NCBI GenBank assembly: GCA_947650365.1
Contig: OX393549.1
Location: 89,126,156-89,190,155 of the forward strand
From: Chamaelirium japonicum
Taxonomy: Eukaryota > Streptophyta > Magnoliopsida > Liliales > Melanthiaceae
Length of the DNA stretch: 64,000 nt
Direction: 5' to 3'
Position numbers and translations under genes: made by a program. Within the stretch, counting starts at the first letter, position 1, and the number at the start of each line of letters is the position of its first letter. Under the pieces are notes generated by a model. The model saw only the letters and a list, made by a program, of their open reading frames with translations, was not told the DNA's origin and ran no database searches. Positions 1-64,000 of the stretch are shown piece by piece.

Positions 1-1115
1 AGAATGGGCACAGAGGTTTATTGAGGCGCGGTAATCTTGCTTACGCGCTCTTTCCACGGACGATTCCACTAGGCATCGAGGCAAAAAGAAGGAAAAAAGA
101 CGGTGTAGAGATTAGAGGGCATATATGGTGGCTAGCCATCGATCTCGAGATACCACCAAGAGAGCATAAAATCAAGACAAGAAATGCCAAAAATGTCCTA
201 TTCATACAGATGCCCAAAAAAATGTCCAACCCCTCTAACTCCTAGGGGCATTCAGCACGTCGAGAAACTCTATTCCCAAGTAATCTTATAACCATACCGT
301 CAGACTCCATCCAACCTAAAAGATGCACCCCACATCAAATTCATAGGGGCAAGTAGCACCCCCCCACCCACCCCCTTTCGATCCACAGCCACTTTCGCCC
401 TCTTCCCCACACCTTGTCCATATCAACGGCTCCTCCCTAGCCCACCTCTTGGTTACGATGTACCTCCGTCCATCTCCATGTTCTAGTCTGCGCATGCATT
501 TGCCCTCTTCCCCCTCCTTCCTCTTTCGATCAACTATCGTCGTCCCTACCTTCTAGTCCACCCACTGTGTCCTCATTGGCTGCCATTCAACAAAATAAGC
601 ACCCTCATTCAAGTGCAAGATGGGCTAAGCAAGAGGAAGAGAAGATGTGTAGGAGGGTGGACTTGATGGTGAATTGAAAATAGACAAAAGAGAGGTTGAA
701 GAGAGGGTTTTGTGCGAGCCCTTAATCTTCGGGCGCCCCGATCAAGATTAACCAATTTTGGGCTAAGGTACTTGTATTGATTGAGTGACCTATCAATTTT
801 CGGTGCTAACATTTAGATCTTTTCTCTTTTAAGCTACTTTAAATTTAATTTTTTTAGAAAATAGAAGCCCATTCAGCAAAATAAAGAATATTTTTTGATC
901 TAACACGTGTCATTTTTATTTAAGAAACGAGTAAGAATAGCCTAAGGACCCAAATATTGACATGTATATCTTAATCCTCGCTACAATAAAACATAATTAG
1001 CTTACCAATACATTATTTCAAAGAGTATTGTTTTAAAAACTCGGACATGACTACAAACTGGCACCATTTTTAGTTTTGTCATGTCACCGAACCAATTGCT
1101 TAGAAACAGACACAA
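1..1115. other. Unassigned intergenic sequence
   Basis: No gene or recognisable element is visible. The first 600 bases are pyrimidine-rich on the plus strand with several C runs, and the part from about 830 is AT-rich. The short open frames here have no family motif, codon pattern or neighbouring signal that would support a gene. Confidence 0.5.

Positions 1116-1145
<30 letters not shown>
1116..1145. repeat. Poly-G tract, 30 bases
   Basis: An uninterrupted run of thirty G (poly-C on the minus strand). Its exact length is unreliable in any assembly. About 590 bases of AT-rich sequence without a recognised element follow, up to the MITE at 1736. Confidence 0.9.
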
Positions 1146-1146
<1 letters not shown>

Positions 1147-1735
1147 GTCGTCCAAAAAATAGTGTTGGCGTACTAAATGGCAATCCATCTTAATACACTT
1201 TCAGCATTTGTGAAAGATCAGAATGCTGTCAATCTGAATTTAACTACTACGATCACAAAAAAATAAGAGTAGGGGATTGAGGATATATATCTTGATGTAG
1301 TAGTGTGTATCATATCTTAATTTATACTCAACTTCAATGCTAGAGTGAGAAATGATACCCTGCTTCTTGCTCTTCCCAAAGATAAGAGAATTACCATTAA
1401 AGATATAAAATCTAGTTGTCGAACATTAATCGGTAAGGTCAACTGGCCAAGTTTGATATACAAAAGTATGGAGGCCCATGGACAAAAAGAGGACATTGGT
1501 AGAGCGCAAGAAATTGTACCACAAAGGTACTGAAGGATGCACATGCAAGAGGGTAACATAGTAAACTGAATAAGGTTCATTAATCCACTGGTAGGGGTCT
1601 AGGACGAACCTCGCCTCATTCACTGAGAGGGATTTCTCAAAAAAAAAAAAGAATAAGGTGCATTAACGAATTAGATCCACTAACAACATGACTAATGCTT
1701 GGTTGAGTGATAATTAGGTACTTATATAGCTATGT

Positions 1736-2529
1736 TAGGGGTGTAAATGGATATTCAAAAATCCAAATCTGATCCGTATTCAAATCCAAATTTTGAGGAT
1801 TCGGATAGCATTTTTTAATATCCAATAAAAATGAATACAGATATGGATATAAATTTTTAATATCCAACAAAAATGGATACGGATATTAAGGCATTCGACT
1901 TAGATAATCCATATTCGAGACAAACTCCTTATAGACAGATATTCATATATCTGTATCCGTAATATATAATACGATATTTGTCCGTGCATTATGATCCAAG
2001 AACGGATGTTAATGTCTGCCTGCGTTGCACAGTTGCACTAAATAGTAAACCCCAAAGTGGATACATTGGTAGTAACTTTGGTGGTGGAGACCACCACTCG
2101 ATGTGACCCATAATATTGGGTACGCCTCGCTCCGACACATGATGTAACTCACACTACGGAAAGCTTTGTGTCCTACCAGGCCAAATTGAAAAATAATATA
2201 CCTAGGATTTCTTGAAATTGCTACTAGACCCCCCAGATACATATTTGAGGATGGTGAAAAAAATTTCGATGCTATAAGCTCTGATACTTGGCACTTATAG
2301 TAGAATATAATCATATATTATATAATGAATATAAGCGTAATGTTCATATTTTATATAATGATACATATATGTATATTATCCAAATCCGGATGCTCTAGGA
2401 CACGGATTCAGATAGTTACACTTACTATCCAAATAGATACGGATAAGGATTCAGATAATGCTTTTCTAAACGGATATGGATAACGGATAGTATGGTATTT
2501 GCTATGTATCCAATCCGTTTACACCCCTA
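1736..2529. mobile_element. hAT-like MITE
   Basis: The ends form a terminal inverted repeat: TAGGGGTGTAAATGGAT on the left and ATCCGTTTACACCCCTA on the right, the pattern of short non-autonomous hAT elements in plants. The flanking 8 bases are AGCTATGT and AACTAGGT, which agree at six of eight positions and fit an aged 8-bp target duplication. Both arms are filled with diverged repeats of a GGATATGGATA-type motif. The centre (about 1980-2300) differs in composition and may be a later insertion. It has no coding capacity. Confidence 0.75.
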
Positions 2530-2559
2530 AACTAGGTAGATGATTTCTCTAATTAGTTG

Positions 2560-3345
2560 ATGATAATGAGTTGGATTTGGCAGTGGCTAGCATATTGTCG
2601 GTGGAAAGAAGCTTTATATGAAGCACTATATGTGTGTCGGCCATACATGAATTTGTAAGACAAGCTCAATTGATCAAGTAAGAAATGTACTTCTTGTAAG
2701 AAACTTAGCAACCATGAGGAGAGAAGCCAACCACTAACCAAAGAAAGTATCAAAGTGGGCTAGGATTCTTCATCTCAAACTACTACCCAAGATGCTTGTG
2801 CAAAAAAGTGATGGTGGCAATATCATCCCTAGTAAGAATCATGTTGTCACATAAGCACATAATAACATGTCCACAAGATGAACAATGAGTGAATAGTGAT
2901 AGTCATATATACTCCCAGGAAAGCGAACATTCGGAATGCCAACACATAAAAAATGCTCAAATAAGGCATGAGGAGCCTATTTGAGACAAAAAATAGTCCG
3001 ATAGAGACAATAGATGTACATCGACAGAGAATAAGGACCAGGAGTGGGCTACATATAGACCTCATCAGAAAGATAATAGTCAGGAACGTGCTTTTTTATA
3101 TCCATCTGAGAGAGAATCAACCTTGGACTGCAATAATAGTCATGTTCGTCATAGCAGCAAAAGTTTCATCATTATCAATGTCATTATAATTCTGAGTAAA
3201 TTTGCAAGAAACCCTAGTTGATCCTTATAGCTCTCAACAAACAGAGCCTTTAAAATGAGTCTTGACTTTGCATAACCTTTTGTATGTAAAAGGGGTCTTC
3301 TCGATGGGAGAGGAAAAAGATACAAGTAAAAATTTATTGGAGAGA
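2560..3345 (-). mobile_element. Copia pol fragment (fossil)
   Basis: Read on the minus strand, short stretches resemble the copia reverse transcriptase: a piece like DETFAAMTNMT near 3130-3180 (family pattern: DYEETFAPVAKMT) and a piece like DNMILTRDD near 2825-2860 (family pattern: VDDMIITGDD). The order agrees with a pol region running right to left. No LTRs are seen nearby. It is a broken, old scrap with several breaks, and the ends are approximate. Confidence 0.55.
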
Positions 3346-3454
3346 TTGTAACCCCTAAACATCATGTAGTAATTTGGGATCGTAAGTAAAAATTAGAATG
3401 GTATATCTAAATATCCTCTGATTCGATCTCTGGACCTCTTTGACCCCATGCTTA

Positions 3455-4491
3455 AGAGCATCTCTAACGGGCTCCCAGGTTCCTTCCATATTCTTGGGGA
3501 TCCTAGATGCCACATAAACAAAGTATGGAGTGTGAATTGAAGAGGAACTCCAACATGCTCCTCAAATCTCTCCCTATTTTTTATGAAAAGACCAAATTGG
3601 GGGTCCAAGAAGCAATAATTGGTGGTGGTTGTGGGTGCAAAAAATGGCTAAGATCAGCCCATAAGTCCACGACCCATCAAAGAGCGGTCTAATAGAGGCC
3701 CCTGTCTCCAAGGCACACGAGAACAGCTCGTGGCCTACTAGCAAGCTAGTCGAGGCCCACACCGTCAAAAGCCCGTGAGGATATCTCATGGCCCATTTAG
3801 CGGCCTGCACGTGGACCAATCAAATGTCGCCATATGGACCAATCGTAGACCGTCACGTCAGCCTTGGTGGTTATGCAAGGTCAGCTCCTATAAATATATC
3901 TCAAGACAACAGTAGAAGGACTTTTTCCTAGTTCAAGCACCTACAGCCTCGCATGGAGTAGCACAGCTCTACATCTAGGCTAGTTGGATGTGAGACTATG
4001 TCTCATTCCCCAACCTTCTACATCTCATCCACATCTCTGTACAAGCCTCCCTTGACCTGTCGAGGGATAGCTCTACTCATTTTAAAAAATAGTGAATTCA
4101 AGGTTGCGACTTACCACATGGAGACGTAGGCTTCGGTCGAACTTCGATACCAAATCTATGTGTCATTTCTCTACTCTCTACACTTACAACACTCTAACTC
4201 ACCCAAATCGAACCAATTGATTGTTGGGGGAATCAAGCGACGATAAAAATTTCCTCACAATGGTTGTTTTGAAACTTTTAAAAAAATAACGTAGTTTGTT
4301 TTATTCAAACCCGGGGGTCCACTATCTAATTTTTCTCTACTTCTATCCCCTGCTCTATGGAGAGAAGTAGAGAAAACCCACCAAGGCGAAAGGTTTTGGA
4401 GCCCGTTGGAGGGGCATTTTTCATCCGGGACTACTTTCTCTCCCTACAATTCCGAAGGATGAAAGCGATAGGAGCCCGTTAGAGTGACCAC
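3455..4491. mobile_element. Harbinger-like MITE, split by a solo LTR
   Basis: The left end reads AGAGCATCTCTAACGGGCTC and the right end carries its near-perfect reverse complement (GGAGCCCGTTAGAG plus a few bases). TTA flanks both ends (3452-3454 and 4492-4494), matching the 3-bp TTA/TAA target preference of PIF/Harbinger elements. Without the inserted LTR at 3630-4259 the element would be about 400 bp. It has no coding capacity. The superfamily call rests on the TTA flank and terminal pattern only. Confidence 0.6.
3630..4259 (+). mobile_element. Solo LTR, same family as the gypsy-like element at 7848
   Basis: It begins TGTGGGTGCAAAAA and ends near TTTCCTCACA, with 5-base flanks GTGGT and ATGGT (one mismatch). 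Its length (630 bp) and internal landmarks (a GAGACGTAGG block, a GAACTTCGATA block, then a TGTGTCAT and CTCTAACTC tail) follow the order seen in the LTRs at 7848 and 17413. A lone LTR with a target duplication is the usual product of recombination between two LTRs. It sits inside the MITE and is therefore younger than it. Confidence 0.72.
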
Positions 4492-4580
4492 TTAGCCAAC
4501 TCATCAAAAAGAACGAAAGCATTTTTTTTTTTGCACGAAAAACAAAAAATATCAAAGGTATAAATGTTCAAATCTAATAA

Positions 4581-4911
4581 TCGATACTAAAATAGAGCCC
4601 TCTCACCCAAGTTGCGACACGTGGACCGCTTTTGTAGAGTCAGAATCATTCTATCATGTGTGAAAACGGCTCTCTCATAAGTCCTATTAAAATCCCACTA
4701 TAAAAATAATAAATATTCATTTATTGGTCATTTGATGTTAATTAGAAAAATATTAGTAACATCTCTATTTCTCTCTCTAACAAGTGAATAACACCTAGAT
4801 AAGTGAATCGCAATTGCTCCTGATTGTACATTTCTTCTTCGGACGACTATGATGTCTATGCTAAGTGGTGTGTATCAAGATCATCCGGGCATTTATTGGG
4901 TTCCTTTTTAG
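4581..4911 (+). mobile_element. Non-autonomous Helitron copy A
   Basis: It begins TCGATACTAAAAT and ends TTTTTAG before T. The interior follows the same layout as the copies at 5162-6075: a GACACGTGGAC block, a GTGTGAAAACGGCT block, a CATTTGATGTTAAT block, a CT-rich run, AACAAGTGAAT, and a GGGCAT hairpin half near the 3' end. It is the most diverged copy on this strand. TC at the 5' end, CTRR at the 3' end after a hairpin, and no target duplication are Helitron traits. Confidence 0.7.
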
Positions 4912-5015
4912 TACAATATAATTATGAAGGTGCATATGTCAAATTCACCCTGATAAAACCATCTAAATAACTAAATACATGAACTCGATATTTTTCGGAA
5001 GACTGTATGCACACA

Positions 5016-5472
<457 letters not shown>

Positions 5473-5780
5473 TATACACTAAAACGGAAGCCTCTCTCCC
5501 GTGTTGTGACACGTGGACGTCTTTTAAAGAACCATAATCATTCTTTCATGTGTGAACACGGCTCAGTTTTATATTCTATTAAAAACCTACCATAAAGATA
5601 ATAAAACACTCATTCAATGGTATTTAATTATCATTTGATGTTAATCTCTCTCCCTCTCTCTCTCTAACAAGTGAATCACACTCACTTTAGATTTTATATT
5701 TCTTTGAACAATTGTGATGTCATCTGTGCCAAATGGCTGTGCAATAAGCTCATCTGGGCATTGCCCGGGTTTCTTACTAG
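5473..5780 (+). mobile_element. Non-autonomous Helitron copy C
   Basis: It starts TATACACTAAAACGG right after the CTAG of copy B and ends GCCCGGGTTTCTTACTAG. Sequence and block order match copy B closely. Head-to-tail junctions with no spacer suggest tandem amplification or insertion at the neighbour's terminus. Confidence 0.8.
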
Positions 5781-6075
5781 AATATACTAAAATGGAAGCC
5801 TCTCTCTTGTGTTGTGACACGTGGACATCTTTTAAAGAGCTAGTATTCCTCTTTCGTATGTGAACGCGGCTCTTTTTTAAATCCATTTAAAACCTATCAT
5901 AAAAATGATAAATTTTTATTCAATGGTATTTATTGGTCATTTGATATTAATCTTTCTCTCTAATAAATGAATCACACTTATTTCAAATATCATACTTCTT
6001 GGAACAATTGTGATGTCGTCTTTTTTAAATGGTATGCATCAAACACATTCAGGTATTGCTCGGGTTTCTTACTGG
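5781..6075 (+). mobile_element. Non-autonomous Helitron copy D
   Basis: The third tandem copy starts AATATACTAAAATGGAAGCC and ends CGGGTTTCTTACTGG before T. The CTGG terminus still fits CTRR. It is more diverged than B and C, with a shorter CT-rich centre. Confidence 0.77.
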
Positions 6076-7330
6076 TTATAATTACATTCCACTCTCGTAA
6101 CGCTTCAGCGGTGCAACGGACCCGGACATGATCGAAAGCCTTCCCCCATTTACTGACACCCCTACCCTACTGGAGGACTCTTTGCACCCCAAAAGCCGCT
6201 CATGGACCCTACTGAAGGACTCTTTGACCTCCAAAGCCTCTCATGAGGCCAGCTGGCACAGTGCTCCAACTCTCGGTCTCGGGTTTCAGGGGCCCCACAC
6301 CGCACACAAGCCCTGCGTTCCCAGGCCATGACACGCACTCCTACTGCAGTTTCTTGGACTATTCCCTATAGCTGCAGTTGTTTAAGGAAAAATTATGGTG
6401 CGCACCACCTCCATCTCTAGGGTTTCGCCATGGGAGAACTCCTACACCAACATCGGGCCATCCTGACGTGGCACCTGATCACTGCCGTCCCCTGCTGGTC
6501 GGTCACGCCCCGTCCGACTGGCTGGGAAAGGGACGGCTGTGATCAGATGTCACGATCCGGTTGGAAAACCGGATGGCTGAATCGCACTGCCGTCAAAAGA
6601 AGTACAGAAGCCACCACCCTGCGTTGGGGGAAGCAGAAGGTTGCTTTCCTCGTGGCTGGCTCTGCGCCCATCGTGACCGTTGCCTCCCCATCGCACGGCC
6701 ATGGGTGCCACTGGCCTGTTACAGGCGGACCTCGTTACTGGAGCAGGGTCGAGCCCCAGTCGTCGTCGTCTCTCACTGCAAGTCACAAGTGTAGTCTTGT
6801 AAGGTAAAAGATAATGGGACAAGACAGCTCAGCTTTTCAAGCAGTGCGGCCCCACCATCCTCCCACTCTCACTCTGAAAAGGCCAGAGGAAGGCTGCTGG
6901 TTCTCTCTCTTTCTTGTTTCCACTCTCTGGTCTCTATCTCTCTCTAACTCAGGTAGGAAGGAGAGAGGAAATGATGGGTGGAGTTCTTTAGTTGCCCAAC
7001 TATTCAGGTTTTAGAAAGAAGTGCCACGAGCAACAGGCATGGATGTAGTGAAGACGTGTCCTGCACCACCTCATGAGCATTATTGAGAGCCTAGAGAGAC
7101 AAACCAAGGGTTTATGTTTATTGGCTGGGCTTAGCATTACTACATTTCCATGCAGCAACTAAGACAAGAATGTGAGGACGAGTTTGGATGGGAGTGGTAA
7201 CCATACATAACAACTTGCCATTCATGGCACCTTATGAACGTGTGGCTCGCGGTGCAACCATAGGCATGGGTGCATGCAGTCGGCTTGACTCGATCGAATG
7301 CGTCCATCAACTAGCTATCATAGTTGGATG
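6076..7330. other. Unassigned, GC-moderate sequence
   Basis: No recognised element or gene. A 42-bp block starting CCCTACTGGAGGACTC at 6165 is repeated imperfectly at 6208. From 6410 to 7000 the composition is richer in GC. It includes a CT-rich run (6900-6950) followed by AACTCAGGTAGG, which looks like a 5' splice site after an untranslated exon. A 125-residue frame at 6430-6807 shows no domain I recognise. This could be promoter or UTR sequence of a host gene, but the evidence is weak. Confidence 0.4.
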
Positions 7331-7354
7331 CCCCCCCCCCCCCCCCCCCCCCCC
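7331..7354. repeat. Poly-C tract, 24 bases
   Basis: Uninterrupted C run, followed by a short run of CGATT pentamers at 7375-7397. The length is probably unreliable in assembly. Confidence 0.9.
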
Positions 7355-7847
7355 ATCATTCAAAATGGAGACTTTCGATTCGATTCGATTCGATTAATTA
7401 GGACATGTTTGTATTCAAAACAATAACTTGAAGTGAAGTGCAATCGAGGGATCAATACTCTCAACTGAGAGACAAAAACGTTGAGAAAACATATCATTTT
7501 TCTTGTTTGTGCAAGAAATAAACAATGTGTTGGGTTTTTGGCTTGTAAAAGTCATAAGCAGACAAATCGTGCGCATGACTTTTAGCTCGAGCATCGACAA
7601 GAAAATCGACGAGTAAAATCCTGGAGTGAATGTGCGCACGATAGGGACTTCGTGCGCACAACCTGGTTCTGGCAGCACTAGTTGGGTTTCAGAATTTCTT
7701 GTTTTGGCAAGGCAGCTTCGAGTTTTGGGTCTCCAATTGGTGTACGACGGCTTATCCTAAGCCTAGCTATATATAAGGGGAAGGAGAGGGGGCTTGTAAT
7801 ATGATTGGAACTCAAGAAAAGTCATCGACGACGGCTACGAAGGTGTT

Positions 7848-8452
7848 TGTGGGTGTAAAAATTGTATCGGACCGAACTAGACCCATATGGGCCTGCGCAA
7901 CGGCCCGAGTGGAAAAGCCTATGCCCATGGACCTACTAAGTAGGGCCCACGAATTAAGCCCGCCCTATTGGGCCTGAATAACGGCCCAATAAGAGGCCCA
8001 ACGAGGAGGCCCAGGATCAGTGCCACCTCAGCACAGCCACGTCATCACTGCCATATCAAGCACATGCCTCAGCTATAAAAAGACCCTTTTGGGTTACAGA
8101 GGAGGGGTTGGTCATTCAATCAGAGGAGGAGAGGATTCCAGAGCCTGAGCCTGAGCTCTCTCCTCTTCTTCTCGCTCTCTTCTAGTTGCTCCGTGCAACT
8201 GGCCTTGTAAAAGTTTCTCTCAGCTTGTCGAGAGAACTCTTATCACCCTTCACATTTATTATAGTGCAAACCAGATAACACCTCTCGCCCAAAGATGTAG
8301 GTTGTAAGATCGAACTTCGACAATAACTCCTTGTGTCATCTCTCTCTTTCTCTCTCTCTTGTCTTTAATCTCTAACTCTATAAGCCATCCAATTCAATCA
8401 AAAATTATGGGGTGAGGTTCCCAATCAAGATGACACATAAATTCCCCCCATA
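7848..8452 (+). repeat. 5' LTR of the gypsy-like element
   Basis: 605 bp. It begins TGTGGGTGTAAAAATT, carries a CAGCTATAAAAAGACC TATA region near 8072 and a CT-rich tail, and ends CCCCCCATA. It matches the copy at 17413 along its length. The primer site starts five bases later. Confidence 0.85.
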
Positions 8453-8455
8453 ATC

Positions 8456-8476
8456 TTTGGCGCCGTTTGTGGGACC
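8456..8476 (+). promoter_or_regulatory. Primer-binding site of the gypsy-like element
   Basis: TTTGGCGCCGTTTGTGGGAC directly after the 5' LTR resembles the TGGCGCCGTTG-type tRNA primer sites of Athila/Tat elements. Confidence 0.75.
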
Positions 8477-8568
8477 CCGTTAGAGGTTTTACCCATACCT
8501 CTACCGACTCCTACTGAACTTGTGGTGACGAGCCACAAGTCCTTCAAGTCTGCTTCAATTTATTCATC

Positions 8569-10013
8569 ATGCCGATATCAATGCGCTCGATGGTGAAGGC
8601 TAATACCAACCCTCGGAAAGCGGTTGCTGACCAGACAAATGATGTACTGATCGAAGACGAGCAGAAAGTCTCTGTAGCAACTAACCAAAGGCATGTCCAA
8701 GAGTGGCTAGGGCCGTAAGGCAATTATTCAGAAGGCCACAGCAATAGACAAGACCCGCCATCCCCAAGGTATCGATCTAGCAAAAAGCACATTGCCCAAG
8801 GGGACGAGGCACTAACTACGTACCAAATCTCAGTTGCTGACTTCCAATTGCTAAACCACCTCAGGAAGAACACAGCCCTCTAGCAAGAGAGGGATTCCCT
8901 AAAGAAAGTAGCTGAGAGAGCGTGGGTTATGGTCTACAATGCTCCCACCGCTAATAAAGAACCACCAAGAATTTGCCCAGCTATGAGTCATCTTCTCAAA
9001 GAACCACGTGAGCATCGCACCGAAAATCGTCATGCATCCAAGCAAGTACCAAGGCAAATGGTGTGAGATCGCCTCGACATCGACGACGCGTTAAGCCATC
9101 ATCGAGAAAGGTTACCTGAGTCAACGGGGTTCATTTGACACCCCATTTACACACGCACGAGGGCAACAGATGCTCGTTATCTACTCAACAGACTAAGGCA
9201 TACTACTGACGTAGGATACTGCTATCAAGACCACAGGCAGCTAATCACCTCGGTGGGTCTTTGTGTCCTGAGGTGCTCGCAACCCTATTTTCTAAGGGTT
9301 AGTGAATACCGAGCTTGCCAAAATTTAATTGCATCAAGAGAGACTCTGCTCTCCACATACACGCCTTTAAGTAGGCCATGACATTGTACGAGTATGAGAA
9401 CCATGTTCTCTATCGTATATTTACGGGAAGTCTCAAGGGATCAACCCTCGACTAGTACCACACGCTACCTACCCATGCGGTAGCCATATTCGAAGAGTTG
9501 GCGGAGCTCTTCATGGACCACTACCAATTAAATCTGAAGCCGAAAAAGAAGCCGGACACTCTCTACCGGTTAAAGATAAGCTCTGATGAATCCATGAGAA
9601 GCTTCACAATGAGGCTCTACAATGAGAATTCCGAGCTCACCAGCTGGTCCCATAATAAAGAGGCCATCATGCTAGCATTCCATAATGTTATCCGGTCGGA
9701 ACTTCACATCTACACTAACTTCATCCCGCATTCTTTCAGCTCCTTGGAGGTAGTATTCAGGTGCGTACAACGGAAGATAAAGGTGGAAGACAATCAGCAG
9801 GCCAGAAGACTATACGTGATCCATGCAAGTCTTGTGACTCCCAACACAAAAAGGCTGACGAAGTCCAAAATGAACCTCACTACAAGAAGTCCACTGATAC
9901 CGCGTCCGACCAGAAGGTACCAGTAAAAAGGCACAATATAAAGATCCGAGGGGCCCTCCAGCAAGGAAGATACAAACTCCAAGAGAGCAAAGGGTGTTCA
10001 ATGAACTGAACAC
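8569..10013 (+). pseudogene. gag region of the gypsy-like element (fossil)
   Basis: A gag-type start lies about 115 bp after the 5' LTR at ATGCCGATATCAATGCGC. Between 9370 and 9790 the translation shows the retrotransposon gag pattern: a WYHTLPTHAV-like piece, then MAELFMDHYQLN, then SDESMRSFTMRLYNE, ending with charged residues. The encoded protein would have formed the capsid of the particle. It is broken, with several breaks, and runs into sequence without a recognised protease or reverse transcriptase. Confidence 0.7.
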
Positions 10014-10439
10014 CTCGATTTAAGATATTTTTGCCTACTTGCAGAATGACCCCTTCTACAAATGGCCTCAGCTACTCCCTCCATACTTGGAGCAAACGAA
10101 GGACACAACTGCCTACTGCGAATTTCATCACAGTCATGGACACTCAACCTTCACTTACCGAAAACTAAACTAAAGCATCACATCGAAGACCTGATCCAAT
10201 AAGGACAATTTAATAGCTACCTCGGTAACAAGGAACCAGGATGAGAGAAGAAAAGACAACATTTGTAGTGGAGGAAGGGAGTCAATATGATACATGGATG
10301 CAGGATCCTCCACGCAAATGGTGTTCATGAATACCTACATTGACGAGCATCCTTCAGCAAAGAGGTTGAGCACCTGAAAAGATAAATTCACGTCGTCTAC
10401 CGGGCAGCCTCCAAAAATTATAACCATAAATTTGGTTTA

Positions 10440-12150
10440 TCAATAAAATACCTCTTTTTCTCGAAGTTGAAGTCTCTTGAAATTCTATTCCGCTCGTTCA
10501 AGGCACCTAAAGGCTCCTAGCAACCCAGGTCAACTAAAGACTTCAATTCCGCCCATTCAAGTTGGAAGCTCGAAGTAAAATCGGCTACGCCCTTTTAAGG
10601 GCAACAACACATATGACCAATTACAAATAAAAATCAAGATGACGTATGACAGAAGAGATAAAAGAAGAAAACAAAAAAGACATGGTTCTCATAGACGTTT
10701 TCCCAAATACGAAGGAAGTCGCCAGCGATAAATTTGCTCCATCATGGGAGGGCCCATACGTTATAGAGTACAGAGGCAACAAAGGTTCCTAGAGGCTAGA
10801 CTTTAATTCTGTTAGTTCAAGTCGGAAGCTCGAAGCAAAATCGGCTACACTCTTTCAAAACTAAAGTCCGATAAAAAGGCTCTTAGAAACCTAGGTCAAC
10901 CCAAGACTTCAATTCTGCCAGTTCATGTCGGAAGATCAAAGCAAAATCGGCTACGCCCTTTCAAGTCTAAAGTATGATAAAAAGGATTCTGGCAACCAAG
11001 GTCAACCAAGAGACTTCGATTCCGCATATTCAAGTCGGAAGCTCGAAGCAAAGTCGGGTACATCCTTTCGAGGCTAAAGTCCAATAAAAAGGCTCTTAGC
11101 AACCCAGGTCAACCCAAGACTTCGATTCCGCCAGTTCAAGTTGGAAGCTCAAAGCAAAATCGGCTATGCCCTTTCAAGGCTAAAGCTCAATAAAAAGGCT
11201 CTTGGTAACCCAGATCAAACTAAGCCTTCGATTCTGCCAATTCAAGTTGGAAGCTCGAAGCAATATCGGCTACATCCTTTCAAGACAAAAGTCTGATAAA
11301 AAGACTCATAGCAACCAAGGTCAACCCAAGACTTCGATTATACCAGTTCAAGTTGGAAGCTCGAAGCAAAAGCTATGCCTTTTCAAGGCTAAAGTCCGAT
11401 AAAAAAGCTCCTGGCAACCCAGGTCAAACTAAGTCTTCGATTTCACTAGTTCAAGTTGAAAGCTCGAAGCAAAATCGACTACGCCCTCTTGAAGCTAAAG
11501 CCCGATGAAAAGGCTCCTGACAATCCAGGTCAACCAAAGACATCGATTTCACCCATTCAAGTTGGAAGCTCGAAGCAAATTAGGCTATGCCCTCTCAAGG
11601 AAAAGTCCGATGAAAAGGTTAATAACAATCCAGGTCAACCAAAGAATTTGATTTCACCCATTTAAGTCGAAAGCTTGAAGCAAAATCGGCTACGCCCTCT
11701 CGAGGCAAAAGTCCAATAAAAAGGCTCCTGGCAACCTAGGTCAACCAAAGATTTTGATTCCGCCCATTCAAGTCGGAAGCTTGAAGCAAAATCGGCCACA
11801 CCCTCTTAAGACTAATTTTTGATAAAAAGGCTCCTAGCAACCCAGGTTATTCAAAGACTTCGATTCCGCCCATTCAGGTATAAAGCTCGAAGCAAATTCG
11901 ACTATGCCATCTCAAGATTAAAGTCCGATAAATAGGCTCCTGACAACCCAGGTAAAGCAAAGACTTCGATATCATCCATTCAAGACAGAAGCTTGAAGTA
12001 AAATGGACTACGCCCTCTCAAGGCTAAAGTCCGATAAAAAGACTTCTAGCAACCCAATTTAACTAAAGACTTTGATTCTGCCCATTCAAGTCAGAAGCTC
12101 AAAGCAAAAACGGGATAAAAAGGCTCCTGACAATCCCGGTCAATCAAAGC
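10440..12150 (+). repeat. Tandem repeat block 1, unit about 107 bp
   Basis: Imperfect units carry the landmarks GGAAGCTCGAAGCAAAATCG, GGCTACGCCC, AAGTCCGATAAAAAGG and CAACCCAGGTCAA. They recur about every 105-110 bp, with a dozen or more copies, most regular from 10795 on. Just before, near 10735, lies FAPSWEGPYVI, the GPY signature of gypsy integrase C-termini. The short frames across the block are repeat artefacts. Confidence 0.85.
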
Positions 12151-12179
12151 CATCAACTATACTCATATGAGGTGATGAG

Positions 12180-12920
12180 AATAAGCCAAAAGCCTTGCCC
12201 TTGGCACTCAAAGACAAAGTCTGAGGCAACCAACGCCATGGCACTCGACAAGCCCAAGGCCCTGCCTTTGGCACTTGAAGACAAAGTCCAAGGTGACCAA
12301 CACCACGGCACTCTACAAGCCCAAGGCCCTGCCCTTGGCACTCGAAGACAAAGTTTGAGACGATCATCGCCTTGGCATTCGACAAACCCAAGGCCCTGCC
12401 CTTGGCACTCGAAGACAAAGTCTGAGGCAGGCGTCGTCGCCTGAGTATGCACCAGGTCCAAGGAGGCAGTCTTGATAATTGAAGACAAAGTTCGAGGAAC
12501 GGATCGCCACCTCAACATATACCAAGTCCAGGGAGACTACCTTGGCACTCAAAGAAAAAATCTAAGAAAGGCGTCGCCACCTCGGTATACACCAAGTCCA
12601 AGGAGATAGCCTTGGTACTCGAAGACAAAGTTCGAGGAAGGCATCGCCGCCTCGGCATGCACCAAGTCCAAGGAGATAGCCTTGGAACTCGAATACAAAG
12701 TTTGAGGAAGGCATCGTCGCCTCGGCATACACGTAGTCCAAAGAGACAACCTTGGTACTCGAAGACAAAGTCCGAGGAAGGCGTCATCACCTCGGCATAC
12801 ACCAAGTCCAAGGAGAAAGCTTTGGTACTCAAAGACAAAGTCTGAGGCAAGCGTCGCCGCCTCGGTTTGCAGCAAGTCTAAGGATTCATCCTTGGTACTT
12901 AAAGATAAAATCTGAGAAGC
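12180..12920 (+). repeat. Tandem repeat block 2, unit about 69 bp
   Basis: About eleven units share CTTGGCACTCGAAGACAAAG followed by TCCGAGGAAGGCGTC and CACCAAGTCCAAGGAG. They are unrelated to block 1 in sequence. Overlapping reading frames on both strands are products of the repeat, not genes. Confidence 0.85.
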
Positions 12921-13869
12921 TACCGTTGACGTCTTGACACTCGGGCAAAATTACAAGCTTACTATCTTGGCATGCAACAACAAAGTCCGAGACCGACGTA
13001 TCGACATTTGATCAAAAGTCCAAGCTTAGTCATGTCACTCAGGTCCAAACATCATATTATCACTGATCATCACCCTCTCTCAACGGCTGATGGTTCCAAA
13101 CCAGTGAGGGGGTGGTCGGTCCAACTATGTCAGCGCGTGCTACCCTCCAAGCCGTGACATTCAAAGCAACAGACAGTTGGGAAGCAATCAATCGTCCGCT
13201 ATCAACCGAACTTCAGGCAATGACTGATCGACCAAAGTTCAACATTTTGTGAGAGTTGCCGCAAGAATAATCAATCCCCTGGACCGTCATCGACTAGTAG
13301 CGACCGATCGATCGATTATTGGCCGGGGGTCATGAATGTCCACCCATGCACTCGACACATGATGAATACCGTCAGACTTCGATATTCACCAATTAAAGGT
13401 GACTATGCATATATGCCAAATCACACTCAAGCCTAATCAGATAATTACACTTGCAAACAAGGGACATAGCTATACTATTTCAATACATGGAACCTCTCTA
13501 ACTGGATAGAGATCGTGATATCACTACTTATCAATCAATATGATTCAAGTGGCATCCGCACACAAGGATCATTCAAAGACGAAGAGCCATCTTCCATTGG
13601 GTTGGTTGAATAGCATCTTATCCAAATTTAAGGAGATGGCTGTATAAACTTCACAAGAAAAAAATCCTCCCTCTCATCTAGGGGTGGGCCCGTGATAATC
13701 ATCATGTCATCGCTGGGGCCCGACTGCAGTCCCTAGTGAACACAGTAACTAGGTGCAGTTAGGTGTCGAACAATGACGAGCGAATTATCGTGAGTTGATA
13801 TGTCTAGAGACGCGAGCCGAAAACCAGGCCGGCCCTTTCTTTAAAGTCACCTTCTTATCAGGATGAATA

Positions 13870-14520
13870 TCGAAAACGCCACACGTCATGGTGTACCATG
13901 CTTCATGTCCACTTTGATCGGTTTTTCGGTGTCGATGCAGCGACACCTTATACGTATTAATTTGATGCACGTATGAAAAGTTACGGCCGTCGGAAGTTTT
14001 TGAAGGTTTTTTCTCCAAAGACACGCATCAGATGTGTTACATGTCAAGGTGTACCATGCTTCACATCCACTATGATCAGTTTTTCAGCGCCGATGCAATG
14101 GAACCTATTATACGCATTGATCTGGCGCACGTATGAATAGTTACGGCCTTCAGAAGTTTTCGAGGCCTTTTTCTCCGAAGATAGGCAACGAAAATGTTAC
14201 ACGTCAAGGTTACGATGTTTCATGTCCACTTTGACCAGTTTTTTGGCGTTGAGTTAACGACACCTTATACTTATCGATCTGATGCACGTATGAAAAGTTA
14301 CAGCCTTCAAAAGTTTTTGATGCCCTTTTCTCTAAAGACAAGCATCGAAAAAGTTACACGTCAAGGTGAATCATGTTTCACATTCGTTTAGACCGATTTT
14401 TCAGCGCCGACACAATGGGACCTTATACACATTCATCCAACGCACATATGAAACGATACAGCAGTCAAAATCCTTTGAGGCATTTCTCTCCAAAAACCAG
14501 CATTGGAGAAGTTACACGAC
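13870..14520 (+). repeat. Tandem repeat block 3, unit about 159 bp
   Basis: Four units begin near 13878, 14037, 14196 and 14355 with ACACGTCAAGGTGTACCATG. They share GACCGATTTTTC, the GACACCTTATAC block and a GCACGTATGAAAAGTTAC block. Unrelated to blocks 1 and 2. Confidence 0.8.
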
Positions 14521-16150
14521 AACGACAATCACGCTCACATCCTCAACTTGGTTCGCTACATGCCCAACTCATAGCAATATGAACGCCGTGCATGTGACAA
14601 GGACTCACACCTCCTCCCGCACGCACGTGCTCGTGGTGACAACAGATCGAAACAGTGGTGGGGGGTCAAATGAACCGAATCCCCCTCCCCCGTGTCCTCT
14701 TCACCCGGTGTCGTCCTTTGTAGGCTGCTCGTCAGAAGCGCTGATCGACGGGGCAATGACCCTCGAAGTGGCCTACCTTCGGACCAGGGGTCGGTAGCAG
14801 CAATCCACTCGTGCTTGAAGCACACTTCTTGTCCCTAACCAGTTCAATTCCATCTGGTGGCCTCCATAACCGTCGGTACCAACCAGGGGGGGACAAACTG
14901 TATCCTCTCCTCGCACGACCTTGAAACCGTCGGTACTGAACGGCCCCCGCGCATTCGTGTGACTACCCCGCAGTAGCCAATGACCAGCAATCGGGAGGGG
15001 GTCAGATGAACCGTGTCCTCTCCTCTGTGCGCGCCTCTCATCGCAAACGTCCGTGATAATAGAGTAAGGGGTCGGACGGGCTGAATCAGCCCCCTTCCTG
15101 CAAGTTTCCTCCGCGTGACCATAGATACTCTGCCTGCCTCAACCACATCTGGCACGACCCTATCGTCGCCCTCGCCACGTCATTCATCATCAGTTCCCTC
15201 TTCATGGGTGACCTCGCCAACTTCGCCCTTACCCCCAGTATGGGCACCAACGCCTACCTACCTCGTCGACTCCCACGGTTCCAACAACCTCTCCTAATGC
15301 GCCGCCTTAGCAGCCATCTTCATTGAGAGTCATATCTTCCTCCTCCACGGTTGCCTATACAGCAGAAGAAAGAGGGCATGACCTCCCCACACCTCCTTGA
15401 CCTCCTCCGAGCCCATAGCAAAGAAGAGAGTGAGGGGTCCTCCTCCCCCCTTCTCGATCTTCCCCAGCAATCCCACAACTCGCAATCGTATCCTTCAGCA
15501 ACCGAACATAGCAAATGGCGGCATCATGCGGGGATGCCGGATCTGGCCCTCCATTGTGGCCATCTCCAGCACATAACTGAGGTGACTTCCTCTTTGCAAT
15601 CATTTGATGCCAATCGGATCCAATCCGGATCCTGATCAATATCCTTTTCTTCGACCCATAGTGGCGCCAACAACTGATCAGTCCAAGAGAAGGCACAACC
15701 AAGGCAAAAGGCAGAGGGGGGATCCGACTCCCCCCAACGCATTCTCTTCGGCCGCCAGGTGCAGCCAAAGCAATAAAGAAGGGGGGGTCTAACTCCTCTT
15801 CCTCTCCTGCATGTTCCTCTTCACACAGCGACGACAACATATGAAAAAGAAGGGAAGGATTTGACTCCCCCCTGCGCGCGTGCGTGCTGGATCTCCTCCA
15901 CCCGACACCGGCCCAGGATAACAGAGAGAGGGTCGGACGGACCAAGCTTTCCCCTTCCCCTCCATGTGCTCTCTTACTCGACGTCCCTCGATGACAGAGG
16001 GTCGGACGGCCTATCCTCCCCCCCACCGATACCCTCACAATGGCAGGAAAAATTTAGGAAAGAGGGAGAGGGAGAAAGGAAGCGTAGCTGCACGAGGAGA
16101 GCGACGACTGGAACAAAGAGGGAGCGAAACCCTAACCTCATATGCCCTAA
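14521..16150 (+). other. Non-coding interior of the gypsy-like element
   Basis: GC-rich spacer between repeat blocks 3 and 4. Loosely repeated phrases such as GGGTCGGACGG and CAACCGTCGGTACC occur, but there is no clean tandem period. The long minus-strand frame at 15355-16038 has no recognised motif and a skewed composition, so I do not call it a gene. The stretch 12921-13869, between blocks 2 and 3, is similarly featureless. Confidence 0.5.
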
Positions 16151-17240
16151 AATAAAGAAGTCTGGAATGCGGATCCTAAATGATGGCACACCGAAGACCG
16201 GCCAGTTCTGGAACACGTATCCCGAAGCATGGCGCATCGAAGACCGGCCATAATTTGTACAAAAATCTAAATCTGAAACACACATTATGAAGCGTGGCGT
16301 ACTGAAGACCGGATAGAATTCGCTTGAAAAACTAAGTCTAGAATGCGCATCCCAAAGCGTGGCACACCAAAGACTAGCCAGGATTCACCCAAAAAACTAT
16401 GTCTGGAATGTGCACCCCAAAGCATGGTGCACCGAAGACCGACCAAAATTTGCCCGAAAAGTTAAGTCTGGAATGCGCATCCCGAAGCATGGCGCACCAA
16501 AGACCGACCAGAATTTGCCTAAAAAACTAAATCTGGAATGTGCATTCCGAAGCGTGATGCACCGAAGATCGACCATAATTCACCCTAAAAGCTAAGTCTA
16601 GAATACACATCCCGAAGCGTGACGCATTGAATACCAACCAAAATTCGTCCAAAAAACTAAGTCTTGAATACGCATCCCGAAGCATGGCAAATCGATGACC
16701 GACCAGGATTTGCCCGATAAGCTAAATCTAGAACATGCATCCTGCAGCGTGGCGCACAAAAGACCGTCTAGAATTTGTTCGAAAAGCTAAGTCTTCAAAA
16801 CACACCCCAAAGTGTGGTGTATCGAAGACCATCCAAAATTTGCCCAGCTAAGTCTAGAATACGCATCCCGTAGCGTGGCACACTGAAGATCGGCCAGAAT
16901 TTGTCCAAAAAGCTAAGTCTAGACCACACACCCAGAAGTTTGGTGCACCAAAGATCGATCAGAATTCGCCCAAAAAGTTAAGTCTGGAACACACACCCCG
17001 AAGCGTGATGCACCAATGACCGGCTAGAATTCACCCAAAAAGCTAAGTCTGGAACGCGCATCTCGAAGCATGGCACACCGAAGACTTGCCAGAATTCGCC
17101 TGAAAAGTTAAGTCTGGAACACGTATCTCGAAGCATGGCACACCGAATACTGGTCAGAATTCAGTCGAAAAACTAAGTCTGGAATGTGCATCCCGAAGCA
17201 TGGTGCACTGAAGCAAGGCAACAAAAAAACTAAGTCTGAA
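16150..17240 (+). repeat. Tandem repeat block 4, unit about 66 bp
   Basis: Roughly sixteen diverged units contain AAGTCTGGAATGCGCATCCC, GAAGCATGGCGCACCGAAG and ACCGGCCAGAATT. This is the last block before the polypurine tract and 3' LTR. Confidence 0.85.
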
Positions 17241-17412
17241 AAGTCTACAGCCTCGATCTGCGACTGAATTAATAGCTCTGCTAGCTCGAGCCTACCGACT
17301 CCACAGCACCGGGGACTGCTCGAACTTGAGTCACACCGTGCAGCGGGAGCTTCTTTGCACCAAGAGATCCCACCTGACCCACAGAACCCTAGCCCAACTG
17401 GGGAGGGGTAAC

Positions 17413-18025
17413 TGTGGGTGCAAAAATTATACTGGACTAAACCAAACCCATATGAGCCCGTGCAATGGCCCGAGTGGGCAAGCCCATGCCCATAGATCTA
17501 CTAAGCAGGGCCTACAAATCAAGGCCCCCTTATTGGGCCCAGACATTGGTCCAATAAGGGGCCTAACGAGGAGGCCTAGGATCAACGCCACCTGAGCACA
17601 GTCACATCATCACTGCCATATCAAGTACATGCCTCAGCTATAAAAGGACCTCTATGTCCTACAGAGGAGGAGTTAGTTATTCAATCAGAGGAGGAGAGGA
17701 TTCCAGAGCCTGAGCCAGAGCTCTCTTCTATTCTTCTTGTTCTTTTCTAGTTGCTCCGTGTAACCAACCTTGTAAAAAGTTTCTCTTGGTCTGTAGATAG
17801 AACGCTGACCACCCTTCATATTCATTATAGTGTAAACTAGGTGTTACTTCTCACCCGGAGACGTAGGTCGTAAGATCGAACTTTGACAATAACTCCTTGT
17901 GTTATCTCTAGCTCTCTCTCTCTCCTCTCTCAAGTCTCTAATCTCTAACTCTACAAAGCATCCAGTTCAATCAAGAATTATGGGGTTAGTTTCCGATCAA
18001 GACGGCATGGAAAATTTCACTCATA
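17413..18025 (+). repeat. 3' LTR of the gypsy-like element
   Basis: 613 bp, begins TGTGGGTGCAAAAATT and ends TTTCACTCATA, then the target duplicate GTGTT. Collinear with the 5' LTR, with scattered differences. Confidence 0.85.
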
Positions 18026-18570
18026 GTGTTCGAAGATCGTCAACGAGAAGGAGGTTCACTGGGAAAAAAGAAGGATTTGGGGTGGTGCTCCCCTCGGGTT
18101 CTTGGAGATTCAAGGCAATGGTGATATGGTGGGGTAGTTCTTCTCGATAAAAGATTGAGAGTGCGTCCTGGATGAGCAGGGAACAGAAACCCGATCTTGG
18201 GTTTGTAACGTAGAGAGAAGAGAAAGGAAAAAAAAGTAGAAGAAAAAAGAAGAGAGAAACAAAATGAAGGAAGAGGATGCGACGTGCAGATCTTCTCCGG
18301 GTTCCTCGGTGTCGACCTCGACGAGCTTCTACATCGGCGGTGATTTCATCTCTTGTTGATCCTCTGATAATCTATGTATCTCTCGGCCGAGTGATTCTCC
18401 ACTTCTAGGGTGTAATTGTGAGAGGAGCAAAATGAGGGTTTGCAAGATCCGACAAACGGTGACCACTATTTTATGTATTTCTTCTAGTGATAATCCAAGT
18501 CCTTGATTGCTTGTGAATACGAGATTGTTTGTTGCTTGTGAATTGTTGCATCGTATTTTCTATATGATTG

Positions 18571-20343
18571 TGCGATCTCTGTAGGGCTGTAATCCTCGTA
18601 CCTCGAGTACTATTATGAAGGTCAGGCTATAGGCTTCCACAGTACAAGGGATCGGCATTGTTGCAAGGCCGATTTCCCCTACACAATTATAGAGAGCAAA
18701 TGCAATCACAACACAAGAAAAAAATCCAAACCGACAAGCCAGAGCACACACAAGATTTATGTGGAAGCCATTCAAGGATAAGGGAGAAAACCATTGGCCA
18801 CCCTCCGAATGTTATCCACTATGTAAAATGGTGGGATTACAATTTTTTTTTTATAGAGAATGCATGATATGGGAGAAAAAGACATGTTGGATATTTGTCA
18901 CAAAATAATCAAGCATGGATTAATATTATTTTAATTAGATTAACTTCTAACAAATATTTGAATGCTACTATACGAATAACAAGTAAGCATTAAGTTACAT
19001 TGATTAGATTATACCTTCTCCTGCAAAAAGAAAAAATTGATTACCTTCTAATTGCTTACGATTATATTTGCTATAATGAAAAATTAAGAATTAGATCTTG
19101 AATCAAAGATTAACTATGATATGAAGCATGCATGATTTTAATTATAAAATAATAAAGATATAGTCTAAAGAGATTAGGAATGTGCCTGTTTGGTCAAAGC
19201 ACGGTAACGTTGTACTAAAAGTCTCATTGGCCCCTAGTGTCGACGCACTCCACACACATGTCGTCCCACAGGTATGCCCTTGGCCTTGGTGGTTGCCCAC
19301 TGCACTCGCCCCGCATATGTTGACACCCACATCTGTTGATGCCTTATGTGGCCTCTCTATGGGACCCTACTCTCGATCATAGAGCCTTCGTTAGGCCACC
19401 CTTCTGTGCTTGGAAGCCACTGATCGGTGACTCTGCACGCTGTTGTTGGCAGCCATGCTTGTGAGCTCTCCTAGGCCACTACTCTTGATCACAAAGAATC
19501 TGTTGTTCGCTGAAGACCCACGTCCGTTGACACCCTCCTATGTCCTTTCCTTGGGTCCATGCTCTCGATCATAGAGCCTTTGTCAAGCAATTTGTCTGTG
19601 CCTGCAAACCACCTGTCACATGGCTCTGCACAGTGTTACTAGATGTCGTGCTCTGGCCTCTCTGGCACTGCTCTCAATCACGAAGCATTATGCAAGCCTA
19701 TTGTCCCATAGGCGTGCGCGTGGCTGAGTCCCCACAACCGCGTACTCATCGGTACCTCGATCCAGTTTCCATCGGTACTTCCATGTCGATACTCGTTGGT
19801 GACTCCTTTGTTCTCCGTCAACCTTCCAGTATATACTAACCGCCCGTCCTTGTTATCCTTCACTCTATGGTCAGGTACTTGATACATGTCGGTGCCTCCG
19901 TCGTCCATACATTGACAACTCATGGTTGTGCTTACCGCCACCGTGGCCATCGTCGCCTCCATCATCCATCGAAAACTTACACCGGTGCCCATCGACCCTT
20001 CCACCAGCCACCCATCCATTGGTAACCCCATCAGCCCGCTCATCAACTGTTGGAATATTTTTCTGGGTAACACCCATGCCATCAAGGTGCCCTCCCTCGA
20101 TTGAGGCACCATACATGTCCGTGCCATCGTGGTGCTTTGCCACGATTCGTTCGGTCCATCACTCGTTGCCTGAGTCGGCCTCCTTGTTAGTGTCGATATC
20201 TCGGGTACAAAGTAAGTCCCCGTGACCACCCTTTGTCGATCACCACGAACCACCCTAAGGAGAGGAACTACATCAAAGTCTCCCTGGGGCTCTTCTCCAA
20301 TGATCCTAACCACCTGGGGTTAATGACTCTAAGCTGTGATTGC
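18571..20343. other. Unassigned sequence with degenerate repeats
   Basis: 18571-19180 is mainly AT-rich with no element recognised. From 19180 to about 19700 a phrase like CTCTCGATCATAGAGCC recurs in diverged form near 19373, 19485, 19563 and 19672, beside CCACT and TGACACCC phrases. This suggests old tandem repeats. The 211-residue minus-strand frame at 19678-20313 lies in this GC-rich zone and shows only low-complexity sequence, with no domain I know. It could be a fossil element interior. Confidence 0.4.
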
Positions 20344-20348
20344 CCTAG

Positions 20349-22464
20349 TGTTGGACTTTGTGTTTGACAATGCTAAATACCATTGTATTAGACCTTGGTT
20401 ATTTGAATAATAGGCATTACATCTTTCCAAAGCTTACTCAGTTGTTACTTACTACTTATCCTTTGAGTTGTGCTAGGTGACTCAAGTGTATTGATGAGAT
20501 CAGTACATAGGAGATTTGAGTGTTTCAATTAACACATCTCAGAAGGTTTGCAGTCAGTAATCAAATTAGACACCCGATTTGAAAGTGTAACACTATGGTC
20601 TTCTTGTAATGAATAAATGATTTATTTCAACCATTGGATTAGTTGACTCTAAGCCATATGTGTTGGTGTGTGTTGAGTGCACCAAACTAAATCGAGAGAG
20701 TAAACCAAGTCTAATAAAGTTGTCGCTAATATTATGGTAACTATTCTACTGGTTGACTAAACCCAAATCTCAGGATATCATTTGGACTCTGGATTTGGTA
20801 TTGGTCACTTTAATTTGCCAAACAGTGCGATCTATCGCAAACCAAAATCTAGATAGGTTGGGTGGCTTGCACTAGATACTAGAGAATGGAAATATGCTTG
20901 GAAACTCCTCACTCCTAAAGGGGAGCAAGGTGTCTCCTTATGTAACTTCCATGAAAGACTGATCGTCAGTCTGGCCAGATTCTTCGAAGTAAAGATGATG
21001 ATCACAAGGACTTGGAAAGTTAGGACTCAAGATGGTGTACTATACCGAGAAGGACAGTCTTTTGATTCCGGATAGTTTCACGAACACCAGAAGTAGGAGG
21101 GTTTAAGTACAACACAGTAGAGAAGGGTTCTTGCATAACATCCAATGGACCACGGAGTGCAATCATGATCTAGTAGTGGTTGTGGTCATGGCTAACTGAG
21201 GATGATATGGTCATGAAATGGTCACACACACCTTCAGTTAAAGCCGAGGTCAATGAGCTTCTCATAGATTCCATCTCTTGGCCTATTCATACAGATGAGC
21301 TGCCCGATCCTAGTACATAAGGAGGATTAGGGTTTACTTGAGTCAGGTTTACCTGACCTGACCTTCTAAAGTCCATTCCTTGGGGAATCCTAGTTGGACT
21401 AGGAATCCCATGTGGCACCACTAGTAGGACCCACTAGGGTTGCTTAAGTAGGTCATGCTTCGTAAAGCATGCCAAAGTGTAGATGGTTATGATGCATGGG
21501 ATGTTCATATGAGATATACGCCATCGGACCATGTAATAGAGGAGGGAGGGATCCAAGCTTGATGATGATTCCCCCCCTCGGGAATTAGTCGCCAAGTGGT
21601 GCGACCCATATAGTAGCCAACTATATTAATGGAGAGAAAGGGGATACTCCTCTCTCCATTAAGTGGTCGGCCATATGAGGACCACACCAAGTGGTGGCTG
21701 ACCTATTAATGATGAGGGAATCCCCTCTCTATTAATAACCCCCCCCCCCCCCTTTTCTTGGGATCCCTATCTTTATGGATTTTTGGATAAAGAGGATGAG
21801 GGAGCTCTATCCGTTCCCTTATCCTTATATTTAGGGATTTCGGATAGGGGGTTGGGACGGCTCTATCCATTCCGTTATCCCTATCTCTAGGGATTTCGGA
21901 TAAGGGGGTTAGGGGATCTTTATCCATTTCCTTATTTTTATTTCTATCTCAATCCTTATCTCTATCTCTTGATTAGAGTTTTTATACACCCTAGCCTCCC
22001 CTCCTATGGCTTTTGATGATGAAAATTTTGCCCAATGAGAGAAAGGGAGAGAAGAAAAGAAAGGGAGAAGAGACAAAGAGGAGAAGAGAAGGAAAAAAGC
22101 GAGGCACCTCGCACGGAGTCTTCCTCGTGGGAGAAGAAGGACATGAATCCGAAAGTCGGCTCCCACAATCCATCCAAGCTCATGATGATAATGGGAATAT
22201 GAGATACTCTTGACAGGTTGCGAGGCATTCTTGCTTCATCAACAAATTCATTTTCTATATGAATTCGTGCAACTCTTCTCCTCGGGCATTCAAATGACCC
22301 GAGAGATAATTCTCTAATAATCTTAGGATGGTTGTATGTGCTTTTAATTTGACTGAAAGCCATACATTCATGATTTAGAAAAGGATTATAGCACGACCAT
22401 GATCTGTATTTAATTCTGACACATGAATCGCTTCTGCCGTGCGCTCTAATGCACCAAACCAATA
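20349..22464 (+). repeat. 5' LTR of copia element 1
   Basis: About 2.1 kb, begins TGTTGGACTTTGTG and ends CACCAAACCAATA just before the primer site. It keeps the uninterrupted sequence GGTGTACTATACC at about 21034, which corresponds to the CACTA target in the other LTR. It has a poly-C run near 21741 and diverged triplicated TAGGGATTTCGGATA phrases near 21775-21905. Confidence 0.85.
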
Positions 22465-25400
22465 ATTGGTATCAGATCGTTGGTCGTGATATAATTTTTT
22501 AGATCTTGAATATCTAAAGAGTTTGATGATCTCCGTCATCTTTTAACACGATTCCTAGGATGCTAGTATGTTTTCTTCATATATTTCATAATGCGATGAT
22601 GATGGTTGTGATAAGAATTGTATATGCATACTTGCACTCTAGGATGTATTGTATTCATATGATTGATATGGAAGTTCTATGATACTCTATTGGTTATTAT
22701 GACCACTTGTAAGGGGCGAGTATGAAAACTCGGTCTCCCGGTATAAGTTTTTTTTTTCTCCTTTAAGATTTAATGTATACCCTACATATGATAAGGGTAA
22801 AATGTATTCTTTTTCTGGACTGTATTGTTACATTGTTGCTACAAAGATGAGGGACACGTGGTGGACCCATGAAGCGAACAAGATAACCCAAAGCGGAAGA
22901 AGATGAACCATCAAGAAGAGGACCCGGAGGACTTGGAGAACAACTTGGATGATGCTTGGAGCTTCTTCCGGATAAGTTAAAGACCGATCCATTTTTTCTC
23001 TTTCTTTTTGGTTCGAAGATCATGGGCAATGAGCGTGCATCAAATTTGTCTTATTTTATGGATGATTATTTGCTATGCTTTGGATGTTAGAATTGTATGT
23101 TAGAGAACATAACAATAAGGGACATCATCCGGTCAAATTGTGATCTATGTGAAGACATAAAAAATAATTTATCATCATAACTTTGCATGAGATGCATAGT
23201 AGATTAATTATGTTTAACATGAGATGTTTATAATTTAGTACATATATTCTTGCTTGGTTATATGATGCAACTATGTGATAGTTGCATGTCTACATACAAT
23301 CGTCATATGTCTTGTATGGTAAAACCCTCATCCATGAGATGGATGCATTCACTTAAAACCTCTCTATGAGTAATAATCAAGTGGTAGCGGGATTCTTACA
23401 AGATTCCCATGGCCTTTCATTGCCATTCCATAGTAAGCTAGGTAGTGCTCGCCTCCCCTATATGGGAACCCGGCTTGCAGTTAATGTGGCCTTACCTTGT
23501 GGCTACAAGTATGGATTCCCTGAAGGTATATGTGACATTGAAGGGATATGATTGACCCACTGCAGTAGCATACCTATTCTTCCATATGTTAACCTAGGCA
23601 ATGGTGCACGCTAGATGGAGGGCATCTCCACCAGAGACCAAAGATAACTCAAATACCGATTGCTCACTTAGCATGAGATGCCTAGAAAGTGGGAGTTGGT
23701 GGGTGAAATGCTCGTTCAACTAGATGAGAGTATCATGGTCCTATATCCCGGTACTTTTACGAGTTTGAATTTTGGGGTTTTTTCTTTTAGTGGTTTAAGA
23801 GAGAACCATAGCTTGTAAAGAAAACATAAGTCTAATCTTTTAATGAGTATTGATTGATACATGTCTATGTCATTTTCAGGGTTGTTATCCCACAAACATG
23901 TTTTCTAGGAGCCTATTCAGTTGCACCGACTAGACCTAGCACTGTAGACTAGTTTGTTAATTCCTATCACACGTTAATGGCCAAAATGGACTCGACCCAA
24001 AAGGATAAGAACAACTACATGGGAAATCTTACCATATTGATTGTCGAAATCTATTATATGGATTGAGCTACTGATTCATGGTGGATAGACTCGGGGGCCA
24101 CAAATCACATGTGCAACTTATTGCAGGGTTTCCAAAAAACCTGAAGGCTAAATGATGGTAAGATTTACCTAACTTTGGGTTCGGAAGCTAGAGTCGCAGC
24201 AGTGTTAGTATGAATAGTTAGAATATGGTTTGAGGGTGGTAAGAGTTTAGTACTAGACAACTGTCTCTATCTTCCGGACATATGAAGAAATTTATCGTCA
24301 GTTTCATCATTGGTCAAAATTGGGTTAGAACTCTCGTTTGACAATAAGGTAATCACTTAGAAGTATGATAAGTTCATACGTTCGGGTACAATGAGTAACG
24401 GTTTGTACTTGGTAGCTCCCGCACAACCCTCACTATATGACACTGAAATGCTAGAGCCAATAATTCTCGTTTCCAACAAAAGAAAATTTGCCTAGAAGAA
24501 TTCTACCTATCTTTGGCATCTTAGGTTAGGTCACATTAACCTTAATCGGATACAAAGGCCAAGCTCCTGAAGGGTGGGTATTTGGGCTTGATCGAGGACT
24601 CATCACCACTGACCTACGAATCTTGTCTAGAGGGTAAGATGACTATGAGATCCTTCACTAAGAAGTGAGAAAGAGCCAAAAATATATTAGAATTGGTGCA
24701 TACAGACATATATGGACCGTTAAGTATAAAGGCTAGAGAAGGGTATGAGTATTTCGTCACTTTCATAGACGATTACTCAAGGTACAACTATGTGTACTTA
24801 TTACACCATAAGTCTGAAATATTTGGGAAATTCAAGTTGTTTTTGGCGAAGGTGGAAAAGCAGACAGACAAAAGCCTGAAGTCACTCCGATCGGATCGGG
24901 AAGGCGAATACTTCCTAGCGGACTTTTGGAGTTACTTGTCAGAGAGATATGATGGATAGTTTCCCAGTTCTCTGCACCAGGCACACCATAGCAAAATGGT
25001 ATTGTAGAGAGGAGAAATAAAACCCTGATGGAGATGGTGAGATCTATAATGAGCTTTGCGGCTCTTCCTCAATCGTTTTGGGGACTTGCCTTGGAGAGTG
25101 CGCAATATATTCTGAATGTGGTTCCATCCAAATTTGTTGAGGACACACTTCTTGAATTGTAGCCTGGGCGTAAGCCTTTTTTATGATATTAATGGATTTG
25201 GGGATGCCCTGCCTATGTCAGGAAGAGTAAGTTTGATAAGTTGAAATCAAGATCAGAATTGTGCCACTTTGTGTGCTATCCCAAGGGAACGAAAGGCTAT
25301 CTATTTTATAAACCTCATAATCAAAGGATGATAGTTAGTACTAACGTTATCTTTCTTGAAGAGGATTATATCACAGATAGGAAACCTAAGGACATGGTAG

Positions 25401-26873
25401 TTATGGATGAGATTTAGGATAGTCCGGTGCAAGACAATACTGATACCACAATGGACTATGCGAATACCGTGGCACCTTTGGATACCATAGTTCCATAGCA
25501 AAGGCCAGGAAATTACTGGTGAACCGTCAATATAAAACACAATAACTACACCACCTATACCTATTGTACCGGAGTCTCGACGTAGTGGGAGGATAGTCAG
25601 GCACCTGATAGGTATTTGGGAGAAGCCATCTAGGCTATCCTAGATAAATACACGAAAGATCCTCCAAACTACAAACAGGCTATGAAAGAGTCCGACTCGG
25701 GATTCTAGCTCGATGTTATAACGGATGAAATGGAGTCTATGTACTCCAGTCATGTCTGGGATATATCTTGTGGATCCACCTGCAGATATCAAGCCGATAT
25801 ATAAGTGGATTTACAAAAGGAAAAGAGGACCTAACGGGAAGGTTGAAACCTTTAGGGCAAGGCTTGTTGCAAAAGGGTAAACTCAGGTCGAAGGTATCGA
25901 TTATAAGGAAACTTTTTCACCTGTAGCCATGCTAAAGTCAATCAGGATTCTCTTATCCATTGTGGCTCATTTCGATTACGAAATTTATCAAATGGACGTC
26001 AAGATGGCATTCTCGAATAGCCATCTTAAAGAAACATCTTTATGGTGCAACCAGAAGGGTTCATAGCAAAGGGACTAGAGGACAAAGTTTGCAAGTTATA
26101 GAAGTCCATCTATGGAATAAAGCAGGCATCCCGGCGTTTGAATATCTAGTTTGTTCAGGCCATTCAATCATTTGGTTTTGAGCAGAACCCGGAATAGTCT
26201 TGTGTGTACAGAAAAATAGTAGAAGGTATAGTAGTGTTTTTGGTGCTTTACGTGGATGACATCCTACAAATTGGGAATGATATGGGTGTAGTGTCATCAG
26301 TACAAATATTTGGTTATATAAAAACTTTAATATGAATGACTTAGGGGAGGCAAATTATATTCTCGGTATCAAGATTTTGTGAGATCAAAAACGAAGAATG
26401 ATAGGCCTCTCCTAAGCTGCATATATAGATAAGGTATTGACTACATTTGCAATGCATAATTCTATGAAGGGCTTCTTGCTCTTCAAGCATTGAATTACTC
26501 TATCCAAGACTCAGTGTCCTAAGACACTGAAAGAGATAGATTGTGTGAAAGCGGTACCTTATGCTTTTGCAGTTTGTATATAGCCTCATCAGTGCAATGT
26601 AATGTACTAGACCGGGTATCTATTTTGTAGTGGGAATAGTCGGCATATATCAGTTTTACCCAAGGGAAGTATTGGACGCCCGTTAAACGTATTTTCAAAA
26701 TCTTAAGAAGGACTTGGAATATTATGATTCTAGCGGGAGGAACTAGTCTGAGTTATTATATCGACTCAGCTAATGACTTAGTAGATCCCTTCATGAGTGT
26801 TCTTTATGAGCAGACTCTATAGGGACTAGGTGCAAGGGCTGAGAGGGATTGGCATTGAGAACAAGTAGGAGAT
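22465..26873 (+). pseudogene. gag-pol interior of copia element 1 (fossil)
   Basis: The primer site is at 22466-22478. No gag is recognised between 22480 and 24040. An aspartic-protease signature (WWIDSGATNHMC) lies near 24080. Integrase core lies near 24693-24950 (HTDIYGPLSIKAREG, FIDDYSRYNYVYLL), reverse transcriptase near 25780-26330, and RNase H and tail near 26500-26850. The order PR-INT-RT-RH is that of copia. Many breaks; not functional. Confidence 0.8.
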
Positions 26874-27584
26874 TATTGGACTTTGTGTTCGACAATGCTA
26901 AATATAACTATATTAGACCTTGGTTATTTGAATAATAGACATCATATCTTTTTAGAGCTTACTTAGTTGTTACTTACCACTTATCCTCTGAGTTGTGCTA
27001 GATGACTCAAGTGTATTGATGAAATCAGTACACAAGATATTTGAGTATGCCAGTTCACACATCTCAGAAGGCTCGTAATCAGTAATGAGATTAGACATCT
27101 GACTTGAAAGATTGTAACACTCTAGTCTTCTCGTAATGAAAAGATGGTCTATCCTAACCATTGGTGTAGTTGACTCTAAACCATACATATTGGTGTACGT
27201 TGAGTGCACCAAATGGAATCGAGAGACTAAACCAACTCTATAAAGTTGTTGCTAAGACTATAGTCACTTTTATACTTGTTGACTAAACTCTAGATCTTAG
27301 GATATCCTTTGAACTCTAGATATGGTACTTGTCACTTTAATCTGCCAAACAGTGCGGTCTATCATAGACCTAAATCTAGGTAGGTTGGTTGGCTTGCACT
27401 AGATACTGAAAAATAGAGGCATGCTTAGAAATTCCTCAGTTCTCGAGGGGAGCAAGGTGGCTCCTTGATTAACTTCCATAAAAGGCTGATCATCAAGTCT
27501 GGCCAGACACTTTTAAGTAAAAATAATGATCACAAGGACTTGGAAAGTTATGACTTAGTCAGCTGTCACTACAAGAAATAGGGT

Positions 27585-28490
27585 CTTTACCGACGGACAT
27601 TATTATCACCGTCGGTAATAATACACTTTTTACCGACGGTGACAATAATATCCGTCGGTATTATAACTTCAATTTTTTTAATTTTCTGTGCATATTTATA
27701 CCGACGGTATACATATTTACCGTCGGTAATATACTTTATACCGACGGTAACATATAAACCGTCGGCCAAATGTCATGGTCGTGATATTGTACCGACGGAC
27801 ATTGTAGTTTCGTCGGTATAAACAATGTTACCGACAGCCATAATATCTCCGTCGGCCATATACCGACGGTAATAAAATTTCCGTCGGTAATATTGTCCCG
27901 ACGAAACTCAGTGTAAAAACCGAGCCTCTGGAAAAAAATAGAAGGGAGAGTTTCGTCGTACTATTTACCGACGGACTTAAAAGTTCCGTCGGTATAACTA
28001 ATTAGACCGACGGAAATTATATTTCCGTCGGCACTGTACCGACGGTAATTAATTTTCCGTCGGTAAAATGTTCCGACGGTTCTCAGGGTGCCAAACCGAG
28101 CCTCTGGAAAAAATTATGCCTGAAGTTTGGTCGGGATTATACCGACGGAAATTATATGTCCGTCGGCAATGTACCGACGGTAATTAAGTTTCCGTCGGTA
28201 AAATGTTCCGACGGTTCTCAGGGTGCCAAACCGAGCCTCTGGAAAAAATTGAGCCTGAAGTTTGGTCGGGATTATACCGACGGAAATTATATTTCCGTCG
28301 GCACTGTACCGACGGTAATTAAGTTTCCGTCGGTAAAATGTTCCGACGGTTCTCAGGGTGCGAAACCGAGCCTCTGGAAAAAATTGAACTTGTTAGTCGG
28401 TCGTGGAGTTTTACCGACGGATTGTGATGTACCGTCGGTACAAAACATAGTTTTACCGACGGAGGATAAAATGTCCGTCGGCAAAAACCC
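27585..28490. promoter_or_regulatory. Left subterminal repeat array of the CACTA element
   Basis: About sixteen dyads of the form ACCGACGG, 12-14 AT-rich bases, CCGTCGGT. In En/Spm such subterminal motifs bind the element's own DNA-binding protein and bring the ends together; that role is inferred here. From about 27950 the dyads sit in a higher-order unit with a CTCAGGGTGCCAAACCGAGC spacer that recurs exactly 135 bp apart (TCTCAGG at 28081, 28216 and 28351). Confidence 0.9.
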
Positions 28491-28493
28491 TGT

Positions 28494-28500
28494 TATATAA
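28494..28500 (+). promoter_or_regulatory. Putative TATA box of the transposase gene
   Basis: TATATAA directly follows the last left dyad (ending near 28482) and precedes a CT-rich leader by about 30 bp. This spacing would put transcription start near 28525-28535. Binding at the dyads could therefore also affect transcription. Inferred, not shown. Confidence 0.6.
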
Positions 28501-28524
28501 CCAAACAGTCGAGGTCTTCTTTGA

Positions 28525-28759
28525 TTCTTCTGTTTCGATCTCTCCGGCCGGCGCGCGCCCCTCTCTCAATCTCTCTCTCTCTCTCACCGACCCGACACCC
28601 CGGCGACCCCGTCCCCCTCCGGCAGCCCCGAGATCCCCTCCGGCCACCCATCCCCCTCCCGGCCACCCATCCCCCTCCCGACCTCCGCCCCTCCCCGGCC
28701 TCCCGGCCCTCTCTCTCTCTCCCCCGGCCTCCTCCCCCCCTCCCCGGCCTCCCTAGCCT

Positions 28760-28802
<43 letters not shown>

Positions 28803-30090
28803 CCTCCCCTCACCTGTCTCTCTCTCTCTCGATCCCTTGCACCTCCGGCCGGCCACCCATCACCTCCCTTGCACCTCCGGCCACCCCTCCGCTTTCTCGC
28901 GCCACCGACTGCGACACCAGTGCTCCTCCTCCTTCTCGAGGCCTGCCGACCATCGCTGGTAAACTCCTCCTCCTCCTCCCTTTCCCCCTTCGGTTAATTT
29001 GAATCGGGTAAACCTTCAGCCACCAATTGTATGCTGCCAAGTTAATCATGCTGGCGGAATAGGAAAAACCTTAAGGCTGAATAGCATTTCTCTAATTCTT
29101 ATGGCTCCATTTGTTAAGGGCTAAATATTTTGATAAGTACTTTCTCAAGTATTTTAGAATTATGTAATAAATGTTTCATTTGGCTTGAAGTACGTATCTA
29201 CCATGGTGGTAAATATTAGGGATTTTTTTGTTCAAAATATTATTAATTTTTTAATTGAATAGTGGTTTATCAGAAGTATTTAACACACTAGTGCTCTAAC
29301 AGCCATGTGACAGATTAATTAGTGCCGTAAAGTGGTGTCACGTTATTCGCCGAGTCGACTCGAAACTCGGCCGAGTCGACTCGACTCGGCTGAGTTTCGA
29401 TCCGACTCGGTCCAAAACTCGAGTTTCGATCTGACTCGGTTGAGTTTCGATCCGACTCGAGTTTGTCGGGTTTTAGCCGAGTTGTCGTGTGTACTCGACT
29501 CATTAAGGTTTCGAGTCGAGTCGAGTTTTCGTGTTTTAAAACATTGAATTTTATCCTATCAAAACTGAATTGAATGGGGGAATGGGGGGCAAAATGTAGT
29601 TTTTAGACTAGGGTGAGCGTCGGTTTTGTCGGTCGGTTTCGGTGTGGGTTTTGTCGGTTATATTTTTTTCGGTTTACGAAAAATCAAAACCGAAATCGAA
29701 ACCGAAACCGAAACCGAAATAGTCGGTTTTTGTCGGTTCGGTGTGATATGAGGTATGCTAAAGCCATAAATCTACTCGAGCGACAGAGAGAACCGTCAGA
29801 CCCCAAGTGTTTACTTGATGAGGCTCCCTGACTTGTTGACTTACTGTCGCATAACTTTGGTGCTATGCCTAGCATTCGAACTATCAACAGTTCAAATGCT
29901 GGCCAGCAACCCTAGGTTTACTATGTGACTAGTCTACTCATCATAATACACTCATCCATTAGGGATGTGGATGGCCTGTAGAAGTTTTGGTTCGGTGTTC
30001 CATACCCGGGAACCGAAACCGAAATTGTGCGGAGTCTTATAACATTGTTTGAAATTATATGTCAGGTGTTGTATAGCCAGATAGACGAAG
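28525..30090 (+). other. Putative 5' UTR exon and long leader intron of the transposase
   Basis: 28525-28958 is strongly CT/CG-rich, with a (CT)n run at 28763-28798 and CCGGCC-type phrases, unlike the AT-rich surroundings. A donor GGTAAACTCC at 28959 and an acceptor ATATGTCAG ending at 30065 could remove a 1.1 kb intron, leaving 25 bases before the ATG at 30091. The intron holds an ACTCG-rich stretch (29345-29530) and CCGAAA repeats (29685-29720). The alternating-charge frames across 28453-28997 are artefacts of low complexity. Confidence 0.6.
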
Positions 30091-33000
30091 ATGTCTTCGA
30101 TCGATAAGAGTTGGATGCGTAATTCGAATCGCATGAGCCAAGAGTACAGAGAAGGAGTCAGGAAATTTCTGGATTTTGCATTTGAGCGTCTTGCACCGCT
30201 TGATGGAAAAATTGTGTGTCCCTGTATAGACTGCGGAAGGGTGATTAGGAAGGTTCGAGAGGAATGTGAGGTTGATCTGGTAATGCGTGGCATTGACGTT
30301 ACCTATACCCGTTGGTTCTCGCACGGTGAGGAGCTAGATGCAGTCCCCATGGCAGCTCACGGTGAAACTTCAAACACAGTGATCGCTGATGATAATATTA
30401 ATACAGACGATGACGATGACATGCAGGGTATGATACATGATTTGCAAGGTGGAATAGGCACGGAAACACCGTCAGGTGATCAGCCCAATATCGAAGCGGA
30501 CAAGTTCTACAGATTGCTTAAAGATGCCGAACAACCTCTATACCCGGGGTGTGAGAAGTTTTCAAAACTCTCTTTCACTGTAAAGCTTCTTCATTTGAAG
30601 TGCCTCAATGGTTGGAGTAATAAGTCATTTAATATGTTGGTAGAGTTGCTGAAAGAGGCTTTTCCTATGGGTGAGACAGTACCGAAATCATTCTACGAGG
30701 CGAAGAAGACAATTAAAGATCTCGGTCTGGGTTATGAGAAAATTGATGCATGCGTGAACGATTGTATGTTGTACCGGAAAGAGTACGAACATGCGCGGTC
30801 ATGCCACATATGCGGAGCAACGAGATATAAAGAGACGGATGCCGAGTCTAGTACCAGTCGAAGGAAGAAAAATGTATCTGCAAAGGTTCTCCTATACTTC
30901 CCGCTCAGGGACAGGCTTCAGAGGTTGTTTATGTCATCGAAGACTGCTGAGCACATGAGGTGGCATGCACGAGAACGTACAGATGACGGGATTATGAGAC
31001 ATCCGGCCGACTCTCTGACGTGGAAAGATTTTGATCATACATATCCTGAATTCGCATGTGAAGTTCGCAACGTCAGGTTAGGGCTTGCTAGCGATGGCTT
31101 CAATCCCTTTGGGAATATGAGTGTGTCGTACAGCATTTGGCCAGTTGTCCTAGTTCCATACAATTTGCCTCCCTGGATGTGCTTAAAAAAGCCATACACA
31201 ATGCTCTCCTTGCTCATTCCCGGACCCAGGTCGCCTGGTAATGATATTGACGTTTACTTGCAGCCGTTGATTGAGGAGTTGAACGAGTTATGGGAAGTTG
31301 GGGCCGATACGTATGATGCCTCGTTGCGCCAGAATTTTCGGATGCATGCGGCACTTCTATGGACCATCAACGATTTTCCTGCATATGCCAACTTATCCGG
31401 GTGGAGTACTAAAGGAAAATTGGCGTGCCCTACATGCAATAAGGAGACAGATTCATTACGATTGAAGAACGGAGGCAAGTTCTGTTATATGGGCCATCGA
31501 AGATTCCTTGTTGACGGCCATAAGTGGAGGCAGAACAAAAGAGCTTTCAACGGCAAGAAGGAACTTGCAAAGGCCCCGGAGCAGCTTTCGGGGGTAGAAG
31601 TCTTGTGCGAATTGGATCAGCTTGATGCCGTGGCACTTGGAAAAGGTAAAAAGAAGAGAACGCATGAAGATTCAACGCGTGAGCATAACTGGAAGAAGAA
31701 GAGTATTTTCTTTAAACTACCGTACTGGAGCAGCCTACTCTTGCGGCATAACTTGGATGTCATGCATATTGAGAAAAATGTGTGTGACAACATTATAGGA
31801 ACACTGCTGAATCTCGACGGTAAGACGAAGGATAATCTTAAATCTCGTCTCGATCTTAAGGAGTTGGGCATCCGAAAATCACTTCATCCCCAAGAGATTG
31901 GGGATAAGTATGTGTTGCCAGTTGCATGCTACACCATGAGCTCACAGCAAAAGGCAGCCTTATGTGCATTCCTACGGTCTGTGAAAACGCCAGACGGTTA
32001 TTCTTCGAATATCGCACGATGCGTGCAAGAGAACGGCCGGAAGTTGTCTGGATTAAAGAGCCACGATTGTCATGTTCTTATGCAGCGATTGTTATCTCTT
32101 GCTATACGTGGGAATTTAACCGAAGAGGTGTCCGGTCCGTTAATTGAGCTCAGCACTTTTTTCAGACAGTTGTGCTCGAAGGTACTTAGAGTGGACCAAC
32201 TTGAACAGATGGAGAGGGATATTGCGCTCACATTGTGCAAGTTAGAGATGATATTTCCACCTTCATTCTTTGATGTCATGGTGCATTTGACCGTTCACTT
32301 GGCAAATGAGGCCAAACTCGGCGGCCCAGTTCATTACCGGTGGATGTATTTTATCGAGAGGTAATCGTCTCGTCTCATTCGCACAATGTATTTGATCGTT
32401 CTTGATATATTCATACAAATATTTTTTTCTCAAATTAGGTACTTGCGAACATTGAAATCATATGTTCGTAATAAAAGTCGTCCGGAGGGATCAATTGCTG
32501 AAGGATACCTAGCAGAAGAATGTCTAACATTCTGCTCAAGATACCTACATGGTATAGACACGCGATTCAATCAACTTGAGCGGAACTATGACGGTGGTCC
32601 AATAGACTTCGATGGGGGTCTGTCTATATTTGCCGAAATGGGTAGACCTGTAGGAGGAGGCAAAACCCGTCGATTGTCTGTAGATGAGATTCAACAGGCA
32701 CATATGTATGTGTTGCGCCAATGTGATGAAGTGTGGCCATTCATTGAGTAAGCATTTTACGATCATTTACTCATTCTTTCAGTCCATTCATTAAGTATAT
32801 GTGCTAATTATAATCTAATTCATAACCGGTAAAACAGGAAGCATAAAGCCATCATTAATAATCGGGGTATTCGAAATGCTCCCCAAATTCATGATCGTGA
32901 ATTCCCATCGTGGTTCGAGAAACACGTAAGTATTCACATCATTACTGAATTTCATTGACATCCATTACCGAACAATAATTATGTGTTCATATCATGAATG

Positions 33001-33692
33001 TCGTGTGGTTATTATAGGCACAGGAGCTGCACGACAACCACGATCCGCTGATGAATGAGGATCTCTGGCGCTTATCTTGTAGTCCTTTGCAAGACGCAAT
33101 ATCGTACGATGGTTATATCGTGAACGGTTATAGATTTCGGACGAAAGATAGTGAAAAATCACGAAGAACCCAAAATAGTGGGGTTGTCGTCAACGGTGAG
33201 CAAGAAGAATTAGAAAATATCGACTTCTACGGCGTCCTCAACGAGATTCTCGAGATTAAATTCCTTGGCCAAAATCGGATCGTATTATTCAAATGCGATT
33301 GGTATGATGTTAATAATCGCGGGACTGGTTATAATGTCGACAAATACGGTTTTATCAGCATCAACACTGCCAAGAGATTGAATACCCAATATGAAGATCC
33401 ATTCATTCTTGCCTCTCAAGCGCAACAGATATTTTATGCACCGGATAATACCTCTCCAGGTTGGCAAATTGTAGTCAGGTCACCACCCAGAGATTTTTAC
33501 GACATGGGAGACAAGGATGCGGGGGTCGTCGATGATGATTTCGATGCATACCAGAATGATGAGATAATCATTGTCGACGCAGTGCACGACGAAAATGAAG
33601 ATGTCGACAATATAAACTGGACAGCGAATGCAGATCAAATAATAGAAGAGGGAAGCGATGAGAGTGACAGAGATGAGACAGAAAATGACTAG
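30091..33692 (+). CDS. CACTA transposase, TNP2-like, five-exon gene (four coding exons)
   Basis: It would catalyse excision and integration of the CACTA element in the nucleus. Coding exons 30091-32360, 32439-32747, 32838-32925 and 33018-33692 join in one frame for 1113 residues. All introns have GT...AG ends (GTAATC, GTAAGC and GTAAGT donors; TTAG, ACAG and ATAG acceptors). The N-terminus has the transposase-associated domain (DKSWM at 5, C43-P-C45-x2-C48, RWFSHGE near 74). HICGATRYK lies near 239. The Transposase_21 core spans roughly 300-600, with CPTCN near 446 and LDVMHIEKNVCDN near 553. DUF4218 crosses the first coding-intron junction (VHYRWMYFIER, then YLRTLKSYVRNK), and DUF4216 follows near 955-1040 (FYGVLNEILEIKF, FKCDWYDV). 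The tail is acidic. Length and order match intact family members. The start ATG follows the leader acceptor and is the first in frame. Catalytic competence is unproven. Confidence 0.93.
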
Positions 33693-33699
33693 ACCGTAT

Positions 33700-33870
33700 G
33701 TAAATCAAATTGTTTCATATTTAAATCAAATTGTTTCATATATAAATCATATTGTTTCATATGTATATCATATTGTTTCATATGTAAATCATACCGTTTC
33801 ACCGATTCATATGTAAATCATACCGTTTCATATGTAAATCATACCGTTTCACCGATTTACGATCCGACCG
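33700..33870. repeat. Short tandem repeat after the transposase
   Basis: Units of about 19 bp with TCATATGTAAATCATA and TTGTTTCATA or CCGTTTCA variants, beginning eight bases after the stop codon and running into the 181-bp array. They probably form part of the 3' UTR. Confidence 0.85.
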
Positions 33871-33874
33871 ATTC

Positions 33875-35330
33875 ACCGATTTAGAGTCTAAGAGTTGGAA
33901 AATCATAAGTTAGCGTGTTTCGGATATGAAATAGGTTTCGATTCGATCGGATCGTCATCGGATCGGCATCCGATAATTCGAAGTTGGATTTATTCCGTAT
34001 TTCGGACTTGCGAGCGGGTTCTAATTGGATATTTGACCAATTTACGCTCCGATTCATCGATTTAGAGTCTAAGTGTTGGAAAATCATAAGTTAGCGTGTT
34101 TCGGATATGAAATAGGTTTGGATTCGATCGGATCGTCATCGGCTCGGCATCCGGTAATTCGAACTTGGAATTATTCCGTATTTCGGACTTGCGAGCGGGT
34201 TCTAATTGGATATTTGACCAATTTAGAACCCGCTCGCAAGTCCGAAATACGGAATAATTCAATTAGAACCCGCTCGCAAGTCCGAAATACGGAATAATTC
34301 CAAGTTCGAATTACCGGATGCCGAGCCGATGACGATCGGATCGAATCCAAACCTATTTCATATCCGAAACACGCTAACTTATGATTTTCCAACACTTAGA
34401 CTCTAAATCGGTGAATCGGAGCGTAAATTGGTCAAATATCCAATTAGAACCCGCTCGCAAGTCCGAAATACGGAATAATTCCAAGTTCGAAGTACCGGAT
34501 GCCGAGCCGATGACGATCGGATCGAATCCAAACCTATTTCATATCCGAAACACGCTAACTTATGATTTTCCAACGCTTAGACTCTAAATCGGTGAATCGG
34601 AGCGTAAATTGGTCAAATATCCAATTAGAACCCGCTCGCAAGTCCGAAATACGGAATAATTCCAAGTTCGAATTATCGGATGCCGAGCCGATGACGATCG
34701 GATCGAATCCAAACCTATTTCATATCCGAAACACGCTAACTTATGATTTTCCAACGCTTAGACTCTAAATCGGTGAATCGGAGCGTAAATTGGTCAAATA
34801 TCCAATTAGAACCCGCTCGCAAGTCCGAAATACGGAATAATTCCAACTTCGAATTACCGGATGCCGATCCGATGACGATCGGATCGAATCTAAACCTATT
34901 TCATATCCGAAACACGCTAACTTATGATTTTCCAACACTTAGACTCTAAATCGGTGAATCGGAGCGTAAATTGGTCAAATATCCAATTAGAACCCGCTCG
35001 CAAGTCCGAAATACGGAATAATTCCAAGTTCGAATTATCGAATGCCGAGCCGATGACGATCGGATCGAATCCAAACCTATTTCATATCCGAAACACGCTA
35101 ACTTATGATTTTCCAACACTTAGACTCTAAATCGGTGAATCGGAGCGTAAATTGGTCAAATATCCAATTAGAACCCGCTCGCAAGTCCGAAATACGGAAT
35201 AATTCCAAGTTCAAATTACCGGATGTCGAGTCGATGACGATCGGATCGAATCCAAACCTATTTCAAAATCGAAACACGCTAACTTATCATTTTTTAACGC
35301 TTAGACTCAGTTATAGATATAAACCATTTT
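33875..35330. repeat. 181-bp tandem array with an orientation switch
   Basis: Units contain AGACTCTAAATCGGTGAATC, ATTAGAACCCGCTCGCAAG, CGAAATACGGAATAATTCC and ATGACGATCGGATCGAATCC. The first two units (33875-34224) are on the minus strand. From 34225 on the units are on the plus strand, with a 36-bp partial copy at the switch, then near-identical copies 181 bp apart starting at 34381, 34562, 34743, 34924 and 35105, the last one diverging. The repeated 68-residue frames are artefacts, since 181 is not a multiple of three. The two arms could fold back on each other. Confidence 0.92.
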
Positions 35331-35354
35331 TTTAACAAATACATGTTAATTGCA

Positions 35355-35487
35355 GGAGCAGGGCGGCGTCAGGGGATCGATGAGAGCACCAGCGTTGGTG
35401 GTGGGCGGGCGTGGTTGAGATAGGGCGGCGTCAGGGGATCGATGAGAGCACCGGCGTTGGTGGCGGGCGGGGGTGGTTGAGATAGGA
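35355..35487 (+). repeat. GC-rich 62-bp duplication behind a splice-acceptor-like site
   Basis: After TTAATTGCAG a GC-rich block (GGGCGGCGTCAGGGGATCGA, GAGAGCACC, GTTGGTGG, GGGCGTGGTTGAGATA) occurs twice, 62 bp apart, in AT-rich surroundings. It could be the remains of a terminal exon, of a second element gene, or captured sequence. I do not recognise it. Simple GGTAATATTTGATAAATTGT repeats follow at 35580-35690. Confidence 0.6.
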
Positions 35488-35754
35488 CATGTATCATCTC
35501 TCAGTTCTGGATTGTGTAAATATTGTTTTGTAATATATGGTTATTTTTTCTTCTATCTATAATTGTCGGTCGGGAACTGTGGTAATATTTGATAATTTGC
35601 TGTAATTTTTTATCAATTTAGGTAATATTTTATAAATTGTGGTAATATTTGATAAATTGTGGTAATATTTGATAAATTGTGGTAATATATTGTGGTATTG
35701 AATCACAGGAATTAAATAACATTATTTATGTAAATTTATTAAAAAAAAAAGATA

Positions 35755-36335
35755 CTTATTACCGACGGAAATAAATTATTCCGTCGGTAATAATATTTTT
35801 ATTTTTTTTAAATTATTAATGATTTGCCGACGGCATATAATATCCGTCGGTAATATATATAGTATTACCGACGGGTAATATATATATCCGTCGGTAATAT
35901 ATATAGTATTACCGACGGGTAATATATATATCCGTCGGTAATATATATAGTATTACCGACGGTGATATTAATTTGGTCGGTAATATATATATTATTACCG
36001 ACGGGTAATATATATATGTGTCGGTAATATATATAGTATTACCGACAGTATAAACTATACTCGTCGGTAAAATGTTTATATATTACCGACGGATTCTTAT
36101 AGTTCGTCGGCAATACTATATTATATTAGTTTTAAATTGATTAAATATTACCGACGGCGTTCTAATTACCGTCGGTATTAATTATTAATACCGACGGTAA
36201 TATTTGGTCCGTCGTATTGTTTTCCCCGACGCCTTTTTTCCCGACAGCCAGCGACGGAAATATCTTCCGTCGCTATATAATATTACCGACGAAATTTTAA
36301 TATTACCGACGGATATTGTCCGTCGGTAATAACTG
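35755..36335. promoter_or_regulatory. Right subterminal repeat array of the CACTA element
   Basis: About twelve dyads of ACCGACGG and CCGTCGGT type, 12-14 bp apart, with local tandem duplication of a TATTACCGACGGGTAATATA unit near 35870-36045. It lacks the GAGCCTCTGG spacer of the left array. Diverged motifs (CGACAG, GTGTCGG, TTGGTCGG) occur on this side. Confidence 0.9.
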
Positions 36336-37818
36336 TTTTTTTTGTAGTGTGTACTATACTGGGAGGGATAGTCTTTTGATCCCGGATAGTTTCATGGACA
36401 CCGAAAGTAGGACGGGTTAAATACAACACAGTGGAGAAGAATTCTTACATAATATCCAATAGACCACGGAGTGCAGTCCTGACCTAGTAGTGGTTGTGGT
36501 CATGGCTAACTGAGGATGGTGTAGTTATGAGATGGTCGCACACACCTTCAGTTGGAGTCGAGGTTATAAAGCTTCTTCTAGATTTCATCTCCTAGCCTAT
36601 TCATACAAATAAGTTGCCTGATCCTAGTGTACGACTAGTGCATGAGGAGGATTAGGATTTACTTGAGTCAAATTTACCTGACCAGACCTTTTAAAGTCCA
36701 TTCCTTAGGGATCCTAGTTGAACTAGGAATCACAGGTGGCACCACTAGTAGGACCCACTAAGGTTGCGTTAGTGGGACATGCTCCAAAAAGCATGCCAAA
36801 GTGTAGGTGGTTATGCCGCATGGGTTGTGCACATGAGATGTGTGTCATCGGACCATGTAATAGAGGAGGGAAGGATCCAAGCTCGATGAAAATTCCCTTC
36901 CCCTCAGGGATTAGTCGCCAATTGGTGCGAGCCATATAGTGGTCGACCATATTAATGGAAAGAGAGGGAATACTCCATACTCTTCTCTCCATTAAGTGGC
37001 TGGCCATGTGGGGCCCACACCAAGTGGTGGTCGGCCTATTAATAGAGAGGGAATCCCTTCTCTCCATTAATAAACACCCCCCCCCCCTTTTGGATCCTTA
37101 TCTCTAGGGATTTCGGATAAAGGGGATGGGGGAGCTCTATCCGTTCCCTTTTTCTTATTTATAGGGATTTCGGATAAGGGGGTTGGGAGAGCTCTATTTG
37201 TTCCCTTTATTTCTATCTCTAGAGATTTTGGATAAGGGGGTTAGGGAAACTTTATCCGCTCCCTCATCCATATCTCTACCTCAATCCTTATCTCTATCTT
37301 GATCTTTATATCTTGATAATGGTTTTTATAAACTCTAGCTACCCCTCTTATGGCTTTTGATGATGCAAATTTCGGCCAAGGAGAGAAGGGGAGTGAAGAG
37401 AAGAAAGGGAGAAGAGAGAAACAGGAGAAGAGGAGAAGGGAAAAGAGAGGCACCTCGCACGAAGTCTTTCTCGTAGGAGACGAAGGATATGGATCCGGAA
37501 GTCGGCTCTCATAAGCCATCCAAGTTCATGATGAGGATGAGAATAGGAGATGCTCTCGATGGGTTACGAGGTGCTCTTGCTTCATCAACAAATTCATCTT
37601 CTACCAAGATGAATTTATACGGCTCTTCACCTCGGCATTCGTAAGACCCGAGAGGTAATTCTTTGATAATCTTTTGATGGTTGCATGCGCTTTTAATTTG
37701 ATTGAAATCCAGCCGTTCACGATCTATAAAAAGAATATAGCATGACTACGATCCATATTGAATTCCGACACGTGAATCGTTTCCGTCGCACACTCCAATG
37801 CACCAAACCAACACCCTG

Positions 37819-38532
37819 GGCCGCTGGAACAGATTTTTCCCAGGCCCGCCAGATGAGCACCCGGGCGCCAACCCGTCCTTGGCCTCTGCGAGCAATTTCA
37901 TCCGGGCACCTTCTAACTAGCGCCTATGAGGCATCGATCGTCTGCTCTCTATCAGTGGGGCCTCATCTCCTCGCCTTGGTTGCCAGTGGGCCAAGTGGGC
38001 CCCCTCCAGCCATCGTCGGTTTCCTAAGAGAGGTGCTCGTCTGTACCACCCGGTTAGGTCTTGGCTCTATGATTCGCCGCCATGGCACCCTGGGGGGGCA
38101 AGGTGTCGCCCGCACCTCCCCCTGAGCTCTTGGTAGCTAGGGTTTCCTTCGACTTCCTTAGCATCGCTCGTTGTGGTAGTATATAGATAGGAGAACATTC
38201 TCCTTTATTTTTAGGGGCCAACCGGGTTGCTTGACTTGCACTCCAAGCAACCAGTTACTTTGCTTGTGTGCCAAGCAAACCGGGAGTAGAGGAATTAACC
38301 CATCTCATCGGCTCTACATAAGCCGAACCCATGTGTTGGATCCCTAATATTTTTCTCTCTATATAGCACTAGAGGTTTCCTCACGTCAACAAGTCATCAT
38401 CAAAGATGAGTAACACAACAAAGAGACGAGTATAAAAGTTTCTTACTAATAGGAACACTAGAAGAATGAAATTGGATGGGTTAATTCAATACTCACATGC
38501 CCATAATCAAAAACCCCTGTGATGGACACCTT
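37819..38532. other. Unassigned flank of copia element 1
   Basis: GC-richer sequence up to about 38140, then AT-richer, with a phrase CCAAGCAAC/CCAAGCAAACC repeated near 38250-38280. A 127-residue frame at 37742-38125 begins inside the LTR and has no recognised domain. No gene called. Confidence 0.4.
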
Positions 38533-38784
38533 GGGGCCTATTTGGATACACCCTGGATCCGGGATTTTGGGATTCTAGGAGCCTAGAATCCCTAAAAAAG
38601 ACAGAAAGGTTAGTTGGATACATCCAAATCCCAAAATGTGTTTCTTTGGAGAGCCCAAAATGTGACTTGGGAGCTATTTTGCAGGAGCCCAAGATTTAAG
38701 GTCAGGGCTCTGGAGCTCTTTTTTGGGATTCTGAATTTTTGGCTCCATGAATCCCATAATCAGAATCCTATTCAAACATGACCC
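38533..38784. mobile_element. Tourist-like MITE
   Basis: It begins GGGGCCTATTTGGATACACC and ends TCCTATTCAAACATGACCC, an imperfect terminal inverted repeat of the GGGCCTGTTTGG type common in Harbinger/Tourist MITEs. Internal phrases such as GGGATTCTAGGA and CCCAAAATGTG are also partly inverted. No clear TTA duplication is left. 252 bp, no coding capacity. Confidence 0.6.
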
Positions 38785-38914
38785 ATGTTTCTTCAATCTC
38801 CAACTCCCTTTCTTTTTCTCTGCACAAGAGGCTATACTTTCTCAAGTGTGAGGATGAGTATATTAGATGAATGGGATAAATTAGGGCATTTCTCCCCTTT
38901 TCTTTTTTTATATA

Positions 38915-39230
38915 CTAGTAAGAAACCCGGGCAATGCCTGGCACAGACGACATTACGGCCGCCCGAAGAAAGTGTGCAATCTGGAGAGAGAGTGTTATTC
39001 ATTGTTCACTTGTTAGAGAGAAGGAGAGAGTACGAATGATTTTCTTAATTAATTAACATCAAATGATGATTAAATATCATTGAATGTGTATTTATAATAC
39101 TTATAGTAGGTTTTTAAAATGATTTATAAGAGAGAAAGCCGTGTTCACACACAAAAGAAGAATTATAGCTCTCCAAACGAAGTCCACGTGTCACAACATG
39201 GGAGAGAGGCTTCCGATTTTGTATTATGCT
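38915..39230 (-). mobile_element. Non-autonomous Helitron copy E
   Basis: Reverse orientation: on the plus strand it starts CTAGTAAGAAACCCGGGCAA (the 3' terminus and hairpin) and ends ATTTTGTATTATGC (the 5' terminus). It has the same block order as copies A-D in reverse. First copy of a minus-strand head-to-tail array. Confidence 0.78.
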
Positions 39231-39282
39231 ACTAGTAACATGCATTGGCAATGCCCAGATGAACTTGATACAGGCCATTTAC

Positions 39283-41218
39283 TATTGGAATTAAATCCTA
39301 TTATCAGAGTCGCAACGGAAGCAAAAGATAGATCCAAGGATCTCATAGTATATGTTTCATTACAATCTATCTTTCAAACAACCTACATGCAAATCTATGA
39401 TCCTAGCATATATGCGGACACCCTAGAGCCATATTACGATCTATAAAAGACATGCATGCATCTAGTTAGATGTATAGAATCATCATACCTTATGGATCTT
39501 TGATCCAAAGAGAATGGAATGATGATTGAACCGCACGTGTATGGCGAGGGAAGCTGTCTGATAGCACCTTCTCCTTTGCGAAGAGAGGAATCATCGAAGT
39601 CCTATCTCTAAGTGCAAAGACTATGAGCTGATGGATGATGACGTTACAAAGACGATAAAGCTCCAAAGCCTTCTCTTCTCTTTCTCTCTTCTTCCTTCTC
39701 CTTCCTTCCTCCTTCTTCTTCCTCTTTCTTCCTTGGCCGAAACCACAAAGAGGGAGAGAGGAGAGGGGGGCGGTTTTTCTAAAGAGAGGGAGAGCTAGGA
39801 CCAGCCCCTTGTCCCCCTATTCCTCTTATAGGGCCGGCCCCCTAGTACTTTACGCATGCTAGGGCTAGCCCCTTAAAGATAGGGATGAGGAGGGGCGGTT
39901 TTTAGGGCTTCTCCTTATCTTCTGTGGCCTAGATGAAAACGCCATCACAAAAAGGGATCACCGTAAGAGAGATAGAATGAGGTGCGCTACTCGGAATCGA
40001 GTTCGGTCAGCGCCTATGAGCTCCTGGAATTATTCCGCTTATTTTAAAATCGATATTCAATATGTTCTAAGCTATATTTTAGTATTTACCAAAATACTCC
40101 TATAACCCTTTAACATATGTGAATTAGGTTCTTAGGCTTCGGGCTTGTGCTTCATCACGTTACTTTGCATCCATCGTGTCTAACTAAGTAGGGGAACAAT
40201 TCCTATACGTAACGACAGGGTGAAACCTTTAGAGTTCAGGATCTCTAGCTCCAACCGGATCCCTGATTAACTGTTCTGGTGACACATCGAAAGTTCTTCT
40301 AATCAGTCCTAATTTGATTAACCAGTGTAGCCACCTAGAGTACAACACGAGTTAAACTATAGTGATCCTAAACTTATGTTACTCCCTCGTAACCCTGTTC
40401 TATACTATACTCTGATAATCTTTAGTCTTTCCTATTACTGGTGCCATAATTCGACTCGGGCAATAGGGAGCACCGTCAGATCTCGATCGATCATCTGACT
40501 AGGATTTGATGTATTGTCATCTATAACACCACACACCTTCCGGTGCTATACCTAGCATCCGGAATATCGTCAGTCATACTGACAACCACCAGGACTTGAT
40601 TAATTATATGAACAGATTGACTCATCAAAATGCACCCATCCAACACTGGACGTCGGATAACCTGTAGGGATTATATGCTACTCTAGCGCCAGCCGGATAA
40701 CCCAATGTATCGTAATATTGGACTATGAAGGATTCATACACATTGGCACATCAAAGCACCACAAAGCCGGTTGGCTCAGTGTACATGGTACCTTAGGGTT
40801 AAGGATAAATTATCTATAGTAGTAAAACGATTTATGCACCAGTGTCTGAATCATTGAACTGTGCATTGTGTTGGTTCCTGTTCAACACAATCATCGTGCT
40901 TGGTCAGATGAATGGGAATCCCGTGTTCCCATAAAGGAGACTTCACCACGTCTTCTACCTACCAAAAGCTTATTCTCGGTGAAGCAATCAGCATCACCAA
41001 AGCTGTGAACTAGTTCTAGGTCTACGCAGAACCGATCAACTGAATCTCCCAAGTATGGACCCATCATGTGCCTCAGTGGCCTACTGTGTTCCCTAGGGTC
41101 CTTTAATATATATGAATTATCATACACCAAAGTAGTATTCTAATTAAAGAAATAACCAAAGTCATATTTATTAATGTTAATAAAGAAAATCCACGCTCAT
41201 GACACATTAGCTACAACA
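39283..41218 (-). repeat. 3' LTR of copia element 2 (left on plus strand)
   Basis: 1936 bp, plus-strand start TATTGGAATTAAATCC and end TTAGCTACAACA. Includes a CTTCTTCC-rich run near 39690-39735 and a block with GCCAGCCGGATAACCCA near 40690. Confidence 0.87.
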
Positions 41219-41642
41219 ATCTCCCACTTGGCCTAGCTGGAAATAACAGTCTTAACTCACATGGCATTCACGTGCTTCTCAAAAGCCTTGGTCGGTAACG
41301 CCTTTGTGAAAGGGTTCACCATGTTATCTGTAGACGTCACTTGAGTCACTATAATCTCTCCTCGCTTCTGCAAGTCCCGGATAATGTAGTATTTCCACTC
41401 AATGTGCTTACTCTTCTGGTGATATCTTAGCTCTTTGAATTGTGCTACTGCCCCACTATTATCGCAGCAAAAGATAATAGGATCTTGAGCTCCCGGTACA
41501 CATCCTAATTCCATCAGAAACTTCCTTAGCCGGCTCGCACACCGCAACGTACTTAGCCTCTATCGTGGAATCAACAATGCATCCCTGCTTCACTGTAACA
41601 TCCGCCCCAAACACACAAGATATTGTCCGCTTTGACCGTACC

Positions 41643-41716
41643 CACACGAGAACTTCCCAGGGTGGTCACCCATCCTAGTACTATTCTTGCCCGAGCACGC
41701 TTAACTACGGAGTTCT
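41643..41716 (-). other. 5S rRNA-like segment in the left Cassandra LTR
   Basis: Minus strand reads AGAACTCCGTAGTTAAGCGT, then GCTCGGGCAAGAATAGTACT, then AGGATGGGTGACCACCCTGG and GAAGTTCTCGTG. This is the 3' two-thirds of plant 5S rRNA including the internal Pol III control region (AGTTAAGC box A; GATGGGTGACC box C). The segment belongs to the retroelement LTR and is not part of a 5S rDNA array. Confidence 0.88.
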
Positions 41717-42032
41717 TACGAATTCCGTAGCGGCGCACGATTTTAAAACGTGTCTTTTATGTTTGGGAGGGGAAATTATAAAAGTAGCTCAGGATCTCCT
41801 TCTCTCCAAGCGATGTGGGGCTAACTCATGGCCTTGTACACCTCACCTCACCTCATCCATCTTGGCATCACAACCCCAGGAGTTTTGGCTCTTAGCCTAT
41901 TGGATCTTGGTCGTCACAATCCACCCCCCTTAGAGATACACGTCCTCGTATAAGGTTAGACCCCCTATTGCCTGATACCATTTTATAACATTTGCCCCAA
42001 ACACATAAGATATTATCCACTTTGCCCATACC

Positions 42033-42106
42033 CGCACGAGAACTTCTTAGGGTGGTCACCCATCTTAGTACTACTCTCGCCCGAGCACGCTTAACTACGG
42101 AGTTCT
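42033..42106 (-). other. 5S rRNA-like segment in the right Cassandra LTR
   Basis: Second copy, closer to 5S rRNA at the GGGCGAGAGTAGTACT stretch than the left copy. Same position within the LTR, so it is part of the repeat and not a separate insertion. Confidence 0.88.
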
Positions 42107-45100
42107 TACGAATTTTGTAGCGGCACACGGTTTTAAAATGCGTCTTCTATGTTTGGGAGGGGAAATTATATAAGTAGCTCAGGATCTCCTTCTCTCCAAG
42201 CGATGTGGGGCTCACTCATGGCCTTGTACACCTCACACCACCTCACCTCATCCATCTTGGCATCACAACCTCAGGAGTTTTGGCTCTTGGCAATTTGCCT
42301 ATTAGATCTTGGTCGTCACATTCAGGCTCCTCCAATTGACAGCTCCCCCCCAATGAAAATACAAACCCCGATGCCGATCTCTTAGATTTTGGATCTGCTG
42401 CAAAATCAAAATCCGTGTATCCAATCGGTATCAGTTCCTATAAAGAGTAAACTAACTCATAATCTCTTGTTCTACGGAGATACTTAAGTATATTTTTCAC
42501 AACAGTCCAATGCCCTAGACCTGGATTTAAGTGATACTTGCCCATCATGCCTATTCATAGCATATATCTGGTCTTGTGCACTGCATGACATACATCAGAC
42601 TCCCTACAGCCGAAGCATAAGGTATCTTTTTGCATCTCTACCCTCTCCACAAGAGTCTTAGGACCCTGATCCTTGGATAATTTTATTTCACGTCTGAATG
42701 GAACTAGTCCCTTCTTAAAGTTATCCATACTAAATTTGACCAAGATAGTATCTATGTAAGCTAACTGTGATAGCGAGAGAATCTTGTTCTAGTGATCTCG
42801 AGTTATCTTGATCCCTAGAATATAACTCACTTCACCCAGGTCTTTCATGTCAAATTAAGAGGACAACCATACCTTCATTGTAGGTAATGTTCCAATATCA
42901 TTTACAATAAGCAGGATATCATCTACGTAAAGAACTAGAAAAACTATTGTAGTCTTATTGCTCCTTTTATAAACACATGATTCATTCATGTTTGTTCAAA
43001 TCCATAAGACTGGATATCCTGATCAAAATACATGTTCCAATATCTAAATGCTTGATTCAGCCCATAAATAGACCTTTGCAACTTGCACACCAGACTTTCC
43101 TGACTCTTTGCAACAAAGCCTAGAGGCTGAGACATATAGATGTCTTCTTCCAAATCCCCATTGAGGAATGCAGTCTTGACGTCCATTTGCCAGATCTCCC
43201 AATCATAATGGACTGCAATAGACAAGAGGATCCGGATTGATTTAAGAATAGCCACTGTCGAAAAGGTTTTGTTATAGTCGATCTCTTCTTGTTGGGTATA
43301 ACCCTTAGTGACTAGTCTAGCCTTGTAAGTTTCAACTGTACCATCCAGACCTTTTTTTGTTTTGTACACCCAATAGGTTTAATATTATGAGGTAGTGTTA
43401 CAAGTGTCCAGACCAAGTTTTGGGACATCGATGTTAGTTCTGCCTCCATGGCTTTCTGCCATGCTGCATGTTCAGAGGATACAATCACTTTATCGTAGTT
43501 CAGAGGATCATCCTCTTGAAACTTTGGATCCACCAAGAAGGCTTATCCAATATATCTATCAAGAGCTCTTGTGGTCCTCCTATTGCAATGACCCTTCGGT
43601 GGTTCTATAGGAGTCGATTCTACAATATCGTTAATCTCAATGGTATCGGCTCCTACTATATTTTCTATCTGAGTACTCCCATTAGTACCAAGCAATTCTC
43701 AAGAACTACTTTATTGGTAGGCTTATGGTCCATTAAATAATCATGCCCTAGGAATACAGCATTCATCAAAATGATAGCCTTTCTATCCCCATGATCAAAA
43801 AACAGATCACCCTTTGTCCCTTTTGGATACTGAATGAACAGACACATCTTAGTCTTTGACTTTATCTTATCTCGCTTGTCCTTCTGCACATGTATTGGAC
43901 CCTATATCCTAAAGTGCTGTAGGCTTGGCTTTCGCTTCAAACATAGCTCCTAAGTAGTCAGGGATACTGACTTTAATGGAACAAAGTTCAAGGTGTATGT
44001 ATCGTCTCTAGGGCATATCCCTAAAAACTGGGTGGCAATGATGCATAACTCATCATAGTCTGAACGATATCTAACAAAGTTTGGTTTTTTCCTCAGACAC
44101 GCCATTTTGTCATGGTGTCCCTGGTACAGTCAAATGGGATACGATCTCATGCTCACGTAGGTATCTAATAAATTCATTCGATAGGTATTCGCCTCCTCGA
44201 TTCGATCGAAGAGACTTGATACTCTTACTCGTCTGCTTTACTACTTCAGTTCTGAACTGTTTAAACTCATAAAAAAATTCAGACTTTCGCCGTATTAGGT
44301 ATATGTACCCAAACCTCGAGTGATCATCCATGAAGGTGATGAAATACTTGAAGCCTCCTATAGCACGGACGCTTATAGGCCCATATATATCAGTGTGTAT
44401 TAACTCCAATACTTCCTGAGATCTGCTACCGTTGGCTTGTAAAGTTATTTTGGTCATCTTGCCTTCCAATCAAGACTCACATGTCGGTAGGCTTTCTGAA
44501 ACATCTAGACTCAAAAGTCCCGCCTTAACCAACCTGTAAATCCTATCTGAGGCTATGTGTCTAAGCCTTAGGTACCAAAGAAGTATGGTGTTATCTAAGG
44601 GATATTTTTTTTTAGATGAGTTAATCATACAGGCTTTAGTTATATTATCCTGCTTATGAGTAGAGTTAATTACATAGAGACTATTATGTGTCTTTCCGTT
44701 ACAAACAAAGGAACCATTCGATTTAATTGACACACCAGAAGTATTAAATAAAATTGAAAAACCTTCATTATTCAATAAAAAAATATAAATTAAGCTTTGC
44801 CGCAAGGACGGTATATAAAGAGTGTCTCTTAGTAATAAACTTCTTCCATCAAAAAACTGTATGAAGACATCTCCAACTGCCACAGCTTATGCCACGGTCT
44901 CGGTTCCTATGTTCAGGATGATCTCCCCATTACCCAGTTTTCTTATCTTCTTGAACCTCTGCAAATTATTGCAAGCATGGTTAGTGGAACCAGAATCCAC
45001 AATCCATAAGACTGGAGAACAACTATATGCTACAAGAGATTCCACTATATAGATTTGAGATAGACATATCTTAGCTTTCTTGGGAGCCGCATGACAGTCA

Positions 45101-47852
45101 CCCTTCCAGTGCACCTTCTTGCCGTATCGAAAATATTTTTCTTTGGGCTTCGCCGGACCATTTTGCTTAGGAACCTGCAATTGCATCTGACTCATTTTCA
45201 CAGAATTCTTAGACTTTTTTTTTTCTTCTGAAACTGGCCATTGGCTTTTAGGGAAAACTTTTGCTCTACGTTCAGGGATTAGGCACCTGCCTTCATAATG
45301 TCCTCTACCGCCTGGAGCACTACTAGGAGCTTTGTGTTAGTCATCTCGAACCGATTAAGGTTGAAGTTGGTAACAATCCCTCAAATGTTCTTGACAGATA
45401 AACAAGAAAAATATTGGTTTGGATCACTGCATCTAAGATGACATCGAAGGAACCAAGTTCATTTACATAACCAAATAATTTCAACATATGATCCCGACCT
45501 AAAGTCCCCTTTGCTATCTTCATAGATACTAATTTCTTGATAGTCAGGTAGAGTTACCCGACTACGACCTTCGAACCTTTCCTTTAAATAGATCATAATG
45601 TCTGAAACAAAGGTCATGTCTTCGACTTGCTTCTTAAGGACGGTCTGCAAGGATGCCATAATATAGCAGTTGCATATCTCATCAGCGTCTAGCCAGTCTC
45701 TCTATTCCTTCTACTAGGCCTCAGTAGCACTTGGTTCCGACATGGCTGGTTTAGGGGTCCTTAGGGCAATTGTGTGTTTGCCAACCCTTATGATGAACAT
45801 CAAGTTACGCTTCCTGTACTCGTAGTTTGGTCCCGTAAGTTTGTTATCATTAAGAATGGAGGCAAGGGGGTCAAGCTTGGTCATATTTTTGTAAATAATG
45901 GTTCAAAGCTAAACTTAGGGTCTACTATAATTTATTTTAGGGAATTTAAAAATAGGTAAAGTTTACTTTTGTCGCTATGTCTTCACCACCTCCAGTGGAG
46001 ACATCCAGGAATTGAAATTCCCTAGGCTTGACCACTGAGACTATCAGTCCTAAATTGGAGACAACATATCGGTGAGAGTATGTAACCGCTTCTACCAACG
46101 GGGTGCTTATGACCCAGTCTTTATTAGAATTACCCAAGGTAAACTAAAAGACCTCTCAGTCTACTTTTGGCTAGCTTTATATGACCCGCCATACGCAGCA
46201 ACGACAGCTTCACACAAGCTTCCGGATGCTTCCTATAAATCTAGGTGGTATCGGTAGGGGAGTTCATAGGTCCCCACGATGTAGAAAAAAGTCGTTACCT
46301 ACTGCCACCGGGATCCTCCATGTCCAGAAGGAAACCACTAGGTGAACTAGTATGGAAGAAAACACAGCTCTCACCCGGTGGGAATATCGAACTGCGTACC
46401 TCCCACCTAGACCCTTAGCCAGTTGATTATGGAGGCCAGGGGATCCCCTTTAGAGGGAACCTCTTACACATTCTTTCTATATGAGGTTTTATGCATATCT
46501 AGAAAGATCACAACCTCCTAGACATAGACCCTAGTCTACCGCACTCTCACTAGGATTACAAATCTTACCGTGAAGCATTAGTACCCTTGGAAAATATCAT
46601 AGTTCCTAACTTGAATACTCAGCTTTCGCCTTTCTCGCAAGGATCACATTGCATAGATTCCAAGGGTCCTGATACTCCACTAGTCTGCTCACAATCCTAA
46701 GATCTGGAGCTTAGCCTAAGGTCAATATGGAAAGGACTCCCACTAGTATGACATATCGTTCATAATTTGATGCCTGATGTCATAGTAGACCTTATCTCAT
46801 TATAGGTTTCGATGCTGGCCAAATAGGGACATCCGACAACCTCTATTGGACCTCAACCTAATGGTGGTATAACCAAATTGTAATGAGTTCTTACTACCAT
46901 CAAACATCAACTAGGAACGGGTATCACTTAATGGAATCCTAACCTAACTTAGTCGCTAGGACTATATAGGGAAAGGGCATCCCACTAGGGTTATTATACT
47001 TCTTATAGGGTCATTAGTCATCTCTGAACAAATCTAACACTGCGTCTATCTCGGTGTATAGTACTCGGCTACCTGAACTACTATAAGGGCGGTTACTATA
47101 TTTTCTTTTAGTTAGCCACCGGATTCACACGTGTTAGAAACATATAAAGACACCGATGAATCCATAAGCTAAGTACTAACCCTAATCTGAATCTAGAGAC
47201 TAACTCACAAGCAAGACTGATAAAAAAAAATTCATCGAGATTCTCTAAACATAAAGAAAAGAGCATAACAAAAAAGTATCCAGACTGAATCAAGTCTAGG
47301 GTTCGACCCTTGAACCTGAATAGCACAGCCAAGATATCATGTTCTCCTATTCTGCACGATCTTCCGACGACGATTCCAATGATCATCAACGTGCACGCTT
47401 TCGTCGGGTGTATGCACTCCATGGTACTGTTTGCCCGAATAGTAGATGTAGCTTCTTGAATCACTCATCTCCTTCTTCCTGTGATAAAAAAACTAACACG
47501 CTCTGAGCAAGTGCTCGTTCGTGTACAATTTCGCTAGAAAGAAAAAGAAACAATCCTAGAAACATGGTCAGGGAACCGAGGGTGACCAACCTACACCCCT
47601 GACCATTTTGAGCCTTATAATCCACATGTACAATAATAATCAATGCGAAAAATAAATCTGGGGTCCAACCCCCGGAGGCATGCAATCATATATTATTATT
47701 CAGCGCGATACCTGTAAAAAGATGATACATAGCACAATCCATATATATGATCTATGCCAAACCCCGACGAAAACATATACTATCATATATTCACATGATG
47801 TTTTCATGAATTCATGCATGAAACATACACCGAAGCATGCTCTGATACCAAT

Positions 47853-49785
47853 TGTTGGAATTAAAACCTATTATCAGAGTCGCAGTGGAAGCAAAAGATA
47901 GTCCTAGGATCTCATGGTGTATGTTTCATTACAATCTATCTTTCAAACAATCTATATTCAAATCTATGATCCTAGAATATGTGCGGACACCCTAGAGGCA
48001 TACTACGGAAGATAAACATACATCTGTTAGATATTTAGAATCATCATACTTTATGGATTTGATCCAAAGAGAATGGAACGATGATTAAACTGCATGTGTA
48101 TTGCGAGGAAAGCTGTCGGATAACACCTTATCCTTTACGAAGGGAGGAATCCTCGAAGTCCTATCACTGAGTGCAAGGACTACCAACCGACGGATGATCA
48201 CGTTGCGAAGATGATGATGCTCCAAATTCTTCTCTTTTTCTCTTCTTCCTTCTCCTTCCTTCCTCCTTCTTCCTTCTTCTTCCTCTTTCTTTCTTAGTCG
48301 AAACCACAAAGAGGGAGAGAGGAGAGGGGGGCGGTTTTTCTAGAGAGAGGGAGAGCTAGGGCTGGCCCTTTCTCCCCCTATTCTTCTTATAGGGCTGGCC
48401 CCCTAGTGCTTTATACATACTAGGGCTGACCCCTTAGAGATAGGTATGAGGGGGGGTGGTTTTTAGCGCTTCTCCTTATCTTCCGTGGCCTGGATGAAAA
48501 CGCCCTCACGAAAAGGAAGCACTATAAGAGAGATAGAGTGAGGTGCGCTACTCGAAATCGAGTTCCGTCAGTGCCTAGGAGCTCTTAAAATTATTCTGCT
48601 CATTTTAAGATCCATATTCAATATGTTTTGAGTCATATTTTTGTATTTACCAAAATACCCCTATGGCCCCTTAACACATGTGAATTAGGTTCTTAGGCTT
48701 CAGGCTTGTGCTCTATTGCGCTACTTTGCATCCAACGTGTCCAACTAGATCGGGAACAGTTCTTATACATAACGACAGGGTGGAACCTTTCGGGTTCAGG
48801 ATCTCTAGCTCCAACCGAATCCCTGATTAAATGTTCTGCTGACACACCAAAAGTTTCGCTAATAAGCCCTGATCTGATTAGCCCGTGTAGCCACCCCGAG
48901 TACGACGTGAGTTGAACTCTAGTGATCCTAAACTTATGTTACTCCCTTGTAACCCTTTTCTCTACTATATACTGATAATCTTTAGTCCCTGCTATTACTG
49001 GTACCATGATTCGACTCGTGCGATGCGGAGCACCATCAGATCCTGATCATCATCTAATTAGGATTTGATGACTTGTCATCTATAACACCACACACCTTCT
49101 GGTACTATGCCTAGCATCCAGAACGTTGTTGGTCATACTGACAACCACCAGTCCTGGATTAATTATGTGGATAGATTGACGTACTCATCAAAATGCACCC
49201 ATCCAACACTGGATGTCGGATAACTTGTAGGAATTACATGCCATTCTAGAGCCAGCCGGGTAACCCAACATACCATGGTATTAGACTATGAAGGGTCCAC
49301 ACATGGTTGCACATCAAAGCACCACATAGCCGGTTAGCTCAGTGTACATAGTCCCTCAGGATTACGGATTGATTATCTATAGTAGTAAGACGGTTTATGC
49401 ACCAGTGTCTGAATCATTGAACTGTGCATTGTCTTGGTTCTTGTTCAACATGATCATCATTCTTGGTTAAGTGAATGGGAATCCCGTATTCCCATGGTAG
49501 AGATTTCACCACATCCTCTACTTGCCAATAGTTTATTCTCGGTGAAGCGATCAGCATCATCAAAGCTATGAACTAGTTATAGGTCTACGTAGAATCGGTC
49601 CACTGGATCTCCCAAGCATGGACCCACCGGGCATGCATCTCAGTGGCCTACTGTGTTCCCTAGGGTCCTTTAATATATATGAACTATCATACACCAAAGT
49701 AGTATTCTAAGTAAAGCAATAACCAAAGTTATATTTATTAATATTAATACATAAAATCCACGCTCAGGACACACGAGCTACAACA
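47853..49785 (-). repeat. 5' LTR of copia element 2 (right on plus strand)
   Basis: 1933 bp, plus-strand start TGTTGGAATTAAAACC and end GAGCTACAACA. Collinear with 39283-41218, with the same CT-rich run and GCCAGCCGGGTAACCCA block. Confidence 0.87.
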
Positions 49786-50098
49786 CTTACTATAAAAGAT
49801 ATCACGGTCATTCGAAGAAAAAAGTGCACAATTTGGAGTGATTGTGACTCAATCGTCCAGGTGTGATTCACCTATTAGAGAGAGAAAGAGAGATAATACT
49901 AATGATTTTTCTAATTAACATTAAATGACCATTAAATATCATTGAATTGGTATTTATCATCTTTATAATAGGTTTTTAATAGGAATTATAGGATTTATGA
50001 GAGAGCCGCATTCACACATGGGAGAAGGATTAATCTAGCTCTTCAAAAGTGATCCACGTGTCGCAACATGGAAGATAGGGCTCCATTTTAGTATTACA

Positions 50099-50400
50099 CT
50101 AGTAAAAAACTCGGGCAATGACCGAATGTGCTTGATGCATGTCATTTGGCAAAGACGACATCATAATTGTTCGAAGAAGTATGAAACCTGAAGTAAGTGT
50201 GATTCACTTGTTAGAGAGGGAGAGAGATATTAATATCAAATGACCATTAAATGTCATTGAATGAAAAATTATCATCTTTATGGTAGGTTTTTAAATGGAT
50301 TTAAAAGAGAGCTGCATTCACACATGAAAGAAGAACTCTAGCTCTTTAAAAGACGTCCACTTGTCCCAACACGGGAGAGAAGCTTCCATTTTAGTATAGA
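50099..50400 (-). mobile_element. Non-autonomous Helitron copy G
   Basis: 302 bp. Plus-strand start CTAGTAAAAAACTCGGGCAA and end TTTTAGTATAGA, so on its own strand it begins with the canonical TCTATACTAAAA. Separated from copy H by eight bases. Confidence 0.82.
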
Positions 50401-50685
50401 TATATAGACTAGTAAGAAACCTGGGCAATGCCCGAATGTGCTTTATGCACGCCATTTGGCAAAGATGACATCACAACTATATGAAGAAGTGTGATCTGAA
50501 GTGAGTGTGATTCACTTGTTAGAGAGAGAAAAAAATTAACATCAAATGACAATGAAATACCATTGAATGAAAACTTATCATCTTTATGGTTGGTTTCTAA
50601 ATGGATTAAAAAGAAAGTCGTGTTCACAAATGGAAGAAGAATTCTAGTTCTTTAAAAGACATCCACGTGTCACAATACGGGAGAA

Positions 50686-51920
50686 TGCTAGAGTTTGGCT
50701 CAATTTCGGCGAAGACAGAGCACGATGGAAGGCTCTGAGCGTGCCCGTCAGAAGACCGGTGCCCTAGGCACCAGGTGTGTGGTGCCTAGACACTGGCGGT
50801 TGGCGCCCAGTGTGTGGCTGCCCAGGGCGCTAATCGCCAGGTTTGTGGCGTCTTGGGCGCCAGTTTGGGCTCCTTGGGCGATAATTTTTTAGCGTTTTTA
50901 TTGGTGGTCCAGGGTTAGCACCCTTGGCGATGCCCTAGGCGCCAGGCATGATTCATGTATGGTTTGGACCTGCAGATGCACGAGTTGTGAGGGCTTTAAT
51001 AGAGTTTTAACTCTAGCTTTTGTATGACGTTGTCATTTTGTTTGATAGCTCGTTTTAGGGTCTTTCTTCGGGCTTCACGCTTATCTTTGAGAGATGAAGA
51101 AGATCATGGATCTTGAGAGGATATTGATCTCCTTAAGATCCGGTTGAGAAAGGAAGAAGAAGAAGGTTGTAAACTCTAAGATCTAATTCCATTGCTCCAA
51201 GGGCGGTGACCGTAGGGGTGTCAACGGGTCGTGTCCTATCGGGTTTGTGTCGTGTCTAGTTTTGAGTCGTGTCCAAAACCCCTAGACCCGGACCTGACCC
51301 GTTTAACTAATTGTGTCTAGATCCTAAACCCATACCTGACCCACTAATAAACGGGTAGACCCAATAAGACCCGGTAAGACCCGTTTACCACACGAGTCTA
51401 TTCAGTTGACCCGATCTGACCCAATCCGACTCGACTCGACCTGATCCAATAGACCCGTTGGTACTATATATTATAGTATCGGATTGCAGGTAGACCCGAC
51501 CAGACCCGACACGACCAGTTGAATTTTAAACAGGTCTTCCTAGGTCTACCATGTCCAGACCCTAAACCTAGACCGAACCCATTTATTAAACAGGTCTATC
51601 GTGTCGACCCATTTACGACCCGATCCCGTTTAGCCCTGACCCAGACCCGCTAACTTCGTGTCGGGTCTGCCGTGTCGGGTCCGAAATTGCCAGCCCTAGG
51701 TGACCGATATCCACAGAGGTAGGGATTTCCGAACTGCGTAACAAATCTCTGTGTCGTGTGGATTATTTCTTTGCTCTATTCTCTCTGTGATTGTATGTTG
51801 CATCGTTCTTGGTGGATTCGATCCTTCTCTTCGGATCGTCGGAGATCCAAAAATCCTAGATTGCTTCCGTGAGCCCGAGGCAGCGGATCGAGACTTCGTT
51901 TGAGGTATTATGCACTAATA
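50686..51920 (+). repeat. 5' LTR of copia element 3
   Basis: Starts TGCTAGAGTTTGGCTC and ends ATGCACTAATA. Without the MITE it is about 740 bp, the size of the 3' LTR. GGCGCC-type phrases recur near 50760-50940. Confidence 0.85.
51213..51698. mobile_element. hAT-like MITE with exact 8-bp duplication
   Basis: 486 bp. Ends are TAGGGGTGTCAACGGGTCG and CGAAATTGCCAGCCCTA, an imperfect inverted repeat of the TAGGG(G/C)TGkCAA type. GGTGACCG occurs on both sides (51205-51212 and 51699-51706). The interior is full of GACCCGAC/GTCGGGTC repeats. The 3' LTR of the same retrotransposon has the uninterrupted site GGGCGGTGACCAACACC, so the insertion came after the retrotransposon. Confidence 0.92.
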
Positions 51921-51966
51921 ACTGGTATCATAGCCAATATTGGGTTTTGCGTCTGATCTGTTAGAG

Positions 51967-53300
51967 ATGACCAAAGAGAAGACCACCATGGGTAGCATGA
52001 AGATTGATTTCAAGCAGTTTGACGGGACGACCAATTTCACGCTATGACAGAGTAAGATGAGGAATATTTTGATACATGAAGATCTCCTTATGTGTATTAT
52101 GGACAAAGAGCATGCACCGAATGAGACGATGGCTAAAGCATGGGTGAAAGCCGATCATAAGGCGATGAGTTCCATAGAGCTTCATCTGTCGGATGAAGTC
52201 ATGTATAGTTTCATGGAAGAAATATCGGGTAAAGGCACTTGGGAGAAGTTGCAGTCACTGTACATGGAAAAATCCATCTCAAACAAATTGTTTTTGAAGG
52301 ATAAACTATATGATCTGTGTATGGATGAATACATGGATCTGATGGAGCACCTGAACCATTTTAATTGTTATATTTCAGATCTTCTGTGGGTAAAGGTGAA
52401 GTATGAGGACGATGACAAGGCACTGCTCTTGTTACGATCTTTTCCACCGTCCTACAAGCACTTCAGGAACACCCTGATGTTCAGCAAGGAGACTCTCAAG
52501 TTTGAGGAGGTTATCCAGCAATCATCTCCCATGCAAAGATGTGCAAGAATACGGGAGAAGATACGAAAGGTGCGGGACTCATTGTGAAGATCTCTCATGA
52601 TCATCGAGGCCAATCGAAGGACAGGCGTGCCAGAAGCCAGAGCCGTTCGATGTCCATGGGATGATCAAAGAATCTAAAGTACTTTCACTATGGGAAGAAA
52701 TGCCATATCAAGAGATATTGTTTCGAATTGCAAGACGAGACAAAGGAAAAGGGGAAGAAGATGGAGAACTCTGACATAGCGGGTGTTATTTCGCATAATG
52801 GCAATAGCGAGTTGCTCTCCGTATCCTCAGGTATATCCTCATCTCAGTGGAACATTGATAGTGGTTGTACGTTCCATATGTGTGCAAACAGGGATTGGTT
52901 CGACACATATAAGGAGAAGAACTACGACGCAGTTCTTATGGGGAACAACTCCTCTTACAAGGTGGTAGGTATGAAAACAGTAAAATTGAAGATGAACAAT
53001 GGTAAGATTCGTTCGCTCGGGAGTGTAAGGCACGTTCCAGCTCTTAAGAAGAAGCTTACTTCCTTGGGTACCCTGGATGCAAACGGGTATGTCTACTCAT
53101 CGGGAGATGGGAAGATCAATGTTACTAAGGGATCACTGGTGGTGATGAGACGAGAGAGGCAGGCGAACAATTTGTATAGACTATCTGGGAGTACAGTCTT
53201 AGGTGGAGTGGTAGCCTCCACAAATATCAGTTCAGATCAAGATCCGGCTTTGCTTTTGTATCAGAAGCTGGGCCACATGAGCGAAAAGGGGCTGTAGGAA
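51967..53300 (+). pseudogene. gag and protease region of copia element 3 (fossil)
   Basis: The gag start lies near 51967 (MTKEKTTMGSMKIDFKQF). The UBN2-like gag body follows at 52057-52570 (TWEKLQSLYMEKSISNKLFL, LLRSFPPSYKHFRNTL), a zinc-knuckle remnant near 52685 (YGKKCHIKRYC), and the protease/pre-integrase segment at 52840-53300 (WNIDSGCTFHMCANRDWF, LYQKLGHMSEKGL). These are features of Tork-like copia elements. Broken. Confidence 0.82.
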
Positions 53301-53407
53301 CTATACAAAAGGAAGCTACTGAAGGGTGTAGGTGAGTACAAGTTGGAATTGTGCCAATCATACATGCATCATGGGGAAGCAGTCCAAGGTTTCGTTCAAG
53401 TTGGCTT

Positions 53408-55533
53408 TGATGGAAATAATCCCATGGTTGAGGCTCGTAGCGGAAACGATTTGGCGGTCGAAAGACCGTTCATGGTGCACGTTACACGATTTAAACTTTC
53501 ATTGAAACTAATCTACATATGTGTGCATGTGTATTAACGTGAATCGAACACCCTAACGGTAATCTAGTATAATGATTATCTAGCATGCATGCAAATCATA
53601 AAGCTCGCTAGATCTACGTGTTAGATTATTAATACCTTCGTGCGGATCTTTTAACCACGGATAATTGTCTTCTTTATCGATGGAGACGGAAGATCGTTCA
53701 TGAAGAAACCGATGGTATGAATAGAGATGATGCTTCTTGTTCACCTGATTTCACACGATGAACGGAACGTCGCTCTTGGATCTCTAAGTGCCTCCGAAGA
53801 ATGACCCTTCTCCTTCTATGAAACTCCACGCGAGGAAGATGAAGTTGCAAGCGGGAAAGTAGAGAGATTAGGGAGAGATCTAGGGAGATGAAAGAGAGAG
53901 GAGGTTTGGTTTTTTGCAACCACATGGCCAGCCCCATAAGGCTCCCTATATAGGGCCGGCCTACCCCCTTAGATAATGATCCAAGGGGATAAGAATATCC
54001 CACAATTATCTCCCCAAAATCACCCTTTTATCTCTCCTTATATTTATCTGTTTTCCCACTTTTAGGGCTTGTTTTGACCAATTCAAAACCCTATCCCTAT
54101 CCCTATGGCCAGCCCTATTGATAGGGGATTCTCATCCCCACAATATAGGGCCGGCCCAAGCATGGTCTCTCACTGCTAGGGTCGGCCACAAGTGAGGTCC
54201 GGTAGAGTGAGTTTTTACCAAAATGCCCTAACGCCTCAATTTGACCATTTCTAGTGTGCGAGACCTAGCGGCCACTACTTAACTGATCTTTGCTAGTTAC
54301 CTTACTATTAACTGAGGTCACTGGAGGGTGCCTCTAGCAAAGTCAACTTATCAACTCGCAACATACCCTAGTGCATCGCACCTATACAGCGAAGTTCACT
54401 TATGGCTAGGGATTACTACCTGCGCCTCTATACTAGTCTCGGGCTTACCCCTTAGTACTCGTATGTAGTTACACATCTACCATGCTCTAGTGCCAAGTAC
54501 ACACGGAGCGTAGACTTCTTTCTTCCTCTTACTGCTTATGGTGTTCCGAGGAGATGGTTCAAGAACTGTACATAATGTTGATAAGGTGGAACCATCAGGG
54601 ACCGAGGTTCATGGATTCCAACTCAAGCTCGATCGATATACTACCCGAGTGTACGATCGATCCTCTGAACTCGAGTTAACCTGCGTGGCCACCTAGAGTG
54701 CGATGCAGGCTGCACTCTAATTCACCCGGACTTACTATGTTCTCCATCATACCCCTGCTCTCCGCTTAGTAGTGGTAAACTCGTTGTCCCTTCACTTGAT
54801 GCCATGATTCACTTCGAGCGATGGAGACTACCGTCAGACTCGAATGATCATATGACTTGGTTCCTTCCAGGTTGACCTATACATCGTACCTCTGATTACC
54901 CTTTCGAGTAATCGAACCCGGTCAACAGTCTAACTGATGACCACCAGGCTTGGGTTTGGTACAGTGTAAGTCACAAGAAGGAACACACCTCCCTTGAGGG
55001 GTGTGGATGGCGTGCAGGAGTGACACACTAATGCAACGCCAGCCGGGTAACCCAGTACACCGTGGTTTTGGATCACTGCATATGGATCCTCACACATTGG
55101 TGCGCCAAAGCACCACGCAACTAGTTAGTCCATCAGACGTGGTTCCTTAGGGTTTAGGACCGTTTTACCCTAAGCAGAAATACGGCTTAGTGTACCAGTG
55201 TCTACTCACTGATCTGTACACCGTGTTAGTTCCATTCAGCCACAGACACTGTGACTGGTGATGACCATGGTGAAGACTTCCCATGAACTGTCATTGCCAA
55301 CAGCTTATTATGATAAGGCGACCAACCTGATCATAGCTACGAACTGATTTAGATTATATGGGACCAATCCACTCAGTCTTGAACTCAGTGGACTACCATA
55401 TAACCATGGCTTTTAGTTCTTAAAAGAACACGTAACTATGTTACGTACCTATATGCATCTTATATAATAATTATCAATCTTTATTAGACCAAAACATAAA
55501 GTTTTACAAGCTTAGAACACATCAATCCTAACA
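53408..55533 (-). mobile_element. Solo LTR inside copia element 3
   Basis: 2126 bp, plus-strand start TGATGGAAATAATCCC and end CATCAATCCTAACA, with flanks GGCTT and GACTT (one mismatch). The host's pol resumes directly on the other side. Phrases GCCAGCCGGGTAACCCA and GCGCCAAAGCACCAC near 55030-55120 also occur, in the same orientation, in the LTRs of copia element 2, so it comes from a related copia family. The minus orientation is inferred from that similarity. Confidence 0.8.
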
Positions 55534-55539
55534 GACTTC

Positions 55540-57060
55540 TACTGAGAAAAGGGCAAAGAGCGCTCTTGACTATATTCACTCCGACGTTTGGGGACCGTCT
55601 TCGATTCGTTCACATGGCGGAGCTCGGTATTATGTTACGTTCTTAGATGATTACTCTCGAAAGGTTTGGGTCTACTTCATGCGTGAGAAGTTCGAGTTGT
55701 TTGAAAAGTTCAAAACTTGGAAGGCAGAGGTGGAAAACCTGACGATATGGAAGATCAAGTACTTAAGGAGCGACAACGGAGGTGAATACAAGGATGGAAG
55801 GTTCATCGAGTTCTGTCGGTAGAAGGGCATTATCAGGCATTTCACGGTGAAGAAGATCCTTCGGTAGAATGGCACTACAGAAAGGATGAACAGGACTCTC
55901 ATGGAGAAAGAAAGGTGCATGCGAGTGTATGCAAATTTGCCCGAGTCATTTTGGGCAGGGTTGGTTAACCATGTGTGCTATTTGGTTAATCGATCTTCCT
56001 CGATGCTATTGGAATTCAAGTGTGCCGAGGAGGTATGGTCAATAAAAGACATGGATCGTTCTAAGATAAAGGTATTCGGATGCAAGGCGTTCGCTCTTAT
56101 TCCGAGCGATGAGAGGAACAAGTTGAAGCCAAAGTCATAGAAGTGCCTATTTCTGGGCTTTGAACGAGGTGTGAAGGGCTTCAACTTATGGGATTCGAAG
56201 AACCGAAAGAAGATCATCAGTAAAGACGTTATCTTTGATGAGATGACCATGACTATGGTAGAGGCGAAGGCCGATGCGGCAAAATCAAGTCAGGCAGAGA
56301 AGACTGCTACAAAGGTTCTACTTATTTTTACAGATATGGGTGAAGCAGTCGGTACATCCGAGGGTGATATGGACGAGAAGCAGCAGGTGAAGACACCAGT
56401 GGAGACTCAGGTGGAGGCTCCGGTACAGGCTCAAGTGGATCCTGCAAGCACAGCCTTGAGAAAGTAAAAAAGGTTCATCAAACCACCTCAGAGATACGGT
56501 TGGGATGATGTGGTCTACTATGCCTTCATCATCAGTGAAGATGATCCAGCAAGGCTAGATGAAGGCGATGAGATGAGCAGTCTCCATAAGATCTCCATCT
56601 GGGAGTTAGTTCCAAGGCCCAAGGAAAAGAAGATCATAAGTTCCAGATGGATCCTCAGGAAGAAGGAGAGTATGTAGAACGAAGACCCAAAGTTCAAGGC
56701 TATCTAGTTGAAGGGCCTAACTGGCAATTTGGGACTGAGTCATAACTCAGTTACGCTACAGTGCAATAGTCAGAGTGCCATTTGTTTGGCAAAGAATCTG
56801 GTCTTCCATGCAAGGACAAAGCACATAAACATCAGGTACCACAGGATCAGGGACTAGCTGAATGATGGTGAGATCAAGGTGGAGAAGGTTCACACGGATG
56901 AGAATGCTTCAGACTTTCTCACAAAGATGGTTACCAAGGAGACATTTGAGCATTGCTCAAGCTTGCTCCAATTTGTCTCCTGCTAGTGCAGTGGAGAACA
57001 CCTCGCCACCTGAGGTGCAATGGAGGTGATTTGAGACTCACCAAGGTGGAGGTTCGCTAA
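55540..57060 (+). pseudogene. Integrase to RNase H region of copia element 3 (fossil)
   Basis: Integrase core at 55545-55830 (SDVWGPSSIRSHGGARY, FLDDYSRKVWVYFM, LRSDNGGEY), integrase C-terminal part at 55886-56240 (MNRTLMEKERCM, VNRSSSMLLEFK, KVFGCKAF), then a linker rich in V, E, Q and P (56390-56460) and an RNase H remnant near 56750-56980 (CNSQSAICLAKN, RTKHINIRYH). The reverse transcriptase is not recognisable as a whole. Broken. Confidence 0.8.
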
Positions 57061-57097
57061 AACGGGAGCATTGGCCGAAAGTTCACCAGATGGAGTT

Positions 57098-57845
57098 TGT
57101 CAAAGTTTGGCTTAGTTTTGGCGAAGACAGAGTGCGATGGGAGGCTCTGAACGTGCCCATCGGAAGACCGGCGAGCGCTAGGTGTGTGGCACTTAGACAC
57201 TGGCGAGCGCCACCCACTCGGGTTGGCGTTCAAGGCACCCAGTATATGGCGCCAAGGGCACCAATCTCCAGATTAGTGATGCCAGTCTAGGCGCCCTGGG
57301 CGACAATTTTTTGACATTTTTTGTTGGTGGTCTAGGGTTGGCGCCTTTGGCGACGCCTTTGGCACCCACTGGGCGCCAAGCATGATTCGTGCACGGGTTG
57401 GACCCGCAGATGCATGAGTTATGGGGTCTTTAAATAAGGTTTTAACCCTCGCTTTTGTAAGACGTTGTCATTGTGTTTGATGGCTCGTTTTAAGGTCTTT
57501 CTTCGTGCTTCTTGCTTGTGTTTGAGACACGAAGAAGATCGTGAATCTTTAGAGGAGATTGATCTCCTTGAGATCCGGTGGAGTGAGGAAGAAGAAGAAG
57601 ATTGTAAACTCCAAGATCTAATTTCATTGTTCCAAGGGCGGTGACCAACACCTACAGAACTGCATGACCAAATCTCTTTGTGTCGTGTGGATTGTTTATT
57701 TGCTCTATTCTCTTTGTGATTATTGTATCGTTGTTGGTTGATTCGATCCTTCTCTTCGGATCGTCGGAGATCCAAAAACCCTAAATCGCTTTCGCGAGCG
57801 TGAGGCGGCGGATTGAGATCTCGTCTGAGGCATTTCACAGCAACA
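57098..57845 (+). repeat. 3' LTR of copia element 3
   Basis: 748 bp, TGTCAAAGTTTGGCTT to CACAGCAACA. Contains the empty site of the hAT-like MITE near 57638. Clearly diverged from the 5' LTR in the GGCGCC-rich part. Confidence 0.85.
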
Positions 57846-57873
57846 GAGAGAGGCTTCCATTTTAGTATAGATA

Positions 57874-58206
57874 CTAGTAAGAAACCCGGGCAATTCCCGA
57901 ATGTGCTTGATGTATGCCATTTGGCAAATACGACATTGCAACTGTGAAGAAGTGTGAATTCTAAAGTAAGTGTGATTTACTTGTTAGAAAGAGAGAGAGA
58001 TTAATATCAAATGACCATTAAATGCCATTGAATGAAAATTTATCATCTTTATGGTAGGTTTTTAAATGGATTTAAAAGAGAGACGTGTTCATACACGGAA
58101 GAAGATTTCTAGCTCTTTAAAAGACGTCTGCGTGTCATAATACGGAAGGCGACATCGTAACTGTTCGAAGAAGTCTGAAATCTGAAGTGAGTGTGATTCA
58201 CTTGTT

Positions 58207-58266
<60 letters not shown>

Positions 58267-58437
58267 ACATCAAATGACCATTAAATTCCAATTAAATGAA
58301 AATTTATCATTTTTAGAGTAGGTTTTTAAATGGATTTAAAAGAGAGCCGCGTTCACATAAGAAGGAAGAAGAATTATAGCTCTTTAAAAGACATCCACGT
58401 GTCATAATACAGGAGAGAGGCTTCCATTTTAGTATAT
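57874..58437 (-). mobile_element. Fused Helitron copies I and J
   Basis: A copy starting CTAGTAAGAAACCCGGGCAA runs to about 58150, where it passes without a terminus into the GGCGACATCGTAACTGTTCG interior of a second copy, which ends TTTTAGTATATA at 58437. This looks like unequal recombination within the array or a deletion across a junction. The second copy contains a (GA)n run at 58211-58263. Confidence 0.77.
58211..58263. repeat. (GA)n microsatellite
   Basis: About 53 bases of AG dinucleotides, an expansion of the short GAGAGAGA run present at this position in every Helitron copy here. Confidence 0.93.
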
Positions 58438-58438
58438 A

Positions 58439-59226
58439 CTAGTAAGAAACTCGGCCAATGCCCGGATGAACTTGATGTACGCCACTTGGTACAAATGACA
58501 TGACAGTCATCCAAAGAAGTGTATAATCTGAGTCAGTGTGATTCACTTGTCTGGGTGTGATTCACTTATTAAAGAAAGAAAGATAATAATAATAAATTTT
58601 TTAATTAACATCAAATGATCATTAAATACCATTGCATGAGTATTTATCATATTTATAGTAGGTTTTTAGAGAGTCTGCCTTCACACAGGAAATGCCTGGA
58701 TGAACTTGATGCACGCCACTTGGCACATACGACATTAGAGCCACCCAGAGAAAGTGTGCAATCTACAGAGGGTGAGATTCATTGTTCACTTGTTAGAAAG
58801 AAAGAGAAAGTACTAATGATTTTCTTAATTAATTAACATCAAATGACGATTAAATATCATTGAATGTCTATTTATCATCTTTATAGGGTTTTAATAGGAT
58901 TTATAAGAGAGAAAGCCATGTTCAAAAACAGAAGAACGAAACCCGGGCAATGACCGAATGTGCTTGATGCACTCCATTTGGTAAAGACGATATCGCAACT
59001 GTTCAAAGAAGTGTGAAATCTGAAGTGAGTGTGATTCACTTGTTAGAGAGAGAGAAAGAGAGAGAGAGATTAACATTAAATGCCATTGAATGAAATTTTA
59101 TCATCTTTATGATAGATTTTTAAATGGATTTAAAAGAGAGCTGCGTTCACACACGGAAGAATAATTCTAGCCCTTTAAAAGACATCCACGTGTCACAACA
59201 CGAGAGAGAGGCTTCCATTTTAGTAT
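58439..59226 (-). mobile_element. Fused Helitron copies K, L and M
   Basis: K starts CTAGTAAGAAACTCGGCCAA. Near 58690 the sequence jumps back to an AATGCCTGGATGAACTTGAT block (L). Near 58935 it jumps to CGAAACCCGGGCAATGACCG (M), which ends TTTTAGTATAAA. The repeated passages through the hairpin-side block without intervening 5' ends show recombined copies. L and the copy at 38915 share the CAAATGA(T/C)GATTAAATATC variant, so subfamilies exist. Confidence 0.75.
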
Positions 59227-59239
59227 AAATATATAGATA

Positions 59240-59534
59240 CTAGTAAGAAATCCGTGCAATGCCCGAATGTGCTTGATGCATGCCATTTGGCAAAGACAAC
59301 ATCGCAACTGTTCAAAAAAGTGTCAAATATGAAGTGAATGTGATTCAATTGCTAGAGAGAGAGATTAACATCAAATGACCATTAAATGCCATTGAATGAA
59401 AATTTATCACTTTATGGTACGTTTTTAAATGGATTTAAAAGAGAACCGCGTTCACACACGAAAGAAGAATTCTAGCTCTTTAAAAGATGTCCACGTGTCA
59501 CAACACGGGAGAGAGGCTTCCATTTTTGTATAGA
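59240..59534 (-). mobile_element. Non-autonomous Helitron copy N
   Basis: 295 bp, CTAGTAAGAAATCCGTGCAA to TTTTTGTATAGA; complete with both termini. Confidence 0.8.
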
Positions 59535-59536
59535 TA

Positions 59537-59792
59537 CTAGTAAGAAACCCGGGCAATGCAATGTTCAAAGAAATGTGAAATCTGAAGTGAGTATGATTCA
59601 CTTGTTATAGAGAGAGAGTGCGAGATATTAACATCAAATGGCCATTAAATGCCATTGAATAAAAATTTATCATGATAGGTTTTTAAATGGATTTAAAAGA
59701 GAACCGCGTTCACACACGGAAGAAGAATTCTAGCTCTTTAATAGACGTCCACGTGTCACAACACGGGAGAGAGGCTTCCATTTTAGTATAGA
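59537..59792 (-). mobile_element. Non-autonomous Helitron copy O
   Basis: 256 bp, CTAGTAAGAAACCCGGGCAA to TTTTAGTATAGA. Shorter than its neighbours because the block after the hairpin is reduced. Last copy of the minus-strand array; TATAGATATAGA repeats follow. Confidence 0.8.
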
Positions 59793-59866
59793 TATATAGA
59801 TATAGATATAGACTATGAGACTAGATATCCCAATATGTAACCCCTCATTAATGCCCAAAACAACTG

Positions 59867-59915
59867 CCCCCCCCCCCCCCCCCCCCCACCCCCCCCACAC
59901 ACACACACACACACA
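59867..59915. repeat. Poly-C and (CA)n tract
   Basis: C21, A, C8 and then CA dinucleotides. Simple sequence with uncertain length. Confidence 0.9.
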
Positions 59916-60580
59916 AGCCACACCTCTTCCCAGTGGATTATTATCTTAATTTTTCTTTAATGCGCTCCAGTTCATTTTCTTTTTTTAAGGATAAATGGCA
60001 TCCCTGAGCAGGGAGGGGGGTTAGGCATAGCCCAACTTGTATATTGTTTAATACACTCCACTTCACGGTATTTCTTTGAATTCAAGCACACCTTCCAAAT
60101 AAAAAAAAATTACAAGCACATCACCATGTTGCGGTGATATTAAAGAGCAATGATATTCAACCAAAATGTTTTCCTACCTTAACTAGACTGACATGGCTTA
60201 AGGGTTTCCTGCCAGTCGGGGCTCAGAGTAATTCACCAGTCCGTGTGTGATTCGAACACATCATTCTGGTTAAAATAGGGCTATAAAACTTTCTGGTTAA
60301 AAAGTACTTGCTGATAATAAATTAATCGCTGGTAATATACTCATTCCAACGGGTTCGGCTAATCATTATTCTTGGGTCTCGATTCCCTGCTCTCATGCAC
60401 CGGATTGGGATTCAACGGTGCAGATCAATTTCCAACTAGGTTTCGTACAGATGCAATGGTACCAGTCAAAAATTAAAGATTCCAATCTACCTAGTATTTA
60501 GTAGTCATGTGAAAATAGATCGTGAACAAACATCAAATTAACTGATTAAATGAATTAGTGTCACTGATACATAAGTCTCC
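59916..60580. other. Unassigned sequence
   Basis: No gene or element recognised. AT-rich with an A-rich run near 60100. Confidence 0.4.
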
Positions 60581-60720
60581 AACCAATAGCTCAGTTGGTA
60601 AGACATAGGCAACCCGTGGCCTTGTTCAAGGGTTCAAATAAGTGCATGCTATGGCATATTTCCTCCCACTCTGTAGTGGCGGCCTCCCTCTTGTCTTAGT
60701 GGCAAGGTTTTCTACCCGTG
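60581..60720 (+). repeat. tRNA-derived SINE candidate or tRNA pseudogene
   Basis: TAGCTCAGTTGG at 60587 is a perfect Pol III box A, and GGGTTCAAATA at 60630 resembles box B (GGTTCRANNCC), about 33 bp further on as in tRNA genes. No matching acceptor stem or cloverleaf is visible, so it is not an intact tRNA. The downstream sequence (CTCTGTAGTGGCGGCCTCCC, TTAGTGGCAAGG) may be a SINE body. I could not identify the family or the 3' end. Confidence 0.5.
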
Positions 60721-61432
60721 GGGTAATTAAAAAATCAGGGCATTTCTCTCGTTGATCTATAGCGAGTTTTGATCATTGGTCTATCTTGTGCCGGCGCATT
60801 AACAAGTGATGTACATGTACTAACCCCTAGCCAGCTCAAGAAACTGGAACCGGAACAAGCTAAGTTATTCCAATTGGGTTTTGACCCAATTGGATGCGGA
60901 GCCATTAGTCAAATATGGTTAGGAGATGCCTCGATTATTGATTAGCTAGGGTGGATCGCCAACAAATCATGTAATTTCATGGCCAAGTCTGCTTGTAGAG
61001 AACTATGTATATCTTTGATAGCACCAAGCCTCGATCTTCTAGCTAGCTTCTTCTACTGTTGCATCTGATTAGTGGAAATTATTTTGAAAGGCTAACCAAC
61101 TTCTTCTTCATATTCAATCCTTAATTTCTCCGGCGAGTCATTATTGAAGCGCTTCTAGTGAGGTACCGACTTTCTCTTCGGCTTCCCCATATTGAGTTCT
61201 TAAAGCAAACGTGGATGCAACCACTCGACCCACCTTGATCAGGTCAGCTCGATACAAGTTGAGGCCTAAGATGAAAACTACAAATAATATATTTTTAGTA
61301 TTTAATATAGATATTTCAATGATTTATTATATAGTGGATAAAAAATTAATTCAGAACTTATGTTTTAATTTATATGGGGTCATAGGTTATTTAAGCGGGT
61401 TTCTGGTTTTCTTAATTTTCATATAGTTTCTT
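60721..61432. other. Unassigned sequence
   Basis: No feature seen. The right part may belong to the LINE remnant that follows, but no LINE motif can be read before 61440. Confidence 0.4.
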
Positions 61433-61439
61433 ATGCTAT

Positions 61440-62076
61440 TTATATGGTTTTGGATCTTAAAGGTCTTATTTTCAAATGGAGTCTTAGGCAATCGCCTTAT
61501 GGTCGAGCCGGTTCTGACCTTGATATCTACATGCATTGCCATCAAGGATAGCAATGGCAATCATGTCTTTAGCGTGGGGAACATTTACCCAGGCTGCACC
61601 CCTCTAGAGGCAGAGGCCCTAGCTTTTCATGATGCTTATAAACGTACATTTGTTACATCTACAGTGCAACTCGACTATTATTGAGGGTGACAATCTCCGA
61701 GTTACCCAACTTCTGTCGAAGGAAGGATTTGCTCCCCCTTGGCGCCTGCGGTGTATCATTGCAGAATGCAAAAGTCTTCAAGACAACTCAAAGGGTTTCA
61801 CCCCATCTTTTGTCCCTATGATCGTCAATGCTTTGGTTGCTCACACAGCGGATCGTAATCTTCCTTTATTTTCTCTGGCCATGCCTGACTATATTTCCTC
61901 TCTCATTCCTAAAAAGAGCTGGGACATCTATTTCGAATGAATACAATCACGTGATCCTTGGGTCCATTATCGGACCTGGAGGAGGGGTTCCTGGTGAATG
62001 CAATAGCCAACCAGATCCTCCTACAAGAAGAATGATGTACCTTAGGTATTACTATCGTCAAAAAAAAAAAAAAACT
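61440..62076 (+). mobile_element. 5'-truncated L1-type LINE with RNase H domain
   Basis: The 3' end of a non-LTR retrotransposon. Translation in two frames gives the plant LINE RNase H-like domain (RVT_3): IKDSNGNHVFSVG, then EAEALAFHDAY (61612-61640) in one frame, and IIEGDNLRVTQLLSKEG onward with a final HTADRN in another. A frameshift near 61665 separates them. The second frame closes at 61940 and is followed by a short 3' UTR and a poly-A run (62060-62074), as expected after target-primed reverse transcription. No reverse transcriptase is left. A host RNase H-like gene of LINE origin is a less likely alternative because of the frameshift and poly-A tail. Confidence 0.72.
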
Positions 62077-62265
62077 ATAGTAGTCCCTTAAAAAAAGCAA
62101 GTGTAATCAACATGAGCTGATGACTATGTATACTAATAGAGAATACTAATAATCGCAGCCACAAGATCCGTGTGGACACGTCTTTCCCTTTTGGACTTTC
62201 GGATCCTAAATAAAGAGAAGGGTTCCGATCGAGAGGTGACGCGTGAGATTCTCGGAATATATGAC

Positions 62266-62307
62266 TCAGCCCCCTCCCCCCCCCCCCCCCCCCCGCCCCC
62301 CCCCCCC
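62266..62307. repeat. Poly-C rich tract
   Basis: C runs interrupted by one T and one G. Simple sequence with uncertain length. Confidence 0.9.
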
Positions 62308-62811
62308 TCTCGTCATCTTGTTGGTTAGCCACATGTGCCTGTATGGTGGTTAAATATCTAATCATAACACTAATTATATATTTAATTCTTAATTATGATT
62401 AGGTGGTCAAAAACCTATGGCCATGCGGATGCTCCCGTTGAACAAAGAGAATCTGATTACTCATTGATCACGGCCGGTTTAACGGCTCCTTTGCATCAAA
62501 TTTCGTGCGCATCGCTCCCAATGATCCTTCCCGTGGGGACGTGGCTCCTAGTTGCCGTTCTCCCATTGGCTGGGGCGGTCTCCCAACCGGACACTTATTC
62601 TGTACTGTCGGAACAGCTGAACTAAACAAGGGAAACTGTTGGCGGCCAATGAGAAACTTCCTTGAGTCGGTAAAAGGGTTTGTCCACGTGGGGCGACAAG
62701 AGTGGTCCAGGGGGGATTCCTGAAACCGACGGGAATCCCGCGCTTTTTAACACCTTCGCTTTCATAACCGTGTTTTTGTTTCCAACCGTTTGATCTCTGT
62801 TTTTTTTTTTT
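62308..62811. other. Unassigned, possibly promoter-like sequence
   Basis: Mixed-composition, non-repetitive sequence with GTCCACGTGGGG (G-box CACGTG, 62682), GGCCAATGAG (CCAAT type, 62644) and GCTTTTTAAC near 62742. No gene follows that I can read, so a host promoter is only a possibility. Confidence 0.35.
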
Positions 62812-63139
62812 GGGCAAATTACAAAAACCTCCCTGAACTATACATCTTATTTTATATTGGTCCCTTAACTTTTTTCTTTGAACAGTTTGATTCTTGAACT
62901 ATGATCTGTCTGCATTTAGTCCCCTCCGTTAACTTTTATTCCAAAAATATATACCATTGTCCTAGTAAGAATAACATAAATATTTTAAAATAAGGGTATT
63001 TTTGGGATAAAAAGTTGATGGAGGGGGCTAAATGCACATGAAGGATAGTTCAAGGTTCAAATTGTTCATAAAAAATATATTTGAGAGACCAATATGAAAT
63101 GAGACGTAAACTTCAAGTGAGGTTTTTGTAATTGACCTC
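62812..63139. mobile_element. Fold-back MITE
   Basis: An almost complete 328-bp palindrome. The left arm starts GGGCAAATTACAAAAACCTC. The right arm ends GAGGTTTTTGTAATTGACC. Internal pairs match too (TTAGTCCCCTCCGTTAACTT against AGTTGATGGAGGGGGCTAAA). Non-coding. It matches a widespread plant pattern of the form ATTACAAAAACCTCCCTGAAC. The superfamily is not resolved and no duplication is clear. Confidence 0.78.
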
Positions 63140-64000
63140 TCTTTTTTTTAACAATAGAATTTTTTTTAAAAATGGTTCAATCCCATGTTTTTCTCCGTAT
63201 GTGTGTCGTCTATGCAGACATTGCTTTCATCATCTTCCAGGGGCTCGTTACATCTCGTCAACGTGACAAAAGGGGAGGCACTGAGCTAGGGATTTACAGA
63301 TCATTATTTAAACAAAGAAAATTTAAGGTGAGTGCCCGATCGAATTGATTAGTCGTGTAGGAACAAATTTCAAATATTTTGATTTGTCAGGTTGCCTCAT
63401 CTGTATGCATCACTGCACTTTCATTTGATACATGTCATAGCGATGAGCGACTCACGACATCATGATCAGCATTATTTTGGATTCTCAATACTTAGGTCGA
63501 TGTGTTCCCGCGGGGGCAATGAACCTGTCGTTGTCTCTGTTGTGCTACCATAGGCTCTAGGGAAATTAGAAATCTTAGATTTGGGTTACATTAGGAAACA
63601 TTTGATTATACAAGAAAATATAATGAGAATCTATTTTCATTCATTAGAAGACAATCCATCGTTCTCCATTTCCTTGGAACATGGATGTAACTCTTACAAA
63701 ATGATAAAAAAAAATAGGACTTTTACAAATCAACCCCTACAAACTATCCTAATTGCATATGAATCTCCAAAAACCTTATATTTGCATATTGACCTCCCAA
63801 ACATATTAAGTTGTGCATATTCGCCCCCTTCTTTACTACCCGTCAATATAAAGTGACAAACATGGTGAGCTTCTAACCTGAGGTCTAAATAACCATTTTA
63901 TCCATGGTCAAAGTGTGACTTAATATCTACATCGGCTAATTTCAGTTGTTTTTAGTACGAGTAGCCTAACCCTAACTCCACTCCGGTCTTCCCTCGTTGC
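63140..64000. other. Unassigned end of window
   Basis: No gene recognised. Around 63713-63850 there is a second sequence of the fold-back type (CTTTTACAAATCAACCCCTA, CCAAAAACCTTATATTTGCA, CATATTGACCTCCC) whose other arm is unclear. The last 40 bases are pyrimidine-rich and may lead into a feature outside the window. Confidence 0.35.

Follow-up and report, generated by a model that had tools for sequence, protein, structure and literature searches.

We believe that the CACTA element at positions 27567-36349 of the 64-kb window (the whole stretch of DNA analysed here) very probably arose by internal deletion from a member of a two-gene CACTA (En/Spm) family, and that it has kept its transposase gene, TNP2, is probably no longer autonomous and can probably be mobilised by its siblings. 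A first-pass annotation had described it as a complete-looking autonomous transposon and a candidate mobile source. The anatomy reported there largely stands. The words complete and autonomous do not, because most complete relatives are longer and a second gene that is intact in every sibling readable whole is missing here.

The element belongs to the CACTA (En/Spm, CMC) superfamily by its termini, its 3-bp target duplication, its subterminal repeats and its Transposase_21 transposase (Table 1). The matching termini noted in the annotation are the sole exact CACTACAARAAA sites in the window. The dense subterminal dyads said to lie at both ends are there as well: ACCGACGG or its complement occurs at 39 sites in the element, all within the outer 1 kb of each end, and at 4 sites in the remaining 55 kb of the window.

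Table 1. Features of the CACTA element and its insertion target (positions in the 64-kb window)
Feature	Position	Strand	Remarks
Insertion target, long direct repeat	26876..37811	+	Split by the CACTA element
Left target-site duplication	27564..27566		TGT
5' terminal inverted repeat	27567..27578	+	CACTACAAGAAA
5' subterminal region	27585..28490		Dense ACCGACGG/CCGTCGGT dyads, partly in 135-bp tandem units
Predicted 5' leader intron	28959..30065	+	GT...AG dinucleotides as basis
TNP2 coding exon 1	30091..32360	+	Transpos_assoc, Transposase_21, first part of DUF4218
TNP2 coding exon 2	32439..32747	+	Rest of DUF4218
TNP2 coding exon 3	32838..32925	+	
TNP2 coding exon 4	33018..33692	+	DUF4216; stop codon 33690-33692
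Forward 181-bp satellite array stump	33868..34225	+	2 units
Deletion junction	34223..34262		Forward and inverted arrays fused, 40-bp direct repeat; position of gene 2 in relatives
Inverted 181-bp satellite array stump	34260..35308	-	5.8 units
3' subterminal region	35760..36330		ACCGACGG dyads
3' terminal inverted repeat	36338..36349	-	CACTACAAAAAA on the minus strand
Right target-site duplication	36350..36352		TGT

The element splits what is probably a decayed retroelement's downstream long terminal repeat; a sister copy of this repeat, 82% identical, lies at 20351-22462. With the element removed, the joined flanks match unbroken across the junction at 40 of 40 scored places (from 228 candidates), with 83-91% identity, and one of these paralogous empty sites lies within the window itself. 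Since the joined flanks align in one piece, the TGT reported on both sides is a real target duplication. No allelic empty site, at 97% identity or more, is among the 40 scored matches, and none was found when one was looked for at the copy at C1:13941369. The copy at C4:6467287 gave a 98% match to its whole joined flank on another chromosome, which is a paralogous empty site.

The open TNP2 gene also holds up. Its four coding exons join in frame for 1113 residues, with GT...AG introns of 78, 90 and 92 bp, the splice choice being the one that gives the longest protein among the GT/AG combinations tried near the sites. The predicted protein has four Pfam domains: Transposase_21 (E = 3.8e-102), DUF4218 (5.6e-58), DUF4216 (7.3e-23) and Transpos_assoc (7.4e-20). 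Of the four junctions that had been predicted, the three coding ones are thus borne out by the frame and the dinucleotides; the fourth, 28958/30066 in the 5' leader, has only the GT...AG dinucleotides. We located the residues D335, D556 and E756 by motif and take them to be the candidate DDE catalytic triad. The first intron falls in codon 757, adjoining candidate E756, which together with the four predicted coding exons fits the structure proposed as ancestral for the CACTA transposase: four exons, the first of which ends at, or not far from, the E of DDE (PMC4158355).

Exact markers of the family occur 322 times (5' end), 457 times (TNP2) and 573 times (gene 2, as we call the second gene) in the 1.52 Gb host genome, and reversed-pattern controls for the three markers gave 0 matches. 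Both ends are exact in 17 copies, 13 of which span 12.9-22.3 kb as derived from their end positions. The window copy, L013 and L028 all have target duplications, and so do 12 of 14 other complete copies. The 20 copies that were fetched (L009-L028) come from the best 40 of 2,073 candidates, which also include the window copy itself and 19 others that were not retrieved in full. The first 201 bp of all 20 are 100% identical to the window copy, and because they were selected by identical 5' ends, their intactness and youth are overestimates for the family as a whole. TNP2 is open in 15 of these 20 selected copies, and an open TNP2 is not rare in the family. Over 6,150 bp the window copy, L011, L013, L016 and L021, which lie at unrelated sites, differ by 0 substitutions (indels not counted; L022, L023 and L028, whose middle is deleted, were omitted from the distance matrix). 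Identical copies at unrelated sites point to very recent movement of the family, and the sequences suggest that they transposed no more than about twenty thousand years ago. Any activity at present is putative. To call it a candidate mobile source is a fair guess for the family, which is amplified and has very young members, but it does not hold for the window copy as an autonomous element.

The difference between the window copy and its siblings is clearest against the sibling at L013+L029, which is 14,234 bp long with the target duplication CAG. The two align over the first 6.66 kb with 0 mismatches and one gap, and over the last 2.10 kb with 1 mismatch and one gap. What the window copy lacks is the satellite-gene 2-satellite middle. 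In all 11 siblings read through this part, gene 2 lies 3' of TNP2 on the same strand and is flanked on each side by an array of a 181-bp satellite, the two arrays being inverted relative to each other; it has six exons with GT...AG introns and 427 aa, and with a Transposase_24 domain (E = 3e-15) its predicted protein is TNPA/TNP1-like. A CAG immediately in front of the gene-2 ATG hints that gene 2 may be spliced alternatively from a shared leader. The 427-aa frame is intact in 11 of the 11 copies readable whole (L013, the model, counted); among the remaining 9 of the fetched set, the end of the locus truncates 4, and 5 have no exact gene-2 start. The window copy is without gene 2 and without much of both arrays, and the array stumps are fused into a palindrome with arms of 344 nt, 97% complementary and 45 nt apart.

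Taken together, three diverged copies that are 94-97% alike also show the order array-gene 2-array, so the architecture is older, gene 2 is taken as ancestral and the window copy as the loser. For the same reason we reject the idea that gene 2 was inserted into the siblings. The window deletion junction is single-copy in the genome and absent from all 20 fetched copies, so we also reject the window derivative as a successful lineage in itself. With both of its breakpoints in the arrays, the deletion would have taken out gene 2 and left the stumps joined as a palindrome. It was likely caused by abortive gap repair or by template switching from one array to the other.

One could object that gene 2 is really present at the locus and that the assembler collapsed the inverted arrays. 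Assemblers struggle with near-identical inverted satellite arrays, and the breakpoint does lie inside them. However, longer arrays were assembled through in other copies, the junction has its own 40-bp direct repeat, and the window is without N. L023 and L028 also show private deletions, with one breakpoint in coding sequence. We consider such an artefact very improbable and continue with a real deletion.

Does the loss of gene 2 matter? For En/Spm, TNPD and TNPA are both stated to be absolutely required (PMC2613891), and if that need carries over, the window copy has probably lost its autonomy. By analogy with En/Spm, pairing of the ends would fall to the gene-2 protein, bound to the ACCGACGG subterminal repeats, and TNP2 would make the cuts at the CACTA termini and carry out reinsertion with a 3-bp duplication. 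It could be argued instead that TNP2 alone is sufficient and gene 2 is accessory, which would leave the window copy autonomous: TNP2 is open with its four domains, both ends are intact, as is the target duplication, and CACTA architectures in which ORF 1 alone has recognised domains (CDA type 1) are reported to be widespread (PMC8978399). On contig C1, 17 of 54 TNP2 markers, the window's own included, are without a gene-2 marker within 9 kb downstream, although exact markers were counted and some of these cases may carry only a point change. Yet gene 2 is intact wherever a copy could be read whole, its start is more frequent than either of the other two markers, and the gene-2-less junction of the window copy never multiplied. 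Together with the En/Spm requirement this makes autonomy improbable in our opinion. Because the deletion derivative has retained its ends, its subterminal repeats and an open TNP2, sibling proteins can probably move it in trans, and it may act as a supplier of TNP2. The classic non-autonomous class consists of deletion derivatives that are mobilised in trans (PMC2613891). It is important to realize that an open transposase gene between perfect ends is not autonomous once the second gene is gone, and that only comparison within the genome reveals it.

The fused palindrome may invite another reading, which is compatible with the deletion. The TNP2 stop codon ends 175 bp before the inverted repeat, and as RNA the segment 33868-34600 has a folding energy of -621 kcal/mol, where 20 shuffles average -195. 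Read-through from TNP2 would give a hairpin RNA, and siRNAs against the arrays would then silence the family in trans; the precedent is Mu killer of maize, a rearranged transposon derivative with a long inverted repeat (PMC3440606). The inverted part of Mu killer, as described there, is transposase gene and terminal repeat, whereas here it is satellite. The target would thus be neither promoter nor coding sequence, and the longer siblings also carry inverted arrays, only wider apart, so hairpins of this sort are not peculiar to the window copy. We regard a silencing role for this copy as improbable.

There are 23,868 exact sites of the 181-bp monomer, and the first 100 form 7 clusters on C1. 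Four of the 7 lie beside exact family markers; the other 3, partly fetched, are all copies of the element, so that no free-standing satellite array is among the first 100 of the 23,868 sites. A bolder proposal is that the paired inverted arrays are an old, maintained working part which regulates gene 2 or restrains the family through hairpin RNA, that gene-2-less fused copies are natural silencers, and that the transposon is the main vehicle of the satellite. We consider this unlikely. Because the satellite is multiplied as inverted pairs, the link between DNA transposon, satellite spread and hairpin silencing is directly testable in one species.

The window family shares with En/Spm of maize and Tam1 of Antirrhinum the CACTA termini, the 3-bp target duplication and the subterminal repeats, and its longer siblings also share a TNP2/TNPD-type gene with a many-exon second gene downstream on the same strand. 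The window copy, unlike them, has the TNP2 gene only. Spm is 8.3 kb, shorter than the longer siblings, whose excess is mainly satellite arrays in one copy read whole, and Tam1 is 17 kb (PMC2613891). The large putative autonomous element Tgmt* of soybean (20.5 kb) has tnp2 and TNP1 functions too, and its smaller transcripts have part of the first exon spliced to a distant exon (PMC2613891). According to that source it is one gene with both functions, established by cDNA, while here there are two separate frames read from DNA, of which the window copy has one. The literature searched, which covers part of the field, yielded no CACTA element whose second gene lies between paired inverted satellite arrays, and this is weak evidence of novelty. 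A satellite array in a CACTA element is already known from Chenopodium quinoa: Jozin (16.5 kb) has, like the family here, a long tandem array inside the element, in its case a captured array of 32.5 units of a 171-bp monomer, placed after the coding region and before the 3' end, and its satellite is dispersed along the chromosomes (PMC8978399). In that paper, "inverted orientation" refers to subterminal units only. Jozin as described there has one array near the 3' end; the family here, with hundreds of copies by exact markers, has two opposite arrays of a 181-bp monomer flanking a Transposase_24 gene, and these paired inverted arrays look like a new variant.

The first-pass annotation described a complete-looking autonomous CACTA transposon, and most of that description stands: the ends match, TGT is present at both flanks, and subterminal dyads accompany an open TNP2 transposase gene. 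CACTACAARAAA has just two exact sites within the window, the two ends of this copy, and 39 ACCGACGG dyads lie in the copy, all within 1 kb of either end, against 4 in the other 55 kb. The TNP2 frame of four coding exons also stands, giving 1113 residues across GT...AG introns, with Transposase_21, DUF4218, DUF4216 and Transpos_assoc domains. The first exon boundary adjoins the presumed E of the catalytic triad, whose residues were placed by motif.

The claim that the copy is complete does not hold, since its siblings have a middle consisting of array, second gene and array, and the window copy lacks that gene (gene 2). The sibling used as a model (L013+L029; 14,234 bp) aligns to the window copy with a single gap and no mismatches across the first 6.66 kb, and with one gap and one mismatch across the last 2.10 kb. 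In its extra middle, units of a 181-bp satellite form a forward array, followed by gene 2 (six exons, 427 residues, Transposase_24 at E 3e-15) and then by this satellite again as an inverted array. Gene 2 is open with all splice sites present in 11 of the 11 copies readable whole, each time with a forward array ahead of the gene and an inverted one behind it. For the other 9 of the 20 fetched copies, the locus end falls inside gene 2 in four and no exact gene-2 start is found in five (L020, L021, L022, L023 and L028; in L021 the array extends almost to the locus end). Forward arrays hold 5 to 18 monomer matches per copy where the array is visible. In the window copy two array stumps are fused (see the table), and this joint occurs once in the whole genome. 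Taken alone, the window copy reads as an ordinary deletion derivative.

Features of the window (positions in the window)
Feature	Position	Unit or identity	Remarks
CACTA copy	27567-36349		TNP2 open
Array stump	33868-34225		forward; fused, 40-bp direct repeat at joint
Array stump	34260-35308		inverted; fused, as above
Direct-repeat pair	20351-22462 and 26876-27566 + 36350-37811	82% identical	downstream member split by CACTA copy
Direct repeats, three pairs	39682-40919 and 48243-49482	85-87% identity	all about 8.56 kb apart; possibly another pair of long terminal repeats
Open frames	52048-53294		copia-type gag Retrotran_gag_2 (E 1.7e-28), Pol_BBD (E 5.1e-27)
Diverged tandem array	10509-12154	~106 bp	
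Diverged tandem array	12370-12929	~70 bp	
Diverged tandem array	16198-17273	~65 bp	

Which state came first is suggested by three partly fetched satellite clusters that have no exact marker close by. All are diverged family copies, roughly 94-97% identical, and taken together they run from the TNP2 end through a forward array, gene 2 and an inverted array into the 3' region. Because copies this diverged have the array-gene 2-array middle, we treat that middle as the ancestral state and the window copy as derived from it. Rearrangement is not confined to the window copy: L022, L023 and L028 are missing parts, and the middle of L020 is partly inverted. In L020 part of gene 2 and the adjoining array are reversed, as expected if rearrangement occurred between inverted arrays. 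L023 (C4:6457251-6467287, minus strand) is a 10-kb internally deleted copy with an AGG duplication; its target is exon-like sequence that, by eye, codes for the last part of a SEC14/patellin-like protein. This segment is repeated in the genome, with a 98% match to the whole joined flank on contig C5. In a near-identical relative of the L023 target (C11:65982158-65982535), two adjacent pieces both cover query positions 136-216; the sequence around the insertion point is thus duplicated in a short tandem.

The host genome contains hundreds of family copies. Exact markers occur 322 times for the 5' end (35 bases), 457 times for TNP2 (36 bases) and 573 times for gene 2 (35 bases), and the reversed-pattern control of each gave 0. 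On contig C1 a gene-2 marker follows within 9 kb downstream of the 54 TNP2 markers on the same strand in 36 cases and on the opposite strand in one, with none in 17; this pairing used exact markers only, and the window copy is one of the 17. Both ends are exact in 14 further copies, which measure 8.8 to 22.3 kb, and a perfect 3-bp duplication flanks 12 of them. Such a duplication also flanks the window copy (8.8 kb), L013 (14.2 kb, CAG) and L028 (6.8 kb, ATC), which brings the total to 15 of 17; lengths of 12.9 kb or more are seen in 13 of these 17. The two without it are a 22.3-kb copy and one whose 3' flank also belongs to a neighbour. Two 15.5-kb copies 74 kb apart (C2:10218084-10233585 and 10291738-10307237) share the 3' flank and not the 5' flank, the second having no target duplication, and this shared flank would be either a recombinant or an assembly effect.

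Leaving indels aside, the window copy and L011, L013, L016 and L021 do not differ by any substitution across 6,150 bp. At an assumed rate of 1.3e-8 substitutions per site and year, this points to an age below about 19,000 years; this covers the youngest group only, because copies were chosen for identical first 201 bp. The matrix has 13 more copies: 11 are 1-9 substitutions away from the window copy and two (L012, L025) 27-28. Apart from one weak match (L024/L028, 68%), the 400-bp 5' flanks of the copies are unrelated. An open TNP2 is present in 15 of the 20 fetched copies, and in 11 of these the 3,605-bp region has the window copy's sequence base for base; two of the 20 have a premature stop and three lack part of the region.

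The flanks of the window copy are parts of one repeat with an undivided sister upstream. Following the upstream repeat is TGGTATCAGA, which resembles a methionine-tRNA primer site, and the decayed region between the repeats has a frame resembling, by eye, a copia integrase. The repeats look like the two long terminal repeats of an old copia-like element, now decayed, and given the sister repeat and the integrase-like frame, the CACTA copy is probably nested in the downstream one. The flanks joined with one TGT match in one piece at all 40 places scored of 228 candidates, at 83-91% identity. We interpret these as paralogous empty sites; none of the 40 is near enough in identity to be the allelic empty site.

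Exact matches to a 34-base satellite marker number 23,868, which corresponds to about 4.3 Mb for units of 181 bp. This satellite appears to be carried by the CACTA transposon, because the first 100 listed sites form seven clusters, all in or beside family copies. The fused arrays of the window copy have 344-nt arms 45 nt apart and fold as RNA at -621 kcal/mol, against a mean of -195 kcal/mol over 20 shuffles, so that if transcribed they would be predicted to form a very stable hairpin. In siblings CAG directly precedes the gene-2 ATG, an arrangement that would be compatible with En/Spm-like splicing from a leader exon further upstream. According to PMC2613891, En/Spm absolutely needs two proteins, the transposase TNPD and TNPA, which binds the subterminal regions, and deletion derivatives can be served in trans by both. 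By analogy, siblings with both genes would produce both proteins, and the window copy, retaining its ends, subterminal repeats and TNP2, would have the gene-2 product supplied by them.

The exon structure of TNP2 and its first boundary agree with the ancestral CACTA transposase proposed in PMC4158355, which has four exons and a first boundary near the E of the triad. Satellite arrays inside CACTA elements are already known, and so are satellite monomers deriving from a tnp2 fragment (PMC7320549). Paired inverted arrays around a Transposase_24 gene came up in nothing searched, within the portions of the literature available, and would be new. The Jozin CACTA of Chenopodium quinoa, as described in PMC8978399, has a single 171-bp array near its 3' end, whereas the present family has two inverted arrays around its Transposase_24 gene with a unit of 181 bp.
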